A stretch of 64,000 bases of DNA from Paracoccus halophilus (lineage in GTDB: Bacteria > Pseudomonadota > Alphaproteobacteria > Rhodobacterales > Rhodobacteraceae), in the NCBI RefSeq assembly GCF_000763905.1, contig NZ_JRKN01000001.1, positions 62,001 through 126,000 of the forward strand. The letters are read 5' to 3'. The notes under the pieces are model-generated. The model was given only the letters and a program-made list of their open reading frames with translations, did not search any database and was not told the origin of the DNA. Both the position numbers and the translations under genes were made by a program. Shown here piece by piece: positions 1 through 64,000 of the stretch (the stretch's first letter is position 1; the number at the start of each line of letters is the position of its first letter).

Positions 1-872
1 TGGCGCTTGCCGCCTCGGTCGAGGAGCATTCCAACCATCCCATCGCCCGGGCCATCGTGACCGAGAACCGCCAGCGCGGCGCGGCGCATCTCGATCATGA
101 CGACGTTACCTTCGAGATCGGCCACGGGCTGCGCGCTTCGGTCGGCGGCACCGAGGCGCTGATCGGCAGCCGCAACTTCCTTCAAAGGCTGGAAGGCGTG
201 AATTTCGATCGCCATGATGCGGCAATCGAGCACCTGGCCGGCGAGGGCAAGATGCTTCTGTATATCGCGCTTGGCGGCAAGCCTGCCGGGCTTGTCGGAT
301 TGCGCGACGAACTGCGCCATGATGCCGCCGATACCGCCCGCCGCCTGCGTGGCTCGGGGGTGAAAACGCTGGTGATGCTGACCGGCGACCGCGCGGCACG
401 GGCGCAGGCCTTCGGTCGCGATCTCGGCTTTGATCAGGTGCATGCGGAACTGCGCCCCGAGGACAAGCTGCGCATCCTGGACCGGCTTCAGGCAGCGGGG
501 CACAGGGTCGCCTTTATCGGCGACGGCGTGAACGACGCCCCGGCGCTTGCCCGTGCCGATGTCGGCCTCAGCATGCCGTTGGGCGCCGATATCGCGCAGG
601 CCGCGGCCGATGTGCTGCTGCTTGACGACCGGATCGGGGCGGTGGCCGATGCGCGGGATGTCAGCCGTCAGGCCATGCGCATCATCTCGTCCAACAGCAC
701 CATCGCCATCGGCTTCAACTCGGCGCTTTTCCTCGCGGCTTCGCTGGGGCTCTTGTCACCGGTGGCCGCCGCGCTGATGCATAACGGCTCGACCATCGCG
801 CTGCTGGTCTCGGCGATTGCCCGCGCCGGCTTGCCCCCCGATCAGGCCCGGCGGCAGGCGACGATTTCTTGA
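1..872 (+). CDS. Heavy-metal P-type ATPase, C-terminal part (5' end outside window)
   Basis: The frame is open from base 3, so only about 290 C-terminal residues of a membrane cation pump are here. Visible in order: the nucleotide-domain HP motif (EEHSNHPIA), TGDRA, the hinge motif [10 protein letters not shown], and two closing membrane helices with FNSALF and ALMHNGSTIALL. These are the N/P domains and last helices of a P1B metal ATPase. The HNGST helix is unlike the MxxSS helix of copper pumps; in the family such helices occur in Zn/Mn/Co-type pumps, but the metal cannot be fixed because the CPC-like motif lies upstream of the window. The next gene, 52 bases downstream, is a small HMA-like protein, probably co-transcribed. 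Confidence 0.85.
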   Translation, partial: ALAASVEEHSNHPIARAIVTENRQRGAAHLDHDDVTFEIGHGLRASVGGTEALIGSRNFLQRLEGVNFDRHDAAIEHLAGEGKMLLYIALGGKPAGLVGLRDELRHDAADTARRLRGSGVKTLVMLTGDRAARAQAFGRDLGFDQVHAELRPEDKLRILDRLQAAGHRVAFIGDGVNDAPALARADVGLSMPLGADIAQAAADVLLLDDRIGAVADARDVSRQAMRIISSNSTIAIGFNSALFLAASLGLLSPVAAALMHNGSTIALLVSAIARAGLPPDQARRQATIS

Positions 873-924
873 CTGTTTTTCTAGACATCTGATATCATGG
901 GCCAGCCCCTATGGAGTCGCCCCC

Positions 925-1308
925 GTGGTCAGTTGCGTCCATCACATTCCCGGCCGCGCCCGGTTCAAGATCGCGCAAATCCGCAGCAACCCAGTCCTGA
1001 TCGAGGCGATCGAGCGCGAGATCGGCGCGCTCGAAGGGGTCAACGCGGTCGTCATCAACCGCCACGCCGCCTCGATCGTCGTGCATTACTGCACCGAAAG
1101 GGGCGCAATCGACCTGATCCACGAGCAGATCTGCCGCCATTGCCCGAAGGCGGAGACCTGCGAGGCCCCGCCCGCCGCCGCGATGCGCGCCGCGCGCGCG
1201 CGCCCCGAGGCCATCAATGCGCTGAGCGAAGCCGCCGGCAAGGCCGTGGTCGCCACGTTCATCACACGCACGCTGGAGCTTGGCCTGTCGGGCTTTGCCC
1301 GGACCTGA
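925..1308 (+). CDS. Small HMA-like (heavy-metal-associated fold) protein
   Basis: A 127-residue protein starting at GTG 925, chosen because the similarity to the HMA fold begins right there (VVSCVHHIPGRARFKI). The frame stays open further upstream, but that part overlaps the ATPase end. The N-terminal 65 residues fit a ferredoxin-like HMA_2 domain (IPGRARFK, EGVNAVVINRHAASIVVHY) that lacks the CxxC metal site; a CRHC...C cluster sits just after it. Such short proteins often accompany P1B ATPases and may act as a detached metal-binding or regulatory domain. Function beyond that is inference. No clear Shine-Dalgarno sequence precedes the GTG, so the exact start is uncertain. Confidence 0.6.
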   Translation: MVSCVHHIPGRARFKIAQIRSNPVLIEAIEREIGALEGVNAVVINRHAASIVVHYCTERGAIDLIHEQICRHCPKAETCEAPPAAAMRAARARPEAINALSEAAGKAVVATFITRTLELGLSGFART

Positions 1309-1633
1309 GCCGTTTTCCTGGCGGGGCATGGCCAGGTCAATCGCCTTCCCGAATGAGGTCAGCCCACCCGCCCGGATATCCCCCATCGCCCTGTCCATCT
1401 ATCCCTACCTGCCGAGAGCAACGGTCGAGAAGACATCGGCGAATGCGTATAAATGCCGTTGCGGCTGCCGGCTCCGACGGACGCGGGCACCGGACGGAGA
1501 CATCGTAATTCGGGACCTTGGCAGCACACACGCATTCTACCGCTGCCATCGGGCGTGGTTGCGTGCTTTACGCTCCCGGCACTTCATTGATCGAGGGGGG
1601 GCGCGCTCGCCGCCGGTGCGGCATGGTCTGGTG
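1309..1633. other. Convergent intergenic spacer, no gene recognised
   Basis: About 325 bases between the HMA-like gene and the convergent reductase gene. Short open frames here overlap one another on both strands and resemble nothing known. No tRNA, clear terminator stem or repeat was recognised. Confidence 0.5.
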
Positions 1634-2398
1634 CTACGCGGGTAGGCCAAGCCCCGGTCGCAGACCATCCAGCCCGTCTTTCAGCGCCTCATGCGTCCCC
1701 GCATCCTTCAGCGCCTTGCTGAGCGTCTGGTTCAGCCCGCCCTCGGTGCCCAGCCCGGCGCGCAGTTCGGACAAGCCGGGCGCGTCCTTGCCGGTCAGCA
1801 GCTCGCAATAGCCGCCGATCAGCCCGGCCAGATAGCTTGCCGCGCCGGCATGGTCGCCGGTGAACCCCGCCAGCCAGCCGGCGGCGACATCGATCTGGTC
1901 GAGCAGCGGCAGCAGCACCCCCGTCGCCGCGAAATGCGCCGCGATGTCCTGTTCCGAGCGGCAGGGATGGATCTGCGCATGGGGGCCGAAGATCTCGCGC
2001 AGCCGGGCGTTGTCGGGAAATGCCGCCAGCGGCGTGCCGCCCAGCGGCATCGGCGGCAGCGGGATCGCGACGCAGATATCCGTGGCCGGCGCGCAAAGCC
2101 CGGCCAGTTCCGCGACCGACATCCGCGCCATGACCGAGATCACCGTCTGATCGGGGCGGAAGCTCAGGCCGGACAGCACCTCGCGCGCGCGATCCGCAAG
2201 CAGGCACAGCACGACGATATCGCTGTTGTCCAGCACCGCCTGATTGTCCGCCCGTTGCAGCCCCGGATGGGCCTGTGCCAGCGCGGCCGAGACCGCCTCG
2301 CTGCGCTGCGACACGGTGATCTTGTGCCCGTCCGCGGCAATGGTCCTGACCATCACCGATGCGATCTCTCCGGTGCCCAGAAATCCGATACGTGCCAT
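1634..2398 (-). CDS. ProC-like NAD(P)-dependent oxidoreductase (pyrroline-carboxylate reductase family)
   Basis: A 254-residue protein. The N-terminus is a Rossmann nucleotide-binding fold (ARIGFLGTGEIASVMVRTIA, glycine pattern GTGEIA), followed by SQRSEA and a helical dimerisation half with the GLGTEGGLNQ stretch characteristic of the P5C reductase superfamily. These enzymes reduce cyclic imines, or related ketimines, with NAD(P)H. It is the last gene of the minus-strand TRAP transporter operon, 17 bases after the large permease, so it probably acts on the transported compound or its imine product. The FAD amine oxidase in the divergent arm would make such an imine. True proC is housekeeping and usually lies elsewhere; substrate unknown. 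Confidence 0.75.
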   Translation of the reverse strand: MARIGFLGTGEIASVMVRTIAADGHKITVSQRSEAVSAALAQAHPGLQRADNQAVLDNSDIVVLCLLADRAREVLSGLSFRPDQTVISVMARMSVAELAGLCAPATDICVAIPLPPMPLGGTPLAAFPDNARLREIFGPHAQIHPCRSEQDIAAHFAATGVLLPLLDQIDVAAGWLAGFTGDHAGAASYLAGLIGGYCELLTGKDAPGLSELRAGLGTEGGLNQTLSKALKDAGTHEALKDGLDGLRPGLGLPA

Positions 2399-2415
2399 GG
2401 TCCCTCCTGTCGGTG

Positions 2416-3714
2416 CTAGTCCATGTAGCCCAGCAAGCGCGGCAGATACAGCGCCAGCGGCGAATAATAGGTGGTCAGCAGCATCACCGGCAGCGCCGCG
2501 AAGCCCATGAAATAGAAGGCCGGCTTCATGACGCGCGACATGCTGGTCTCGCCCACGCGGCAGGCCATGAACAGGATCGGCGCCATTGGCGGGCTGTTCG
2601 CGCCGATCACCACGCTGGTGCCGATGATGGCGGCGAAATGGATCGGATCGACGCCGATCTCGGCCATGACCGGGACCATCAGCGGACTGACGATGGCGAT
2701 GACGCTGACATCGTCCATGATCATCCCCAGCAGGATCAGGAAGACGTTGACCATCAGCAGGATCACCACCGGGCTTTCGAAACTGCCCAGCAGGAAATCG
2801 GTCAGCTGCTGCGGCACGCGCTCGATGGTGAAGATGCGGCTGGCGACGAAGGAAAAGACCAGGATGATCATGATCACGCCGGTCGTCGCCGCCGCCTGCA
2901 CCACGGCGTCGAAGATCATCCGCGGGTTCAGCTCGCGATAGACGAAAAGGCCAACCGGGATCGCATAGACGACCGAGACCGCCGCCGCCTCGGTGGGCGT
3001 GAAGAAGCCGCCATAGATGCCGCCCAGGATGATTACTGGCAGGACCAGCGCCGGGATCGCCCGCCAGCCGGTCGAGCCGATCTCCGACACCCGTTCGCCC
3101 CAGGGCATCTTTTCGTCATTGCCGCCCAGGTGGCGGGTCACATGCAGGCGGTTCAGGATCGACAGCAGGATCATCAGCACGATTCCCGGCCCGATGGTCG
3201 CGAGGAAACAGGCCGCCACCGACTGCCGCGTCACCACCGCGTAAAGGATCATGGTGATCGAGGGCGGGATCAGCAGCCCCAGCAAGGACGAGACGCCCAG
3301 CAGCGCGCTGGTATAGCCGCGGCCATAGCCGTGCCGCTCCATCGGGCCGATCATGATCGAGCCGATCGAGGCCACGGCGGCCGATGCCGTCCCCGAGATC
3401 GCGCCGAAGATGCCGCAGGACACCACCATCGAGGTGCCCATGCCGGTCTTGGACCGCCCGACCAGTGCCTCGACGAAATCGACCAGCCGCTTGGCGATGC
3501 CGCCGGTCTGCATCAGATAGCCGGTCATCACGAACAGGGGCAGCGCCAGCAGGATGACCGAATTCACCGTCCAGTAGCCGGTGATCATCGGCATCGACCA
3601 GCTGACATCATAGACCATGAGCAGGATCACCACCATCGCGGCGAAGGAAAAGACCACCGGCACGCCCAGCAGCATGAAGACGATCAGGGCGAGAATTGCG
3701 AAAAGGGATTCCAT
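2416..3714 (-). CDS. TRAP transporter large permease (DctM-like)
   Basis: A 432-residue, very hydrophobic inner-membrane protein of the DctM family, which forms the ion-coupled translocation channel of tripartite ATP-independent periplasmic transporters. Typical stretches include FVMTGYLMQTGGIAKRLVDF, GTASAAVASIGS and LGLLIPPSI. Start at ATG 3714 (MESLFAIL), with AAGGAA upstream; a longer frame from 3735 would run into the small permease. The start is 4 bases after the stop of the small permease, so the two are translationally linked. The periplasmic binding protein is the first gene of the same operon. Transported compound not readable from sequence. Confidence 0.93.
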   Translation of the reverse strand: MESLFAILALIVFMLLGVPVVFSFAAMVVILLMVYDVSWSMPMITGYWTVNSVILLALPLFVMTGYLMQTGGIAKRLVDFVEALVGRSKTGMGTSMVVSCGIFGAISGTASAAVASIGSIMIGPMERHGYGRGYTSALLGVSSLLGLLIPPSITMILYAVVTRQSVAACFLATIGPGIVLMILLSILNRLHVTRHLGGNDEKMPWGERVSEIGSTGWRAIPALVLPVIILGGIYGGFFTPTEAAAVSVVYAIPVGLFVYRELNPRMIFDAVVQAAATTGVIMIILVFSFVASRIFTIERVPQQLTDFLLGSFESPVVILLMVNVFLILLGMIMDDVSVIAIVSPLMVPVMAEIGVDPIHFAAIIGTSVVIGANSPPMAPILFMACRVGETSMSRVMKPAFYFMGFAALPVMLLTTYYSPLALYLPRLLGYMD

Positions 3715-3718
3715 GGGC

Positions 3719-4228
3719 TTATTCCTTTGCCTCATCGGCGTCCCGCGCGGGCGTCCCGCCCTGCAGCAGCACGACCAGATCGCGGATCAGATAGGCGGTC
3801 AGCAGGATCGCGGCGACCAGCACGCTCGCCTGCGAGACCCAGAAGGGAATGGCGAAGACCGGCGTCCTCTGCCCGCGCGACAGGCTGAAACTGAGGAAAT
3901 CCGTGGCCCAATAGCAAAAGGCCAGCGACGCGAAGATCGAGACGGTCGTGGCGATCACCGCCGCGCCGCGCCGGATTGCCGGGTTTTCGGTCATCACATC
4001 GACGAAATCGGCCCGCAGATGCGACCCCTCGCGCGAGGCCAGCACCGCGCCCAGCATGTAGAACCACATGATCGCCAGCAGCATGATCTCTTCCAGCCCG
4101 AAGACCGGGGCGCCAAGCGCGCTGCGCGCGACGATCCCGACGACCAGCAGGAATGCCACGCCCAGGCCGATCACGACCACAACGGGGCGGATGACGCGGT
4201 CGATCGCCGCGTCGATTTTCTTCAGCAT
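3719..4228 (-). CDS. TRAP transporter small permease (DctQ-like)
   Basis: A 169-residue protein with four predicted membrane helices, of the DctQ family. Helix 2-3 carries MWFYMLGAVLASREGSHLRADF, a pattern typical of these subunits (R/G-rich, acidic residue after SHLR). It anchors the large permease and helps receive the loaded binding protein. It lies between the binding-protein gene (35 bases upstream) and the large permease (4 bases downstream). Confidence 0.92.
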   Translation of the reverse strand: MLKKIDAAIDRVIRPVVVVIGLGVAFLLVVGIVARSALGAPVFGLEEIMLLAIMWFYMLGAVLASREGSHLRADFVDVMTENPAIRRGAAVIATTVSIFASLAFCYWATDFLSFSLSRGQRTPVFAIPFWVSQASVLVAAILLTAYLIRDLVVLLQGGTPARDADEAKE

Positions 4229-4263
4229 GTCCAGTCTTTCCCTCCCTTGTCCCGGCCGGCGGC

Positions 4264-5295
4264 TCAGCCGCCCGCGGCGCCGGCCTTGCCCGGCACCGCC
4301 GCGTTGGCGCGCACCACATCCATGATCTCGCGGCCCAGACTTTCCTCGATCAGCGGCCAGACCTCGGCCCGGACGCGTTCGACCCAGGCCAGCTGTTCGG
4401 CATCGCTGGGCACGACATATTCCATGCCGCCGTCCTGCGCCGCCTTGATCCAGCGCTCATCCTCGGCGCGGGCCTCGGCGAATTGCTTGTCGATGACCTG
4501 ACGCGCGGCCGAAAGCACGATCTCGCGGTCGGCCTCGTCCATGTCGTCCCAGGTCCTGTCGCTCATCAGCAGCGAATAGGACGAGAAGTTGTGTGAGGAC
4601 TGCACGAAGTAATCCAGCACATCGCCGAAATACTCGAAATCCCAATAGATGACGTTCGAGGAATCGCCGTCCACCACCCCGGTCTGCAGCGAGGTATAGA
4701 CCTCGGCCCAGTCGATGGGCACGGCCTGGAAGCCCATGGCATTGACCGTCTGCGGCAGCGGAAAGACCGGCTGCGAGCGGACCTTGATCCCCTGCGCATC
4801 GTCGTAATTCGTCGCATAGCGGTTCTGCGTGGCGATGCCGCCGAAGCCCTCGGGAAAGGGGCCGATATATTTCAGCCCGATATCCTCGTAGATCGGGGCC
4901 ATCAGCTCCTGCACCCAGCCGTCGGGCGAAAAGGCCGCGATGGCGTCGTCCCAGCCCAGCACCAGATAGGGGATGTAGTTCACGCCCACCCGCTCGTCAT
5001 AGGATGTCTGCGGCCAGGTGATCATCATGTGAATATTGCCGCGCACCAGCTGGTCGAACAGCTCCTGCTGGCCGCCCAGCTCGCCCTGATAGAAGACCTC
5101 GACCTGGATGCGGCCGGCGGATCGTTCCTCGATCAGCGATTCCCACAGCCGCATGGCCTTGCCCAGCGGCGAGGCATGATCGCCCGCCTCGCTGGTCAGG
5201 ATCAGCTTGTAGGGCCGGTCGCTGGCCTGAGCCGCAAACGGCATCGCCGTGGCGGACAACAGCGCAAGCGCGCCGAAAACGCGACATCTGGACAT
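4264..5295 (-). CDS. TRAP transporter substrate-binding protein (DctP-like)
   Basis: A 343-residue periplasmic binding protein. Start ATG 5295 (MSRCRVFGALALLS) is chosen because it opens a classical signal peptide ending near AAQAS and follows a GGGGGGAAGA ribosome site; the frame upstream is open but lacks these. The mature part has DctP family features: LTSEAGDHASPLGKAMRLWE, EVFYQGELGGQQELFDQL, GVVDGDSSNVIYWDFEYFG. First gene of a four-gene minus-strand operon (binding protein, small permease, large permease, ProC-like reductase). Divergent to the DapA-family gene across a 274-base control region. The ligand is probably an organic or amino acid; this is inference from the neighbouring enzymes. 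Confidence 0.92.
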   Translation of the reverse strand: MSRCRVFGALALLSATAMPFAAQASDRPYKLILTSEAGDHASPLGKAMRLWESLIEERSAGRIQVEVFYQGELGGQQELFDQLVRGNIHMMITWPQTSYDERVGVNYIPYLVLGWDDAIAAFSPDGWVQELMAPIYEDIGLKYIGPFPEGFGGIATQNRYATNYDDAQGIKVRSQPVFPLPQTVNAMGFQAVPIDWAEVYTSLQTGVVDGDSSNVIYWDFEYFGDVLDYFVQSSHNFSSYSLLMSDRTWDDMDEADREIVLSAARQVIDKQFAEARAEDERWIKAAQDGGMEYVVPSDAEQLAWVERVRAEVWPLIEESLGREIMDVVRANAAVPGKAGAAGG

Positions 5296-5396
5296 TCTTC
5301 CCCCCCTGCTTGCCTGCCGTGACCGGGGTCGCGGCGACATGGCGCAATCTTTCAAACAGAGGCCTTGCCCGGCAAACGAGAATATCCACCGGCAGC

Positions 5397-5416
5397 GCAT
5401 AAGCAGATACTTATGC
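5397..5416. promoter_or_regulatory. Candidate LysR-type operator (GCATAAG-N6-CTTATGC)
   Basis: A perfect 7-bp inverted repeat with a 6-base centre lies in the divergent region between the TRAP binding-protein gene and the DapA-family gene. It contains ATAAG-N6-CTTAT, which matches the general T-N11-A form of LysR-type binding sites. The LysR gene of the same island (7911-8846) is the natural candidate to bind it. Binding is inferred, not shown. Confidence 0.5.
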
Positions 5417-5569
5417 CACCCCGCGACCTTCCCAGAGGCAAAGGCGCTGCCCTGCGGGCGTGCCATAGTTCTGCTAATGCCAAGCTTCTGAACATTCTAC
5501 TTTGCCTGCGCAGGCCCTGTCGCATTACCACCGCTCCATGCGACGCCCACAGAGGGAGGAGGCCCCGAC

Positions 5570-6487
5570 ATGACCCGCAGAATGACGCTTGAAGGTATCT
5601 ATACGCCGCTGATCACGCCGTTCCAGGCGGATGGCGCATTCGATCTGGACGCGCTGGCCGAACTGATCGAGCGGCTGATCGGCGCCGGTGTGCACGGGCT
5701 GATCTCGGGCGGCTCGACCGGCGAGAACTATGCCGAAACCGTCGAGGAGCGGCTGGAACTGGCCCGCTTTGTCACCGAACGCGCCAAGGGCCGCGTTCCG
5801 GTCATCGTCGGCACCGGCGCCATGCGCACGCCCGATTCCATCGCCCTGGCCAAGGGCGCGCGCGACATGGGCGCGGATGCGCTGCTTCTGGGCACGCCCC
5901 CCTATTCCGTCCCGACCGAGGCCGAGAACGCGCTGAACGCGCTGACCATCGACCGCGCGGCGGATCTGCCGATCATCCTTTACAACTATCCCGGCCGGAT
6001 GGGCGTGGCCATGGGCCGCGAATTTCTGGATCGGGTCAGCGAATCGGAAAACGTCATCGGCATCAAGGAAAGCTCGGGCGATATCAACCGCGTCCATCTG
6101 CTGGCGCGCGACTACCCGCATATCCAGATGTCCTGCGGCATGGACGATCAGGCGCTGGAATTCTTTGCCTGGGGCGCGCGCAGCTGGATCTGCGCCGGCT
6201 CGAACTTCCTGCCCGAGGAACATATCGCGCTTTACCGCGCCTGCGCCGTCGATGGCGATTTCGCCCGCGGCCGGCGCATCATGTCGGCGATGCTGCCGCT
6301 GATGGCCGTGCTGGAACAGGGCGGCAAGTTCATCCAATGCGTCAAGCACGGGGTCGAATTCTCGGGGCTGCGCGCCGGCCCGATGCGGCCGCCGCTGCAG
6401 GGTCTGGACGCGGATGAAAAGCGCGATCTGGAACAGGTCATCACCACGCTCAGGGCCGATATCGCGGCGATCCTTGGGGAAAAGTGA
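5570..6487 (+). CDS. DapA-family (dihydrodipicolinate synthase / N-acetylneuraminate lyase) aldolase or dehydratase
   Basis: A 305-residue TIM-barrel class I aldolase. Seen: GIYTPLITPF near the start, the GGSTGENY substrate-binding loop at about residues 44-51, the Tyr of LYNYPGRMG, and the Schiff-base lysine in VIGIKESSGD. Start ATG 5570 follows AGGGAGGAGG. The family includes 4-hydroxy-tetrahydrodipicolinate synthase, N-acetylneuraminate lyase, several sugar-acid dehydratases and the hydroxyproline-pathway deaminase. Position in a catabolic island beside a TRAP transporter and FAD oxidase argues against lysine biosynthesis. First gene of the rightward arm; the FAD oxidase follows after 45 bases. 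Confidence 0.85.
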   Translation: MTRRMTLEGIYTPLITPFQADGAFDLDALAELIERLIGAGVHGLISGGSTGENYAETVEERLELARFVTERAKGRVPVIVGTGAMRTPDSIALAKGARDMGADALLLGTPPYSVPTEAENALNALTIDRAADLPIILYNYPGRMGVAMGREFLDRVSESENVIGIKESSGDINRVHLLARDYPHIQMSCGMDDQALEFFAWGARSWICAGSNFLPEEHIALYRACAVDGDFARGRRIMSAMLPLMAVLEQGGKFIQCVKHGVEFSGLRAGPMRPPLQGLDADEKRDLEQVITTLRADIAAILGEK

Positions 6488-6532
6488 CATGGGCGGGATG
6501 CCTGGCATCGCTGACGGAGGTTCGGGCGCAAG

Positions 6533-7879
6533 ATGACCATTCACCGGGCAAACCGCATTCCGGTCTTTAACGGTCCGGCGGGCTGGGGGGTGATCCTGCC
6601 CCCCGTACCGCCCCGGGCAAGGCTGCAGGGCGATGCCGGCTGCGACATCGCCATTCTGGGCGGCGGCTTCGCCGGTCTGTCCGCGGCGCGCCGCCTGCAT
6701 CAGATCGACCCGGCGCTGGATATCGCGATCCTCGATGCCGCGCGCATTTCCGAAGGCGGCACCGGGCGCAATTCCGGCTTCATGATCGACCTGCCGCATG
6801 AGCTGACATCCTCGGATTATGCCGGCGCGGGCGACGATCTGGACCGCAGGCTGACGCGGCTGAACCGGCTGGCCATCGACTTCGCGGCCGGGGCCGTCGC
6901 GGATTACGCGATTCCCGCGGGCTATTTCCAGCGCTCGGGCAAGATCAACGGCGCGGCATCCCGCTCGGGCATGGCCGCGAACCAAAGCTATGCCGCGCAT
7001 CTGGCCCGGCTTGGCGAAGCGCATGAGATGCTGGATGCGCAGCACATGCGCGAGGTGACCGGGTCAGGCTATTATCACGGCGGCCTGTTCACGCCCGGCA
7101 CGGCGATGCTGCAGCCGGCGGGCTATGTGCAGGGCTTCGCGGCCGGACTGGAACGCGGCGGCGTGCGCATCTACGAGAATTCGCCCGTGCGGACGCTGGA
7201 AAGCAATGCGCAGGGCTGGCGTCTGGCGACGGATCACGGCTCCATTCAGGCGCAGCGGGTCATTCTGGCCAATAACGGCCATCTGGAAAGCTTTGGCTTC
7301 AAGCGCGGCCGGCTGATGCATATCATGCTGAACGCCTGCATGACCGAGGAGCTGCCGCCCGATTCCATCCGCGCCCTTGGCGGCGACGAATGCTGGGGCC
7401 TGACGCCTTCGGATCCGATGGGCTGCACGGTCCGCCGCATCGGGCCCGCGCAGGGCGGCCACCGCATCGTCATCCGCCAGGGTGGCTATTACCGCCCGAA
7501 CATGCAGACCAGCGCGGCCGATCTGGCCCGCGCCAGCCGCGCCATGCGGCGCAAGTTCGAGGCCCGCTTTCCGATGCTGAAGGACCTGCCCTTCGCGCAT
7601 AGCTGGTCCGGGCATCTGTGCCTGTCGAAGAATGCCGTCTCGGTCATGCGCCAGCTCGAGCCGGGCCTTTACGCCGCCTGCGTGCAGAACGGCCTCGGCA
7701 CGGCGCGGGGCACCCTGACCGGGATCGGCGCGGCCGAACTGGCCTGCGGGCAAGGCAGCGAGATCACCGATTTCTTCACCGCCGAGGCGGAGCCCTCGCG
7801 CCTGCCGCCGCATCCCTTCGACACGATCGGCGCGAATGCCTATCTGCGCTGGAAAGAATGGCAATCGCGACTAGAATGA
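6533..7879 (+). CDS. FAD-dependent oxidoreductase (DAO family, amine/imino-acid oxidase-like)
   Basis: A 448-residue protein of the D-amino-acid-oxidase superfamily. The FAD dinucleotide fold is clear at residues 35-60 (CDIAILGGGFAGLSAARRL), followed by the GGTGRNSGF loop typical of GlpO/PuuB-like members and a C-terminal NGLGTARGTLTG segment that closes the flavin site. It should oxidise a C-N bond of an amine, amino acid or imino acid. It follows the DapA-family gene and is followed by a LysR gene; with the ProC-like reductase and TRAP transporter it suggests a pathway for a cyclic or N-substituted amino acid. Hydroxyproline catabolism uses the same enzyme classes, but the epimerase and semialdehyde dehydrogenase are absent here. 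Confidence 0.85.
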   Translation: MTIHRANRIPVFNGPAGWGVILPPVPPRARLQGDAGCDIAILGGGFAGLSAARRLHQIDPALDIAILDAARISEGGTGRNSGFMIDLPHELTSSDYAGAGDDLDRRLTRLNRLAIDFAAGAVADYAIPAGYFQRSGKINGAASRSGMAANQSYAAHLARLGEAHEMLDAQHMREVTGSGYYHGGLFTPGTAMLQPAGYVQGFAAGLERGGVRIYENSPVRTLESNAQGWRLATDHGSIQAQRVILANNGHLESFGFKRGRLMHIMLNACMTEELPPDSIRALGGDECWGLTPSDPMGCTVRRIGPAQGGHRIVIRQGGYYRPNMQTSAADLARASRAMRRKFEARFPMLKDLPFAHSWSGHLCLSKNAVSVMRQLEPGLYAACVQNGLGTARGTLTGIGAAELACGQGSEITDFFTAEAEPSRLPPHPFDTIGANAYLRWKEWQSRLE

Positions 7880-7910
7880 CCGGAAACCGGTTCCGGAACG
7901 ATCTGATCGC

Positions 7911-8846
7911 ATGCCACCCATCAAGCGCCGCTACCTGCCCTCGCTCGGTTCCTTCGCGACCTTCGAAGTGGCCGCGAAACATCTCAGCTTCACGCTGGCC
8001 GCGAAAGAGCTGAACGTGACCCAGGGCGCCGTCAGCCAGCAGATCCGCCTGCTGGAGCGCGCGCTGGAGACCGAGCTGTTCATCCGCAAGCATAATGCGC
8101 TGGAACTGACCCCCGAAGGCGGGCGCCTGCAGGCGGCGATCACCGAGGGGCTGGACACGATCAGCGCGGCCGTCGCGGCGCTGACGGGGGACGAGGGGCC
8201 GCAGACGGTGACCGTCTCGGCCACCGACGGCATGGCGGCCTTCTGGCTGAAGCCGCTGATCGACAGCTTTCGCGCCGAACATCCCGGGACCGGCTTCGTG
8301 GTCTTTGCCTCGGACAATGACGACGCGATCCGCAACTATGCCGAGGTGGACATCGCCTTTCTGTGCGGCAACGAGCGCTGCGAGATCGGCGAGGAGCTGC
8401 ATTTCCTGTTCCCCGAGACCGCGCAGCCCGTCTGCTCGCCCGGCTTTCTGGCCGAGCACGGCCCCTTCGAGTCGCCCGCCGCGCTGAACCGGGTCAACCT
8501 TCTGCACCTGCATGACCGGCATTGGAGCGCGGATGCGATCGGCTGGCAGCCCTTGGGCTGGCCCGAATGGTTCCGGGCGCAGGGCGCGGAATGGTCGAAA
8601 TCGCCATCGAGCCTGTCGACGAACAAGGTCGGCCTTCTGATCGAGGCCGCGCTGGCCGGCGAGGGCATGATGCTGGGCTGGCAGCACATGGTGGCGCCGG
8701 CGATCGCGCAGGAAAAGCTGGTCTATGCCCACCCGGCGTCAGTCACGGCGGGCCGGGGAAATTTTCTGAATTGCAGGCAGAAATCCATGAAACGCCCGCC
8801 GGTCGCGGCCTTCGTCGCGCATGTGCTGGCCTCGCTGAAGAAATAG
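7911..8846 (+). CDS. LysR-family transcriptional regulator (GcvA-like)
   Basis: A 311-residue regulator. The N-terminal winged helix-turn-helix has the LysR signature (LGSFATFEVAAKHLSFTLAA, TQGAVSQQIRLLE at about residues 37-49), then a periplasmic-binding-like effector domain. The SFT-A-ELNVTQGAVSQQ pattern is most like the GcvA branch. It closes the rightward arm of the catabolic island, 31 bases after the FAD oxidase, so it is probably the local regulator responding to the pathway substrate and binding the ATAAG-N6-CTTAT dyad at 5397-5416. That assignment is inference from position. Confidence 0.92.
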   Translation: MPPIKRRYLPSLGSFATFEVAAKHLSFTLAAKELNVTQGAVSQQIRLLERALETELFIRKHNALELTPEGGRLQAAITEGLDTISAAVAALTGDEGPQTVTVSATDGMAAFWLKPLIDSFRAEHPGTGFVVFASDNDDAIRNYAEVDIAFLCGNERCEIGEELHFLFPETAQPVCSPGFLAEHGPFESPAALNRVNLLHLHDRHWSADAIGWQPLGWPEWFRAQGAEWSKSPSSLSTNKVGLLIEAALAGEGMMLGWQHMVAPAIAQEKLVYAHPASVTAGRGNFLNCRQKSMKRPPVAAFVAHVLASLKK

Positions 8847-8880
8847 GGCCTTACAAAGGCGTTACTGGTATGAAATTCCA

Positions 8881-9237
8881 CTAAGTCTTGCTAGCTACGA
8901 CATCGCCGAAGATCAGTGGAGAATGAGAAATGTCAACGTTCTGGTCAAGGCGGCTGCGCAGGCGTAGTTCGGAATAGGACAGCTCGGCCGCGCGGTAGCG
9001 CGAATTATCCCAGTCGGTGATCCAGCAGGACCCGCCGCCAGAGGCAGGCAGCGCGGCGGCGCATGCGGCAGTCATGGCCGCATGATTCGTGCCGCCTTCG
9101 TCGAATTCGCGCACCGGTTCGACTTCGACACCCGGTCCCGTGATGGCAGCAAGAGGCGGCACGGTGGAGGCCATCATCACGCGGGCCGCAATCACCGCTT
9201 CGCCCGGAATCAGGCCATGGCGGTCGCGGCTATTCAA
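8881..9237 (-). CDS. Uncertain hypothetical ORF
   Basis: Open frame of about 118 codons with no recognisable domain. It would need a TTG start at 9237 or ATG at 9177/9174, neither with a clear ribosome site. The C-terminal half has fairly ordinary protein composition (CWITDWDNSRYRAAELSYSE). It shares the short string CWIT with the hypothetical protein at 9527-9799, which may be chance. It may be a gene remnant in an accessory stretch. Confidence 0.22.
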   Translation of the reverse strand: MNSRDRHGLIPGEAVIAARVMMASTVPPLAAITGPGVEVEPVREFDEGGTNHAAMTAACAAALPASGGGSCWITDWDNSRYRAAELSYSELRLRSRLDQNVDISHSPLIFGDVVASKT

Positions 9238-9526
9238 TGGGGCTCATGCCAGCTTCCTGCGCCTGTTGGGGCAAGATGATGGCTATATGACCAGGCCCGG
9301 GTTGCGGAGGTCCGCTGGCGTGAAGACCTTTGATCGCCTCTTGTCAAAGCGCAAGTATCCTGTCGGATGCGGGCTGGGCGCCAATCTCGTCAAAGGCTGC
9401 CGACTGCGGCTTGAAATCGCTGCCTATTTAGGTCCGCTGCCTGCGAAACCGGTTCGTCCCTCGGCCAGCATGCCTTGATGCAACACAAGGCCGGTGCTGG
9501 CCCCGAAGCCGTAAGAAACAGCGGTG
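9238..9526. other. Spacer without recognised gene
   Basis: About 290 bases between two hypothetical frames. Open frames in it are short and overlapping. No tRNA or transposase signature was recognised; composition is slightly less GC-rich than the flanking operons. Confidence 0.4.
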
Positions 9527-9799
9527 TCATTTACCCGTTATCCAGCAATCTGACCAACCGTCCACACTCAGGGCGCCGTCCTCGGTGATGAAGAATTCGG
9601 ATTCCCAAACCGGCGCATCCATGTCCTTGCCAAAAATCCCGCTATTCTGCAGCGAAAGAAAACCGTGTTCGACCTCATCATCCAACGGTGCTCTGGCGGG
9701 AAGGGCGAAATTCTGCGTCTCGCCATCGGCCTGGGAAGTGGCCCGGATCAGCACTGCCAGATCGCTGCGGGTCAGGGGCGGGGCAAGGGTGAAAGCCAT
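9527..9799 (-). CDS. Hypothetical small acidic protein
   Basis: A 90-residue frame starting at ATG 9799 (MAFTLAPPLTRSDLAVLI), preceded by a good GAGGGGG site, which supports this start over the longer frame from 9853. The sequence is acidic and globular in look, with DGETQNFALPARAPLDDEVE, FGKDMDAPVWESEFF and a C-terminal WSDCWITGK. No known domain recognised and no helpful operon partner. Confidence 0.45.
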   Translation of the reverse strand: MAFTLAPPLTRSDLAVLIRATSQADGETQNFALPARAPLDDEVEHGFLSLQNSGIFGKDMDAPVWESEFFITEDGALSVDGWSDCWITGK

Positions 9800-10152
9800 G
9801 GCCCCCTCAGCGATATCAGCGCCTGGATGCGCATCGCGCCCACTCGCAGGCAAAGATCGACGACCTGCTGCCCTGGAACTTCAGATCATCAAGCTGAACG
9901 CGCGTGGGGCGCAGCCGCCGCTTGCCGATCTGTAATTACCCAGTGAAGTCTGCTCAGTTAAGCTGCCAATCTGAATGCCCCTGTCGGGGCCTGCATTGCA
10001 AGGGCCTGATTGCCTGCCGCCCGCTACGGATCGCGCGGCCCTGCGCATAGGCCGGCTGGAGGGCGTCGAAGGCCTGGTTCATGGCAGGTTTCCTGCAAAA
10101 GATGGGAAGGGCATGGCCGCGTCTCCGGCCGGGCGACCACCGAGCCGCGCGA
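9800..10152. other. Spacer without recognised gene
   Basis: About 350 bases downstream of the mechanosensitive channel gene. A 42-codon minus-strand frame from ATG 10082 has an AGGAA site but looks like nothing known. A short stem GCAGG-TTT-CCTGC lies at 10084-10096. Confidence 0.4.
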
Positions 10153-11058
10153 TCAGGTCAGCGGCTGCGGTGCTTCGACAAGTCCCGGAAAGGGCGGCGC
10201 GGCCAGCGCGACGCCATGCGCGCGCAGCGCCGCGTCAATGAGGCTGAAGACCTCGTTGCGGCAGGCGATCTCGTGGTCGTGCTGCGGCACCCAGTATTTC
10301 ACCTGGAAGGTGATCCCCTGCGGGCCGAAACGGGCCACCAGAACCTCGGGGTTCTTACCCTGCACGATGGTCCTGGCCTCTTCCAGCGCCTTGCCGATCA
10401 GGGCGCGGGCCTCGGCCACCGGCATGGTCACGGGCAGCGTCAGCTCCACATGGTTGCGGTAGTTCTGCCGGGGCGCACTGTAATTGGTGATCCGCTGGCG
10501 CGAGATCTGGCTGTTGGGCAGGATGACATAGGTGCTGTCGCGGGTGACCAGCCGGGTCGTGCGCCAACCGATCTCCTGCACCCGGCCCGAGGCCAGCGCG
10601 TCGATATTGACCCAGTCGCCGATGCGAAAGGGCGCCTCAAGGCTCAGGGCCAGACCCGAAAACGTATCGGCCACCACGTTGCGGATGGCAAAGCCCAGCA
10701 CCGCCAGCACCAGCCCCGATCCGGTCAGGATCCCCGAAAGATCCTGCCGGAAGAACAGCGAAAGGCTGATCAGTACCGCCAGAGCGTAAAGCCCCACCCG
10801 CAGCAGATCGAGCCCCACCCGCGGCACCGGCCGCCGACCCTTGTGCGGCCGGGTCAGCCGCGCAGCGGTCAGGGCATGGGTCAGATGGGCGCCAAGCAGC
10901 AGCGCCAGCGTGACGGTCGCGTTCCGGACCAGCGGCCACCAGGCGGCGGCGTCGGGCAGATGTGCGACAAGCGGGGCGCCGAACAGCGCAAGCATGATCA
11001 GGGCGGACAGCATGACGCCCTGCCGGGGGCGCGGCATCGGCGCGTCAGCTTTCGTCAT
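10153..11058 (-). CDS. MscS-family mechanosensitive ion channel
   Basis: A 301-residue inner-membrane protein. N-terminal hydrophobic segments are followed by the pore-lining helix and beta domain typical of MscS: LAVLGFAIRNVVADTFSGLA then PFRIGDWVNI, and further the C-terminal alpha/beta domain (HVELTLPVTMPVAEARALI). These channels open under membrane tension and release solutes on hypo-osmotic shock. Start ATG 11058 (MTKADAPMP) follows GGAGG; the frame is open further upstream but that part has no site and overlaps the zinc-ribbon gene. It overlaps the end of that small gene by 14 bases. Confidence 0.9.
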   Translation of the reverse strand: MTKADAPMPRPRQGVMLSALIMLALFGAPLVAHLPDAAAWWPLVRNATVTLALLLGAHLTHALTAARLTRPHKGRRPVPRVGLDLLRVGLYALAVLISLSLFFRQDLSGILTGSGLVLAVLGFAIRNVVADTFSGLALSLEAPFRIGDWVNIDALASGRVQEIGWRTTRLVTRDSTYVILPNSQISRQRITNYSAPRQNYRNHVELTLPVTMPVAEARALIGKALEEARTIVQGKNPEVLVARFGPQGITFQVKYWVPQHDHEIACRNEVFSLIDAALRAHGVALAAPPFPGLVEAPQPLT

Positions 11059-11218
11059 CGGGTCGCCTCCTGATCCGGGGGCCGGGCCGTTGCGGCGGCC
11101 GGGCCAAATGCGCGGCCGAAGCAAAGGATGTCAGGCAAAGGGGACAACGCCAGGCGGCGGCGCGGGGCACAGCCTCGCCGCAACCGGGGCATACGGAGGG
11201 AATAAGGGCGCGATACAT
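11045..11218 (-). CDS. Small zinc-ribbon protein
   Basis: A 57-residue frame from ATG 11218. Residues 10-30 carry two cysteine pairs in a treble-clef or zinc-ribbon arrangement (CPGCGEAV...RCPLCL), followed by a basic, proline-rich tail. It overlaps the start of the MscS channel gene by 14 bases, consistent with translational coupling. Ribosome site weak (CGAGG). Function unknown; the paired CxxC motifs are the only solid evidence that it is real. Confidence 0.45.
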   Translation of the reverse strand: MYRALIPSVCPGCGEAVPRAAAWRCPLCLTSFASAAHLARPPQRPGPRIRRRPDDES

Positions 11219-11839
11219 GGCGGGAACCTCGGGGCGCAAGAAGGGATGGAACAGACGATCTCCCCCGGCCCCGCCGCGCGCCTTGGAAGCGCGACCTATC
11301 GGGACCGGGGAGGAACATGCGCCTGTTCGCTGCGCATGATTCTGAAACTGATGCCGGGACGGCGCATTGGCATATCTCTGACGGGAAACGCGGACCTTTT
11401 GGCCCGCATATCTTATATGGGACCGTTATGTTTCCTTTCAATGGCTTGGCGGCAGAAGTGCCGTGTCCGCGGAAATCTCGCGGTGTCCGGGGCAGCCTTG
11501 TGCGATAGGCGATCGAAAAGATGCGGCTCGGGCGCAGGGCGTGTTCGGCCTCCGCCCGGCCGGATCGCCAGTCGGAACGGCGCCGGCGGCCTCGATCCGG
11601 GCCGCCGCCAGATGTATCATGAAACGAAATCAGGGCGTTCCGGCAGGTTCGGACCGAGGCTGTCGTGATAATACCTATCGATACCGGCCCGAAGTCGCGC
11701 AAGAGGTGGTTCGGGGAATCCGAACAGTCCCGCATTTCCGCGCAAGCGCATCATGATGCCGCAAGCGTCGCGAAGGTCGTGGCAAGACGACCGCGCCGCA
11801 GTTCCGCGTTGCCGCACGTCGCGCAGGCGATCCGCCGGA
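11219..11839. other. Long spacer, no confident gene
   Basis: About 620 bases between the biotin carboxylase end and the small zinc-ribbon gene. A 63-codon plus-strand frame at 11317-11508 (MRLFAAHDSETDAG...) has a well-placed GGGGAGGA site but no recognisable domain, so it is not called. A locally AT-rich patch near 11398-11450 could hold promoters. No RNA gene recognised. Confidence 0.4.
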
Positions 11840-13615
11840 TCAGCCGATCCTGCCGATCACCTCGCCCATGCCGACGCTGCTGCCGGCTTTACACCCATGC
11901 GACAGCCTGCCGGCGCGATGCGCCTCGACGCGGGTTTCCATCTTCATGGCCTCGATCACCGCGATGACCTGACCGTCCTCGACCTCGGCGCCGTCCTCGA
12001 CCTGCCAGATCGACAGCGTGCCGGGAACCGGCGCGGTCACCTCGGCCGCATCCGCGGGCTGATCGACGGCACCGGCCGGGGCGGCGGCGGCGCCCGCCGG
12101 CAGGGCCGCCAACAGGTTTGCGGGCAGGCCCAGCTGGTGCCGCTTGCCGTCGATCTCGACCGTGACGCGCATCAGGTCAGGGGCAGGGGGCGCGGCAACG
12201 CGGGCATGGGGTGTCAGAGTGCGTGCCAGATCGTCCGCGAAATCGGTTTCGATCCAGCGCGTATGGACGCGGAAGCGGCCATCCTCGGCGCGGAAATCGG
12301 GCTGCGCCAGAACGGCGCGGTCAAAGGGCAGGACCGAGGCCACGCCGCCGATCTCGAATTCGCGCAGCGCCCGCTCGGCGCGCTGCAATGCCTCGGCCCG
12401 CGTCGCGCCCCAGACGATCAGCTTGGCCATCAGCGAATCGAAGCTGCCCGGCACCACCGAGCCCTGCGCCACGCCGCTGTCCAGACGGATACCGGGGCCC
12501 GAGGGCGCCTGCCACCTCTCGACCGGGCCGGGTGTGGGCAGAAAGCCCCGCGCCGGATCCTCGGCATTGATGCGGAACTCGATCGCATGGCCGCGCGGCG
12601 CCGGCACGGTTTCGTCCGCCAGCCGCGCGCCCTGCGCCACGCGGATCATGCCCCGCACCAGGTCGATGCCGGTCGTTTCCTCGGTCACCGGGTGCTCGAC
12701 CTGCAGGCGCGTGTTCACCTCGAGAAACGAGATCGTGCCATTGGCCGACAGTAGGTATTCGACCGTGCCCGCGCCGCTATAGCCGGCATGGGCGCAGATC
12801 CGGCGGGCGGAATCGTGGATGCGGTCGCGCTGTTCGTCGGTCAGGAAGGGGGCGGGGGCCTCTTCGATCAGTTTCTGGTTGCGGCGCTGCAAGGTGCAGT
12901 CGCGGGTGCCGATCACCTTGACGTTGCCATGCCGGTCGGCCAGCACCTGCGCCTCGACATGGCGGGGCCGGTCGAGGAACTGCTCGATGAAGCATTCGCC
13001 CCGGCCAAAGGCGGCCAGTGCCTCGCGGGTGGCGCTTTCGAAGAGTTCCTCGACCTCTTCCAGACGCCAGGCGACCTTCATGCCGCGCCCGCCGCCGCCA
13101 AAGGCGGCCTTGATGGCGATGGGCAGGGCGTGTTCGCGCGCGAAGGCCAGCGCGTCGGCCGGGGTTTCCACCGGGCCGGGGGTGCCCGCGACCAGCGGCG
13201 CGCCGACCGCCTCGGCGATGCGGCGGGCCTCGATCTTGTCGCCAAGCGCCTCGATCACGCCGGGATCGGGGCCGATCCAGATCATTCCGGCCGCCTGCAC
13301 GGCGGCGGCGAAATCGGCGCGTTCAGAGAGGAATCCATAGCCCGGGTGAACTGCGTCGGCCTGCGCCCTCAGCGCGATCCCGATGATCTTCTCGGCATCC
13401 AGATAGGTCTCGGCCGGCCTGTCGCCGCCCAGGGCGAATGCCTGATCGGCCATGCGCACGAAGATCGCGTCGCGGTCGCTGTCGGCATAGATGGCGACCG
13501 TCTCGATCCCCTCGTCGCGGCAGGCGCGGATCACGCGCACGGCGATTTCGCCGCGATTTGCGATCAGCAGGCGGCGGATCGGGCGAAGCTCGGCAGAGTC
13601 GACAAACAGGGTCAT
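11840..13615 (-). CDS. Biotin carboxylase fused to biotin carboxyl-carrier domain
   Basis: A 591-residue protein. Residues 12-455 are a complete biotin carboxylase: [20 protein letters not shown], the glycine-rich ATP loop [12 protein letters not shown], the ATP-grasp metal and catalytic block [14 protein letters not shown], and the [17 protein letters not shown]-domain. A linker rich in Ala/Pro leads to a biotinyl domain whose EAMKMET motif places the biotinylated lysine at about residue 558. This architecture is that of acyl-CoA carboxylase alpha subunits, but no carboxyltransferase beta subunit is nearby. Instead it overlaps by 4 bases (ATGA) the fused KipI-KipA gene, the fold that makes the carboxyltransferase-like part of urea carboxylase. 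A role with 5-oxoproline metabolism is inferred. Confidence 0.9.
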
Positions 13616-15180
13616 GAAAACCTCATGGGTTCGATGGCGGCAAAGGGCGCGTCGGCGACAAAGCGGATACGGGCGCCGGGCGGGATCTGGCCGGCAAGGT
13701 CCAGCGCCTCGGGCCGCAGCGTGGCGATGACCGGATAGCCGCCGGTCAGCGGATGATCGGCAAGGAAAAGCACGGGCTGGCCGGAATGCGGCACCTGGAT
13801 GGCGCCGGTCTCGGTCCCTTCCGAGGGCAGTTCGCGCGCATCAATGCGGGTGACAGGGCGCTCGCCCTGCAGCCGGATGCCGACGCGCGAGCTGTCGGGC
13901 GTCACCCGCCATTCCTGGGTCAGGAAATGGTGCAGCATGTCGGGCGTGAACCAGTCGGCACGGGGGCCAAGCGTGACCGGCAGTTCGACCAGATCGCCGG
14001 GGCCGGGCAATTCGGGTTGCATCTCGGGCGCGGCGACCGCGATCGCGGCGCCGTTTGCCGGGGCGATCGCATCGCCCGCCTTCAGCGCATCCGGCCCGAC
14101 AAAGGCCAGCGTGTCGGTCGCGGCCGATCCCAGCACGGGCGTGACCTGATAGCCGCCGCGCATCGCCAGATAGCTGCGCATGCCCGAACCCGGCGGCGCG
14201 ATCAGCAGCTCGTCGCCGGGGTCCAGCGCGAAGGCCGCGCCGGCCGGAACCGGGGCGCCGTCGATGCTGGCCCGCGCGGCGCCGGCCAGCGCCAGCACCA
14301 TCATGCACTCGGCCCGCAGCCGCACCGGGCCCAGGGTGATTTCCAGCGCGGCGGCGCCCGAGGGGTTGCCGACGGCGCGATTGGCGCGGCGCAGCGCGCC
14401 GATATCCATCGCGCCCGAGCCCGAGACGCCTTGCCCGGTCTGGCCCGGCCGCCCCTCATCCTGAAAGGTGATCGGAAAGCCCGTGGCCAGGATGCGCAAC
14501 CCCCGGATGGCCGTCGCCGGTGTCCTGTCGGGCGGCAGCGCCGCCGAGGGATGCGGCCTGGCCTGTTGCGCCACGAAACGGCAGCGCATGCCCGGTTGCA
14601 GCAGCGCCGGCGGGTCGCGGCCCAGGTCCCACATGGGAACCGCGGTCCGGCCCAGCAATTGCCAGCCGCCGGGCGTTTCGCGCGGATAGATGCCGCAGAA
14701 CCGGCCGGCCAGCGCCACCGAGCCGGCCGGAATACGGGTGCGCGGCGAGCTGCGGCGCGGCAGGTCAAAGCGCGGATCGTCGCCCGACAGATAGGCAAAG
14801 CCGGGCGCAAAGCCGCAAAAGGCCACCTGCCATGTCGCGGCCTGATGGGCGGCGATCACCTCGGCCTCGGTCAGCTCCATCAGCCGGGCGATCTCGGGCA
14901 GATCCTCGCCGTCATAGGTGACCGGCAGCTCGATGGTTTCGTCCGACCGCGCCGCCGGCATGGTGCCGGGGGCCGGCTGCCGGGCCAGGATCGCGCCGGC
15001 CAGCGCCGCATCGGCGGCGGTGCCGGGTTCGGTGCGGATCATCAGCGTCCGCGCGGCGGGAATGATATCGGTGATGCCGGGCAGGGGATCGGCCCGCATT
15101 GCGTCGTAAAGCGCCAATGTCTGCGCAAGGTCTTCAAGCTCGACCAGCAGGCTGCGGCGCGAAATCGGCAGGAAACGCAT
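13612..15180 (-). CDS. Fused 5-oxoprolinase subunits PxpB-PxpC (KipI-KipA fusion)
   Basis: A 522-residue single chain carrying two allophanate-hydrolase-like domains. Residues 1 to about 215 match KipI/PxpB (IPAARTLMI, then the family loop [20 protein letters not shown]). Residues about 235-522 match KipA/PxpC ([40 protein letters not shown]). In most bacteria the two are separate genes; together with PxpA they form the ATP-dependent 5-oxoprolinase that opens pyroglutamate to glutamate. Start ATG 15180 ([12 protein letters not shown]) lies 1 base after the stop of the YcsI-type gene. Followed by an ATGA overlap with the biotin carboxylase. Confidence 0.9.
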
Positions 15181-15181
15181 G

Positions 15182-15967
15182 TCAGACCTGCCACTGCGTG
15201 TCTGGCACATCGGTGATGAACATATGGCCCGGCGCATGGGTGATGGCAAAGGGGGGCCGTGATGCCATCAGCGCCGCTTGCGGGGTCACGCCGCAGGCCC
15301 AGAACACCGGTACCTCGTCGCGGCGAATATCGACCGGATCGCCGAAATCGGGACGCGACAGATCGCCGATACCCAGCCCTTCGGGGTCGCCGATATGCAC
15401 GGGGGCGCCGTGAACGGCGGGGGTCCGGGCCGAGATCGTCACCGCCTCGGCCACGCGCCCGGCCGGGATCGGCCGCATCGAGACGACCAGCTTGCCGTGC
15501 AGCCGCCCGGCGGGGCGACAGTCGCGATCGGTCAGGAACATCGGCACATTGCGGCCCTGCGCGATATGGCGCATCTCGATCCCGGCCTGTTGCAGCGGCG
15601 TCTCGAAGGTAAAGGAACAGCCGATCAGAAAGGTGACCAGATCGCCATGCTCGGCCCAGGCGGCGGTCGCATCGGCGGTTTCCTCGGCCAGCTCGCCGTC
15701 GCGCCAGACCCGGTAAAGCGGAATATCGGTGCGCAGATCGGCGTCAGGGGCAAGCGCGCTGCGATGGCTGCCCGGATCGGTCACGTCCAGAACCGGGCAG
15801 GGTTTCGGGTTTCGCTGCGCGTAAAGCAGGAAATCCCATGCCCAGTCGCGCGGCAAGGCGATCATGTTGCACTGGGTGAAGCCGGGCGCCATGCCGGCGG
15901 TCGGTCGCGGCGCGTCCCGGCGGCAGGCCAGACGGGCCGCGCGGGCACTGTCGGGATCAGGACGCAT
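15182..15967 (-). CDS. Putative hydro-lyase, DUF1445 / YcsI family
   Basis: A 261-residue protein of the DUF1445 family. Seen: [68 protein letters not shown] and a C-terminal [13 protein letters not shown] followed by [10 protein letters not shown]. The family includes Bacillus YcsI and is annotated as putative hydro-lyase; it is related to mammalian D-glutamate cyclase, which interconverts D-glutamate and 5-oxo-D-proline. That fits its place between pxpA (11-base overlap) and the fused pxpBC (1-base gap). The actual substrate is unproven. Confidence 0.88.
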
Positions 15968-16742
15968 TTTCCCGCCCTCCCTCGGTGAAGGGCGCGATCA
16001 GAACGCCGTTGTCGCGCAGGGCGTCGCGAACGGCGGCGGCGATCGCGACCGCGCCGGGGCTGTCGCCATGCACGCAGATACTGTCGGCGCGAAGACGCAG
16101 GGCCGAGCCATCCTGCGCCTCGATCACGCCCTCGGTGGCGAGGCGCAGCATGCGTTGCGCGATCAGTCCGGGATCATGCAAAACCGCGCCGGGTTCGCGG
16201 CGCGAGACCAACTCGCCCCCGGCGGTATAGGCCCGGTCGGCAAAGGCCTCGGCCACGGTATCCAGCCCCGCCGCCCGCGCCTGGGCTAGGATCGGCGCGC
16301 CGGCCAGCCCCATCAGCACCAGCGCCGGATCGACGGCGCGGATCGCCGCGATCACGGCGGCACCCTGTCCGGCGTCGTGCGCGATGGTGTTGTAGAGCGC
16401 GCCATGTGGCTTGACATAGCTGACCCGGGTTCCCGCCGCCCGGCACATGCCCTGCAGCGCGCCGATCTGGTAGATCACGTCGGCGGTCAGTTCGGCCGGC
16501 GCGACATCCATCCGCCTGCGGCCGAAGCCGACCCGGTCGGGATAGGAGACATGCGCCCCAATGGCCACGCCGCGTTCGGCTGCGGCGCGCAGCGTTTCAA
16601 GGATGGTCGCCGGGTCGCCGGCATGAAAGCCGCAGGCGACATTGGCCGAGCTGACGATGTTCAGCATGGCGCTGTCGTCGCCCATCTTCCAGGCGCCGTA
16701 GCCCTCGCCCAGATCGCTGTTCAGATCTATTCTGGCAGTCAT
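15957..16742 (-). CDS. pxpA: 5-oxoprolinase subunit PxpA (LamB/YcsF family)
   Basis: A 261-residue cytoplasmic protein of the LamB/YcsF family, full length. Diagnostic stretches: [19 protein letters not shown] at the start, [40 protein letters not shown] and a C-terminal [11 protein letters not shown]. PxpA works with PxpB and PxpC to hydrolyse 5-oxoproline to glutamate at the cost of ATP, removing a damage product of glutamine and glutathione. It lies second in the operon, 60 bases after the NRAMP-like transporter, and overlaps the YcsI-type gene by 11 bases. Confidence 0.93.
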
Positions 16743-16802
16743 CTAATCCTCCCTTGGGTCGGGCGGCGGGCGGCGGCGCCCGCGCCGGTCTTGTGCCTGG
16801 CG

Positions 16803-18032
16803 CTACAGGAACGCGAATATCCCGCCGATCGAGTTCGCGCCCATGTACCAGGTCAGCGCGCAGACGATCGCGGCGGCGATCAGCAGCGGCCGGTTGTAGC
16901 GATGGCCGCCCATCAGATCGGAACGGGCGAAGCCGACATAGGTAAAGATCGTCAGGCCGATCGGCAGGATCAGGCCGTTGAAGCCGCCGACAAAGATCAG
17001 CAGCGCCGCCGGCGCCGTCCCCAGCGAGACATAGACCAGAAGCGACACCAGAATGAAGCCGACCGTGGCCATGCTGCGCTGGCCGTCGGTCATCGCGCCG
17101 AATACGTCGAAGAAGCTGACCGAGGTATAGGCCGCGCCGATCACCGAAGTCAGAGCCGCCGCCCAGAGCACGACGCCAAAGATGCGCATGCCCCAATCCC
17201 CCAATGCGGCGGCGAATGCCTGCGCGGCGGGATTGGCGACCTGGCTGGACAGGTCCAGCGTGACCCCCGAGGCGACAACGCCCAGAATGGCCAGGAACAG
17301 CACGAAACGCATGATCCCGGTGACGATGATTCCGCTGAGCGAAGCGCGGGTGACATTGGCCAGATTCTCTTCGCCGACCAGCCCCTTGTCCAACAGGCGA
17401 TGCGCGCCGGAATAGGTGATATAGCCGCCGACAGTCCCGCCCACGATCGTCGTGATGGTGGCGAAATCGATCACATCGGGCAGCGCCGACTGACGCAGGG
17501 CCTCGCCGACCGGCGGGTTCGACGACAGCGCCACGATCACCACCATGGCGATCATCAGCAGGCCCAGCCCGATGATCGCGCGGTCGAGAATCAGGCCGGC
17601 GCGGCGCGACAGAAAGATGCCGATGGCCAGCAGTGCCGAGGCCGCGCCGCCGATCTTGGGGTCCAGCCCGAACATCGCGTTCAGGCCCAGCCCGGCGCCC
17701 GCGATATTGCCGATGTTGAAGGCCAGCCCGCCGACGATCACCAGCACTGCCAGCAGATAGCCCGAGCCGGGGATCGCGGCGTTGGCCGTGGCCGATGCGT
17801 TGCTGCGGGTCAGCGCGGTGATCCGCCAGATGTTCAGCTGGACTACGAAATCGATCACGATCGAGACAAGGATCGCGAAGGCAAAGGCCGATCCGAGTGT
17901 CGCAGTGAATGTCGCCGTCTGGGTGATAAAGCCCGGCCCGATGGCGGATGTCGCCATGAGAAATATAGCCGCCAGAAATCCGCCGCGGGCGGCGGCGCTG
18001 GCGGTGGGTGAGGTCGAGATGGGTTCAGCCAT
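16803..18032 (-). CDS. NRAMP-superfamily transporter lacking the metal-site motif
   Basis: A 409-residue membrane protein with about 11 helices. Start ATG 18032; a TTG at 18035 is also possible behind AGGAG. Helix 1 reads ATSAIGPGFITQTATF, where classical NRAMP metal transporters have the DPGN metal-binding motif; here the acid and the asparagine are missing. Helix 6 reads GGTVGGYITYSGAHRL rather than the MPH-type motif. It resembles Bacillus YcsG, which sits in the same ycsF-ycsG-ycsI-kipI-kipA neighbourhood. First gene of the 5-oxoprolinase operon, so it may carry 5-oxoproline or a related acid instead of metal; this is inference. Confidence 0.88.
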   Translation of the reverse strand: MAEPISTSPTASAAARGGFLAAIFLMATSAIGPGFITQTATFTATLGSAFAFAILVSIVIDFVVQLNIWRITALTRSNASATANAAIPGSGYLLAVLVIVGGLAFNIGNIAGAGLGLNAMFGLDPKIGGAASALLAIGIFLSRRAGLILDRAIIGLGLLMIAMVVIVALSSNPPVGEALRQSALPDVIDFATITTIVGGTVGGYITYSGAHRLLDKGLVGEENLANVTRASLSGIIVTGIMRFVLFLAILGVVASGVTLDLSSQVANPAAQAFAAALGDWGMRIFGVVLWAAALTSVIGAAYTSVSFFDVFGAMTDGQRSMATVGFILVSLLVYVSLGTAPAALLIFVGGFNGLILPIGLTIFTYVGFARSDLMGGHRYNRPLLIAAAIVCALTWYMGANSIGGIFAFL

Positions 18033-18363
18033 CAAAGAGCGCTCCTGTTGGATATGTTTTTTCTTGTGATGACCCGAGTGTCACAAATCATCCTATTTTA
18101 TGTCAATAATTATATGCTCATGGATGCAATATTGTTCAACAATATATCGCTTTTACAGTGAATTTAACCGATGCGCGGATCGCCCGGACTCCGGGCTCTG
18201 GCCTGCGGGGCATGCTGGACAAGGGTGTTTTCGCTGGTGGCACGGGCGAATCACCGCCGGCAAACGCGCCCGGCCGCAACGTATCTTGGGCAAGCGGAAT
18301 CGCCTTGGGACGTGGGCGGTTTGACGGGCGGCAGGGAACAGGACCGGGCTGCGGCGCGGGCTG
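18033..18363. other. AT-rich control region of the pxp operon, plus spacer
   Basis: About 330 bases between the four-gene decarboxylase operon and the NRAMP-like gene. The half next to the NRAMP-like gene (18035-18170) is unusually AT-rich for this genome and must hold its promoter and the palindrome at 18129-18145. The rest is GC-rich with no gene recognised. Confidence 0.5.
18129..18145. promoter_or_regulatory. Candidate GntR-type operator (ATATTGTT-C-AACAATAT)
   Basis: A perfect 8-bp inverted repeat with a single central base, about 100 bases upstream of the NRAMP-like gene. The TTGTTCAACAA core resembles operators of FadR/VanR-type GntR regulators. No GntR gene is in the window, so the regulator would be encoded elsewhere. 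Confidence 0.45.
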
Positions 18364-19374
18364 TCAGCCGACGCCGGAGGCAAGCGGATCGTGCATGGGC
18401 TTCGGCGCCGGCACCCGTATCATGCGCAGATCGTCCTTGAACCGGTCCAGGTGCAGCGGCCAGATCGCGCCGGGCCAGCGCAGTTCCGCCTCGCCCCGGC
18501 GCGGCCGGTAGACGGCGGTATAGAGCGTACCGAACCCTCGGTCGAATGCGGTCGAATAGATCGGCGGCTTGAGGAAGGCGCCGATGAATTTCTCTTCGGG
18601 CTCGACATGCAGGGTCAGCCGTTGCAGCAGGAAACGCTCGCGCTCGACGGTGGCGGTCATGCGGGCATGGGCCTCCCATTCGACGCGCTCCTGATGGTTG
18701 GTCGCGACCGCGCTATGGGAGACGATGGCCGGGCGATCCGGCGACATGTAGACGGTGACGAAGTCGCGCTTGCGGTCCAGCACGGTGACATTATAGCTCA
18801 TGTGGCTGGGGATCCGCGCCAGCATTCGTCCGGCCTCGGCCGCCGTCTCGCAGGTCTGCAGCACATGGCGCAGGATCAGCGGCACGCCGAAGCCGTCGCC
18901 GACCACGCGCCGCCCGCCAAAGGTCAGCGACAGCGCGATGCCCGCGTCGTTCACCCCGTCGACCAGCCCCCAAAGCCCGTCCGAGCTGCCCATCACCTTG
19001 CGGCCCTGCCATTCGCTGTGCAGGAAGATGCTGTCGAAGGCATGCGGGTTATAGTCGTAATTGCGCACCAGAACCGGCTCTTTCCCCGGCCAGATCGCCT
19101 GGCTGCAGCCCGACAGATAGGGCGGCGGCCGATAAAAGGACAGAAACCGCGAGGCCAGATCGCCGCCCCCCGCCAGATCGCAAAGCGCCTCGTAGAGCGG
19201 GATGATCCCGGGCATGTGCTGTTCCAGCGCGTTGCGGCATTCGCGATAGGTCGGCCGGGCATCCGCGCCCTCGCGCAGCCACCAGCGGCGATAGGCGGGC
19301 CAGTATTCGGCGAACAGCCCGGCCCATGCCGGGCCGGGCGTCGCCTCGCTTATCGCGCGCCAGCCAAGCTGCAT
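18364..19374 (-). CDS. C45-family autoproteolytic acyltransferase/hydrolase (carcinine hydrolase-like)
   Basis: A 336-residue Ntn-hydrolase. The new N-terminal nucleophile after self-cleavage would be Cys90 in SGCSQAIW; the partner motif RNYDYNP follows at 104-110, then DGVNDAGIALSLTFGGR and SYNVTVLDR, all as in the C45 / isopenicillin-N acyltransferase-like family, some members of which hydrolyse beta-alanyl amines. No signal peptide seen, so it is cytoplasmic. It is the last of four tightly spaced minus-strand genes (6 bases after the ATP-grasp gene). It may cleave or transfer an acyl or aminoacyl group on an amine made by the decarboxylase; this is inference. Confidence 0.85.
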   Translation of the reverse strand: MQLGWRAISEATPGPAWAGLFAEYWPAYRRWWLREGADARPTYRECRNALEQHMPGIIPLYEALCDLAGGGDLASRFLSFYRPPPYLSGCSQAIWPGKEPVLVRNYDYNPHAFDSIFLHSEWQGRKVMGSSDGLWGLVDGVNDAGIALSLTFGGRRVVGDGFGVPLILRHVLQTCETAAEAGRMLARIPSHMSYNVTVLDRKRDFVTVYMSPDRPAIVSHSAVATNHQERVEWEAHARMTATVERERFLLQRLTLHVEPEEKFIGAFLKPPIYSTAFDRGFGTLYTAVYRPRRGEAELRWPGAIWPLHLDRFKDDLRMIRVPAPKPMHDPLASGVG

Positions 19375-19380
19375 CGCCGG

Positions 19381-20835
19381 CTACAGGATCTTGAAGGCCG
19401 GGTCGGAAATCGCCGGGCCGGCCGTCACTTCGGGCAGGGGCCGCGCGGCGAATTGCGACTTGATGCCGTGAATCCAGCGCTTGGCCCGTTCGTTCAGCTG
19501 AAAACCGTTGGTCATCGAGCGGCCCCGGGTCACCAGAATGCCCAGATCCGCGCCTTCGTAACGGTAATCTCCGGGTTTCTGGATGCGCAGGAAAAACGCC
19601 TCATTCTCGCTTTCGACGGCGCGGCGGTGATAGTCGAAACGGTCGAAGACGACACTGCCGTCCATGCGCATCCGGTAGATCCCGGTCGGCGGCGCCTCGG
19701 TGATGATATCGACATTGTCCTCGGTATATTTGATCACCATCTGCGACCAGCCGTCGATCATGTCTGGATCGGCCCAGCGGGCGTTCAGCTCGTCCACGTC
19801 CAGCTTGAACTGCGCGCGCGAGAATTCCAGCAGGTGGAACAGGAACAGCGGCGCATCGGCATGGGCAAAGGCGGCGTGGTTGGTCATCGAACTGGCGCCG
19901 GTGATGCGCGGGTTCAGCTCGCCCAGCCACAGCTCGCCGGTTTTCTTGTCGATCAGGAAATCCAGTTCGAAATAGCCGCGATAGCCCTCCTTGCGCAGCT
20001 GTTCGCCGAATTTGAAGGTCAGGTCGCGGGCTTTCTGGCGGGCCTTGGGCGGAAAGGCGGTGGCAAAGATCTCATTGCCGCACCAGCCGCCGCGATAGGG
20101 GGTCAGCTCCCTGAACCCGACCAGTTCGGTCATCAGCGGGCCGACAATGGTGCCCTGTTTGGTTGCGCAGGCCTCGATCGCCGAGCCGCGGCAGTCGATC
20201 CGCTTCATGATCTTGATCTCGCCCTGGCCGACGATCTCGTGTTCATGGCGGCGGAAATCGGCCTCGGACCTGATGAAGAAGGTGGTGTGGCCGCTGTCGC
20301 CAAAGGCCGATTGCAGCACCAGATCATGCCCGATCCCTGCGGTTTCACAGGTCTTTTTCAGGTCGTCATAGGATTTCACCTCGGCCAGCACGTTCGGCAC
20401 CGAGGGCACGCCGGCCTTGTTGCCGATGCGGACGGTTTCGATCTTGTTGTCGCATTTGGTCCGCAGCCTGGCCTTGGGAAACCAGATTTCGCCGCCCAGT
20501 TCCCCGACCAGTCTTTCGGTTTCCTCGTCGAACATCAGGAACACGAATTTCGGCTTGCCGCCCCGGCGTTTCACCAGGTCGATGACTTCCTTGTGCTGCA
20601 AGAGATAGTTGTTGATATCCTCGATCGACTGGAATTCGGCATGCGGCTTTTCCGAGGGGCAAAAGACGTTCGGATGCTTGCCGTCGTAACAGTCCAGATA
20701 GCAGATATACTTGAAATTCTTGACCCATTCGTCGATGCCGAGCAGGTTGAAATTGGTTGCCGAAACGAAATAGATCGGCTCTTCGTTGCGGTGGAAGTAG
20801 CGGCGGATTTCCGAGATGTTGTTCAGCTTTGGCAT
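19381..20835 (-). CDS. ATP-grasp ligase family protein (biotin carboxylase-like)
   Basis: A 484-residue protein starting at ATG 20835 behind GGGAGG. The N-terminal 150 residues are a pre-ATP-grasp domain; the ATP-grasp part shows KAGVPSVPN, LVLQSAFGDSGHTTFFI, a basic RIDCRGSAIE stretch and the metal-binding block GELWLGELNPRITGASSMTN near residue 320. There is no biotin carboxylase C-domain, so it is likely a carboxylate-amine or carboxylate-thiol ligase rather than a true carboxylase. It sits 18 bases after the large PLP decarboxylase, whose amine product could be its acceptor. Substrates unknown. Confidence 0.8.
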   Translation of the reverse strand: MPKLNNISEIRRYFHRNEEPIYFVSATNFNLLGIDEWVKNFKYICYLDCYDGKHPNVFCPSEKPHAEFQSIEDINNYLLQHKEVIDLVKRRGGKPKFVFLMFDEETERLVGELGGEIWFPKARLRTKCDNKIETVRIGNKAGVPSVPNVLAEVKSYDDLKKTCETAGIGHDLVLQSAFGDSGHTTFFIRSEADFRRHEHEIVGQGEIKIMKRIDCRGSAIEACATKQGTIVGPLMTELVGFRELTPYRGGWCGNEIFATAFPPKARQKARDLTFKFGEQLRKEGYRGYFELDFLIDKKTGELWLGELNPRITGASSMTNHAAFAHADAPLFLFHLLEFSRAQFKLDVDELNARWADPDMIDGWSQMVIKYTEDNVDIITEAPPTGIYRMRMDGSVVFDRFDYHRRAVESENEAFFLRIQKPGDYRYEGADLGILVTRGRSMTNGFQLNERAKRWIHGIKSQFAARPLPEVTAGPAISDPAFKIL

Positions 20836-20853
20836 GGATCGTCTGGCCCTCCC

Positions 20854-23586
20854 TTATTCTGCAGCCGTTGCGAGTTTCCTGGTCTGTCCGGCCAGGGCCT
20901 CGTCGGTAAAGACGCGCAGGCCCAGTTCTGCGCGATAGCCGTGGATCTCGTTCACGTCGAGCGCGCGCATGAAGGCCAGGATTTCCCGGCTGACCACCTG
21001 ACCGGGCACGAGGATCGGAAAGCCGGGCGGATAGGGGATGATGAACGAGGCCGAGACCACCTCGCGCCCGGCATCCATCGCGGCCTCGATCCCGTCGTTC
21101 AGTTCCAGATAGTCGCAGTTGTTTTCGTCGTAAGAGAGGAAAAAGGCCGAACGCATGTCGCCCTCGCCGGTTGCCGGGTCGGCGCAGAACGCGGCGTGAA
21201 AGCGCGAGAAATCCGGCAGCGGCGGCAATTCCTGCATCAGGTTTCGGACCCGCCGTTCAAAGGCCAGCTTTTCCATCCGCGAGGCGTCGTCCAGCAGCTC
21301 GTCCAGCCCCTTGGCGATTTCCACCAGCACCTCGATCAGATAGGCGACCGAGGAACGTGTGGTGCCGATATTGGTCATGAACAGCACGGTATTGCGCGAG
21401 GTCTTGTTGATCTGGATGCCGTATTTGTCCATCAGGATCCGGGTCTTGAACGTATCCCCGTCCCAGCCGGTGCCGCCGACCGCCAGCGTGACCCGCGTCG
21501 GGTCCAGCACGAATTCGTCGTTTTCCCAGCTGTCCCAGGTATCGGTCCAGCCCCGTTCCGGGTCGTAATAGCTCTCGACGCCGGAATCGCGGTATTCGGC
21601 GGGGATCATATCGCCGGTGGACAGCACGGTGAAATATTTCTGCACCAGCGGATGGGTGGCGATCGCCCGCCGCATCGCCATTGCCGCGTCGATCTGGCGC
21701 TGGACGAATTCGAAACCCTCCAGTTCGACCTGGCGGCGGCCGACATCCAGCGATGCGATGATCTGATAGTTCGGACTGGTCGAGGTATGGGTCATATAGG
21801 CTTCATGAAAGCTGGCCTCGACCTCGCCCTTGAAGTCCTGATCGTTGACGTGGATCATCGACCCCTGCCGCAGCGCGGTCAGCGTCTTGTGCGTCGATTG
21901 CGTCGTATAGACCCGGACCCGCGCCGTCGGCGGCGGGATCAGCCGGGTCTTGAGCAGCGTCGCCTCGTCGGCATCCTTGAGCTTGGCCTGCTGCTTTTCA
22001 TAGGCTTTCGCATGCGCGGCCGAGCGCAGCCGCTCGCGCAGGCTGTTGGCGGCATTCATGCCGGTGCGCTTGCGATAGGTGGCGTTGAACCGGGCAAAGG
22101 CGAACCATGCCTCGTCCCACAGGAAGATCAGGTCCGGCTTTATGGCCAGGCATTCCTCCATCACGCGCTCGACATTATAGACCACGCCGTCAAAGGTGCA
22201 GTTGGTCAGCAGCAGCATCCGCACGCGGTCCAGCTTGCCGGCCGCCTTCAGCCGCAGCAGCTGGTGCTTGATTTCCCTGATCGGCACGGCGCCATACATC
22301 GAATATTCGTTCAGCGGATAGCTGTCCAGGTAACGGACCTGCGCCCCGGCCAGCACCATGCCGTAATGATGCGACTTGTGGCAGTCGCGGTCGACCAGCA
22401 CGATATCGCCCGGCCGCACCAGCGCCTGCACGACGATCTTGTTGCAGGTCGAGGTGCCGTTGGTGGCGAAAAACGTCTGTTTCGAGCCAAAGGCCCGCGC
22501 CGCCAGTTCCTGCGCCTCCTTGATCGGGCCATGCGGCTCGAGCAGGCTGTCCAGCCCGCCCGAGGTGGCCGAGGTTTCCGCCAGAAAGATGTTCGGCCCG
22601 TAGAACGCCCCCATGTCCTGGATCCAGTGCGAGCGGCTGATCGACTTGCCGCGCGAGATCGGCATGGCGTGAAACACGCCCGTCGGCTGCTTGGAATATT
22701 CCCTGAGCGCGGTGAAGAAGGGCGTCTTGTAGCGCGCCTGAACGCCCCGCAGGATGTTCAGGTGCAGTTCCACGAAATCCTCCTGATTGTAGAACACCCT
22801 GCGACAGATCCCCAGGTCCAGCCCGGCGATCTCTTCGACCGAGCGATCGGTGACGAGATAGGCGTCCAGTTCCGGCCGCACCTTGGCGACCAGCCGGCAC
22901 AGTTCGGGCCCGTAGTTTTCGGGCAGGATCTCCTCGATCGTATCGCCGCCGGCGGGATCGAGATAGCGCTTGAGGATCGGCAGCTTGGTGCTGGATTCCA
23001 GCTCCAGGCCGGGGCGGACAACGATCGCCTGGATATTGTGGTTGAACATCACGCCGATCAGCGCGTCCTCCAGCGACGGCACCACGACGGGTTCATAGAT
23101 GAAGGGATCCTCGGGGCGGCGCATGGCGCGCATGGAATCCTTCAGGAAGCGCTCCTGATGCTCGTTCAGATTGTCCACCACCAGCACTTCGAAATAATGC
23201 TTGGACAGGGCGCGCGCCTCGGGCGAAAGGGTCGCCTCGTCATCATGGTCGTCGGCATCGCTGGCATCGCGCTCCAGCGGGATCGAGCGCCGGCGATAGG
23301 CGCCGGTGGTCAGCGCCCGTGTCACCCGCCGCACAAGGGTGCCGACATCGTCGATATGGTCATGCTCGAACTGCCGCCGGATATAGTCGAAGGCGGCGGT
23401 GCCGGGAAAGGCCCAGTACCTTTCGATCAGCGCCAGCGATCCCAGAAGCTCGCCGATCCGGGCCTTGAGTTTGGCCGAGCCGGGGCCGTTCCTGTTGCGG
23501 CCATAGCGCTCGAGCGCCTCGCGCAGCGCGCTCCAGCGATCCGCGCGCAGTTGCACGGCCGAGAAATAGTCGCTCATCGACTCCAT
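20854..23586 (-). CDS. Large Orn/Lys/Arg decarboxylase-family PLP enzyme
   Basis: A 910-residue PLP enzyme of the fold-type I Orn/Lys/Arg decarboxylase group. An N-terminal wing domain (about 1-290) is followed by the PLP domain with FFATNGTSTCNKIVVQALVR, DRDCHKSHHYGMVLAG, IFLWDEAWFAFARFN and the Schiff-base lysine, Lys567, in STHKTLTALRQGSMIH, then the C-terminal domain. It is longer than the usual 710-760 residues of biosynthetic or acid-induced decarboxylases, mainly at the N-terminus and in inserted helices around residues 515-545. Expected reaction: decarboxylation of a basic amino acid to a diamine or agmatine. Start ATG 23586 follows GGAGGAG. Co-transcribed with nitrilase, ATP-grasp and C45 genes. 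Confidence 0.9.
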   Translation of the reverse strand: MESMSDYFSAVQLRADRWSALREALERYGRNRNGPGSAKLKARIGELLGSLALIERYWAFPGTAAFDYIRRQFEHDHIDDVGTLVRRVTRALTTGAYRRRSIPLERDASDADDHDDEATLSPEARALSKHYFEVLVVDNLNEHQERFLKDSMRAMRRPEDPFIYEPVVVPSLEDALIGVMFNHNIQAIVVRPGLELESSTKLPILKRYLDPAGGDTIEEILPENYGPELCRLVAKVRPELDAYLVTDRSVEEIAGLDLGICRRVFYNQEDFVELHLNILRGVQARYKTPFFTALREYSKQPTGVFHAMPISRGKSISRSHWIQDMGAFYGPNIFLAETSATSGGLDSLLEPHGPIKEAQELAARAFGSKQTFFATNGTSTCNKIVVQALVRPGDIVLVDRDCHKSHHYGMVLAGAQVRYLDSYPLNEYSMYGAVPIREIKHQLLRLKAAGKLDRVRMLLLTNCTFDGVVYNVERVMEECLAIKPDLIFLWDEAWFAFARFNATYRKRTGMNAANSLRERLRSAAHAKAYEKQQAKLKDADEATLLKTRLIPPPTARVRVYTTQSTHKTLTALRQGSMIHVNDQDFKGEVEASFHEAYMTHTSTSPNYQIIASLDVGRRQVELEGFEFVQRQIDAAMAMRRAIATHPLVQKYFTVLSTGDMIPAEYRDSGVESYYDPERGWTDTWDSWENDEFVLDPTRVTLAVGGTGWDGDTFKTRILMDKYGIQINKTSRNTVLFMTNIGTTRSSVAYLIEVLVEIAKGLDELLDDASRMEKLAFERRVRNLMQELPPLPDFSRFHAAFCADPATGEGDMRSAFFLSYDENNCDYLELNDGIEAAMDAGREVVSASFIIPYPPGFPILVPGQVVSREILAFMRALDVNEIHGYRAELGLRVFTDEALAGQTRKLATAAE

Positions 23587-23681
23587 GGAAATCGCCTCCT
23601 CCCTTCGCTGCCACGGCCCTCTCCCGCGGGCCGTGGCTCTGGCTCCTCGGCCAGCCGCCCCGTTGAACGGGGCCTCTGTGT

Positions 23682-24668
23682 CTAGTCGCCCGGTGATGTC
23701 ACTCCCTGCGGGACAGCGCTCCCCTCGCTGCCCTTGAACGATGGTTGGACGCCGTGATCGCGTGTCGCGTCCAGATATGTGTCGCGAAACGAATGGTCGC
23801 CGGTAAAGACCGCGCCCTGCCGGGGCATGGCCAGCGGGCCAAGCGACTGCAGATAGGCGTCGGTGCCGCTGCTGCGGTCATAGACCGGGAAATCGACCGC
23901 CCGGTCGCGAAAGCTCTTCAGCACCTGGCCCAGGCCCTTCAGCCCGTTCAGACGCTGGCGGCGGACCTGGTCCAGATCGACCTCGATCGGGAACATGTCC
24001 TCTTGCCCGGTCGACTGGTGCAGCACCTGCGCCGAAGGATCGACGACGCAGGACCGCCCATTGCCGCCGGCGCCCAGCCCGTTCACGTCGAAGATGTAGC
24101 ACTGGAACTGCGCGGCGGTGGCGCGCGCGATCGCCAGTTCGGCATCGCGGTCCGTGGTGCCGGTCAGAACCGGGTGCAGCAGCACCTCGACCCCCTGGCT
24201 GGTCAATTGCCGGGTGGTTTCGGGGAACCAGATATCATAGCAGATCGACAGGCCGAACCGGCCGATGCCGGGCACGTCGAAGACGCAGAACTCGGTTCCC
24301 GCCTCGACGCCCGCCTCATAGGGGCGAAAGGGAAACATCTTGCGATAGGTGGTGACGATCTCGCCCAGCGGGTTGATCACCGTCGCGGTGTTGTAGATGC
24401 GCCCGTCCGGGCAGCGTTCGAACATCGACCCTGGCAGCAGCCAGATATGGTGGCGCCGCGCCGCCGCCTGAAACCGCTCGATATGCTCGTTGGTCAGCGG
24501 CAGCGCATGGCGGGTCAGCGGGCCAAAGGCCGCCAGTTCGGAAAACAGCACCATCTGGGTCCATGGAAACCGCGCCATCAGGATGTCGATCCGCTGCAAC
24601 ATGCCCTCGATATTGGGCTGCACCGCGTTGACCCACATCTGCACGCCGGTGATCGCGAATGGTGTCAT
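23682..24668 (-). CDS. Carbon-nitrogen hydrolase (nitrilase/amidase superfamily)
   Basis: A 328-residue nitrilase-superfamily protein. The catalytic triad is visible as Glu44 (LFSELAAFGP), Lys110 (TYRKMFPFRP) and Cys143 (SICYDIWFPE). Start ATG 24668 (MTPFAITGVQMWVN) is supported by AAGAGG; the frame upstream is open for 300 codons more but that part is made of decayed transporter and receptor pieces. Members of this branch hydrolyse amides such as N-carbamoylputrescine or glutamine-like donors. It is first in the operon with the large PLP decarboxylase (95 bases downstream), ATP-grasp and C45 genes, so an amidase step in amine metabolism is likely but unproven. Confidence 0.87.
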   Translation of the reverse strand: MTPFAITGVQMWVNAVQPNIEGMLQRIDILMARFPWTQMVLFSELAAFGPLTRHALPLTNEHIERFQAAARRHHIWLLPGSMFERCPDGRIYNTATVINPLGEIVTTYRKMFPFRPYEAGVEAGTEFCVFDVPGIGRFGLSICYDIWFPETTRQLTSQGVEVLLHPVLTGTTDRDAELAIARATAAQFQCYIFDVNGLGAGGNGRSCVVDPSAQVLHQSTGQEDMFPIEVDLDQVRRQRLNGLKGLGQVLKSFRDRAVDFPVYDRSSGTDAYLQSLGPLAMPRQGAVFTGDHSFRDTYLDATRDHGVQPSFKGSEGSAVPQGVTSPGD

Positions 24669-24917
24669 TCTGCCTCTTCTTCCCGTTCTGACCGCTTCCG
24701 GCCGCGCCGCAATCAATCGTTCAACCACTTCACGGCCCGGCAGCGTCAGGCGATCCGCGTTCCCTCCAGCGTAGCGCCGTCCGGCATTTCCACAACCCCT
24801 GTTGTCGTCATCGGTCGGCCCCCGAACGCGACAGCCGGGTCGGCACGGCATTATCTGCAACAGATGGACAGGCTTGCCGAAGAAACCGTTATGACCCGTC
24901 GCGGCCGGCCGCGCCTG
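24669..24917. other. Upstream region of the nitrilase operon
   Basis: About 250 bases between the nitrilase start and the receptor remnant. It must hold the promoter of the four-gene operon. The minus-strand reading frame stays open through it, but the translation (PVHLLQIMPCRPGCRVRG...) looks like non-coding sequence. Confidence 0.4.
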
Positions 24918-25370
24918 CCAGAACGACCAGCCGTAGCCCAGATAGACCCGGCGGCCCTGATCGGCGACACGGATCGCGTCCCCGTTCAACGGGTTTTCGC
25001 GGACCGAGGTGGCGGTGCTGTTCTCCTGCTGGCGGCCGAGCAGGTTGGTGACACCGAACTGCAGCGCGCCGCCGTCCAGCGGGTAAGAGCCATAGGCATT
25101 CACCGTCACCATCTCCTCCAGTTCCGGCTGGCCGGTCTTGTCCCGGCCGGCGGCATAGACCAGCGCGGCCTCGCCGCCCCAGATGCGTTCCTCCTGCTGG
25201 GTGACGGTGCCCTCGTCCGAGGTGGACAGAAAGGCCGATGCCGATGCGCTGAGCGCCGCGCCGGAATAGTGCAGGCCGATCTCGACGATCTGCGCGTCGG
25301 GACGCAGCGAGGCGAAGGAAACGGTCTGCCCGGGCAGGAACGGAATGGCGGGCATCGCCCGGCGGGTACG
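24918..25370 (-). pseudogene. TonB-dependent receptor remnant (C-terminal barrel)
   Basis: About 150 codons resembling the end of a TonB-dependent siderophore receptor: FLPGQTVSFASLRPDAQ, VEIGLHYSGAALSASASAF, YGSYPLDGGALQFGVTNLLG and a terminal strand RRVYLGYGWSFW, whose aromatic end is typical of outer-membrane barrels. The plug and most of the barrel are missing, and the stop expected after the final aromatic residue is gone. The piece is joined in frame to a transporter remnant, so a deletion has fused two neighbouring genes. The intact SIP reductase nearby suggests both came from a siderophore-uptake locus. Confidence 0.7.
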
Positions 25371-25832
25371 GCCGACGATCAGCACGCCAAAGGCCAACGC
25401 GCCCGCCTGCACCGCATTGCCGAAGGCATGCTGCCCGGCGGGCAGGTGCTCGGCCGCCCAGCCATCGGCGGCGATGTCCTGCGTCGCCGAACTGAGCGAC
25501 ATGGTCATCAGGATCGGAAAGAACCGTACCGCTTCGGCCACCGGATCAAGGCGCGACAGCAGCAGGATCGCGCCAAGGGTGATCGCCTGGCACAGCAGCA
25601 CGACGCCCTTGCGCCCGATGCGGGGATGGCGCGCCAGCCGGTCGATGACCGGGGCCTAGGCCGCTTTCAGCACCCAGGGCGCCAGCAGCGCGCCAAGCGC
25701 CCCGATGACCGCCAGATCGACGCCGCGCGCAGGATCGGCGGCAGGGCGGCCGCCACAAGGTAAATGCGGTATGGATTGCGCCAGATACAGGCCTGAAAGG
25801 GCGATGGAGGTTGAAGCCGGCGGCCGCGTCAC
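25371..25832 (-). pseudogene. MFS (RhtX/AmpG-like siderophore transporter) remnant
   Basis: The N-terminal third of an MFS transporter. From a GTG at 25832: IALSGLYLAQSIPH, then a shift to another frame (YLVAAALPPILRA), then back (GVDLAVIGALGALLAPWVLKAA), an in-frame TAG at 25656-25658 where the family has Trp before APVIDRLARHP, then SLSSATQDIAADGWAAEHLP and FGNAVQAGALAFGVL. After that the match stops and the receptor remnant begins. Two compensating frameshifts, one nonsense codon and a fusion deletion show it is dead. Its DIAADGWA motif is typical of RhtX/FptX and AmpG-like carriers. Confidence 0.72.
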
Positions 25833-25956
25833 ATGCCTGATCCTTGTCGGTCAAACAGGCTGGCGGTGCGGGCTTGCCCTTACTTCTGATCTGTCAGCTG
25901 CGCGATTGCCGGCCCGCAAACTTCAGGACGGCGTCGGGCCATATCATCGGTTGCGA

Positions 25957-27006
25957 TTACTGCCGCGCCGGGTCGCCGGCGATCCAATAGGCGGCCAGAT
26001 GCGCGCGTTGTTTCGGAATCGCCAGATGCTCGAATATCGCCTTGCGCAGCGGCGCGATGCGGCTTTTCTCGGTGGCCAGCCAGATGCGCGCGGCGGTCGT
26101 GCCCTGCCGGGTCAGCTGCGCCGCCAGCTCGGCCTCGCCGCGCGGCGCGCGGATCATCCGGATGCCGTCATGGCGGGGCAGGGGATAGTCCTCGGCATCG
26201 CCGAACAGCCAGCAGTCGCCGCAGGTCTCGGGCGGCTGCGCCTCGATGATCCGCGCCAGCGCCGGATAGGCGGTTTCATCCCCGCCGATCAGCAGCCGCG
26301 GCGCCAACGGCACGCCGCCGCCGCCCGGCCCAGTCAGTCCCACCCGGATGCCGGGCGCGGCATTCCGCGCCCAGTCGCAGACCCGGCCGCCGTCATGGAT
26401 GAAGATATCGGTCTCCAGCCAGCCGGCCGCCGCGTCAATGGCCCGGACGGTATAGGCGGGGCGGTGCAGCGCCTTGTCGCCCCGCGGCCAGACGGTCTGG
26501 CCATTCGCGCCCGTCATCGGCCATTCGGGCTGCGGATCGCCGGGCGGCGGCAGGATCAGCCGAAAATGGATCATGTCGCGGGCAAGCCGGTCCAGATTGT
26601 CGCCGCGCAGGCGCAGCCGCAGGAAATACCGCCCGGCAGGGCTCAGGCTTTCGACCCGGGCAAAGCTGAAATTGGGCGGCAGCTCGCCCATCCGGGGCAG
26701 GCCCGACCAGCGCAGCAGCGGTGCCAGATCGGGGTCGATCCCGATCAGGTGGCAGGTCATCGCCTCTTGCAGGGTGAACAGCCAGTCGCGGTCATGGGCG
26801 CGAACGTAAAGGACGCTGCCCTCGGGCCCCACGCGCGCGCCGAATTCGCCGCCATCGACCTGGCACCAGGTCGAGTGGCCATGCCCCGAGCGCAGCATCA
26901 GCCCGTGTTCCTCGGCCTCGCTGCGCAGCAGGGCGTCGATGCGCTCAAAGGGCAGGCCGGGCAGCGCAGCCTCGGATTGTAGCGGCGGGGCGGGGTCGTG
27001 TCTCAT
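25957..27006 (-). CDS. Siderophore-interacting protein (SIP) with N-terminal DUF2218-like domain
   Basis: A 349-residue flavoprotein. The N-terminal 105 residues look like a DUF2218 domain (VLYVRAHDRDWLFTLQEAM, CHLIGID). The remainder is a SIP-type ferric-siderophore reductase: DMIHFRLILPPPGDP, the FAD region HRPAYTVRAIDAAAGWLETD, FIHDGGRVCDWARNAAPGI, and the NAD(P)H-binding domain LLIGGDETAYPALARIIE. These cytoplasmic enzymes reduce ferric siderophores to release iron. The adjacent MFS and TonB-receptor genes are decayed, so this gene may now be orphaned. It appears full length with no frame damage. Confidence 0.88.
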   Translation of the reverse strand: MRHDPAPPLQSEAALPGLPFERIDALLRSEAEEHGLMLRSGHGHSTWCQVDGGEFGARVGPEGSVLYVRAHDRDWLFTLQEAMTCHLIGIDPDLAPLLRWSGLPRMGELPPNFSFARVESLSPAGRYFLRLRLRGDNLDRLARDMIHFRLILPPPGDPQPEWPMTGANGQTVWPRGDKALHRPAYTVRAIDAAAGWLETDIFIHDGGRVCDWARNAAPGIRVGLTGPGGGGVPLAPRLLIGGDETAYPALARIIEAQPPETCGDCWLFGDAEDYPLPRHDGIRMIRAPRGEAELAAQLTRQGTTAARIWLATEKSRIAPLRKAIFEHLAIPKQRAHLAAYWIAGDPARQ

Positions 27007-27081
27007 GAAATGCTGGCTTTCTGGCAGGGCGGGGATCGGGGCGGCCCGGCGAAGGCTGGTCCCTCGCCGGGCCGGAGCATA

Positions 27082-27339
27082 TCAGGCGAAATCGAAATAG
27101 CCATCCAGATTGGCCAGCAGGATAAAGCTGCCGCTTCCCAGATCGACCAAGGCGCCGGCATCGCTGGCGGAAACCCGTCCGGCGAGATCGGCGATGCCGC
27201 TGTCGTTGAGGCCGCTCAGCAGGATGATTGCGGCGTTTTCGGGATCAAAGCCGTCGATCACGTCATTGCCGTCATTCCCGGCATAGAAGAAGGCGTTCGA
27301 GCCGCCGACGGACAGGATGTCGTCACCTTCGCCATGATG
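27082..27339 (-). pseudogene. RTX (haemolysin-type calcium-binding) protein C-terminal remnant
   Basis: About 85 codons with the tail of an RTX repeat protein: GEGDDILSVGGSNAFFYAG, DGNDVIDGFDPENAAIILLS and LVDLGSGSFILLANLDGYFDF. The GGxGxD-like Ca-binding strands and the closing hydrophobic strands are typical of secreted type I exported proteins. Only the last repeat and tail remain; no start codon fits and upstream sequence in the frame is unrelated. Treated as a gene fragment, facing the copper ATPase. Confidence 0.6.
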
Positions 27340-27709
27340 GTCAAGATTCCTGACTGTTTCAATCCAAATACATGGTTGGCCGATCCCGGGGCAGGCCGTT
27401 TCAGCCTTTGCTGTAATGCCTTGGATCGGGCGGCGTCTAACCGGCATGAACCCGAAAACGGCAGCCAATGATATCTGACATGACCCTGACAAGGAGATCC
27501 GGCCGCAGGGCCGTCGCTCTGTTCCGCGAGGAGTTCGGCTCCCGCCGCCAAGATTGCCATGCGGGCAGGGCGGCTATACCCTGGGTGGTATGGCCGCAGG
27601 AAATACTCCAACCCGTCCGCGTTCACATGCCTGCTACTCGAACCCGCCAAGGTGGTCTCGCCGATGCGTGCGCGCGGTGGCTGGCCCCCCAAAACACACA
27701 GGTCACGAC
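27340..27709. other. Control region of the copper ATPase gene
   Basis: About 370 bases between the RTX remnant and the ATPase start. The first part is slightly AT-rich (27340-27480). It holds the dyad at 27572-27595. Open frames here overlap and look non-coding. Confidence 0.4.
27572..27595. promoter_or_regulatory. Candidate CsoR-type copper operator
   Basis: Imperfect dyad GGCTATACC-CTGGGT-GGTATGGCC, 115 bases upstream of the copper ATPase start; one mismatch between the 9-bp arms. CsoR/RcnR-type repressors bind G/C-tract dyads of the ATACC...GGTAT form. No csoR gene is in the window, so the link is only by motif and position. Confidence 0.35.
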
Positions 27710-30094
27710 ATGAACGATCAACACAAGCAGAACCTCCCGGACAACCTGCCCGAGGGCACGATCTGGACCTGTCCGATGCATCCCGAAATCAGGCAGCCCG
27801 AGCCGGGCTCCTGCCCGAAATGCGGCATGCATCTGGTGCCCGAGGGCGACAAAGACGCAGCCCGGGGCCATGCCGGGCATGGCCATGGGCACGGGCACGG
27901 CCGGCATGCCGGCGGCGACGCCGGGGACGGCAAAAAGGACGGCAAGTACGATACCGTCCCCGCCGGCTGGTCGGGCACCGTCTATACCTGTCCGATGCAT
28001 GCGCAGGTGCGCCAGACCGAGCCGGGCTCCTGCCCGATCTGCGGCATGGGGCTGGAACTGGAATCGGCGGCGATGGCCGAGGATGGCCCGAACCCGGAAC
28101 TGGTCGATTTCACCCGCCGCTTCTGGGTCGGCACGGTCCTGACCATTCCGCTGCTGATCCTGACCATGGGGCCGTATCTGGGCTTTCCGCAGGTGCGCGG
28201 GATCTTTGGCGAACGCGCGACGCTGTGGATCGAGCTGGTGCTGGGCACGCCGGTGGTGCTGTGGTGCGGCTGGCCGTTCCTGGTGCGGGGCTGGAATTCC
28301 TTCCGCACGATGAACCTCAACATGTTCTCGCTGATCGGCATGGGCGTCATCGCGGCCTGGATCTTCAGCATCGTGGCGGTGCTGGCGCCGGGCATATTCC
28401 CCGACGGCTTCCGCAACGCCGAGGGCCATGTCGGCGTCTATTTCGAGGCGGCGGCGGTGATCGTCACGCTGGTGCTGCTGGGTCAGGTGATGGAGCTGCG
28501 CGCCCGCGAGGGGACCGGCAAGGCGATCCGGGCGCTTCTGGACATGGCGGCCAAGACGGCGCGGGTGATCCGCGACGATGGCCGCGAGGAAGAGGTGCCG
28601 CTGGACGAGGTTCAGGTCGGCGACCGGCTGCGGGTGCGGCCGGGCGACAAGGTGCCGGTCGATGGCGTGGTGCTGGATGGCCGCTCCTCGGTCGATGAAA
28701 GCATGATCACCGGCGAGCCGGTCCCGGTCGAGAAGGTCGCGGGCGAGCCGGTCACCGGCGCCACCATCAACGGCACCGGCTCGCTGGTGATCGAGGCGCG
28801 CCGCGTCGGCGCCGACACGATGCTGAGCCAGATCGTCGAGATGGTGGCCAATGCGCAGCGCTCGCGCGCGCCGATCCAGAAATATGCCGACAAGGTCTCG
28901 GGCTATTTCGTGCCGGTGGTGATCGTGATCGCGGTGCTGGCCTTCATCGCCTGGGCGGTCTGGGGTCCGGCGCCGGCGCTCTCCTATGCGCTGGTCGCCG
29001 CGGTGGCGGTGCTGATCATCGCCTGTCCCTGTGCGCTTGGTCTGGCCACGCCGATGTCGATCATGACGGCGACCGGGCGCGGCGCGCAGGCCGGCGTGCT
29101 GATCAAGAACGCCGAGGCGCTGGAGCGGTTCGAAAAGATCGACACGCTGATCGTCGACAAGACCGGCACGCTCACCGAGGGCAAGCCGCGGCTGGTCGGC
29201 GTATTCCCGCAGCCCGGCCATGACGAGACCGAGGTGCTGCGCCTGGCGGCGGTGCTGGAAAAGGGCTCGGAACACCCACTGGCCGAGGCGATCGTCGCCG
29301 GCGCCGAGGCGCGCGACATCAGGCTGGGCGAGGCCGGCGAGTTCGAGGCCGTCACCGGCAAGGGCGTCAAGGGCATGGTGGACGGCCGGCCGGTCGCGCT
29401 TGGCAATCTGGCGATGATCCGCGATCTAGGGCTTGAGGCGGGCGATCTGACCGACAAGGCCAATGCGCGGCGCGATCAGGGCGAGACGGTGATGTTCGTG
29501 GTGCTGGAAAACGCCGTGGCCGGGTTGGTCTCGGTCGCCGATCCGGTGAAAGAGACGACGCCGGCGGCGCTGAAGGAACTGCACGAGCTGGGCTTCCGCA
29601 TCATCATGGCCACCGGCGACAACGAACGCACCGCAAAGGCCATCGCCAGCCGGCTCGGCATCGACGAGATCCGCGCCGACGTCCTGCCCGAGGACAAGGC
29701 CCGGATCATCCGCGAGCTGCAGGAAAAGGGCGCCAAGGTGGCGATGGCGGGCGACGGGGTGAACGACGCGCCGGCGCTGGCGCAGGCCGATGTCGGCATC
29801 GCCATGGGCACCGGCGCCGATGTCGCGATCGAAAGCGCCGGCATCACGCTGGTCAAGGGCAATCTGGACGGCATCGTCCGCGCCCGCCGGCTGGCCAGCG
29901 CGACGATGCGCAACATCCGCCAGAACCTGTTCTTCGCGCTGATCTACAACGCGGCGGGCGTGCCGGTCGCGGCGGGGGTGCTGTACCCGTTCTTCGGCAT
30001 CCTGATCAGTCCGATGTTCGCCGCCTTTGCGATGAGCGCCTCGTCCATCTCGGTGGTGATGAACTCGTTGCGGCTGCGCGGCGCGCGCATATGA
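27710..30094 (+). CDS. Copper-type P1B ATPase with duplicated CPMHP metal-binding N-terminus
   Basis: A 794-residue efflux ATPase. Start ATG 27710 ([12 protein letters not shown]) is where the conserved part begins. Two copies of a heavy-metal-binding module precede the membrane part: [20 protein letters not shown] at 20-39 and [20 protein letters not shown], separated by a His/Gly-rich linker. Then come eight helices, the actuator motif TGEPVPVEK, the transmembrane metal site C439-P-C441, the phosphorylated Asp483 in [18 protein letters not shown] and [15 protein letters not shown], and a last helix with [12 protein letters not shown], the MxxSS motif of Cu(I) pumps. It should export Cu(I)/Ag(I) to the periplasm. 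Confidence 0.93.
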
Positions 30095-30241
30095 CCGGCC
30101 GTCCGGTCTTCGGCTGGCTGACGCCGGACGAAGGGGTGCGGGCGCTGCGCGGCCTGCTGCCCACTGCCGTGGCCGTCGCCGCCCGGCTGGCGGCGTCCGG
30201 TTGCGGCGGCGGGGCTGCCGGGCGGGGCCGGTCGCTTGCGC

Positions 30242-31798
30242 CTACGCGCCCTTCCAGAATGGCTTTGTCTGCAGAAACGCCCCCATGTCCCCGACAAGGC
30301 TTTGCCGCGCGGCGATCGCCGCGTGGCGATACCAGCCGGTGATCTGCCCGGCGGCATAGGCCCAGACCGGCGGCGGCGCGCCCCCGGTCTCGCCGGCCAG
30401 TCCGCGCAGCAGCGTGTCGGCGACGGCGACGTCGTTCTGATGGCCAAGCGCGTCCTGCAGCCCGGCCAGATGGGTCTGATAGGGCTTGACCTGTTTCGGC
30501 GGGAACAGACCCTCGAAAAAGCCCACCGCGTAGCGCAGTTTCTTTACCGCCAGGCGCAGCTCGTGCAGCTCGGTATCGGACAGGCTGGCGATATCCCGAC
30601 CCCGCTTGCGCACCTGCCGGTCGCGCTTCTTCAGCAGCGCCGCGCAATGCTGGCCGATCGGCTCGTCAAGATGCGCCGGCGGCTCATCGGTCGCGCCCGC
30701 GCGTCGCGCCGGGCTGCTCAGCCAGGCGTCGAGGCGCAGCAGGAACCCGGTATAGCGCCCGTCCGCCACCGCGTCGCGCGCGCGCTGGCGGCCGCGTCGC
30801 CGGGCCTGTTCGACGGCCTCGGCCAGTTCCGTGAAGCCCTGATCCGCGTCGTAGCGCTGCGCCACGGGGGTCAGGAACTCTTCGGAAAACACATCCCATT
30901 CGCGCGCCTCGGTCAGTTCGCCGGTCAGCCATTTCGCCTCGTCGGTGATCCAGGCATAGTGCTCGGCGGCAATCGACGGCCGGAAAATCCGCATCGCCGC
31001 CCGCAGCCGGCGAAGGGCGACGCGCATCTGGTGCACGCCCTCGACCTCGTCGGTGGTCAGGACCGAGACCTCGTTGGCGCGCAGATGATCCCGGCAATGC
31101 CCGATGATCTGGACCAATGCCTGCTCGACCGTGTCATCCGCCGCCAGATCGAGCCCGCCATTCTTGCGAAACCGGGCTTCGTCCGGGCCAAGCAGCGCGT
31201 AGCCGCGCGCGGCCATGGACATGCTGGCCAGCCGGAAGGGAACCGTCTGGTAAATCTCTTGCGCCAGATCGAAAAGCGGCTCCGGCGCGCCGCTCTCAAG
31301 CGTCAGCCTGAATTCCACGACCGGCGCCGAAGCCTCGCCGGCCAGAAGCTGGCCACGGTCAAGCTCCAGCCGCGCCGTGCCGCCGCCATCGAAGGTCAGC
31401 ATCCGGGAACTGCGCTGAATATCGGTCTGAAAGACGGGTTGCAGACGCTCGGCGCCGATGTCCTGCAGCAGCCGGTGCAGCTTCTTGCTGTCGATGGCCG
31501 CAAGGTCGATATCCTGACCCGGGACCGGCCCTTCCCATTCCATCCAGTCCGGCAACGTGCCGGGCAGCATGCCGGTCTGCGTCACGCTTTGCAGATAGCC
31601 GCGCCCCTGCCTTGTCACGCATAGCGACAGGCCCTGCTGTTGCAGGTCGCGCTCCGGGGTGTCGAAATAGACCGTCGTCAGCTGCGACGACCGGGCACGC
31701 CCCTCGGTTATCCGCCTGAGCGCGGGAAGCTGCTTCATCCGGTCGAACGATCCGGGCTGAATGGTCGCCCTGATTTCTGGCTTGTGGCTTTTTGGCAT
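30242..31798 (-). CDS. CYTH and CHAD domain-containing protein
   Basis: A 518-residue cytoplasmic protein. Residues 1-200 form a CYTH (triphosphate tunnel) domain with charged strands such as RARSSQLTTVYFDTPERDL and APVVEFRLTLESG; the usual ExExK start is not clearly kept (PEIRATI). Residues about 215-505 form a CHAD domain of paired helices rich in conserved His and Arg (GVHQMRVALRRLRAAMRIFR, LHELRLAVKKLRYAVGFFEG, LAGLQDALGHQNDVAVADTL). CHAD domains bind polyphosphate, and CYTH/CHAD fusions are tied to phosphate/polyphosphate metabolism. Start ATG 31798 follows CGGAGA; the long upstream extension of the frame is antisense to the L,D-transpeptidase gene. Confidence 0.9.
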   Translation of the reverse strand: MPKSHKPEIRATIQPGSFDRMKQLPALRRITEGRARSSQLTTVYFDTPERDLQQQGLSLCVTRQGRGYLQSVTQTGMLPGTLPDWMEWEGPVPGQDIDLAAIDSKKLHRLLQDIGAERLQPVFQTDIQRSSRMLTFDGGGTARLELDRGQLLAGEASAPVVEFRLTLESGAPEPLFDLAQEIYQTVPFRLASMSMAARGYALLGPDEARFRKNGGLDLAADDTVEQALVQIIGHCRDHLRANEVSVLTTDEVEGVHQMRVALRRLRAAMRIFRPSIAAEHYAWITDEAKWLTGELTEAREWDVFSEEFLTPVAQRYDADQGFTELAEAVEQARRRGRQRARDAVADGRYTGFLLRLDAWLSSPARRAGATDEPPAHLDEPIGQHCAALLKKRDRQVRKRGRDIASLSDTELHELRLAVKKLRYAVGFFEGLFPPKQVKPYQTHLAGLQDALGHQNDVAVADTLLRGLAGETGGAPPPVWAYAAGQITGWYRHAAIAARQSLVGDMGAFLQTKPFWKGA

Positions 31799-32098
31799 CG
31801 CGGTCTCCGGGCCGTGGCGCGTTCCCCCTGCTATGGCCGGTTGTGGCCGTGCCGGCAAGCCCCGGCTGGGGTGCCGTGCAGGATCGGTGCGCGGCGTAAT
31901 CCGCTTTTGCCCGGCCGGTTTGCGAGAGGGCCGCCCGGGCCCGGGCAGATCACAGAAATGTCCATTGCTGATCGCGCCTTGTCTCCGGTAACCTTTGCGG
32001 GACATCCGGACCCGCTTTCCTGCTGCAGGGCAATGAAAATTGCCTGCCGGCCGGGAACTGCCCGCAAGCGGCGCCCACAGAACCCATTGAGGAAGACC

Positions 32099-32764
32099 AT
32101 GCTGACAAGACGGCATTTCATCGCGACCACCGCCACGCTTTTTTCGGGCCCGATCGCCGGGCCGGCCTTCGCGGCTTCCTGGCCGACCGAGGCGCAGAAG
32201 AATGAATGGGATGCGCAGGTGACGCCGTTCAACTATGACGCGGCGACCTCGAACCCCTGGGGGCTGCATCCGCGTTTCCTGCCCCAGAGGGTGATCGCCA
32301 ACGACTATCTGAAGCCGGGCGATATCCATGTCGATGCCGTTGCGCGCTATCTCTATCATATCGAGGAAGGCTCGACCGCGATGCGCTATGGCGTGGCCAT
32401 CGGCCGGGACGATCTGTACGAGCCGGGCACCTATACGGTCCGGCGCAAGGTGAAATGGCCGCACTGGACGCCGACCCAGAACATGATCCAGCGCGAACCC
32501 GAGATCTATGCGCAATTCGCGAATGGCATGGAACCCGGGCCCAGCAACGCGCTTGGGTCGCGCGCGCTGTATCTGTATGTCGGCGACCGCGATACCTATC
32601 TGCGCATCCACGGCACGCCGTTTCCGACCTCGATCGGTTCGCGGGCAAGTTCCGGCTGCGTCAGGATGGTCATGCCCCATATCAACGAGCTTTACGAGCG
32701 CGTCGATCTGGAGGTGACCGCGCATCTCTATCCGGCCGAGAACATGCTGGGCGCGACAAGCTGA
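32099..32764 (+). CDS. L,D-transpeptidase (YkuD family), Tat-type signal
   Basis: A 221-residue exported enzyme. Start ATG 32099 behind GAGGAAG gives MLTRRHFIATTATLF, a twin-arginine-like signal ending near AFAAS. The YkuD catalytic block is complete: IHGTPFPTSIG then RASSGCVRM, with Cys187 as nucleophile and the preceding His in HGT. Such enzymes make 3-3 cross-links in peptidoglycan or attach lipoproteins to it. A paralogue with the same motif order lies at 36671-37234. It is divergent from the CYTH/CHAD gene and followed by a small lipoprotein gene 94 bases on. Confidence 0.92.
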   Translation: MLTRRHFIATTATLFSGPIAGPAFAASWPTEAQKNEWDAQVTPFNYDAATSNPWGLHPRFLPQRVIANDYLKPGDIHVDAVARYLYHIEEGSTAMRYGVAIGRDDLYEPGTYTVRRKVKWPHWTPTQNMIQREPEIYAQFANGMEPGPSNALGSRALYLYVGDRDTYLRIHGTPFPTSIGSRASSGCVRMVMPHINELYERVDLEVTAHLYPAENMLGATS

Positions 32765-32858
32765 TCGCGGAATTTTCATCGCCGTGCGGTTGCCCCCGCA
32801 GGTGCGCGCGGCGCCTGGCCCGGGGGCATGCCCGGCCGCAGTCATTGGGAAACATGGA

Positions 32859-33140
32859 ATGAACAACCGACTTATCCTGACCGGGGCGCTGCCTCTTCTT
32901 CTGGGGGCCTGCGCGGCTGCCGGCGACAAGGCCGGCACGACCGGACCCGAGCCCGTGCCCGAGGCCGTTCTGGCCCTTGCCGCGCCCGGTCAGGCTGTCC
33001 ATACGGCATGGATGGACCCTGCGGACCGGTGCTACTGGTATCTTCGCCCCAGTGCGATCGAGACGGCCCCTGTGCCGCTGCCGCTGCGCACGGCCCAAGG
33101 GCGCCAGATCTGTGCCGTATCCGCCTCGGCTGCCAGCTGA
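32859..33140 (+). CDS. Small putative lipoprotein
   Basis: A 93-residue protein with a signal peptide and lipobox LLLGAC at about residues 14-19, so it should be lipidated and envelope-anchored. The short mature part contains AVHTAWMDPADRCYWYLRPS and a second Cys near the end. No named domain. Start ATG 32859 follows GGGAAA. It lies downstream of an L,D-transpeptidase gene and convergent to another small lipoprotein gene. Confidence 0.6.
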   Translation: MNNRLILTGALPLLLGACAAAGDKAGTTGPEPVPEAVLALAAPGQAVHTAWMDPADRCYWYLRPSAIETAPVPLPLRTAQGRQICAVSASAAS

Positions 33141-33186
33141 CATCGCGCGTCCGGCGGTCTGCGTTCCGCCGGACATGGGGCCGGGC

Positions 33187-33624
33187 TCAGAGCCGGATCG
33201 ACCAGGCGCGGCTTTCATTCCTGCGGTCGCGGTCGATATAGCCGGGCACCCTGATGCGCAGCCGGTTCCCCATGCGCCGGAAGCTGACAGTTCCCATGAG
33301 GACGTCGGTGCCGCCCCAGCAATGCCCGAAAAACGCGACCATCTCGCCCGCCGGCCTTTCGCGGTATTCGGTGATCCTGCGATTGCCGCAGACCTGGGCC
33401 AGGCCTTTCTGCACGTCCTCCGAACGGTAGGCCAGGGGATTGTAGACGCCGGTCAGGTTTTCCTGTGCAAGCTCGGCATAGAACACGGTCGGGTCCGCGC
33501 TTGTCATCGGGCCGCGCGCCGTGTCCAGCGAACAGGCGCCAAGTGCAAACCCGGCGGCGATCAGCACCCCCAGCGGCGCGGTGAAACGGTGTCGCCCGGT
33601 CGTATTCCTGGCTATCGAGAACAT
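33187..33624 (-). CDS. Putative lipoprotein, hypothetical
   Basis: A 145-residue protein; start ATG 33624 (MFSIARNTTGRHRF) behind AAAGGTG. A hydrophobic stretch ends in the lipobox FALGAC. The mature part is globular with paired cysteines (QVCGNRRITEY, FFGHCWGGTDVLMG). No named domain recognised. It is convergent to the other small lipoprotein gene, with 46 bases between stops. Confidence 0.6.
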   Translation of the reverse strand: MFSIARNTTGRHRFTAPLGVLIAAGFALGACSLDTARGPMTSADPTVFYAELAQENLTGVYNPLAYRSEDVQKGLAQVCGNRRITEYRERPAGEMVAFFGHCWGGTDVLMGTVSFRRMGNRLRIRVPGYIDRDRRNESRAWSIRL

Positions 33625-33946
33625 GATGAAGCACCTTTCTGTACTGAAACCCGAGGGTCGCAAAGGCCATTGCCGACGTGACCGCCCCTGACGGAATCGA
33701 TGTGCCGGGCCGGGTCTGCGATGATCCGCAAATAAGGACGGCCACGCCCGAGATTATCACGCTCGCATCCGATTTGGCGAAACATGTGTTGCAGGTGCGC
33801 CCGGGCGGCAAAACCGGCCGAAAAGGCTTGACGACTCTGCCGGCAGTGCTTATTCCCGCGAAAACGGATTTCCGGGCGCTGCCTCGCGGCGCCCTTTCAT
33901 ATTGCGGGCAGTGGCCCGTGCTGGATCGAATCGAAGGAACAAGATC
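33625..33946. other. Divergent control region of lipoprotein gene and rpmB
   Basis: About 320 bases between the minus-strand lipoprotein and rpmB. It holds the rpmB promoter candidate at 33828-33856. No gene is recognised. Confidence 0.45.
33828..33856 (+). promoter_or_regulatory. Candidate sigma-70 promoter of rpmB
   Basis: TTGACG and TATTCC with a 17-base spacing, about 90 bases before the rpmB start. The -35 box is close to the consensus; the -10 box is weaker, as is usual in high-GC alphaproteobacteria. Confidence 0.5.
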
Positions 33947-34222
33947 ATGTCGCGCATTTGCGAACTGACCGGCAAGGGCCCGATGAGCGGCAACAACGTC
34001 TCTCATGCCAACAACAAGACCCGTCGCCGTTTTCTGCCGAACCTGAACGAAGTCTCGCTGATTTCCGAAAAGCTGGGCCGCAGCTACCAGCTGCGCATCT
34101 CGGCCGCCGCGCTGCGCTCGGTCGATCATCGGGGCGGCCTCGACGCTTTCCTCGCCAAGGCGAAGGATGCCGAGCTTTCGGATCGCGCGCTGAAGATCAA
34201 GCGCGATCTGGCGAAAGCCTGA
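33947..34222 (+). CDS. rpmB: 50S ribosomal protein L28
   Basis: A 91-residue basic protein. [20 protein letters not shown] and [18 protein letters not shown] are diagnostic of L28, and it is full length for alphaproteobacteria. Start ATG 33947 follows AAGGA; the frame extends a little further up but without similarity. L28 is a structural protein of the large ribosomal subunit. Here it is a single gene with its own promoter. Confidence 0.97.
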
Positions 34223-34367
34223 TCCGATCCGGGCGGGCCGGTCGATTCGGGGCCCGTCAAAGGATGCATTGCGCCCTGCCGGAAATGGCGGGGCTTTTGC
34301 GTGTGAGCATGCGGCGACTGCCTGTCGTGGGCCGCGATGGCCCGGATCGGCTGCCCCCGCCAGAGAC

Positions 34368-34808
34368 ATGATGACAACGCTTCTGCCCGCGCTGATCGTC
34401 TGCATGCTGCCCCTGACCGCCATGGCGCAGGAGGGCGTGCGGATCACAGACGGTCATGCGCGTGGCGCCAACCCGAAATCCGGCGCGGCCTATATGGTCA
34501 TCCGCAACGATGGCGACCGGGCCTGTACGCTGTCGGGCGTGGAAACGGATGCGGCGGCAAGGGCCGAGCTGCACACCAGCCGCGAGGAGAACGGGCTGAT
34601 GCGCATGGTCAGGACGGGACCGGTCCCGATCCCGCCGGGCGCCAGCCATGAACTGGCGCCCGGCCGGGACCATGTCATGCTGATGGGGCTGAAAACCCCG
34701 CTCAGGGACGGGGCGGAACTGGCGCTGACCCTTGATCTGGGCGCCTGCGGCAGGCTGGATGTCACGGTTCCGGTGGTGAATACGCGCCTGCCGGCGCGGG
34801 GCGACTAG
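34368..34808 (+). CDS. PCu(A)C-type periplasmic copper chaperone
   Basis: A 146-residue protein with a signal peptide ending at AMAQ. The mature part has the PCuAC fold signature: GVRITDGHARGANPKSGAAY, then the copper site made of His and Met in LHTSREENGLMRMV and HVMLMGLK, close to the family pattern H(M)-x10-M-x21-HxM. Such proteins deliver Cu(I) to cytochrome oxidase assembly or hold copper in the periplasm. Two start ATGs lie in tandem (34368 and 34371). It faces a TesA-like esterase gene, beyond which lies a copper-ATPase relic. Confidence 0.88.
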   Translation: MMTTLLPALIVCMLPLTAMAQEGVRITDGHARGANPKSGAAYMVIRNDGDRACTLSGVETDAAARAELHTSREENGLMRMVRTGPVPIPPGASHELAPGRDHVMLMGLKTPLRDGAELALTLDLGACGRLDVTVPVVNTRLPARGD

Positions 34809-34812
34809 CCGC

Positions 34813-35451
34813 TCAGCGCACCGCTTCGGTCCGTGCGATCAGCTCCTCGACCCTGGGACCTAGGCTCTCGACGATCAGCGCGACCCCTTCGGCCGAGGCA
34901 TGCAGCCCGTCATCCTGCAGCATCGTCTTGTAACCTTCGCCCGGCAGATCGAACAGCGGCTGATACAGGTTTTCCATCAGCAGCGCGTCGTGACGGCGGG
35001 CGAGGCGCGGCCAGATTTCAAGCCATTCCCGGCGCTGGCTCGCGTCATGATCGGGCGAGGCGATGCCGACCAGCAACAGCGGTTTGCCGTCCCGCCCGGC
35101 CTGGTCGAGGATCGAGTCCAGATTGTCCTCGACCAGGGCCGGGCTGAAGCCCAGCAGCAGGTCGTTGCCGCCCAGTTCCACGATGACGGCGTCGGGCCGG
35201 TGGCGGGCGATGGAATAGCCGATCCGGACCCGTCCGCCGGCCGTGGTATCGCCCGACAGCCCGCCATTCAGCACCGTCACGTCATGGCCCCGCGCCTGCA
35301 GCCAGTTGCGCAATTGCGGCACCAGCCCGTCCCTTCGCGGCAGCCCGTAGCCTTCGGTCAGGCTGTCGCCAAAGGCGAGGATGCGGATGGTGTCGGCGGC
35401 AACCGGGGTCGCCGCCAGCAGGATGCTCAGAACAAGGACAAGCAGCTTCAT
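34813..35451 (-). CDS. SGNH-type arylesterase / lysophospholipase (TesA-like)
   Basis: A 212-residue exported hydrolase: signal peptide to about residue 19 (AATPVAAD), then the GDSL block with nucleophile Ser30 (LAFGDSLTEGYGLP), the Gly of LNGGLSGDTTAGG, the Asn block ELGGNDLLLG and the Asp/His block DGLHASAEG. This is the full set of SGNH blocks. TesA-type enzymes are periplasmic thioesterase/arylesterase/lysophospholipase enzymes. Its start overlaps the end of the upstream ATPase relic by 4 bases (ATGA), so it may depend on translation of that reading frame. Confidence 0.93.
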   Translation of the reverse strand: MKLLVLVLSILLAATPVAADTIRILAFGDSLTEGYGLPRRDGLVPQLRNWLQARGHDVTVLNGGLSGDTTAGGRVRIGYSIARHRPDAVIVELGGNDLLLGFSPALVEDNLDSILDQAGRDGKPLLLVGIASPDHDASQRREWLEIWPRLARRHDALLMENLYQPLFDLPGEGYKTMLQDDGLHASAEGVALIVESLGPRVEELIARTEAVR

Positions 35452-36362
35452 CCGGCCCGTTTCAGTCGCAGCGCGTTGGTGACCACGAAGACCGAGGACA
35501 GCGCCATTGCCCCGGCCCCCAGCATCGGGGACAATTGCGGCCCGCCGAACGGCACCAGCGCCCCCATGGCGACCGGTATCAGGGCGGTGTTATAGCCGAA
35601 CGCCCAGAACAGGTTCTGCCGGATATTTCGCATGACTGCGCGCGACAGTCGAATCGCCCGTGGCACGCCCTGCGGATCTCCGCCGACCAGCACCACCTCG
35701 GCCGATTCGATGGCGACATCGGTGCCGGTGCCGATGGCGATGCCGGTTTCCGCCGCGGCCAGCGCGGGGGCGTCGTTGATGCCGTCACCCACGAAAACCG
35801 TGCCCCCGCCCATCTCGCGGATCGCGGCCAGCTTGCCCTCGGGCAGCACGCCGGCGGTCACCCGGTCGATGCCCAGCTGGCGCCCGACCGCATCCGCCGT
35901 GGCCTGCACATCGCCCGAGATCATTGCGGTCCGCAGATCGAGCCCATGCAGCTCCGCGATCGCCCGGCTCGCCTCGGGGCGGATCGGGTCGGCCAGCGCC
36001 AGCGCGGCCACATGGCGGCCGTCCAGCGCCATATGAACCGGGGTCGCAGCGTCGCCGGCCTGACCCTTGGCGCGGGCCTCAAGCCAGCGGCCCAGCAGGA
36101 TCAGCGTGACGATGACCGCCGCAGCCTCGTAATAGACATGCAGGGAATCGGCGGGCAGCAGGCCGGGCGCGAAGGTGGCCACGGTGGAATAAAGCCATGC
36201 CGCCCCGGCGCCCAGGGCGACCAGGCTGTTCATCTCGGGCGCGCGGCGCAGCAGGGCGGGGATCCCGGCGCGAAAGAAGACGCGCCCCACGCAAGAGGCG
36301 CAGCTCATTCCGGTGACGGCCAGATCTGCTGTCTGTGCCGCCGTGATATTTTGATGCTTCAT
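35448..36362 (-). pseudogene. Internally deleted copper-type P-type ATPase
   Basis: An uninterrupted 304-codon frame that is a patchwork of a much longer CopA-like pump (normally 720-830 residues). It keeps the start of an HMA domain (GMSCASCVGRV), jumps directly to FFRAGIPALLRRAPEMNSLV and the helix 3-4 region ending LEARAKGQ, then jumps to VHMALDGRHVAALAL and the rest (GDGINDAPALAAAETG, MALSSVFVVTNALRLKR). Missing are the TGE actuator loop, the CPC metal site, the phosphorylated Asp in DKTGT and the HP motif. It cannot pump by the normal cycle. Both joins are in frame, leaving the ORF open into the ATGA overlap with the esterase gene. Confidence 0.8.
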
Positions 36363-36670
36363 GGCTTTATCCTGTCAGAATTGCGAAGAAAACGCGTCTC
36401 AGACAGGAAAAGGCGGGGCTTGCGGGCGTCTGAGCGCCTGCTCGGCGCAGCGGTGCAGCGGCTGCGGATCGTCATGGCATGGCCGCCGGCGCGCGGCGTG
36501 CGTCGTCATGCAGCGATGATCTGGTTGCAGGGCGCATGCGGCAGGTCCTTTCAAGCTGCCAACTAGACACGGCACCGCCTCATTTCAAGCGCGTCACGGC
36601 GCTTTGAGTTGATCCCGACCGCGCAAGCGGCTAGGCAAAAGGGCAAGGATTGCAAGGATCAGGACGCAAG
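36363..36670. other. Spacer between divergent genes
   Basis: About 310 bases between the ATPase relic and the L,D-transpeptidase gene on the opposite strand. It should hold promoters for both. Short open frames only; no operator or RNA gene was recognised. Confidence 0.4.
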
Positions 36671-37234
36671 ATGAACCGCAGACAGATGCTGATGGCCGCT
36701 TTGCCGCTGGTGGTTGCGCCGGCGCTGGCCATGGCGCAGGAAAGCCAGCCGGCCGGGCAACGCCGCGACCCCTATGCCCCGACCGAGGTGCCGATCCGCT
36801 CCGATTTCGAGGTGGGCAGCATCGTCGTCGTGTCCAAGGATTTCTTCCTCTATCACGTCGTCGCGCCGGGCCGCGCGATCCGCTACGGGGTCGCGGTCGG
36901 CAAGGATGAGCTGGTCTGGCGCGGCCGCGCCACCATCGGGCGCAAGACCGAATGGCCCAGCTGGACCCCGACGCCCGCGATGATCAAGCGCAATCCCGGC
37001 CAATACGCCCGCTGGGCGAACGGCATGCCGGGCGGCCCGACCAACCCGCTGGGCGCGCGCGCGCTGTATCTTTACGACGCGCGGGGGAATGACACCGCGA
37101 TCCGCATCCATGGTACGACCGAGCCGAATTCGATCGGCCGCGCGGTCTCGAACGGCTGCCTGCGCATGCGCAACGAGGCGGTGATGTCACTGTTCGAACA
37201 GGTCCCCGTCGGCACGCCGGTCTACGTCTATTAA
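36671..37234 (+). CDS. L,D-transpeptidase (YkuD family)
   Basis: A 187-residue exported protein. Start ATG 36671 gives MNRRQMLMAALPLVVAP, a twin-arginine-like signal ending near AMAQ. The catalytic block is IHGTTEPNSIGRAVSNGCLRM, with Cys163 as nucleophile. The middle, GVAVGKDELVWRGRATIGRK and WPSWTPTPAMIKRNP, closely parallels the paralogue at 32099-32764. Expected role: peptidoglycan cross-linking in the periplasm. The MnmH gene begins 15 bases after its stop and may be co-transcribed. Confidence 0.93.
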   Translation: MNRRQMLMAALPLVVAPALAMAQESQPAGQRRDPYAPTEVPIRSDFEVGSIVVVSKDFFLYHVVAPGRAIRYGVAVGKDELVWRGRATIGRKTEWPSWTPTPAMIKRNPGQYARWANGMPGGPTNPLGARALYLYDARGNDTAIRIHGTTEPNSIGRAVSNGCLRMRNEAVMSLFEQVPVGTPVYVY

Positions 37235-37249
37235 CCGGGCCCCGGTCGG

Positions 37250-38293
37250 TTGGAGATCCGCCTGACCTCGCTGTCGGACCCGGCGCTGTCCGGGTTCGAC
37301 ACGATCATCGACACGCGCTCGCCCGCGGAATTCGCCGAGGACCATCTGCCCGGCGCGATCAGCCTGCCGGTCCTGTCGGACGAGGAGCGCGCGCGGGTGG
37401 GCACGATCTACAAGCAGGTTTCGCCTTTCGATGCCCGCAAGCTGGGCGGCGCCCTGGTCGCGGCCAATGCCGCGCGCCATATCGCCGGCCCGCTGGCGGA
37501 TTTCGGCGGCGCCTGGCGGCCGCTGGTCTATTGCTGGCGCGGCGGCCAGCGCTCGGGCGCATTCGCCACCATCCTGGCACAGATCGGCTGGCGCGTGGGC
37601 CGTGTTCAGGGCGGCTACAAGGCCTGGCGCGGGCTGGTCGTCGCGCGCCTGCAGGCCCCTGTCGCCGCGCCGGTCGTCGTGCTGGACGGCAATACCGGCA
37701 GCGCCAAGACCGAGATCCTGAACCGTCTGGCGGCGCGCGGCCATCAGGTTATCGACCTTGAAGGGCTGGCCAATCACCGCGGCAGCCTGTTCGGCGCCAT
37801 GCCGGGCGGCCAGCCCAGTCAGAAAAGCTTCGAGCGGCGGCTGGCCATGGCGCTGGAATCGCTGGACCCCGGCCGCCCGCTGCTGGTCGAGGCGGAAAGC
37901 TCGCGCATCGGCGACCTGAACCTGCCGCGCGGCATCTGGCAGGCGATCATCGCCGCGCCGCGCCTGCGTCTGGCGGTCCCGGTCGAGGCCCGCGCCGCCT
38001 ATACCGCGCGCAGCTATGCCGATGCGGCGGCCGATCCGGCGGCGGTGGCGCGCATCGTGAACCGCCTGCGCCCGGTCCATCCGGCCGAGCGGATCGAATC
38101 CTGGCTGCGCATGGTGGATGCGCGCGACTGGACCGGCCTGTCGCTGGGGCTCATGCGCGACCATTACGATCCGCGCTACGAGCGGCATCGCGCCCGGCAC
38201 GATGACGGGCGCGGCCCGGTCGTCGCGCTGGACGACCTGAGCGATCCCGAGACGGCCGCCGGCGCGGTCGAGGATGCGCTGGCCCGGCTTTGA
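37250..38293 (+). CDS. mnmH: tRNA 2-selenouridine (and geranyl-2-thiouridine) synthase
   Basis: A 347-residue protein of the SelU/MnmH/YbbB family. The N-terminal rhodanese domain has IIDTRSPAEFAEDHLPGAIS and the active-site Cys95 in VYCWRGGQRSG; the C-terminal P-loop domain begins with LDGNTGSAKTEIL, then HQVIDLEGLANHRGSLFG. The enzyme converts 2-thiouridine at the wobble position of certain tRNAs to selenouridine through a geranylated intermediate. The likely start is TTG 37250, since no in-frame ATG or GTG precedes the conserved region. No selenophosphate synthase gene is in the window. Confidence 0.92.
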   Translation: MEIRLTSLSDPALSGFDTIIDTRSPAEFAEDHLPGAISLPVLSDEERARVGTIYKQVSPFDARKLGGALVAANAARHIAGPLADFGGAWRPLVYCWRGGQRSGAFATILAQIGWRVGRVQGGYKAWRGLVVARLQAPVAAPVVVLDGNTGSAKTEILNRLAARGHQVIDLEGLANHRGSLFGAMPGGQPSQKSFERRLAMALESLDPGRPLLVEAESSRIGDLNLPRGIWQAIIAAPRLRLAVPVEARAAYTARSYADAAADPAAVARIVNRLRPVHPAERIESWLRMVDARDWTGLSLGLMRDHYDPRYERHRARHDDGRGPVVALDDLSDPETAAGAVEDALARL

Positions 38294-38394
38294 AGCGTTT
38301 CGGGTTAAACCTGCATCATTGGTGCTCAGCGGTGAGCGTCTGCCGCTGGCGCGACAGGCTGGCTGAGCGGAAATAAATCTTAACCCGAAACGCT
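38294..38394. repeat. Long inverted-repeat element with nested stems
   Basis: Outer arms of 15 bases are perfectly complementary (AGCGTTTCGGGTTAA at 38294-38308 and its reverse complement at 38380-38394), separated by 71 bases. The interior has a second dyad (GCTCA-GCGG-TGAGC) and a GCTGAGC copy. It begins directly at the MnmH stop and ends at the stop codon of the convergent phosphorylase gene. It could serve as a two-way terminator or be a miniature mobile or REP-like element. Confidence 0.7.
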
Positions 38395-39192
38395 CTAGCC
38401 GCGCAGAAAGCGCCGCAGCACGCGCTCAAGCTGGGCGGCGCCCAAAGGTGCCATGGCCTTGGTATGGGCGTGGCTGATCGCCTCGTCCGAGAGGCCGGCC
38501 CCCATATTGGTGATGACCGAGATGGCGGCGCAGCGCAGGCCCAGGAAACGGCCCAGGATGATTTCCGGCACGGTGGACATGCCGACTGCGTCGGCGCCCA
38601 GCACGCGGGCGGCGCGGATTTCGGCCGGGGTTTCGAAACTGGGACCCGAGAACCAGCAATAGACGCCTTCGGGCAGGGCGATGCCCTCGGCGCCGGCGGC
38701 GGCTGTCAGCGCGGCGCGCAGATCCCGGTCATGGGCATCGGTCATCGGCACGAAACGCGCCTCGTCCGGTTCGCCGATCAGCGGGTTGGTGCCGGCGAAG
38801 GCGATGTGATCGGACAGCAGCATCAGCGAGCCGGGCGGCATCTCGGGGCGCAGCGAGCCGGCGGCATTGGTCAGGATCAGCCGTTCGCAGCCCAGCTCGC
38901 GCAGCACCTCCAGCGGCAGGCGCATGGCATCGGCGCGACCCGATTCGTAATAATGCGCCCGGCCGCCGAAAATCGCGACGCGGCGGCCCTCGAGACTGCC
39001 CAGGACCAGTTTCGGGACATGGCCCGAGACGCCGGCATGGGGAAAGCCCGGCAGATCGGAATAGGGGATCGCGACCCCTTCGACCGCCTCGGAAAGCCCA
39101 CCCAGTCCCGAGCCCAGGATCAGCCCGTATTCCGGGGCCCGATCCCCGGCGCGCTCGCGGATCAGGCGGGCAAGCTCAGCGCTCCTTGACAT
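38395..39192 (-). CDS. Purine nucleoside phosphorylase
   Basis: A 265-residue enzyme of the trimeric PNP family. Seen: LILGSGLGGLSEAVEG near the start (phosphate loop), GRAHYYESGRADAMRLPLEV, LILTNAAGSLRPEMPPGSLM, and the purine/ribose region YCWFSGPSFETPAEI with GADAVGMSTVPEII. It cleaves inosine or guanosine with phosphate to base and ribose-1-phosphate. Start ATG 39192 follows GGAGGAG and overlaps the end of the upstream permease gene by 17 bases, so it is the last gene of the nucleoside ABC importer operon. Confidence 0.93.
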   Translation of the reverse strand: MSRSAELARLIRERAGDRAPEYGLILGSGLGGLSEAVEGVAIPYSDLPGFPHAGVSGHVPKLVLGSLEGRRVAIFGGRAHYYESGRADAMRLPLEVLRELGCERLILTNAAGSLRPEMPPGSLMLLSDHIAFAGTNPLIGEPDEARFVPMTDAHDRDLRAALTAAAGAEGIALPEGVYCWFSGPSFETPAEIRAARVLGADAVGMSTVPEIILGRFLGLRCAAISVITNMGAGLSDEAISHAHTKAMAPLGAAQLERVLRRFLRG

Positions 39193-40141
39193 AGGGCTCT
39201 CCTCCGGCGCGGGGCGGGATGGCGCGGCCGACAAAGCCGGCCAGGATGATGACGGTCAGGATATAGGGCATCGCCTGCATGAAGATCGAGGACACGGTAA
39301 TCACGCCCAGGTCCAGGTCGGGATAGCGGTTCGCCACCGCCTCGAGCAGGCCGAACAGAAAGGTGGCGAACAGGGCCGGCCATGGCCGCCATTTCGCGAA
39401 GATCAGCGCCGCCAGGGCGATATAGCCGCGCCCGGCGGTCATGTCCTGTACAAAGCCGGCCGCGATGCTGGTGCTGAGATAGGCCCCGGCAAGGCCGCAA
39501 AGCACGCCACAGATCAGGACCGCCGCATAGCGTATCCGCGTGACCGAGATCCCGGCCGTGTCGACCGAGGCCGGGTTTTCCCCCACCGCCCGCAGCCGCA
39601 GCCCGAAGCGTGTGCGAAACAGCAGCCACCAGGTCAGCGGCACCAGCGCGAATGCCAGATAGACCAGCAGGCTGTGCCCCGAGATCAGCCCGGCATAGAT
39701 CGGCCCGATCACCGGCACCTCGCGCAGGGTGTCGGCCAGCGGCAGGGTGATCTCGCCAAAGCGGGCCGGGCCGGACAGGGACGGCGTCCGGCCGCCCAGC
39801 TGGAAAATCCGCTGTCCCAGCAGCATGGTCAGCCCGGCTGCCAGGAAATTGATCGCGACGCCCGAGATCAGCTGATTGCCGCGGAACGTGATCGCGGCCA
39901 GCCCGTGGATCAGCGACAGGGCCAGCGAGCCGGCGATCCCCGCGACCAGCCCCAGCCAGGCGCTGCCGGTCAGGAATGCCACCGAGGCGGCGGCAAAGGC
40001 GGCCATCAGCATCTTGCCCTCGAGCCCGATGTCGAAAACCCCGGCGCGTTCTGAATAAAGCCCGGCCAGACAGGCCAGCAGCAGGGGCGTCATCAGCCTG
40101 ACGGCGGAATCGAGGATGGTGATCAGGGTGGTGAAATCCAT
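39176..40141 (-). CDS. ABC transporter permease (nucleoside uptake, second permease)
   Basis: A 321-residue inner-membrane permease of the BPD_transp_2 class. Characteristic: LACLAGLYSERAGVFDIGLE near the N-terminus, GLRLRAVGENPASVDTAGIS, and TAGRGYIALAALIFAKWRPW. This is the smaller partner of the paired nucleoside/branched-type permeases found with BMP-family binding proteins. It starts 2 bases after the stop of the other permease and runs 17 bases into the phosphorylase gene. Confidence 0.93.
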   Translation of the reverse strand: MDFTTLITILDSAVRLMTPLLLACLAGLYSERAGVFDIGLEGKMLMAAFAAASVAFLTGSAWLGLVAGIAGSLALSLIHGLAAITFRGNQLISGVAINFLAAGLTMLLGQRIFQLGGRTPSLSGPARFGEITLPLADTLREVPVIGPIYAGLISGHSLLVYLAFALVPLTWWLLFRTRFGLRLRAVGENPASVDTAGISVTRIRYAAVLICGVLCGLAGAYLSTSIAAGFVQDMTAGRGYIALAALIFAKWRPWPALFATFLFGLLEAVANRYPDLDLGVITVSSIFMQAMPYILTVIILAGFVGRAIPPRAGGEPYVKER

Positions 40142-40143
40142 GC

Positions 40144-41238
40144 CTATCCCCTGTTTCGGCTCAGCGCGGCAAAGGCCCGCTCAAGCGGCATCCGCACCAT
40201 GTTGTCCAGCGCGCCGGTCAGCAGGATCACCAGCGCCTGGATGACCACGATCAATTCGCGCGGGATCGATGTCCACAGCGCAAGCTGCCCGCCGCCCTGA
40301 TACAGAAACCCGAACAGCAGCGCGGCAAGGATCACGCCCAAGGGATGGTTGCGCCCCATCAGCGCCACGGCGATGCCGATGAAGCCGGCCCCCTCGGGCG
40401 CGTTCAGGATCAGCCTCTCGCCGCCCCCCATGACATTGTTGATCGCCATCAGCCCCGCCAGCGCGCCCGAGATCAGCATGGTGGCGACGATGATCCGGCT
40501 GGGGCTGATCCCGGCATAAAGTGCTGCCGGTTCGGATCTGCCGAAGGCACGGATCTCATAGCCGATGCGGCTGCGCCAGATCAGCAGCCAGACCGCGAAA
40601 CAGGCCGCGAGCGCTATCAGGAAGGTGATGTTGGCGGGCGTGTTCTTGCCCCAGGTGATGCCAAAGGCCAGCGCCAGATCCGAAAGCCTGGGCAGATGCG
40701 TCGCCGCCGGAAAGCTGGCCGAGGCCGGGTCCATGCTGCCCACCGGGCGCATCACATTGACCAGCAGATAGTTGAGGATCGCGGCGGCGATGAAATTGAA
40801 CATGATCGTGGTGATGACGATATGGCTGCCGCGCCGCGCCTGCAGCCATGCCGGGATCAGCGCCCATAGCGCGCCGAACAGCGCCGCGCCCGCCATCGCG
40901 GCCGGCAGCGCCAGCGTCCAGTGCGGCCAGGGCAGCGCCAGGATCACCAGGGTCACGCCCAGGCCCCCCATCGCGGCCTGCCCCTCGCCGCCGATATTGA
41001 ACAGCCCGGCATGATAGGCGATTGCCACGGCAAGCCCGGTAAAGATGAAATTCGTGGTGTAATAGAGCGTGTAGCCCCAGCCATAGCTGGACCCCAGAGA
41101 GCCGGTGACCATCACCTTCAGCGCCTCGGCCGGGCTTTCGCCGATCGCCAGGATGACCAGCGCCGAGAGGCCAAAGGCCAGCAGCAGCGAGATCAGCGGC
41201 GTCAGGATCAGATCCGCCCATTTCGGCATTCGCTCCAT
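40144..41238 (-). CDS. ABC transporter permease (nucleoside uptake, first permease)
   Basis: A 364-residue membrane protein with about ten helices. Start ATG 41238 (MERMPKWADLIL) behind AAGGAGG is preferred to the longer frame. Typical segments: NFIFTGLAVAIAYHAGLFNI with NIGGEGQAAMGGLG, and GYEIRAFGRSEPAALYAGIS, the family coupling region. It forms the channel with the second permease and works with the double-ATPase subunit encoded 64 bases upstream. Confidence 0.93.
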   Translation of the reverse strand: MERMPKWADLILTPLISLLLAFGLSALVILAIGESPAEALKVMVTGSLGSSYGWGYTLYYTTNFIFTGLAVAIAYHAGLFNIGGEGQAAMGGLGVTLVILALPWPHWTLALPAAMAGAALFGALWALIPAWLQARRGSHIVITTIMFNFIAAAILNYLLVNVMRPVGSMDPASASFPAATHLPRLSDLALAFGITWGKNTPANITFLIALAACFAVWLLIWRSRIGYEIRAFGRSEPAALYAGISPSRIIVATMLISGALAGLMAINNVMGGGERLILNAPEGAGFIGIAVALMGRNHPLGVILAALLFGFLYQGGGQLALWTSIPRELIVVIQALVILLTGALDNMVRMPLERAFAALSRNRG

Positions 41239-41302
41239 GGCCCCTCCTTCCTGCGGGCATTTCCCCGATGCCCGGATATTGCCGTCGCGGGCGCCGCGCG
41301 GA

Positions 41303-42925
41303 TCAAGCCCCGGCCCCCGGCGCATGTCCCGGATGCGCTGCGGCCGGCGGCATCGCCCCTTGCGGATCGGTTGAGGCGGGATCGACGCCCGCCATCAGGC
41401 TGCCTAGATCGCCGCTCGTGGTCTGGTCGGGCCGGCGCTCGCCCATGATGCGGCCGTCGAACATCACCGCGATCCGGTCCGAAAGCGCCATGATCTCGTC
41501 CAGCTCGACGCTGACCAGCAGCACCGCCTTGCCGGCGTCACGCAGCGCGACGATGCGCTTGTGGATGAATTCGATCGCGCCGATATCGACGCCGCGCGTC
41601 GGCTGGCCGATCAGCAGCAGATCGGGGTTGCGCTCGACCTCGCGGGCGACGACGATCTTTTGCTGGTTGCCGCCGGAAAAGCTTTTCGCGGGCAGTTCGG
41701 GATCGGGCGGACGCACGTCGAAATGTTCGATCTTGGCGGCGGCGTCGGCGCGCATCGCGGCATTGTCCAGAAACCAGCCACGGCGGAATTCCGGCGCGTC
41801 GTGATAGCCGAAGGCGGCATTCTCCCAGGCGGTGAAATCCATGATCAGCCCCTCGGCCTGCCGGTCCTCGGGGACATGGCCGATCCCGGCGCGGCGCCGC
41901 GCCCGGCCATCCGAGCCGGTCAGCGGCAGGGCCTGCCCGTTCAGGACCAGCTCGCCCGACAGCCGCGCGCCCGGTTCGGGATAGCCGCCCAGGATTTCCA
42001 GCAGCTGCGTCTGGCCGTTGCCGGCCACGCCCGCGATGCCCAGGATCTCGCCCGCGCGGATCTCCAGGTCGATGCCGCGCAGGCGCTCGACGCCGGTGGC
42101 ATCGGTCATGCGCAGCCCGCGGACCCCCAGCACCGGCGCGCCTGGGCGTGCCGGGGCCTTGTCCACCCGCAGCAGCACCTTGCGGCCGACCATCAGTTCG
42201 GCCAGCTCGGCCGTGCTGGTTTCGGCGGTGGCGCGGCTGGCCACCATCCGGCTCCGCCGCATGACCGAGACGTTATCCGTGATCTCCATGATCTCGCGCA
42301 GCTTGTGGGTGATCAGGATGATCGTCTTTCCCTCGTCGCGCAGGCCGCGCAGGATGCGGAACAGGTGATCCGCCTCGGCCGGGGTCAGCACGCCGGTCGG
42401 TTCGTCCAGGATCAGGATGTCGGCCTGACGATACAGCGCCTTGAGGATCTCGACCCGCTGCTGATGTCCGACCGAGAGATCCTCGATCAGCGTATCCGGA
42501 TCGACGAGCAGTTCGTATTCCGCCGCCAGCCGCTGCAGCTCGCGCCGCGCCCGCGCAAGCGAAGGGCGCAGCCGCGCGCCGTCCTCGGCCCCGAGGATGA
42601 CGTTTTCCAGCACGGTGAAGTTCCGCACCAGCTTGAAATGCTGAAACACCATGCCGATCCCGGCGCGGATCGCGGACTGGCTGTCCGGGATGGTGACCGG
42701 CTGGCCGCCGATCAGGATCTGGCCGGCATCGGGACGATAGAAGCCGTAAAGGATCGACATCAGCGTCGATTTTCCGGCGCCGTTTTCGCCGATGATACCG
42801 TGGATCGTGCCGCGCGGCACCGTCAGGTCGATGCCGCGATTGGCCTGAACCGTGCCGAAGGCCTTGGAAATCCCGCGCAATTCGATCGCGGGGGCGGGAT
42901 CTTCCTGCTGGGCGGCGCCCGACAT
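41303..42925 (-). CDS. ABC transporter double-ATPase subunit (nucleoside/sugar type)
   Basis: A 540-residue cytoplasmic protein with two ABC domains. The first has Walker A GENGAGKST, signature LSVGHQQRVEI and Walker B ILILDEPTGVLTP; the second has a degenerate Walker A region (GIAGVAGNGQTQL), signature SFSGGNQQKIVVAREV and LLIGQPTRGVD. This is the RbsA-like, ribose/nucleoside class. The start overlaps the stop of the BMP binding-protein gene by one base (TAATG). It powers import through the two permeases encoded downstream. Confidence 0.94.
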   Translation of the reverse strand: MSGAAQQEDPAPAIELRGISKAFGTVQANRGIDLTVPRGTIHGIIGENGAGKSTLMSILYGFYRPDAGQILIGGQPVTIPDSQSAIRAGIGMVFQHFKLVRNFTVLENVILGAEDGARLRPSLARARRELQRLAAEYELLVDPDTLIEDLSVGHQQRVEILKALYRQADILILDEPTGVLTPAEADHLFRILRGLRDEGKTIILITHKLREIMEITDNVSVMRRSRMVASRATAETSTAELAELMVGRKVLLRVDKAPARPGAPVLGVRGLRMTDATGVERLRGIDLEIRAGEILGIAGVAGNGQTQLLEILGGYPEPGARLSGELVLNGQALPLTGSDGRARRRAGIGHVPEDRQAEGLIMDFTAWENAAFGYHDAPEFRRGWFLDNAAMRADAAAKIEHFDVRPPDPELPAKSFSGGNQQKIVVAREVERNPDLLLIGQPTRGVDIGAIEFIHKRIVALRDAGKAVLLVSVELDEIMALSDRIAVMFDGRIMGERRPDQTTSGDLGSLMAGVDPASTDPQGAMPPAAAHPGHAPGAGA

Positions 42926-43911
42926 TATTCCACCGGGCAGGTGTCGTCGGTGCTGTAGTCATGGACCTGGATCGCGCCGCTGACGATCGCCTGGGTGGCG
43001 GCCTCGACGGCGGCGGTCATCTCCTCGGTGATCAGATCCCTGTTGTTTTCGTCCATGGCCAGCGAAACGCCGCCCGAGGCAAGATCCATCAGCTTCATGC
43101 CCGGCTCGACCTCGACGCCGGCCTTGAACGCCAGATAGACGGATTCGTCGACCGCCTTGACCACCGAGGTCAGGACCTGGCCCGGATGCAGGTGGTTCTG
43201 GTTGCTGTCCACGCCGATCGACAGGATGCCCTCCTTGGCCGCCGTGTCCAGCACGCCGATGCCGGTGGCGCCCGCCGCCGCATAGACCACATCGGCGCCT
43301 TTCGAGATCTGCGCCCTGACCAGTTCGCCCCCCTTCACGGGGTCGTTCCAGGCCGCCGCGGTGGTGCCGGTATAGTTGATCAGCACCTCGGCCTCGGGAT
43401 CGGTGGCCTTGACGCCCTGCGCATAGCCGCATTCGAACTTGTGGATCAGCGGCACGTCCATGCCGCCGATGAATCCGACCGTGCCGGATTTCGACGCCCT
43501 GGCCGCCAGCACACCGGCCAGATACGAGCCCTCCTGCTCGGCGAAGGTCACCGACTGGACATTGGGCTGGTCGACGGTTGTGTCGATGATCACGAATTTC
43601 GTCTGCGGGTAGTCGGGCGCGATCTTGTTCAGCACCTCGCCAAAGGCGAAGCCGGTCATCACGATGGGGTTGGCGCTGATCTGCGCCAGCTGCCGCAGGG
43701 CGTCCTCGCGCTGTGCCTCGGAGCGGATGTCCAGTTCCTTGTAGCTGCCCCCGGTTTCGGCCTTCCAGCGTTCGGCGCCACGATAGGCGGATTCGTTGAA
43801 GGATTTGTCGAACTTGCCGCCGATGTCGAAGATCAGCGCCGGGTCCGCCAGCACCGAAACGGGCAGCAGGCTCAGCAAGGTGCCGGTCAGCAGGGGTTTC
43901 ATCAAGGACAT
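42925..43911 (-). CDS. BMP-family nucleoside-binding lipoprotein/periplasmic protein
   Basis: A 328-residue exported binding protein of the basic membrane protein family, which in other bacteria binds purine nucleosides. Signal peptide to about residue 22 (LLPVSVLADP); mature part ALIFDIGGKFDKSFNESAYRG, PNVQSVTFAEQEGSYLAGVL, KSGTVGFIGGMDVPLIHKFE and SIGVDSNQNHLHPGQVLTSV. No lipobox Cys is visible, so it is soluble. First gene of the operon that ends in purine nucleoside phosphorylase, which supports nucleoside as ligand. Confidence 0.93.
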   Translation of the reverse strand: MSLMKPLLTGTLLSLLPVSVLADPALIFDIGGKFDKSFNESAYRGAERWKAETGGSYKELDIRSEAQREDALRQLAQISANPIVMTGFAFGEVLNKIAPDYPQTKFVIIDTTVDQPNVQSVTFAEQEGSYLAGVLAARASKSGTVGFIGGMDVPLIHKFECGYAQGVKATDPEAEVLINYTGTTAAAWNDPVKGGELVRAQISKGADVVYAAAGATGIGVLDTAAKEGILSIGVDSNQNHLHPGQVLTSVVKAVDESVYLAFKAGVEVEPGMKLMDLASGGVSLAMDENNRDLITEEMTAAVEAATQAIVSGAIQVHDYSTDDTCPVE

Positions 43912-43984
43912 GTCTCACCTCGGATGGATGAACGGCCGATTTGGCCCGATGGTGGCTGAATTAGGGCGCATGGCGCCGGACCCG

Positions 43985-44404
43985 TCAACAGGTTTGCCGT
44001 GGCCCAAGCGCCCTGCGCATGATCACCGCATCCACGCCCGGGGCGTAGTAATCGCGCCTTGTGCCCGATTTTTCCCAGTTATTTCCGCTGTATAGGGCCA
44101 GGGCCGGGGCGTTGTCCGAGGCGACTTCCAGAAATGCCTCATCCGCGCCGCGGCTTTGTGACGTCAGGGTAAATTCGTCCAGCAGGGCCAGGGCCAGCCC
44201 CTGGCGGCGGGCTTCCGGGGCGACGGCCAGGGTCAGCAGTTCGGCCTCATCGGCGATGACGCGGCCGATGAGAAAGGCGCGCGGGCGCAGGATCAGGAAG
44301 TTCAGCGGCTGGGACAGCAATGCGGTGAATTCGGCCGCCGACCAGGGCCGGGGATGGGCGGGAAAGCAGCGCGCATGCAGCGCGGCCAGCGCCTCGGGTG
44401 TCAT
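43985..44404 (-). CDS. rimI: Ribosomal-protein-alanine N-acetyltransferase (GNAT)
   Basis: A 139-residue GNAT acetyltransferase. The acetyl-CoA loop is seen in LLTLAVAPEARRQGLALALL and the substrate side in EVASDNAPALALYSGNNWEK and GTRRDYYAPGVDAVIM, typical of RimI. It acetylates the N-terminal alanine of ribosomal protein S18. It overlaps tsaB by 4 bases; the tsaB-rimI pair is a standard arrangement. Confidence 0.9.
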   Translation of the reverse strand: MTPEALAALHARCFPAHPRPWSAAEFTALLSQPLNFLILRPRAFLIGRVIADEAELLTLAVAPEARRQGLALALLDEFTLTSQSRGADEAFLEVASDNAPALALYSGNNWEKSGTRRDYYAPGVDAVIMRRALGPRQTC

Positions 44405-44994
44405 GGCAGCATGACCGGCCCCCGGTCGCGGGCGGGGGCGGCATCCGCGGGGCGCAGATAGATCGGCGTCGGCCGGGGCAGATCGCGCCTGTCGCGGCGG
44501 CTCAGGGCGATGCTGGCGATGCCCTGCGCCAAGGGCATCAGCGGCAGGGCCGGCGGCGGGCCGGGCGGTAGTGCGTCGCAGTTGTCCTGACGCGGCAGGC
44601 TGTCGGCGCCGGGGCCGAAATCCTGCCAGATCACCTGCTCATGGCGCGCCGGCAGGACCACCCGGCAGGGCCTTGGCAGGCCGCAGGCCGCCGCCTCGGT
44701 CACGCTGACGCCAATGGCGGGGATGCCCAGCGACAGGGCAAGGCCGCGCGCCGCCGCGACCGCGATACGCACGCCGGTAAAGTTTCCCGGGCCCGTGCCG
44801 CAGCCGATCACCGCCAGCGCGGGCCAGTCCAGCCCGGCCTCGGCCAGCAATTCCTGCAACATCGGAAACAGCCGCTCGGCCTGTCCGCGCGCCATGTCCT
44901 CGTGTTTCAGGGCCAGCAACCGGTCGCCGCGCAGTAAAGCGGCCGCGCAATGCGCGGCCGATGTGTCTAAGCCCAGCGAGATCGCGTCAGGCAA
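44401..44994 (-). CDS. tsaB: tRNA threonylcarbamoyladenosine biosynthesis protein TsaB
   Basis: A 197-residue protein of the TsaB family (ASKHA-like fold without its own activity). Seen: LGLDTSAAHCAAALLRGDRL at the start, MARGQAERLFPMLQELLAEA, IGCGTGPGNFTGVRIAVAAA. It partners with TsaD and TsaE to form t6A at position 37 of ANN-decoding tRNAs. It overlaps the nfu gene by 8 bases and rimI by 4 bases, so the three are translationally coupled. Confidence 0.94.
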   Translation of the reverse strand: MPDAISLGLDTSAAHCAAALLRGDRLLALKHEDMARGQAERLFPMLQELLAEAGLDWPALAVIGCGTGPGNFTGVRIAVAAARGLALSLGIPAIGVSVTEAAACGLPRPCRVVLPARHEQVIWQDFGPGADSLPRQDNCDALPPGPPPALPLMPLAQGIASIALSRRDRRDLPRPTPIYLRPADAAPARDRGPVMLP

Positions 44995-45544
44995 CGGGCC
45001 GGACCTCGGTCACTTCGGGGATGTAATGGCGCAGCAGGTTCTCGATGCCCATCTTCAGGGTCAGCGTGGACGAGGGGCAGCCGGCGCAGGCGCCCTGCAT
45101 GTGCAGATAGACCACGCCGCGATCAAAGCCGTGAAAGGTGATGTCGCCGCCGTCCTGCGCCACCGCCGGGCGCACGCGCGTATCCAGCAATTCCTTGATC
45201 TGGCTGACAATCTCCGCGTCGGGCCCGTCCTGGTCGTTATGGCCGCTATTCGTGTCGCCCGTTTCGATCGCCGGCGCGCCGGATTGGTAATGCTCCATGA
45301 TCGCGCCCAGGACCGAGGGTTTCAGATGGTCCCAGACCGCCTCTTCGGCCTTGGTGACGGTCACGAAATCCGAGCCGAGGAAAACGCCGGTCACGCCCTG
45401 CACGGCAAAGATCCGGCGGGCAAGCGGGCTGCCGGCGGCGGTCGCGGCTTCGGGGAAATCGGCGGTGCCAGTGCCCAGCACGGTCTGGCCGGGCAGGAAT
45501 TTCAGCGTGGCCGGATTCGGGGTGGTCTCGGTCTGGATGAACAT
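44987..45544 (-). CDS. Nfu-type iron-sulfur cluster carrier (NifU C-terminal family)
   Basis: A 185-residue protein. The N-terminal Nfu_N domain reads FIQTETTPNPATLKFLPG and the C-terminal NifU domain carries the cluster-binding CxxC in MQGACAGCPSSTLTLK. Start ATG 45544 (MFIQTETTPN) begins at the conserved region. Such proteins pass 4Fe-4S clusters to target enzymes; several encoded here (sulfite reductase, APS reductase) need them. It lies between the CPBP protein gene and tsaB. Confidence 0.93.
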   Translation of the reverse strand: MFIQTETTPNPATLKFLPGQTVLGTGTADFPEAATAAGSPLARRIFAVQGVTGVFLGSDFVTVTKAEEAVWDHLKPSVLGAIMEHYQSGAPAIETGDTNSGHNDQDGPDAEIVSQIKELLDTRVRPAVAQDGGDITFHGFDRGVVYLHMQGACAGCPSSTLTLKMGIENLLRHYIPEVTEVRPVA

Positions 45545-45595
45545 GACGGGGCTCCTTTGACCGCGATATGGGGATTGCAGGGGGTGCAAGTCAAG

Positions 45596-46210
45596 CTAGA
45601 CGGGTGCGCCATTGCGCGCGGCAAGGCTGGCGAACAGAAAGAAATTGATCGCCACATGGGCCAGGGCGGCCGCGCCGGCCGTGCCCGAAGAGAGACGCGC
45701 CGCCATCATCGCCGGGGCCATGACGGCGGCGCCCAGAAACAGGCCCGCCACCCCGCCGGGCGCCTCGATCCCGGCCATCCCGGCGGCCGGGGCGATATGC
45801 CATGCCACGAAAAGCGCCATCGCGGGCAGGGCCGCGCGCCAGCCGCCCGGACCCGGCCGGGGCACCAGGGCGCCCCGCCAGAAGGCCTCTTCCAGAGTGC
45901 CGTTGATCGCGGCGGCCAGCGCCACGACGGCCAGCACCGACAGCGACAGCGAGGACAGGTCGCGCGAACCCGCGACGGCCGCGCCGATGACCAGCGCGGC
46001 CAGTGCCAGCAGCGCCGGGCGCGAGGGGGGCCGCAGGCGCAGCGACCAGCCGCCATTGCGCCACAACGCCGCGGCCAGCAGCAGCCAGTAGATCGCGATC
46101 GCGGCAAGTAGCCCGATCAGCGGGCGCGTGCCGATCCGGGACAGGAGGTAAAACAGCACCGCCAGCGCCGGAATCGCTGCTGCCGCGATCATGCCCAGGC
46201 GGCGGTCCAT
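45596..46210 (-). CDS. CPBP-family intramembrane metalloprotease
   Basis: A 204-residue, highly hydrophobic protein. The three ABI/CPBP motifs are present: TLEEAFWRGAL (EExxxR), LFVAWHIAPA (FxxxH) and LAHVAINFFL (HxxxN), the zinc-binding active site of this membrane protease group. Role in this operon is unknown. It starts within the stop codon of the universal stress protein gene (TGATG overlap). Confidence 0.82.
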   Translation of the reverse strand: MDRRLGMIAAAAIPALAVLFYLLSRIGTRPLIGLLAAIAIYWLLLAAALWRNGGWSLRLRPPSRPALLALAALVIGAAVAGSRDLSSLSLSVLAVVALAAAINGTLEEAFWRGALVPRPGPGGWRAALPAMALFVAWHIAPAAGMAGIEAPGGVAGLFLGAAVMAPAMMAARLSSGTAGAAALAHVAINFFLFASLAARNGAPV

Positions 46211-46665
46211 CAGGTGACTTTTTCCAGCCGTTCGCGCGAGATGTCGCCGGGAACGATGGTGATCGGGCAGGGCAGGCTGGCCATTTCGCGCATCAATCGC
46301 GTCACCAGCGGTCCCGGCCCCACATTATCGGTCGAGGCCGCAAGGACCACGACGCCGATCTCGGGGTCGTGGTTGATCTGCGCCAGAAGTTCGGCCCCCG
46401 GCTCGCCCTCGCGCACGACCAGTTCGGGCTCGACCCCGGGGCGGTCGCGCATCCATTTGGCAAAGACCTCGAAATGGGCCTCGATCCGCTCATAGGCCTC
46501 GGCGCGCATGACATCCGCCACGCCAATGCCGTGCTGGATCGAATTGGCTGGAATCACGGCCAGAACCTGGACGGCGCCGCCGGTCTTGGCGGCGCGAAGC
46601 GCCGCGTAGCGAATGGCGTTCAGGCATTCGCGTGAATCGTCCAGGACAACCAGAAATTTCCGCAT
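46210..46665 (-). CDS. Universal stress protein (UspA family)
   Basis: A 151-residue single-domain USP. MRKFLVVLDDSRECLNAIRY at the start and the nucleotide-binding style end VGPGPLVTRLMREMASLPCP (G-x2-G-x9-G-like pattern, altered) fit the family. Start ATG 46665 matches the family start; the frame is open 17 codons further. First gene of the usp-CPBP-nfu-tsaB-rimI operon; its promoter lies in the shared upstream region with the sugar transferase. Confidence 0.87.
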   Translation of the reverse strand: MRKFLVVLDDSRECLNAIRYAALRAAKTGGAVQVLAVIPANSIQHGIGVADVMRAEAYERIEAHFEVFAKWMRDRPGVEPELVVREGEPGAELLAQINHDPEIGVVVLAASTDNVGPGPLVTRLMREMASLPCPITIVPGDISRERLEKVT

Positions 46666-46872
46666 TATGAGGCACCAATAGGGTTGTTTTTGGGCAAAGA
46701 CTGGCCGAAAGGACACGGTTGCGCAAGCCTGTGACGGATTGGGGGTTGCGCGTGTTTGATTTTTGGGAGTGCTGTGTTACGGCGTAAATATTGAATTAAA
46801 TGCCACAGCGCGGGACAGAATTGTGACAATTCACCACGATTGGGACAGCGCTGATAACCGTGAGCTATCAAG

Positions 46873-46888
46873 GCTTTCGAGCGAAAGC
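46873..46888. promoter_or_regulatory. Perfect 16-base dyad in the sugar-transferase leader
   Basis: GCTTTCG-AG-CGAAAGC, arms of 7 bases, lies 42 bases before the ATG at 46931 and directly before an in-frame GTG at 46889. The surrounding 46670-46870 is AT-rich for this genome, a divergent promoter region shared with the usp operon. The dyad may be an operator or an RNA hairpin affecting translation. Confidence 0.4.
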
Positions 46889-46930
46889 GTGTCGTGGATC
46901 GCGGATGCGCCTCAGGCCGAACGCATCGGC

Positions 46931-47686
46931 ATGACCATGGGCAAGCGGGCCTTTGACATCACCTTTGCCCTGCTGCTTCTGCTGCCGCTTTCGGTGGTGA
47001 TCGTCATGGTGGCCGTGATCCTGCTGGCGACGCAGGGCAGACCGCTTTTCTATGTGGCGCCGCGCATGCGCGCCCCGGGCGAGCAGTTCAGCCTGCTGAA
47101 GTTCCGCACCATGCTGCGCGAAGAGCGCGACTCGGGCGCCACGGGCGCCCATAAGCACTGGCGCATCACCCCGGTGGGGCGGTTCCTGCGCCGCACCCGC
47201 ATCGACGAATTGCCGCAGCTGTTCAACATCCTGCGCGGCGATATGAGCTTTGTCGGACCCCGCCCGCCGCTGCGCGAATATGTCGAACGCTTTCCCATGC
47301 TCTATGCGCAGGTGCTGAAGAACCGGCCCGGCGTCACCGGCCTTGCGACGATGATCTATCACGCGCATGAGGACCGGATCATGGCGAATTGCAAGACGGC
47401 CGCCGCGACCGAGGCGGCCTATTACCGCCGCTGCCTGCCGACCAAGCTGCGCCTCGACCTCATCTATCAGCGCCGCCGCAGCCTGCGTGTCGATCTGTGG
47501 ATCATCTGCCATACGGTGATGACGGTGCTGATCCCGAACTGGCAGGGTCGCGGCCGCCGCCGCCTGCCAAGCCCGCGCATGCCTGTTCAGCCGGCCGTGT
47601 CGCGGGAACCCGCCGTCAGGCCCGAGCCTTTCGTGCCGCAGAATGCCGCGCGCGAGCCGGTCCCGGTCCGCATCGCCGCCGAATAG
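46931..47686 (+). CDS. Exopolysaccharide sugar transferase (undecaprenyl-phosphate sugar phosphotransferase, ExoY-like)
   Basis: A 251-residue bacterial sugar transferase. One N-terminal membrane helix (KRAFDITFALLLLLPLSVVI), then the conserved cytoplasmic block: APGEQFSLLKFRTMLREE, RTRIDELPQLFNILRGDMSF, VGPRPPLREYVERFP, RPGVTGLATMIY. These enzymes load the first sugar phosphate onto undecaprenyl phosphate for polysaccharide assembly. The C-terminus is a Pro/Arg-rich tail. Start is uncertain: ATG 46931 is used, but GTG 46889 or GTG 46822 in the same frame are possible; none has a good ribosome site. No other polysaccharide genes are adjacent. Confidence 0.87.
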   Translation: MTMGKRAFDITFALLLLLPLSVVIVMVAVILLATQGRPLFYVAPRMRAPGEQFSLLKFRTMLREERDSGATGAHKHWRITPVGRFLRRTRIDELPQLFNILRGDMSFVGPRPPLREYVERFPMLYAQVLKNRPGVTGLATMIYHAHEDRIMANCKTAAATEAAYYRRCLPTKLRLDLIYQRRRSLRVDLWIICHTVMTVLIPNWQGRGRRRLPSPRMPVQPAVSREPAVRPEPFVPQNAAREPVPVRIAAE

Positions 47687-47689
47687 CGC

Positions 47690-48469
47690 CTAGCCCGCGA
47701 AGGGATCGCGCGGATAGCCCACCCCCGTCAGATACAGGCCCTGAGGCGGGCAGACCGGCCCGCAGGCGGCCCGGTCATGCGCCGCCAGCGCCCGGGCCAC
47801 GCGTTCGGGCGGCCATGCGCCGGCGCCCACGCGCTCCAATGTCCCGACGATCGAGCGGACCTGATTGTGCAGGAACGACCGCGCCCGCAGGGTAAAGCGG
47901 TATTCGTGCCCGCCCGGGATCGCCCGTTCGGCGATGGTGATCTCGTCCAGCGTCTTGACCGGGCTGGCCGCCTGGCACATGGCCGAGCGGAACGTGGTGA
48001 AATCGTGCCGCCCGATCAGATGCGCGGCACCGCGCCGCATGGCCTCGATCGCCAGCGGATTGCGCACCTGCCAGACGCGGTACCGCGCATGGGTGACCGG
48101 CGCCCTGCGCGCGATCAGCCGGAACAGATAGCGCCGCTCAAGGGCCGAGAAACGGGCATGGAAACCCTCGTCCACCCGTGCCGCCGCCAGAATCGCGACC
48201 GGGTCGGGTTTCAGATGCCAGTTCAGCGCCTCGGCCAGGCGGAAAGGGTCCCAGTCGCGCGCCAGATCGGCATGGGCGACCTGTCCCGTGGCATGGACGC
48301 CGGCATCGGTGCGCCCGGCGGCGGCAATGCGCGCGCCCTCCCTGAAGCCGGGGTCCAGACGCGCCAGCGCGGCCTCGATGGCGCCCTGCACGCTGGGCTG
48401 ATCGGCTTGCGCCTGCCAGCCGGCAAAGGGCGTGCCGTCATATTCGATCAACAGGGCGAAACGGGGCAT
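47690..48469 (-). CDS. truA: tRNA pseudouridine(38-40) synthase
   Basis: A 259-residue enzyme. Start ATG 48469 ([19 protein letters not shown]). The catalytic Asp lies in [18 protein letters not shown]; further TruA stretches are [12 protein letters not shown] and [18 protein letters not shown]. It makes pseudouridine at positions 38-40 of tRNA anticodon arms. It sits 2 bases after the XpaC-family gene and is convergent to the sugar transferase with only 3 bases between the stops. Confidence 0.95.
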
Positions 48470-48471
48470 CT

Positions 48472-49443
48472 CTAGCGCTGCTGCTTTTCGCCCTCGCGCG
48501 GGATCAGCAGGTCGTCCAGCGTCATCGAGGCGCCGGATTTGCCCAGCTCCGCCGTGGCCGCGGGTCGCACCCCTTCGCGCGCGAGCCGGTCGCGCAGCAC
48601 CTCGATTTCGATATTCAGGTCGGCGCGACCGCCCTCGATAAGCTTGCGGCTGCGGGCGGCGAATTCGGTTTCCAGATCGCGCAGCAGGTTTTCGTAATCG
48701 GCGCGCGCGCGCGCGTCGCGGGTCTGGGTGTAGAGATCGGCGAACTTGACCGTCGCATCGCGCGCGCCCTGCAGGTAGACGCCCAGATAGCGGCGCAGCG
48801 CGGCGATATCGCCGGGATCCTGCTCGACGCGGGTGAACAGCTCGCGCGCGGTGGCGGCGAACATGGCGACATGGGCCTCGAGCCGGCGGTCGCCGGTGCG
48901 CAGGATGGCGTCCTGCATGGCCTGCAGGTGCTCCTCGCCCTCGGCGACGATGCGTTGGGCGCGATCCTGCTGGAACGTGTCGATGCCCTCCATCCCCTTG
49001 TCGCGCATCGGGTCGGCGCCAAAGGCCAGCCAATGCAGCACTGCGCCCGCGACGCCGATGATGCCGGCGCCGATCTCCGCCCCCGGCACATAGGCGCCGA
49101 TCGCCAGGCCCAGGCCGGTCAGGATGCCGCCGAACAGCTTGCGCGGGATCGCCGGGCGGCGGGCGACGCGGCGCGCGTCATAGGCGGCCTCGGCCTGCAG
49201 CCCCTCGCGCGTCATCCACATGCCCGAGGCAATGGTGCCAAAGGCCGCAAGATGCGTGGCCAGCCCCATCGGATCCTGCCAGAAGGCACTGATCAGGAAC
49301 GGGATCGCCATGATCGTGACCCAGCGGGTCCGCGATTCCAGCGGGTGCCGCGCCTCGCCGGGCCGCGCACGCGGGGCGGGGCCTGCGCCGGACCCCTCGG
49401 CCCGGCCCTGCGGCGAATGGCGGCCACCGAAACGCTTTGCCAT
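48472..49443 (-). CDS. XpaC-family (5-bromo-4-chloroindolyl phosphate hydrolysis) protein
   Basis: A 323-residue protein. Start ATG 49443 ([13 protein letters not shown]). A basic, proline-rich N-terminus is followed by three or four membrane helices ([34 protein letters not shown]) and a long charged helical C-terminal half ([40 protein letters not shown]) that fits the XpaC family. Function of the family is unclear; it often neighbours TelA-like tellurite resistance genes, but none is here. The micro-ORF at 49454-49537 precedes it by 10 bases. Confidence 0.78.
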
Positions 49444-49453
49444 GCCGCCCCCC

Positions 49454-49537
49454 TCAGCCCGCGCCCAGGAATGCGGCATAGAGCGTGAGGCCCATCAACA
49501 GAAAGAAGGACAATCGCTTCGTCGCTCGTGGGGACAT
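49454..49537 (-). CDS. 27-residue membrane micro-protein
   Basis: MSPRATKRLSFFLLMGLTLY followed by AAFLGAG and a stop: a short basic start and a single hydrophobic helix. It has a strong ribosome site (AAAGGAAA, 6 bases before ATG 49537) and lies just upstream of the XpaC-family gene, with 10 bases between. It is too short for ordinary gene finders. The strong site, operon position and clean membrane-helix composition support it; no homologue is known to me. Confidence 0.5.
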   Translation of the reverse strand: MSPRATKRLSFFLLMGLTLYAAFLGAG

Positions 49538-49661
49538 GGGTTTCCTTTCAGCCGTCCGGTTCAGGATATAGGACGCGCCCGCCGGCGAGGAAAGGGCCGG
49601 CGGTTCCGCGCCCCGGAAATGCCATCTTGTCCCGCCTCATGGCCGGGGATAAGGCAGGCCC

Positions 49662-51038
49662 ATGAGCATTGCATATTATGGCCCCCATCTGCGCGCCACG
49701 CTGGCGCTTGGCCTGCCGCTGGTCGGCAGCCATCTGGCGCGCATGGCCATCGGCGTGACCGATACCGTCATGCTGGGCTGGTACGGGGTCGAGGAACTGG
49801 CGGCGCTGGTCATCGCCACCTCGCTCTTTCAGATCCTGTTCTTCCTGGGCATGGGCTTCGGCATCGGCGTGATGGGCCTGATCGCCGCCGCCATTGCCCG
49901 CGGCGACGAGGTGATCGTGCGCCGCTCGACCCGGATGGCGCTGTGGCTGTCGGGGATCTTCGCCTTGCTGGTCATGCCGCTCATGTGGTTTTCCGAGCCG
50001 CTGCTGCTGGCCATCGGACAGGAGCCCGCGGTGGCGGCGCTGGCGCAGGATTACCTGCGCCTCGCGGGCTGGAGCCTCGTGGCGGTGCTGGGCGGGCTGA
50101 CGCTGAACAGCTATCTGGCGGCGATGGAGCGCACGCAGGTCGTGCTGTGGGTGACCCTGGCCGGGCTGCCGGTCAACGCCGCGCTGAACTGGATGCTGAT
50201 CTTTGGCAATCTGGGCGCGCCCGAACTGGGCGTCCGCGGCGCGGCGATCGCATCGCTTACGGTCCAGACCCTGCAATTGCTGCTGCTGATCGGATATTCG
50301 GCCTGGCTGCCGATGGCGCGCAAATACGACCTGTTCCAGCGCTTCTGGCGTCCGGACTGGGCGGAACTGCGCGCCGTCTTCCGGCTGGGCATGCCCATCG
50401 GCCTGACCCTGGTGGCCGAGGGCGGGCTGTTCGCCGCCTCGAACGTGATGATGGGCTGGATCGGCACCCGGGAACTGGCGGCGCACGGGATCGCGCTGCA
50501 GATCACCTCGCTTGCCTTCATGCTGCATCTGGGCATCGCGAATGCGGCAACGATCCGCGTCGGCCAGGCCAAGGGTCGCGGCGACGCGGTCTGGATGCGC
50601 GATGCCGCGATCACCGTCACCGCGATTTCGCTGCTGATCGCGGTCTTCGCGATCCTGACCTTCATCCTGTTCCCGCACTTCCTCGTCGGGCTTTATCTGG
50701 ATGCCAGCGACCCGGAAACCCCGGTGCTGATCGGCATCGGCGCCGGGCTGATGTTCTATGCGGCGCTGTTTCAGCTGACCGATGCGATGCAGGTGGTGGG
50801 TCTGGGCCTGCTGCGCGGCGCGCATGACACGCGCATGCCCATGGTCATTGCGGTGATCAGCTACTGGCTGATCGGCATGCCGGTCGCCTACGGTCTGGCC
50901 TTCGTGGCCGGGATCGGGCCGGCGGGTCTGTGGCTGGGTCTGGTCGCCGGGCTGACGCTGGCCGCGATCCTGCTGATGCAACGCTTCTGGACCGGGCTGG
51001 CGCGCGGGGACTGGACCCGCGACACGCGGCCGGTCTAG
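49662..51038 (+). CDS. MATE-family multidrug/toxin exporter (NorM-like)
   Basis: A 458-residue inner-membrane protein with twelve helices in two halves. MATE features: GLPLVGSHLARMAIGVTDTV near the N-terminus, AALVIATSLFQILFFLGMGF, and in the second half GMPIGLTLVAEGGLFAASNV. These carriers export cationic compounds by H+ or Na+ exchange. Start ATG 49662. A stand-alone Lrp sensor-domain gene follows after 30 bases and may be co-transcribed. Confidence 0.93.
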   Translation: MSIAYYGPHLRATLALGLPLVGSHLARMAIGVTDTVMLGWYGVEELAALVIATSLFQILFFLGMGFGIGVMGLIAAAIARGDEVIVRRSTRMALWLSGIFALLVMPLMWFSEPLLLAIGQEPAVAALAQDYLRLAGWSLVAVLGGLTLNSYLAAMERTQVVLWVTLAGLPVNAALNWMLIFGNLGAPELGVRGAAIASLTVQTLQLLLLIGYSAWLPMARKYDLFQRFWRPDWAELRAVFRLGMPIGLTLVAEGGLFAASNVMMGWIGTRELAAHGIALQITSLAFMLHLGIANAATIRVGQAKGRGDAVWMRDAAITVTAISLLIAVFAILTFILFPHFLVGLYLDASDPETPVLIGIGAGLMFYAALFQLTDAMQVVGLGLLRGAHDTRMPMVIAVISYWLIGMPVAYGLAFVAGIGPAGLWLGLVAGLTLAAILLMQRFWTGLARGDWTRDTRPV

Positions 51039-51068
51039 GCTGGCCACGCCAGAGGTCAGGAGGCATTC

Positions 51069-51305
51069 ATGCGCCCGGTTTTCGTCCAGTTCCGTTGCAT
51101 CCCCGGCAAGACCTACGAGGTCGCCGACGCGATCTACGATCGCGAAATCGTCAGCGAGCTTTATTCCACCTCGGGCGATTACGACCTGATCGCCAAGATC
51201 TACATCCCCGAGGATCGGGATGTCGGCCATTACCTCTCGGAAAACCTGTTCGACATCCCCGGCATCAGCCGGACGCTCACCACCATGACCTTCAAGGCCT
51301 TCTAG
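51069..51305 (+). CDS. Stand-alone Lrp/AsnC ligand-binding (RAM) domain protein
   Basis: A 78-residue protein that is only the C-terminal effector domain of Lrp/AsnC regulators: RPVFVQFRCIPGKTYEVADA, TSGDYDLIAKIYIPED and a closing ISRTLTTMTFKAF strand. There is no helix-turn-helix. Such stand-alone domains bind amino acids and may mix into oligomers of full-length Lrp proteins. It lies between the MATE exporter and a HisC-like aminotransferase gene (10 bases downstream), with a full-length Lrp regulator encoded nearby. Confidence 0.87.
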   Translation: MRPVFVQFRCIPGKTYEVADAIYDREIVSELYSTSGDYDLIAKIYIPEDRDVGHYLSENLFDIPGISRTLTTMTFKAF

Positions 51306-51315
51306 GATACGCGCG

Positions 51316-52419
51316 ATGACCCGCCTTCGCTTCGCTCCGATCGCGGCCGCACTGCCCGCGACCGTTCCCTTCGTCGGTCCCGAGGCGCTGGAAAGGCAAA
51401 GCGGCGCCCCCTTCCGTGGCCGGCTCGGCGCCAATGAGAACGGCTTCGGCCCCTCGCCCCGCGCGGTCGAGGCCATGGCACAGGCGGCGGCCGAGGCCTG
51501 GAAATACGGCGATTCCGACAGCCACGAGCTGCGCGGCGCGCTGAGCGCCCTTCATCGCATCCGCCCCGAAAACATCATGCCTGGCGAAGGGATCGACGGC
51601 CTGCTGGGGCTCCTGGTGCGGCTGACGGTGGCGCCGGGCGAAACCGTGGTAACCTCGGACGGGGCCTATCCGACCTTCAACTATCACGTCGCGGGCTTTG
51701 GCGGCCGCCTGCACAAGGTGCCCTATCGCGACGATGCCGAGGACCCGACCGCCCTGATCGCCGCCGCGCATGACCGGCAGGCCCGGCTGGTCTATCTGGC
51801 CAATCCGGACAACCCGATGGGCAGCTGGCATTCGGGACGGCGCATCGCGGCCATGCTGGACGAATTGCCCGGAACCAGCCTGCTGGTCCTGGATGAGGCC
51901 TATGCCGAATTCGCCCCCGATGACGCCATCCCGGAAATCGCCGCCGAGGATCCGCGCGTGATCCGCCTGCGCACCTTTTCCAAGGCTTACGGCCTGGCGG
52001 GGGCGCGTGTCGGATATGCCATCGGCCCGGCCGCGCTGATCGCGGGGTTCGATCGCATCCGCAACCATTTCGGCATCAGCCGGATCTCGCAGGCCGGGGC
52101 ACTGGCCGCGCTGCAGGACCGGGACTGGCTGGAACAGATTCGCAACCAGGTCGCCGCAGCGCGCATCCGCATTGCCGCGATCGCCACGGAAAACGGCCTT
52201 GCCGCCTTGCCCTCGGCCGCGAATTTCGTCGCCATCGATTGCGGCCGGGACGGCGCTTTCGCCCGTGCCCTGCTGGATGCGCTGGCGCGGGACGGCATCT
52301 TCGTGCGCATGCCAGGCGTGGCCCCGATGGATCGCTGCATCCGCGTCTCATGCGGCCCGCAAGCCGAACTCGACGCCTTCGCCGAGGCGCTGCCAAAGGC
52401 GCTGCAAAGCCTCGGCTGA
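51316..52419 (+). CDS. HisC-like pyridoxal-phosphate aminotransferase
   Basis: A 367-residue fold-type I aminotransferase of the class II (HisC) branch. Seen: GRLGANENGFGPSPRAVEAM, YPTFNYHVAGFGG, LANPDNPMGSWHS (Asn/Pro motif), LLVLDEAYAEFAPDDA and the PLP lysine in RTFSKAYGLAGARVGYA. It may be histidinol-phosphate, aromatic or another aminotransferase; its place outside a his operon, beside an amino-acid sensor domain and a MATE exporter, leaves the substrate open. Starts 10 bases after the sensor gene. Confidence 0.88.
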   Translation: MTRLRFAPIAAALPATVPFVGPEALERQSGAPFRGRLGANENGFGPSPRAVEAMAQAAAEAWKYGDSDSHELRGALSALHRIRPENIMPGEGIDGLLGLLVRLTVAPGETVVTSDGAYPTFNYHVAGFGGRLHKVPYRDDAEDPTALIAAAHDRQARLVYLANPDNPMGSWHSGRRIAAMLDELPGTSLLVLDEAYAEFAPDDAIPEIAAEDPRVIRLRTFSKAYGLAGARVGYAIGPAALIAGFDRIRNHFGISRISQAGALAALQDRDWLEQIRNQVAAARIRIAAIATENGLAALPSAANFVAIDCGRDGAFARALLDALARDGIFVRMPGVAPMDRCIRVSCGPQAELDAFAEALPKALQSLG

Positions 52420-52479
52420 CCGCGCCCCGGTCCTTCTTCTTCATCCAAATATCCATGCGGCAGTGCCGCCGGGCGCAGG

Positions 52480-52962
52480 TCACGCCAGGGGCAGCACCGT
52501 CGTCGCCTTCAGCTCCTCCATCGACAGCAGCGCGGTGACGTTATGGATCTTCACCTCGGAGATCAGCGCCTGATAGAAGCGGTCATAGGCGCGGGCATTG
52601 GCGACCCGCACCTTCAGGATATAGTCGATATCGCCGGCCAGCCGATGCGCCTCCAGAACTTCGGGGCGGGCGCGCACGGCGGCCAGAAACCGCCGCGCCC
52701 AGTCGGGGTCGTGCTCGCTGGTGCGGATCAGGACAAAGAAACAGGCATCCAGCCCCAGTGCATCGGGGTCCAGCAGCGCCACCTGCGCGCGGATCACCCC
52801 GGCCTCGCGCAGCTTGCGAATCCGGTTCCAGACAGGCGTCTTCGAGGCCCCGACTCGCGCCGCGATATCGTCCAGCGACAGGGTCGCGTCGCCCTGCAGC
52901 AGGGACAGGATTTTCCGGTCTGTCTCGTCCAGCCGGATCGGAGTTTGTCGGTCAGCGCTCAT
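52480..52962 (-). CDS. Lrp/AsnC-family transcriptional regulator
   Basis: A 160-residue regulator. Start ATG 52962 (MSADRQTPIRLDETDRKIL). Helix-turn-helix at residues 20-55 (LSLDDIAARVGASKTPVWNR), then the effector domain (VLEAHRLAGDIDYILKVRVA). It is divergent from the sulfate-assimilation operon across a 123-base region, the common layout in Rhodobacterales, so it probably controls sulfur or cysteine genes. Confidence 0.92.
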   Translation of the reverse strand: MSADRQTPIRLDETDRKILSLLQGDATLSLDDIAARVGASKTPVWNRIRKLREAGVIRAQVALLDPDALGLDACFFVLIRTSEHDPDWARRFLAAVRARPEVLEAHRLAGDIDYILKVRVANARAYDRFYQALISEVKIHNVTALLSMEELKATTVLPLA

Positions 52963-53020
52963 TTGAAAATATGATCCTGTTCGCGGGGCATTCCCTTGGG
53001 ACATGTTTCTTATTTTTTTG

Positions 53021-53040
53021 CCCCACTCGTCAATATGGGG
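53021..53040. promoter_or_regulatory. Candidate operator/promoter region of the sulfate-assimilation operon
   Basis: CCCCA-N10-TGGGG, flanked by T-runs, then a -10-like TATATT at 53051. It is in the divergent region between the Lrp regulator and the DUF2849 gene, 45 bases before the latter. Binding by the Lrp protein is an inference from position. Confidence 0.35.
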
Positions 53041-53085
53041 GATTTTTTCCTATATTCGGCGCAAGCAAATCGAAAGGCAAAGGCC

Positions 53086-53415
53086 ATGTCCAAGGGCTTC
53101 ACCCCATCTCCGGCGACCCCCGGCGTCATTACCGCGAACGATCTGCGCATGGGGCATTGCGTCTGGATGCGCGATGACAGCTGGACCGCCGATCCGAGCC
53201 AGGCCGAGCTTTACGAGGATCAGGCCATCGCCGAACTGGCGCTGCTCAACGCCATTTCGCAGGCTGGCACCGTGGTGGGGCCCTATCTGGTCGAGGCCCG
53301 TCGCGGCGCCGATGGCCGCCCCGAGCCGACGCATTTCCGCGAGGAATTCCGCCGCACCGGCCCGACCAACTATACCGACGATCAGCAAGCCGAATTCGAG
53401 GCCAGCCATGTTTGA
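53086..53415 (+). CDS. DUF2849 domain protein of the sulfate-assimilation operon
   Basis: A 109-residue protein from ATG 53086 (MSKGFTPSPATPG). The DUF2849 core is TANDLRMGHCVWMRDDSWTA then YEDQAIAELALLNAISQAG. It is regularly found as the first gene before the nitrite/sulfite reductase in alphaproteobacteria, and may help siroheme-enzyme function; its biochemistry is unknown. It overlaps the reductase gene by 8 bases. Confidence 0.87.
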   Translation: MSKGFTPSPATPGVITANDLRMGHCVWMRDDSWTADPSQAELYEDQAIAELALLNAISQAGTVVGPYLVEARRGADGRPEPTHFREEFRRTGPTNYTDDQQAEFEASHV

Positions 53416-55072
53416 CGCGCGTCCCCAGCACAATGACCAGCACCGCGAATATCTGCACCACCGCGTGGCGCAGTTCCGCCAGCAGGTGCAGCGCCGTCTG
53501 GACGGCAGCCTGACCGAGGAGGAGTTCCGTCCCCTGCGGCTCAAGAACGGCGTCTATCTGCAGCTGCATGCCTATATGCTGCGCGTGGCGATCCCTTACG
53601 GCACGCTGAACCCCGATCAGATGCGCATGCTGGCCCATGTCGCCGATACCTGGGATCGCGGCTACGGCCATTTCACCACCCGCACCAATATCCAGTATCA
53701 CTGGCCGAAACTGGTCGATATTCCCGACGCGCTCGAGGCGCTGGCCTCGGTCGGCATCCACAGCATCCAGACCTCGGGCAATACGATCCGCAATATCAAT
53801 GCCGACGCCTTTGCCGGTGCTGCCGCCGACGAGATCGAGGATCCGCGCCCCTGGGCCGAGCTGCTGCGCCGCTGGTCCACCGATCACGCGGAATTCCAGT
53901 TCCTGCCGCGCAAGTTCAAGATCTCGGTCTCGGCCGGGAAACAGGACCGCTCGGCCGTTTCGGCCTATGACATCGGGCTGCGCATCGTCGAACAGGATGG
54001 CGAGCGCGGCTTCCAGGTCTGGATCGGCGGCGGGCTGGGCCGCACGCCGATCCTGGGCCAGGTGGTGCGCGAATTCCTGCCCCAGGCCGATCTGCTGCCC
54101 TATATCGAGGCGATCCTGTCCACCTATAACCTGACCGGCCGCCGCGACAACAAGTGGAAGGCGCGGATCAAGATCACGGTGATGGAACGCGGCCTGGACG
54201 CCATGCGCGCCGATATCGAGGAAGAGTTTGTCCGCCGCCGGGCCGAGTTCTCGGGCTTCGACCAGGAAATTCTGGCCGGGCTGCGCGCGGAATTCGCCGC
54301 GCCCGAGTTCCGCGACGCCCCGACCGAGGCCTATGAGGCCGCGCGCGCCGCGAATCCGGGTTTCCGGTCCTGGACCGATACCAACCTGCACGAGCACCGC
54401 ATTCCGGGCTATGCCAGCGCGACCGTCACGCTCAAGGCGCCGGGGGTCACGCCGGGCGACGCGACCTCGGCGCAGATGCGCCTGATCGCCGATCTGGCCG
54501 AGCGTTTCGGCCATGGCGATATCCGCATCAATCACGACCAGAACATCGTGCTGCCGCATCTGCGCAAGGCCGATCTGCCCGAAATTTATGCCGCCCTGCG
54601 CGAGGCGGGGCTGGCCACCGCCAATGCCGGCAAGATCTCGGACATCATCTCCTGCCCGGGGATGGATTACTGCACGCTGGCCACCGCGCGCTCGATCCCG
54701 ATCGCCAAGGATATCGCCGCGCATTTCCGCGCCCGCGGCCTTGAGGACGATATCGGCGAGATGAAGATCCGCATCTCGGGCTGCATCAATGCCTGCGGCC
54801 ATCACCACCTGGGCCATATCGGCATCCTGGGCCTGGACCGCGCAGGCGTCGAGAATTACCAGATCACGCTTGGCGGCGACGGCTACGAGATCCCGACGCT
54901 GGGCCAGCGCGCCGGCGCCGGCTTCCCGGCCGATGAGGTGGTGCCCGCCATCGACCGGGTGATGGACGCCTATCTGGAACTGCGCGAAGGCCCCGATGAA
55001 CGGTTCATCGACACCTATCGCCGTCTGGGGGTGGCGCCGTTCAAGGCGGCGCTGTATCCGGCCAATGCTTGA
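53408..55072 (+). CDS. cysI: Assimilatory sulfite (nitrite/sulfite) reductase, hemoprotein
   Basis: A 554-residue siroheme/4Fe-4S enzyme. Two ferredoxin-like halves (HFTTRTNIQYHWPK; GDIRINHDQNIVLPHLRK) are followed by the cluster and siroheme ligands SCPGMDYCTLATARS and SGCINACGHHHLGHIG (C-x5-C and C-x3-C). It reduces sulfite to sulfide with six electrons, here probably supplied by the ferredoxin-NADP reductase encoded downstream. Start ATG 53408 (MFDARPQHNDQHRE). Overlaps both neighbours by 8 bases. Confidence 0.93.
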   Translation: MFDARPQHNDQHREYLHHRVAQFRQQVQRRLDGSLTEEEFRPLRLKNGVYLQLHAYMLRVAIPYGTLNPDQMRMLAHVADTWDRGYGHFTTRTNIQYHWPKLVDIPDALEALASVGIHSIQTSGNTIRNINADAFAGAAADEIEDPRPWAELLRRWSTDHAEFQFLPRKFKISVSAGKQDRSAVSAYDIGLRIVEQDGERGFQVWIGGGLGRTPILGQVVREFLPQADLLPYIEAILSTYNLTGRRDNKWKARIKITVMERGLDAMRADIEEEFVRRRAEFSGFDQEILAGLRAEFAAPEFRDAPTEAYEAARAANPGFRSWTDTNLHEHRIPGYASATVTLKAPGVTPGDATSAQMRLIADLAERFGHGDIRINHDQNIVLPHLRKADLPEIYAALREAGLATANAGKISDIISCPGMDYCTLATARSIPIAKDIAAHFRARGLEDDIGEMKIRISGCINACGHHHLGHIGILGLDRAGVENYQITLGGDGYEIPTLGQRAGAGFPADEVVPAIDRVMDAYLELREGPDERFIDTYRRLGVAPFKAALYPANA

Positions 55073-55796
55073 TCAGACGCTGGATGCCCGCGCCGCAAGG
55101 CTGAACGCGCGTTATCGCCACCATGCCGCGACCGAGGTGCTGCGCCGCGCGCTGCGGGACCCCGATCTGGGCCAGACCGCGCTCGTATCCTCGTTCGGGG
55201 CGGAATCGGTGGTGCTCCTGCATATGGTCAGCGTCGTGGCGCCGGGCACGCCGGTGCTGTTCATCGACACGCAGATGCTGTTTCCCGAAACGCTGGCCTA
55301 TCAGCTTGAGGTCACGGAAAAGCTGCGCCTGACCGATGTCCGGGTGATCCGCGCGACGGAACGCGAGGTGGCGCTGAACGATCCCGACGGCACGCTGCAT
55401 CAGGTCAATCCCGATGCCTGCTGCGATTTCCGCAAGACGCAGCCGCTGGAACGCGCCCTGTCGGAATTCGATGCCTGGATCACCGGCCGCAAGCGCTTTC
55501 AGGGCGGGCAGCGGACCGATCTGGAATTCTTTGAATCCGAGCCTCCGCACCGGCTGCGCATCAACCCGCTGGCGCATTGGCGCGCCGGCGACGTGCAGGA
55601 ATACATGGCCGAGAACAACCTGCCACGCCATCCGCTGGTCGCCAAGGGCTATCCCTCGATCGGCTGCGCGCCCTGCACTTCGCCGGTGAAACCGGGCGAG
55701 GATCCGCGCGCCGGGCGCTGGCGTGGCAGCCAGAAGACCGAATGCGGCATCCATTTCATCGGCGGCAGGATGGTCCGCACAGGAGCGAATGCATGA
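55065..55796 (+). CDS. cysH: Assimilatory APS/PAPS reductase with 4Fe-4S site
   Basis: A 243-residue reductase. SSFGAESVVLLHM is the nucleotide loop; the Fe-S cysteines characteristic of the APS-type are present in DACCDFRKTQPL and IGCAPCTSPV, and the catalytic Cys in KTECGIHF. Bacterial enzymes with these cysteines use adenylyl sulfate. It produces sulfite for the reductase encoded just upstream. Starts within the last codons of that gene (8-base overlap) and ends in an ATGA overlap with the DUF934 gene. Confidence 0.94.
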   Translation: MLDQTLDARAARLNARYRHHAATEVLRRALRDPDLGQTALVSSFGAESVVLLHMVSVVAPGTPVLFIDTQMLFPETLAYQLEVTEKLRLTDVRVIRATEREVALNDPDGTLHQVNPDACCDFRKTQPLERALSEFDAWITGRKRFQGGQRTDLEFFESEPPHRLRINPLAHWRAGDVQEYMAENNLPRHPLVAKGYPSIGCAPCTSPVKPGEDPRAGRWRGSQKTECGIHFIGGRMVRTGANA

Positions 55797-56164
55797 GCGA
55801 ATATTTCCTTGTCCGCGATGACGGATTCCACCCCGATGACGGCGCCGAGCCGGTGGTGCTGACCGCCGATACCGACCTGAAATCGCTTGAGGAGCATCTG
55901 GATCACGAGCTGCTGGCCATCGAGTTCCCGGCGATGACCGACGGGCGCGGCTTTTCCATCGCCCGCCGCCTGCGACAGCTGGGCTACAAGGGCCGGCTGC
56001 GCGCCGTGGGCGGGCTGATCGCGGATCAATACGCCATGGCCCGCCGCGTCGGCTTCGACGAGGTGCGCATCCCCGCCGCCCTGGCCGAACGCCAGCCCGA
56101 GGAGCAATGGCTGTTCCGCGCCGACTGGCAGGACTGGGACCATCGGTCGCGCCTGACCGGCTGA
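55793..56164 (+). CDS. DUF934 family protein of the sulfate-assimilation operon
   Basis: A 123-residue protein. TDLKSLEEHLDHELLAIEFP, MTDGRGFSIARRLRQLGYKG, LRAVGGLIADQYAMARRVGF and FDEVRIP are typical of DUF934. The family is nearly always next to sulfite or APS reductase genes, and is sometimes named as an oxidoreductase component, but its activity is not known. ATGA overlap with cysH suggests coupled synthesis. Confidence 0.9.
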   Translation: MSEYFLVRDDGFHPDDGAEPVVLTADTDLKSLEEHLDHELLAIEFPAMTDGRGFSIARRLRQLGYKGRLRAVGGLIADQYAMARRVGFDEVRIPAALAERQPEEQWLFRADWQDWDHRSRLTG

Positions 56165-56215
56165 GCCGGGCTTTCGCTTGCCCTCACATTGACATAGACA
56201 ACACGGGACCCTGAC

Positions 56216-57055
56216 ATGACACTGGATCTTTCCGTGGCCGACGTTGCTGCAAAACCCGCCAAGACCCTGCCCGACGCCCAGACCGTGACCTCGGTCAGGC
56301 ACTGGACGGACATGCTTTTCTCGTTTCGCGTGACGCGGCCCGCTTCCCTGCGCTTTCGCTCGGGCGAATTCGTGATGATCGGTCTGCCGGGTGATAACGG
56401 CAAGCCGGTCCTGCGCGCCTATTCCATCGCCTCGCCCAACTGGGACGATGAGCTGGAATTCTATTCGATCAAGGTGCCGGACGGGCCGCTGACCTCGAAG
56501 CTGCAGAACATCCAGCCGGGCGATCAGATCATCCTGCGGCCCAAGCCCGTGGGCACGCTGGTCCTTGACGCGCTGCTGCCGGGCAAGCGGATGTGGTTTC
56601 TGGCCACCGGCACCGGGCTTGCGCCCTTTGCGTCGCTGATGCGCGACCCCGAAACCTATGAGCGTTACGGGCAGGTCATCATGATGCATACCTGCCGCAC
56701 CGCCGAGGAACTGGCCTATGGCCGCGAACTGGTCGAAAACCTGAGGCACGATCCCCTGCTGTCCGAGCTTTACGGCGAAAGCTTTGCCGAGCGGCTGCTG
56801 TACTACCCGACGACCACGCGCGAGGATGGGCCGCTGATGGGGCGGATCACCGACAACCTGACTTCGGGCAAGGTATTCGCCGATCTGGGCCTGCCGGCGA
56901 TGGATGCGGCGAATGACCGCGCAATGATCTGCGGCAGCCTGGCCTTCAACACCGATGTGAAAGCGGTGCTGGAAGGGTTCGGCCTGCGCGAGGGCGCGAA
57001 CAGCGATCCCAAGGAATTCGTTGTCGAAAAGGCCTTTGTCGGCGACGGCATCTGA
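56216..57055 (+). CDS. Ferredoxin--NADP+ reductase
   Basis: A 279-residue flavoprotein of the bacterial FNR (Fpr) type. FAD domain: FRSGEFVMIGLPGDN, RAYSIASPNWDDELEFYSI; NADP domain: MWFLATGTGLAPFASLMRDP, VIMMHTCRTAEELAYGREL, RAMICGSLAFNTDVKAVL, and an FVVEKAFVGDGI end. It passes electrons between NADPH and ferredoxin; as last gene of the sulfur operon it likely feeds the sulfite reductase. A strong stem follows at 57067-57085. Confidence 0.94.
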   Translation: MTLDLSVADVAAKPAKTLPDAQTVTSVRHWTDMLFSFRVTRPASLRFRSGEFVMIGLPGDNGKPVLRAYSIASPNWDDELEFYSIKVPDGPLTSKLQNIQPGDQIILRPKPVGTLVLDALLPGKRMWFLATGTGLAPFASLMRDPETYERYGQVIMMHTCRTAEELAYGRELVENLRHDPLLSELYGESFAERLLYYPTTTREDGPLMGRITDNLTSGKVFADLGLPAMDAANDRAMICGSLAFNTDVKAVLEGFGLREGANSDPKEFVVEKAFVGDGI

Positions 57056-57066
57056 TCGACTGCAGC

Positions 57067-57085
57067 GGGGGGTTCGCAGCCCCCC
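57067..57085 (+). terminator. Candidate terminator stem after the FNR gene
   Basis: GGGGGG-TTCGCAG-CCCCCC, 12 bases after the FNR stop codon. A strong 6-bp G/C stem without a T-run, as is frequent at gene ends in this genome type. Confidence 0.5.
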
Positions 57086-57124
57086 GGCCGCCACGGCATA
57101 TCCGGGCATGCGCAAAGGGTGGCG

Positions 57125-57153
57125 TTGACAGTTCGCTGAGGGTTGCCCATTTT
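57125..57153 (+). promoter_or_regulatory. Candidate sigma-70 promoter of topA
   Basis: TTGACA (consensus -35) and CATTTT with a 17-base spacing, 31 bases before the topA start codon. It follows the FNR terminator stem, so topA appears to be its own transcription unit. Confidence 0.6.
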
Positions 57154-57183
57154 CCCGGGCCGAATCATCGCGAAGGAATTTTC

Positions 57184-59760
57184 ATGCCAGTCGTCGTTGT
57201 CGAATCCCCGGCCAAGGCCAAGACGATCAACAAATATCTGGGCGACGACTATACGGTTCTGGCTTCGTTCGGGCATGTGCGCGACCTGCCGCCCAAGGAT
57301 GGCAGCGTCGATCCCGAGAATGATTTCGCCATGAAATGGGAAATCGCTTCGGATTCGAAAAAGCATGTCAAGGCGATCCGGGACGCGCTGGCAACCGACC
57401 CGAACCTGATCCTGGCCACCGACCCCGACCGCGAGGGCGAGGCGATCTCCTGGCACCTTCTGGAGGCCCTGGCGCCGGCCCTGAAAAAGGGGGCCGAGGT
57501 CAGCCGCGTCACCTTCAACGCGATCACCAAGAATGCTGTCAGCGAGGCGATGGCGAGGCCGCGCCAGATCGACCAGCCGCTGGTCGATGCCTATCTGGCG
57601 CGCCGGGCGCTGGATTATCTGGTCGGCTTCAATCTGTCGCCGGTGCTGTGGCGCAAGCTGCCCGGCGCGAAATCCGCCGGGCGGGTGCAGTCCGTCGCGC
57701 TGCGCATCATTGTCGATCGCGAGATGGAGATCGAGGCTTTCAAGGCCCGCGAATACTGGTCGGTCCATGCCCGCCTTGCGACCCCGCGCGGCGATGAATT
57801 CGACGCGACCATGACCGTTTTCGGCGGCAAGAAGCTGGAACGTTTCGACATCGCCACCGAGAAAGAGGCGATGCTGGCCGTCTCGGCCATTGCCGCGCGC
57901 GATCTGACGGTCGCGAGCGTCACCGCCAAGCCCGCCAGCCGCAATCCCTGGCCGCCCTTCATGACCTCGACCCTGCAGCAGGAGGCCAGCCGCAAGCTGG
58001 GCCTTGGCGCGCGGGCCTGCATGTCGGCGGCGCAGCGGCTCTATGAGGCCGGTCACATCACCTATATGCGGACCGATGGCATCGACATGGCGCCCGAGGC
58101 GGTGATGGCGGCGCGTGATGCGATCGAGGCGCGCTTTGGCGAGGAATACCTGCCGAAATCGCCGCGCATGTACAAGAACAAGGCCAAGAACGCGCAGGAA
58201 GCGCATGAATGCATCCGGCCCACCGACATGATGCGTTCGCCCGACAAGCTGCCGGTCTCGGAAAAGGATCAGCGCGCGCTTTACGACCTGATCTGGAAGC
58301 GCACCATTGCCAGCCAGATGGAATCCGCGCGGATGGAGCGCACCACGGTCGAGATCGCCTCCGCCGACGGGCAGGTGGGCCTGCGCGCCAACGGGCAAGT
58401 GATGCTGTTCGACGGCTTCCTCAAGGTCTACGATCAGGGCCGCGACGACGAGGAGGACGAGGACAGCCGCCGTCTGCCGCAGATCGCCGAGGGCGAGGCC
58501 GCGGCCAAGCGCTCGATCAGCCCCGAGCAGCATTTCACCCAGCCGCCGCCGCGCTATACCGAGGCCACGCTGGTCAAGCGCATGGAAGAGCTGGGCATCG
58601 GCCGCCCCTCGACCTATGCCAGCATCGTCACCACGATTCAGGATCGCGATTACGTCCGCAAGGAACAGAACCGCCTGATCCCCGAGGACAAGGGCCGGCT
58701 GGTCACGATCTTTCTGCGCGAATATTTCCCGCGCTATGTGAGCTACGATTTTACCGCCAATCTCGAGGGCGAGCTGGACGATATCAGCTCGGGCGAGCGG
58801 GCCTATCGCGAGGTGCTGCGGCGCTTCTGGCGCGATTTCACCGCCGCGCTGGAGGGCACCAGCGAGCTGCGCATTACCGAGGTGCTGGAGGCCATCGACG
58901 ATGCACTTGCGCCGCATCTTTATCCGCCGCGCGCCGACGGGACGGACCCGCGTGAATGCCCGCTATGCGGCAAGGGCCGGCTGCATCTGAAGACCGCGCG
59001 TTCGGGCGGCGCCTTCATCGGCTGCGGAAACTATCCCGAATGCCGCTTTACCCGGCCCCTGGGCAGCCCCGATGCCGAGGTCGTGGGCGACACGGTTCTG
59101 GGCACCGACAATGGCGATGAGATCAGCCTGAAGAACGGCCGTTTCGGTCCCTATGTCCAGCGCGGCGAGGCGACCGAAGAGGTGCCGAAGCCGCCCCGCG
59201 CCTCGATCCCCAAGGGCTGGGACGTGGCTTCGGTCGATCTGGAACGGGCGCTGGCGCTGCTGGCCCTGCCGCGCGAGATCGGCCCGCATCCCGAGGATGG
59301 CGTCGCGGTCGAGGCCGGGATCGGCCGCTATGGCCCCTATGTCAAGCACGGTTCGAAATATGCCAATCTGCCCGATGTCGATGAGGTCTTCACCATCGGC
59401 ATGAACCGCGCGGTCGAGGTGCTGGCCTCGAAACCGACGCGGGGGCGGGCGGCGGCGGCCGCGCCGCTGGCGGAACTGGGCGAGCATCCCGAGGGCGGGC
59501 CGGTGCAGGTGATGAACGGGCGCTACGGCCCCTATGTCAAATGGGCCAAGGTCAACGCCACCCTGCCGCGCGATCTGGAACCCGGCGATGTCACCATGGA
59601 GAAAGCGCTGGAACTGATCGCCGCCAAGGCCGCGAAATCGGGCAAGAAGCCGGCGGCGAAAACGGCGGCGAAAAAGCCAGCGGCCAAGAAGGCCGCCGCC
59701 AGGAAACCGGCCGCGAAAAAGCCCGCGAAGAAAGCCGCGCCAAAGGCCGCCGAGGGGTGA
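57184..59760 (+). CDS. topA: DNA topoisomerase I
   Basis: An 858-residue type IA topoisomerase, near the usual length. Toprim domain at the start (VVVESPAKAKTINKYLG, ATDPDREGEAISWH), active-site Tyr294 in GHITYMRTDG, then the C-terminal zinc-ribbon CPLCGKGRLHLKT with GCGNYPEC and several decay repeats of the GxYGPYVK type (FGPYVQ, YGPYVKHG, YGPYVKWA). The last 45 residues are a Lys/Ala-rich, histone-like tail (KKPAAKK repeats) typical of alphaproteobacterial TopA. It relaxes negative supercoils. Start ATG 57184 follows AAGGA. Confidence 0.97.
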   Translation: MPVVVVESPAKAKTINKYLGDDYTVLASFGHVRDLPPKDGSVDPENDFAMKWEIASDSKKHVKAIRDALATDPNLILATDPDREGEAISWHLLEALAPALKKGAEVSRVTFNAITKNAVSEAMARPRQIDQPLVDAYLARRALDYLVGFNLSPVLWRKLPGAKSAGRVQSVALRIIVDREMEIEAFKAREYWSVHARLATPRGDEFDATMTVFGGKKLERFDIATEKEAMLAVSAIAARDLTVASVTAKPASRNPWPPFMTSTLQQEASRKLGLGARACMSAAQRLYEAGHITYMRTDGIDMAPEAVMAARDAIEARFGEEYLPKSPRMYKNKAKNAQEAHECIRPTDMMRSPDKLPVSEKDQRALYDLIWKRTIASQMESARMERTTVEIASADGQVGLRANGQVMLFDGFLKVYDQGRDDEEDEDSRRLPQIAEGEAAAKRSISPEQHFTQPPPRYTEATLVKRMEELGIGRPSTYASIVTTIQDRDYVRKEQNRLIPEDKGRLVTIFLREYFPRYVSYDFTANLEGELDDISSGERAYREVLRRFWRDFTAALEGTSELRITEVLEAIDDALAPHLYPPRADGTDPRECPLCGKGRLHLKTARSGGAFIGCGNYPECRFTRPLGSPDAEVVGDTVLGTDNGDEISLKNGRFGPYVQRGEATEEVPKPPRASIPKGWDVASVDLERALALLALPREIGPHPEDGVAVEAGIGRYGPYVKHGSKYANLPDVDEVFTIGMNRAVEVLASKPTRGRAAAAAPLAELGEHPEGGPVQVMNGRYGPYVKWAKVNATLPRDLEPGDVTMEKALELIAAKAAKSGKKPAAKTAAKKPAAKKAAARKPAAKKPAKKAAPKAAEG

Positions 59761-59834
59761 CCGGCGCGCTTATTCGCGTTTGACGGGAAAAATCGTGGTG
59801 CTAGCCTGACCTCACGGAAACGGGAGGGAAGGCC

Positions 59835-61574
59835 ATGATCAGGACGACATTGCGGGCCGGTGCTGCGGCACTGGCCATATTTCCGCTGCTGACCGCCGCG
59901 GCATCCGCGCAGGAGGCCGGCGCGATTTTCGATTCGCTGGACCGTATCCATCCGGTCTGGGCGCAAAGCGGCATGGTCTCGGCGCAGGAGCATCTGGCCG
60001 CCGCCATCGGGCGGGACATCATGGAACAGGGCGGCAATGCGGTCGATGCCGGCGTCGCGGTGGCCTTCGCGCTGGCCGTGACCCTGCCGCGCGCGGGCAA
60101 TATCGGCGGCGGCGGCTTCATGCTGATCCATGACGCCGAAACCGGCCAGACCCACGCCATCGATTATCGCGAAATGGCGCCCTCGGGCGCGTCGCGGGAC
60201 ATGTTCCTGGGCGAGGACGGAGAGCCGGACAGCGACAAGTCGCTTTACAGCGGTGCGTCCTCGGGCGTGCCGGGGACGGTCGCGGGCATGCGCCTGGCGC
60301 TGGAAAAATACGGCACCATGGAATGGGCCGATGTGATCGCCCCCGCGATCCGCCTGGCCGAGGAGGGCATGATCGTCACCCCCGATCTGGCCGACAGTCT
60401 GGAAGCCGCGCGCGAGCAGATGTCGAAATACCCCGCCAGCATGGCGATTTTCTTCAAGCCGGACGGATCGGGCTATCGCCCCGGCGAAACGCTGGTGCAG
60501 GCCGATCTGGCGAAGACGCTGAAAAAGATCGCGGCCGAGGGGCCGGACGGGTTTTACAAGGGCGAGGTGGCGCAGGCGATTGCCAGCGCGGTGCAGGCCG
60601 ATGGCGGGCTTATCACGCCCGAGGACATGGCCGCCTACAAGGTCGTCGAACGCGATCCCGTGCGCGGCAGCTATCGCGGCTATGAGGTGGTCTCGATGCC
60701 GCCGCCCTCGTCCGGCGGGGTGCATCTGATCCAGATCCTGAACGCGCTTGAGGGCTATCCCATCGGCGCGCTTGGCCAGAACTCGTCCGAGACGATCCAC
60801 CTGATGGCCGAGGCGATGAAGCTGGCCTATGCGGACCGTTCCGAATATCTGGGCGATCCCGATTTCGTCGATGTGCCGGTGGCCGAACTGACCAGCAAGG
60901 ATTACGCGGCGGCCATGCGCGCGCAGATCAGCGCCGATTTCGCCCGTCCCGCCGCGCAGATCAGGCCGGCCGATCTGACGCCCTACGAATCCGACCAGAC
61001 CACGCATTTCTCGGTCGTGGACAAGGACGGCAATGCGGTCTCGAACACCTATACGATCAATTTCAGCTATGGCTCGGGGTTGGTGGCCGAGGGTACCGGC
61101 ATCCTGATGAACAATGAGATGGACGATTTCTCGGCCAAGCCGGGCACGCCCAACGGGTTTGGCCTGATCGGCGGCGATGCCAATGCGATTCAGGCGGGCA
61201 AGCGGCCGCTGTCCTCGATGACGCCGACCATGGTGCTGAAGGACGGGCAGGTCTGGCTGGTCACCGGCTCGCCCGGGGGCGCGCGGATCATCACCACGGT
61301 CCTGCAGGTGGTGATGAACATGATCGATCATGGCATGAACGTGGCCGAGGCCTCGACCGCGCCGCGCGTCCATCACCAGTGGCTGCCCGATGAACTGCGC
61401 GTGGAGGAGGGGATCAGTATGGACACCACCCGGCTCTTGCAGGCCAAGGGGCACAATATCGCGCTGAAGGATGCGATGGGCTCGACCCAGTCGATCATGC
61501 GCGATCCGGCGACCGGCGCGCTTTACGGCGCATCCGACCCGCGCCGGCCCGATGCGGCGACGCTTGGCTATTGA
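59835..61574 (+). CDS. ggt: Gamma-glutamyltransferase
   Basis: A 579-residue periplasmic Ntn-hydrolase: signal peptide to about residue 25 (AAASAQ), large subunit with GGNAVDAGVAVAFAL and PRAGNIGGGGFMLIHD, and the autocleavage/nucleophile site at Thr389-Thr390 in DQTTHFSVVDKDGNAV, followed by EMDDFSAKPGTPN and RPLSSMTPTMV. It hydrolyses or transfers the gamma-glutamyl group of glutathione and other peptides. Glutathione turnover can produce 5-oxoproline, the substrate of the pxp operon about 42 kb away. It overlaps the convergent DUF488 gene tail by 7 bases. Confidence 0.95.
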   Translation: MIRTTLRAGAAALAIFPLLTAAASAQEAGAIFDSLDRIHPVWAQSGMVSAQEHLAAAIGRDIMEQGGNAVDAGVAVAFALAVTLPRAGNIGGGGFMLIHDAETGQTHAIDYREMAPSGASRDMFLGEDGEPDSDKSLYSGASSGVPGTVAGMRLALEKYGTMEWADVIAPAIRLAEEGMIVTPDLADSLEAAREQMSKYPASMAIFFKPDGSGYRPGETLVQADLAKTLKKIAAEGPDGFYKGEVAQAIASAVQADGGLITPEDMAAYKVVERDPVRGSYRGYEVVSMPPPSSGGVHLIQILNALEGYPIGALGQNSSETIHLMAEAMKLAYADRSEYLGDPDFVDVPVAELTSKDYAAAMRAQISADFARPAAQIRPADLTPYESDQTTHFSVVDKDGNAVSNTYTINFSYGSGLVAEGTGILMNNEMDDFSAKPGTPNGFGLIGGDANAIQAGKRPLSSMTPTMVLKDGQVWLVTGSPGGARIITTVLQVVMNMIDHGMNVAEASTAPRVHHQWLPDELRVEEGISMDTTRLLQAKGHNIALKDAMGSTQSIMRDPATGALYGASDPRRPDAATLGY

Positions 61575-61918
61575 GCCAGATATTCACGCAGCGCGACGGC
61601 ATTGTTGTGCTGCGTGTCTTTTGCCGCATATAGCAGCGTGACCGGCCCCCTGGCGATCAGGTCGCGCAATTCCCGCACCGGGCCTAGATTGGCGTCCAGT
61701 TCAGCGGCATAGCGGCGGCGGAATTCGTCCCATTTCGCGGGATCGTGGCCGAACCAGTGGCGCAACTCATCCGAGGGGGCGATGTCCTTGAGCCAGGGCG
61801 TATCCTCGCCCAGTTCCGCATGGCTGACGCCGCGCGGCCAGAGCCGGTCGACCAGCACCCTCTGGCCTTCGCCGGCCGGCGCGGGATCATAGATCCGCCG
61901 CAATTCGATGATGTTCAT
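61568..61918 (-). CDS. DUF488 family protein
   Basis: A 116-residue protein with the DUF488 signature: LRRIYDPAPAGEGQRVLVDR, LWPRGVSHAELGEDTPWLKD, LRHWFGHDPAKWDEF and VTLLYAAKDTQHNNAVALRE. The family is common and small; its role is unknown, possibly related to DNA or stress proteins. Start ATG 61918. Single gene, tail overlapping ggt, head divergent from the CoA-transferase operon. Confidence 0.92.
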   Translation of the reverse strand: MNIIELRRIYDPAPAGEGQRVLVDRLWPRGVSHAELGEDTPWLKDIAPSDELRHWFGHDPAKWDEFRRRYAAELDANLGPVRELRDLIARGPVTLLYAAKDTQHNNAVALREYLAQ

Positions 61919-62038
61919 CCTGATTCTCCCAGATCCTCCCCGCCCGGCGCGGGGGTGGGACGCGCCAATCGCCGGGGCCTGCGTTGACTTGGTTTCTGAA
62001 ACTGGCCACAACAGCCCTGTCCAACATTGGAGGAAAGC

Positions 62039-62743
62039 ATGAAAAAGGTCTATGAGAGCGCGGATGCCGCGCTGGACGGGCTTCTCAGGGATGGCATGCT
62101 GATCGCGGCGGGGGGCTTTGGCCTGTGCGGGATCCCCGAACTGCTGATCGATGGCATCCTGCGGGCCGGCACCAGGGATCTGACGGTCGCCAGCAACAAT
62201 TGCGGTGTCGATGGCTTCGGCCTGGGCAAGCTGCTGGACAGTCGCCAGATCAAGAAGATGATTTCCTCCTATGTCGGCGAGAATGCGGAATTCATGCGCC
62301 AGTACCTGTCGGGAGAGCTTGAACTGGAGTTCAACCCCCAGGGCACCCTGGCCGAGCGGATGCGGGCCGGCGGTTCGGGCATCCCCGGTTTCTACACCAA
62401 GACCGGCGTCGGCACCGTGATCGCCGAGGGCAAGGAGCATCACGATTTCGACGGCGAGACCTATATCCTCGAACGCGGGATCGTGGCGGATCTGTCCATC
62501 GTCAAGGCCTGGAAGGCCGACGATACGGGCAACCTGATTTTCCGCAAGACGGCGCGCAATTTCAACCCGCCGGCCGCGATGTGCGGCCGCGTCTGCATCG
62601 CCGAGGTCGAGGAAATCGTGCCGCGCGGCAGCATCGATCCCGACCTGATTCATCTGCCCGGCATCTATGTGCACCGGATCATCCAGGGCGAGCACGAAAA
62701 GCGCATCGAACAGCGCACCACCCGCAAGCGTGAGGAGGCCTGA
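62039..62743 (+). CDS. scoA: 3-oxoacid CoA-transferase subunit A
   Basis: A 234-residue subunit of the succinyl-CoA:3-ketoacid CoA-transferase. Seen: [50 protein letters not shown] and [11 protein letters not shown]. It moves CoA from succinyl-CoA to acetoacetate in ketone-body or polyhydroxybutyrate breakdown. Start ATG 62039 follows GGAGGAAAG; four bases separate its stop from the B subunit start. Confidence 0.95.
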
Positions 62744-62746
62744 TCC

Positions 62747-63373
62747 ATGGCATGGGACCGCAATCAAATGGCCGAGCGCGCCGCGCAGGAGCTGGAAGAC
62801 GGCATGTATGTGAACCTTGGCATCGGGATTCCGACGCTGGTGGCGAACTATGTCGGCGACAAGGACATCACGCTGCAATCCGAAAACGGCATGCTGGGAA
62901 TGGGGCCGTTCCCCTATGAGGGCGAAGAGGACCCGGATCTGATCAATGCCGGCAAGCAGACGATCACCGAACTGGCCCGGACCAGCTATTTCGACAGCGC
63001 CACCAGCTTTGGCATGATCCGCGGCGGCAAGATCGCGGCGGCGATCCTGGGCGCGATGGAGGTGGCCGAGAACGGCGATCTCGCGAACTGGATGATCCCC
63101 GGCAAGCTGGTCAAGGGCATGGGCGGCGCCATGGATCTGGTCGCTGGCGTCGGCCGCGTGATCGTCGTCATGGACCACACCAACAAGCATGGCGAATCGA
63201 AGGTGCTGAAGGAATGCACCCTGCCGCTGACCGGCAAGGGCGTGGTGGACCGCATCATCACCAATCTGGGCGTTCTCGATGTGGTCGATGGCGGGCTGCG
63301 GATCGTCGAGACCGCCGATGGCGTCACCGAGGCAGAGCTGCGCGCCGCGACCGAGGCGACCATCATCGGCTAG
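62747..63373 (+). CDS. scoB: 3-oxoacid CoA-transferase subunit B
   Basis: A 208-residue catalytic partner of the A subunit. VNLGIGIPTLVANYVGD is followed by the catalytic Glu46 in LQSENGMLGMGPFP, which carries the CoA thioester intermediate; then MIRGGKIAAAILGAMEVAE and WMIPGKLVKGMGGAMDL. Pairs with the upstream subunit as a two-gene operon. Two stems at 63393-63430 end the operon. Confidence 0.95.
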   Translation: MAWDRNQMAERAAQELEDGMYVNLGIGIPTLVANYVGDKDITLQSENGMLGMGPFPYEGEEDPDLINAGKQTITELARTSYFDSATSFGMIRGGKIAAAILGAMEVAENGDLANWMIPGKLVKGMGGAMDLVAGVGRVIVVMDHTNKHGESKVLKECTLPLTGKGVVDRIITNLGVLDVVDGGLRIVETADGVTEAELRAATEATIIG

Positions 63374-63392
63374 GCGCCGGTTGCGAGGGCCG

Positions 63393-63430
63393 AGGGGGCT
63401 GTCTGCCCCCTCTTGCGGCTTTCGCCGCAA
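63393..63430 (+). terminator. Tandem stems after the CoA-transferase operon
   Basis: AGGGGGC-TGTCT-GCCCCCT (63393-63411) followed at once by TTGCGGC-TTTC-GCCGCAA (63413-63430), about 20 bases after the scoB stop. Two perfect 7-bp stems in a row; likely a terminator. The CCCCGAGGATATTT tail that follows serves as leader and ribosome site of the next gene. Confidence 0.55.
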
Positions 63431-63452
63431 TTCACCCCCGAGGATATTTGCC

Positions 63453-64000
63453 ATGAAAGAGAATGAGACCTCGCTGGGGGTGGCGCGGATCACCGAACTG
63501 TTCACACGCGACGGCCGCTATCTGTGCGCCCGTTGGGGCCGGCCGGTCGCGCCGGTCATATTCGGCCTTTCCGATGAGAGCCTGGCGATCTTTCGCGAGG
63601 CGACCCGCGCCGTCTATCATCATGCCGGCCATCCTCTGGCCGAGACCGATCCCGAGATGGGCGCGAACATGATGACTTTTTTCCTGCGGGGGTGGGACGA
63701 GCTGGCGGGGGTGCCCGATCTTGACCGGCTGACCGGGCGGCCGGATCTGCCGGCCAGGCTGCGGGCGCAGGGGGCCGATCAGTACCGGCTGTTTCGATTC
63801 GATCCCGATGGCGCGATCCGCGTCTGCATCAGCTTTGTCAACATGGGCGGCAGGCTGGCCGATGCCCATCCCGGGCAGTTGGCCGAGACCATTGCCGTCC
63901 GCTCGACGCTGACTTTCGCGTGCGATGTCGTTCCCGGCCCGCAGCTGGCCGTGCTGATCCGCGCGGCTTACGACCCCGTGCTGCCGAAAGTTGCGCAGGA
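63453..64000 (+). CDS. Conserved hypothetical protein, cut by the window end
   Basis: Open from ATG 63453 (MKENETSLGVARITELF) to the last base, at least 182 codons, with a GAGGA site upstream. Recognisable segments include RYLCARWGRPVAPVIFGLSD, AVYHHAGHPLAETDPEMG, YRLFRFDPDGAIRVCISFVN and LTFACDVVPGPQLAVLIR. No named domain. The even spread of typical codons and the start site support a real gene; the 3' end is outside the window. Confidence 0.7.
   Translation, partial: MKENETSLGVARITELFTRDGRYLCARWGRPVAPVIFGLSDESLAIFREATRAVYHHAGHPLAETDPEMGANMMTFFLRGWDELAGVPDLDRLTGRPDLPARLRAQGADQYRLFRFDPDGAIRVCISFVNMGGRLADAHPGQLAETIAVRSTLTFACDVVPGPQLAVLIRAAYDPVLPKVAQ

What the first reader, a model, noticed from the sequence alone, without database searches (positions are those of the whole stretch)
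18364..24668. Four-gene operon that may make and unmake an amine conjugate
A nitrilase-fold amidase (E44-K110-C143), an unusually long Orn/Lys/Arg-type decarboxylase (910 residues, Lys567), an ATP-grasp ligase lacking the biotin carboxylase C-domain, and a C45-type autoproteolytic hydrolase (Cys90) are packed on one strand with gaps of 95, 18 and 6 bases. The enzyme classes form a sensible chain: decarboxylate a basic amino acid to an amine, ligate it to an acid using ATP, and hydrolyse or transfer the acyl group. I know of no named pathway with this exact set. The substrate, product and purpose are inference.
Basis: partly seen in the sequence, partly recalled or inferred. Interest (0 to 1): 0.82.

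Follow-up and report, generated by a model that had tools for sequence, protein, structure and literature searches.

The report
Conserved four-enzyme amino-acid breakdown module
Four neighbouring genes travel together through several bacterial groups and probably break down a nitrogen-rich amino acid to a small amino acid such as GABA by attaching and later removing a protecting group; the enzyme set looks new but its chemistry is untested.

Summary
On the minus strand, nitrilase (NIT), long Orn/Lys/Arg-type decarboxylase (ODC), ATP-grasp ligase (GRASP) and C45 hydrolase lie with gaps of 95, 18 and 6 bases. They are co-inherited: of the 80 nearest genome loci all have GRASP and ODC, 79 C45 and 75 NIT, 73 in the same order. 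Rearranged sets occur in distant genomes.

Neighbours point to catabolism: GABA transaminase, a PuuR-like regulator and a TAXI-TRAP importer; an arginine-to-GABA gene set; and, in 16 of 17 loci examined from one distant family, the ectoine-degradation cluster.

Best reading: GRASP acylates an amino acid or amine, most likely with glutamate; CO2 is lost; C45 removes the acyl group; GABA or beta-alanine results. The ODC does not pass as a known Lys, Orn or Arg decarboxylase: 97 of 97 members have Asn where CadA and SpeC have Glu. Its closest solved relative is Rv2531c, of unknown activity.

Against a simple Puu substitute: 13 of 13 tested carriers outside the window's genus also have a PuuD-family gene. 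Substrate and product remain inference.

The parts
23682..24668 (-). nitrilase-fold amidase (NIT), 328 aa, triad E44-K110-C143
   Evidence: PF00795 106 bits; triad in 77 of 77 aligned relatives
20854..23586 (-). long Orn/Lys/Arg-type PLP decarboxylase homologue (ODC), 910 aa, PLP lysine K567, Asn727 where CadA/SpeC have Glu
   Evidence: PF01276 256 bits; best solved relative Rv2531c (9n0o, E 3.9e-252)
19381..20835 (-). ATP-grasp ligase (GRASP), 484 aa, named 'biotin carboxylase' by NCBIfam PRK06524
   Evidence: NF005096 771 bits, cut-off 684; searches give only general ATP-grasp matches
18364..19374 (-). C45-type autoproteolytic amide hydrolase/acyltransferase, 336 aa, predicted cleavage G89-C90
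   Evidence: NF040521 185.5 bits, cut-off 85; isopenicillin N acyltransferase Z 27.7, rmsd 3.3, 301 aligned

Best explanation
The four genes are one catabolic module that turns an amino acid carrying a second nitrogen (candidates: arginine, ornithine, lysine, 2,4-diaminobutyrate) into a short omega-amino acid such as GABA or beta-alanine through an acylated intermediate. GRASP spends ATP to form an amide, most likely a gamma-glutamyl amide on the free amine. The PLP enzyme ODC removes the alpha-carboxylate, before or after the acylation. The shortened chain is brought to the acid by the nitrilase, or by aminotransferase and aldehyde dehydrogenase genes that lie alongside some copies. C45 removes the acyl group, as isopenicillin N acyltransferase removes an alpha-aminoadipyl group (recalled). 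GABA transaminase and succinate semialdehyde dehydrogenase finish the job. Shown: gene content, co-inheritance, conserved catalytic residues, predicted C45 fold, neighbouring catabolic genes. Inferred: every substrate, the glutamyl group, the order of steps and the nitrilase's task.
For: Co-inheritance: in the 80 nearest loci with GRASP, 80 have ODC, 79 C45, 75 NIT. Of the 18 other genomes hit in the class and phylum searches, 12 have all four, 3 are cut by contig ends, 2 lack NIT and 1 has GRASP alone. Catabolic surroundings: TAXI binding protein in 36 of 80 loci, TRAP permease 37, gabT 23, PuuR-like regulator 20, class III aminotransferase 19; one regulator is 37% identical to E. coli PuuR over 187 aa and one gabT 52% to PuuE, though a regulator tested scores below the NCBIfam PuuR cut-off (132 against 211). 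In a same-genus genome (L040) the operon lies between 5-guanidino-2-oxopentanoate decarboxylase, agmatinase-family and ALDH genes on one side and SSADH and a GABA transaminase homologue on the other (the transaminase ORF scanned there was cut short and scored 677 against 724). In Shinella, Roseateles and Sinorhizobium RAC02 plasmids GRASP and C45 lie inside an arginine-to-GABA cluster without ODC: racemase, D-amino acid dehydrogenase, keto-acid decarboxylase, ALDH. In 16 of 17 loci examined from one distant family NIT-GRASP-C45-ODC lies in the ectoine-degradation cluster, where diaminobutyrate is the intermediate (pathway from passages of PMC3187862). The same aminotransferase family (PRK07483) lies next to a distant GRASP in L048 (502 bits, cut-off 485).
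Against: No substrate was tested. 13 of 13 carriers tested outside the window's genus also have a PuuD-family hydrolase, and 12 of 13 have a PuuA/glutamine-synthetase homologue, so the module does not simply stand in for Puu. The nitrilase has no proven place in the scheme and is kept in Shinella without ODC. Three loci read gene by gene show neighbours that by eye look like housekeeping or unrelated genes (L143, L201, L203). The 80 loci are the nearest 80 of 536 confirmed relatives, mostly from one order, so their counts are not independent, and no statistical control was made for the neighbour counts. In the window itself the neighbours look unrelated (siderophore-interacting protein; Nramp and 5-oxoprolinase genes).
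Confidence: 0.4

Rival explanations
1. Classic Puu logic with new enzymes: ODC makes a free diamine (agmatine, putrescine or 1,3-diaminopropane), GRASP replaces PuuA, the neighbouring aminotransferase and ALDH oxidise the other end, C45 replaces PuuD.
For: PuuR-like regulator and PuuE-like transaminase near some copies; at L111 a PuuA homologue (37%), a PuuB homologue (50%) and a standard 763-aa OKR decarboxylase lie directly upstream; E. coli SpeC accepts diaminobutyrate as well as ornithine (passage of PMC8503589).
Against: Asn727 replaces the Glu of CadA and SpeC in 97 of 97 members; tested carriers keep PuuD-type genes (13 of 13) and PuuA homologues (12 of 13); PuuB-like genes are in only 2 of 80 loci, PuuA in 1, PuuD in none; the nitrilase is left without a task.
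Confidence: 0.22
2. A reversible conjugate: GRASP and C45 make and break an amine conjugate for storage, detoxification or stress, as glutathionylspermidine synthetase/amidase or insect Ebony and Tan do (both recalled, not from a call).
For: Ligase and amide hydrolase are adjacent in most of the 80 loci; a universal stress protein gene is next to NIT in 19 loci; link with ectoine degradation in one family.
Against: Importers, GABA transaminase, SSADH and keto-acid decarboxylase neighbours indicate onward breakdown; ligase and hydrolase in one operon without separate control would run a futile cycle.
Confidence: 0.13
3. ODC acts on an acidic or neutral amino acid (a glutamate-type substrate giving a GABA-type product) and GRASP/C45/NIT handle an imported amide of it.
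For: ODC lost an acid (N727) and the loop read as PGHxGG in the E. coli enzymes became PISRGKS with R312 and K314; homologues of dicarboxylate/glutamate carriers and of a glutamate/aspartate binding protein lie next to the Cupriavidus copy, both below their NCBIfam cut-offs; TAXI-TRAP importers and glutamate-synthase-family genes lie near some copies.
Against: 98 family-specific invariant positions exist, so picking a few charged ones is weak; 5-guanidino-2-oxopentanoate decarboxylase, agmatinase-family and diaminobutyrate genes argue for basic substrates.
Confidence: 0.15
4. Unrelated neighbours: four enzymes with separate roles that happen to sit together.
For: In the window's own genus only 3 of 37 genomes carry the GRASP gene, so the cluster is accessory, and its local neighbours differ.
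Against: Four-gene linkage persists with different orders (NIT-ODC-GRASP-C45; NIT-GRASP-C45-ODC; ODC apart with gabT) across distant genomes.
Confidence: 0.03

Closest known systems
Puu (gamma-glutamylated putrescine) pathway of E. coli
   Same: A related regulator (37% to PuuR) and GABA transaminase (52% to PuuE) lie beside some copies; the logic of ligating, then hydrolysing an amide would match.
   Different: No PuuA, PuuB or PuuD homologue among the four genes, and hardly any near them; ATP-grasp and C45 families instead of glutamine synthetase and C26; PLP decarboxylase and nitrilase added.
Rv2531c of Mycobacterium tuberculosis (structures 9n0n, 9n0o, 9n0p)
   Same: Closest solved relative of the long decarboxylase, aligned with residues 13-901.
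   Different: Its activity is unknown (passage of PMC12910592); its gene surroundings were not examined here.
Isopenicillin N acyltransferase (C45, 2x1c)
   Same: Fold of the predicted model, Z 27.7, rmsd 3.3, 301 residues; Gly-Cys at the predicted cleavage site.
   Different: 14% identity; the acyl group handled is unknown.
Ectoine-degradation cluster doeABX-CD
   Same: In 16 of 17 examined loci of one family the set lies with doeX-, doeC- and doeD-like genes.
   Different: The described H. elongata cluster has doeX between doeB and doeC and does not list these genes (passages of PMC3187862).
Biotin carboxylase / carbamoyl phosphate synthetase ATP-grasp enzymes
   Same: Weak sequence and fold match over the ATP-grasp part (best E 4.9e-7; Z up to 8.0, poor model).
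   Different: No biotin carboxylase domain is recognised by Pfam; the motif reads NPRITGASS where the carboxylases have NPRIQVEH.
5-aminovaleramidase (DavA) and arginine 2-monooxygenase routes (recalled)
   Same: Nitrilase-type amidase in a route from lysine or arginine to an omega-amino acid (recalled).
   Different: The four genes hold no flavin monooxygenase; the similarity of NIT to DavA was not tested.

Membership tests
C45 acyltransferase/hydrolase | curated family score | tested here: met
   NF040521 185.5 bits against cut-off 85; PF03417 106.5 against 23.2
C45 acyltransferase/hydrolase | Ntn fold of isopenicillin N acyltransferase and Gly-Cys cleavage site | tested here: met
   predicted model pLDDT 82, Z 27.7 to 2x1c; G89-C90 in the window, C90 invariant in 45 of 45 aligned
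C45 acyltransferase/hydrolase | self-cleavage and amide hydrolysis | not testable with these tools
   needs protein
Orn/Lys/Arg decarboxylase superfamily (OKR_DC) | family score and PLP lysine in STHK | tested here: met
   PF01276 256 bits; K567, D491, H403 in 97 of 97, shared with AdiA, CadA, SpeC
Known lysine, arginine or ornithine decarboxylases | NCBIfam cut-off of any such model | tested here: not met
   best 212 bits against 968; all six models hit are far below cut-off
Known lysine or ornithine decarboxylases | Glu proposed as substrate site in lysine decarboxylase (LdcI Glu526; docking, passage of PMC5607190) | tested here: not met
   Asn727 in 97 of 97; Glu in CadA and SpeC, Thr in AdiA
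Biotin carboxylase | biotin carboxylase N- and C-domains | tested here: not met
   no Pfam domain found in GRASP at E up to 0.01, whereas the window's 13615-11840 protein shows both
Biotin carboxylase | NPRIQVEH-type motif (role recalled) | tested here: not met
   profile alignment reads NPRITGASS at this place
ATP-grasp ligase superfamily | ATP-grasp fold with E-x-N-P-R motif | tested here: inconclusive
   E306, N308, P309, R310 invariant in 15 of 15; model only pLDDT 59, Z up to 8.0 with many ties
Nitrilase superfamily | Glu-Lys-Cys triad and family score | tested here: met
   PF00795 106 bits; triad 77 of 77
Puu pathway | glutamine-synthetase-type PuuA and C26-type PuuD in the cluster | tested here: not met
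   PuuA homologue in 1 of 80 and PuuD in 0 of 80 genome loci; both 0 of 49 other loci
Puu pathway | PuuR-type regulator and PuuE-type GABA transaminase nearby | tested here: inconclusive
   PuuR matches in 21 of 80 loci; PuuE in 40 of 80, which includes other class III aminotransferases; a regulator tested is below the PuuR cut-off

The most novel reading that the evidence does not exclude
A complete four-step route of protected oxidative decarboxylation, of which I found no description: GRASP masks the omega-amine of ornithine, lysine or diaminobutyrate with glutamate, so that later intermediates cannot close to a pyrroline or lactam; the long PLP enzyme, which lost the acid proposed to bind the distal amine and gained Arg312/Lys314, acts on the masked amino acid and, possibly with oxygen, yields the shortened amide; the nitrilase hydrolyses that amide to the acid; C45 removes the mask to give GABA, 5-aminovalerate or beta-alanine. 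It explains all four genes, the stand-alone copies and the replacement of ODC by racemase, dehydrogenase, keto-acid decarboxylase and ALDH in Shinella. It would also suggest a function class for Rv2531c.
Probability: 0.13. Interest if true: 0.85.

Novelty: new variant of a known kind. Interest (0 to 1): 0.62.

Why it matters
If right, many marine, soil and symbiotic bacteria carry an undescribed route that feeds arginine- or ectoine-derived nitrogen into the GABA shunt. The full set was checked in the loci examined here; 536 relatives of the ligase were confirmed by tblastn in genome contigs, of which only 80 were kept. The route would use an ATP-grasp enzyme now annotated as 'biotin carboxylase'. 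It would give a testable function to a branch of Orn/Lys/Arg-type enzymes that includes Rv2531c, whose structure is solved while its reaction is unknown, and would add to the picture of osmolyte breakdown in halophiles.

Tried and rejected
Unrelated-neighbours idea: rejected by co-inheritance. True biotin carboxylase: rejected on missing domains and motif. Link to the window's own neighbours (Nramp, PxpA, D-glutamate cyclase): rejected, because tblastn with these three proteins (E up to 1e-10) gave none of them in the 80 genome loci. Simple replacement of PuuA/PuuD: weakened, since tested carriers outside the genus keep such genes, and the window's genus lacks the C26 family in 13 of 13 genomes tested, with or without GRASP. 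GRASP pocket modelling: failed, model pLDDT 59; fold matches are tied at Z 6-8 among PurK, carbamoyl phosphate synthetase, BesA, Ddl and biotin carboxylase. A fold not listed there is not excluded.

Literature: searches for C45 plus biotin carboxylase, PRK06524, ketoarginine terms, C45/ATP-grasp/gamma-glutamyl and ATP-grasp/carbon-nitrogen hydrolase/C45 listed no paper; mixed terms listed two papers, seen as listings only and not on this gene set by title or abstract start. Searches listed ectoine, decarboxylase and polyamine papers; one search listed seven that mention Rv2531c. Of all these I read passages of PMC3187862, PMC4334477, PMC8503589, PMC5607190 and PMC12910592, and only listings of the rest. 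So 'not in print' holds only for these searches of an open-access library. The JBC 2025 paper on Rv2531c is not held; I know it only through a review passage and its reference.
Full report
What is there. The four ORFs and gaps are as described. Pfam and NCBIfam confirm the classes: CN_hydrolase, OKR_DC_1, PRK06524 'biotin carboxylase' (NCBIfam only; no Pfam hit) and C45. The window's genome has one copy of the ATP-grasp gene over the family's cut-off.

Distribution. Of 37 genomes of the same genus, window genome included, 3 carry the ATP-grasp gene as a strong match; of 385 in the class sample 10, of 398 in the phylum sample 11, the window genome included in both. In these 80, ATP-grasp and decarboxylase are in 80, C45 in 79 and nitrilase in 75; 73 keep the order NIT-ODC-GRASP-C45 (counting L111 and L113, which show an extra decarboxylase hit or piece). 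Of the 7 exceptions 5 are cut by contig ends (L052, L060, L101, L107, L124), L120 lacks the nitrilase nearby and L128 has the decarboxylase upstream. The 80 are the nearest relatives, mostly Rhodobacterales by record title, so they are not independent events. Among the 18 other genomes of the class and phylum searches, 12 have all four genes, three are cut by contig ends (G100, G231, G326), two lack the nitrilase (G455, G481) and one has only the ATP-grasp gene (G376). Two same-genus relatives, L040 and L041, have all four, the decarboxylase standing apart in L041. On plasmids, 32 records match the ATP-grasp protein, 24 of them over at least 80% of the query; 26 of the 32 are Rhizobium or Sinorhizobium, and 8 Sinorhizobium records hold only 39-47% of it in pieces.

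Neighbours. In the 80 loci, ORF clustering found a TRAP permease in 37, a TAXI binding protein in 36, gabT in 23, a universal stress protein in 20, an XRE-cupin regulator in 20, a glutamate-synthase-family protein in 20, a class III aminotransferase in 19 and a CoA-transferase in 8 (one representative each named). One regulator is 37% identical to E. coli PuuR over 187 aa and one gabT 52% to PuuE. A same-genus relative (L040, ATP-grasp 94% identical) has 5-guanidino-2-oxopentanoate decarboxylase (747 bits, cut-off 500), an agmatinase-family protein (214 bits, cut-off 174), ALDH, SSADH (724, cut-off 646) and a GABA transaminase homologue around the operon; the transaminase ORF scanned was cut short and stayed below its cut-off (677 against 724). 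L042, L044 and L104 have an agmatinase-family gene nearby. Shinella, Roseateles and Sinorhizobium RAC02 plasmids carry ATP-grasp and C45 in an arginine-to-GABA cluster that lacks the decarboxylase and has the nitrilase about 7 kb away on the other strand. Rhizobium plasmids carry decarboxylase, ATP-grasp and C45 with an ABC importer and an amidase; one copy is next to nifHDK.

Ectoine. In one family of the phylum (genomes unnamed; Halomonas-like by inference) 29 of 121 sampled genomes match. I examined 17 of these 29 loci: 15 fetched plus L145 and L146. In 16 the set NIT-GRASP-C45-ODC lies in a cluster with Lrp (taken as DoeX), DoeB, DoeC and DoeD; in 14 of these it is directly between the Lrp gene and DoeC (exceptions L185, with the Lrp gene several kb away, and L188, with a 3-kb gap before DoeC); L199 differs. 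DoeA, DoeB, EutB and EhuR were identified by NCBIfam; the labels DoeX, DoeC and DoeD are mine, from gene order and family (one search names them only as an aminotransferase subfamily and an SSADH-like protein below cut-off). In the published H. elongata cluster doeX lies between doeB and doeC and these genes are not mentioned in the passages read (PMC3187862). In another genus (7 of 151 in its family sample) six loci show no ectoine cluster, only a 27% match to the DoeA family in three, and in two loci read gene by gene the set stands among genes that by eye look unrelated.

Enzymes. C45: the model (pLDDT 82) matches isopenicillin N acyltransferase with Z 27.7, rmsd 3.3 and 301 aligned residues, above the next family, N-acylethanolamine acid amidase at 23.3. 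ATP-grasp: the model is poor (pLDDT 59), and only generic ATP-grasp matches are found; by profile the best solved relatives are carboxylases at E 4.9e-7, with NPRITGASS in place of NPRIQVEH. Decarboxylase: nearest solved chain Rv2531c, which a 2026 review calls a probable amino acid decarboxylase whose activity was not clarified (passage). Aligned with E. coli AdiA, CadA and SpeC, 97 of 97 family members keep K567, D491 and H403 but have Asn727 where CadA and SpeC have Glu and AdiA has Thr; the Glu is a substrate contact proposed from docking in a lysine decarboxylase (passage of PMC5607190). The loop read as PGHxGG in the E. coli enzymes is PISRGKS in the window. At L111 a standard 763-aa OKR decarboxylase lies beside the long one, with PuuA- and PuuB-like genes, so the two types coexist.

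Interpretation. Ligase and amide hydrolase conserved together, importers, a PuuR-like regulator, GABA transaminase and degradation genes for arginine and ectoine suggest a catabolic route through an acylated intermediate to GABA or beta-alanine. The Shinella cluster is informative: racemase, D-amino acid dehydrogenase, keto-acid decarboxylase and ALDH would perform the net change expected of the decarboxylase branch (alpha-amino acid to the one-carbon-shorter acid), while ATP-grasp and C45 are kept. That the acyl group is glutamyl rests on the relation of C45 to an alpha-aminoadipyl-cleaving enzyme (recalled) and on Puu-like neighbours; it is inference.

Results against it. 13 of 13 ATP-grasp carriers tested outside the window's genus have C26 (PuuD-family) genes and 12 of 13 have PuuA homologues at E 1e-40 (34-47% identity, so some may be ordinary glutamine synthetases), while all 13 genomes tested in the window's genus lack C26 whether or not they carry the operon. 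The nitrilase's role is not explained by the Puu-like scheme. The family-specific pocket changes are among 98 such positions, so their meaning is uncertain. A regulator tested scores below the PuuR cut-off. No statistical control was made for the neighbour counts.

Verdict. The feature is real and of wide spread; the make-and-unmake idea is plausible; the product and substrate remain open. I rate it a new variant of a known kind (protected amine or amino-acid catabolism), with a bolder reading not excluded.

Noticed in passing
window 24669-25601 (minus): An open frame runs from upstream into the nitrilase gene; no Pfam match. By eye it holds pieces like a permease and a TonB-receptor end, perhaps decayed genes beside an acquired operon.
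   Followed up: partly
window 11840-18035 (minus): Nramp-like transporter, PxpA, D-glutamate cyclase family, carboxyltransferase and biotin carboxylase: a 5-oxoprolinase-type cluster beside the operon; Nramp, PxpA and cyclase were not found in the 80 genome loci.
   Followed up: partly
window 25957-27006 (minus) and 27554-30094 (plus): Siderophore-interacting protein, and a metal P-type ATPase with two heavy-metal-binding stretches.
   Followed up: no
L036:6210-11480: Rhizobium leguminosarum plasmid copy next to nifHDK, with a short 121-aa ORF between decarboxylase and ATP-grasp that matches the Shinella nitrilase over 39 residues (69%) but no Pfam model, perhaps a remnant.
   Followed up: partly
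L111:857-12422: Pseudorhodobacter antarcticus: PuuA-like, PuuB-like and a standard OKR decarboxylase directly upstream of the four genes.
   Followed up: yes
G000-G010, G023, G036: The window's genus lacks the PuuD (C26) family in 13 of 13 genomes tested, unlike all 19 other genomes tested.
   Followed up: no
L035:14990-19452: Next to the Shinella arginine cluster lie NadE, an adenylate-forming enzyme, an acyl carrier protein and AsnB, perhaps a separate small biosynthetic cluster.
   Followed up: no
L048:7306-10451: A distant ATP-grasp homologue (46%) has no ODC, C45 or NIT match in the stretch held but sits directly after a PRK07483 aminotransferase.
   Followed up: partly
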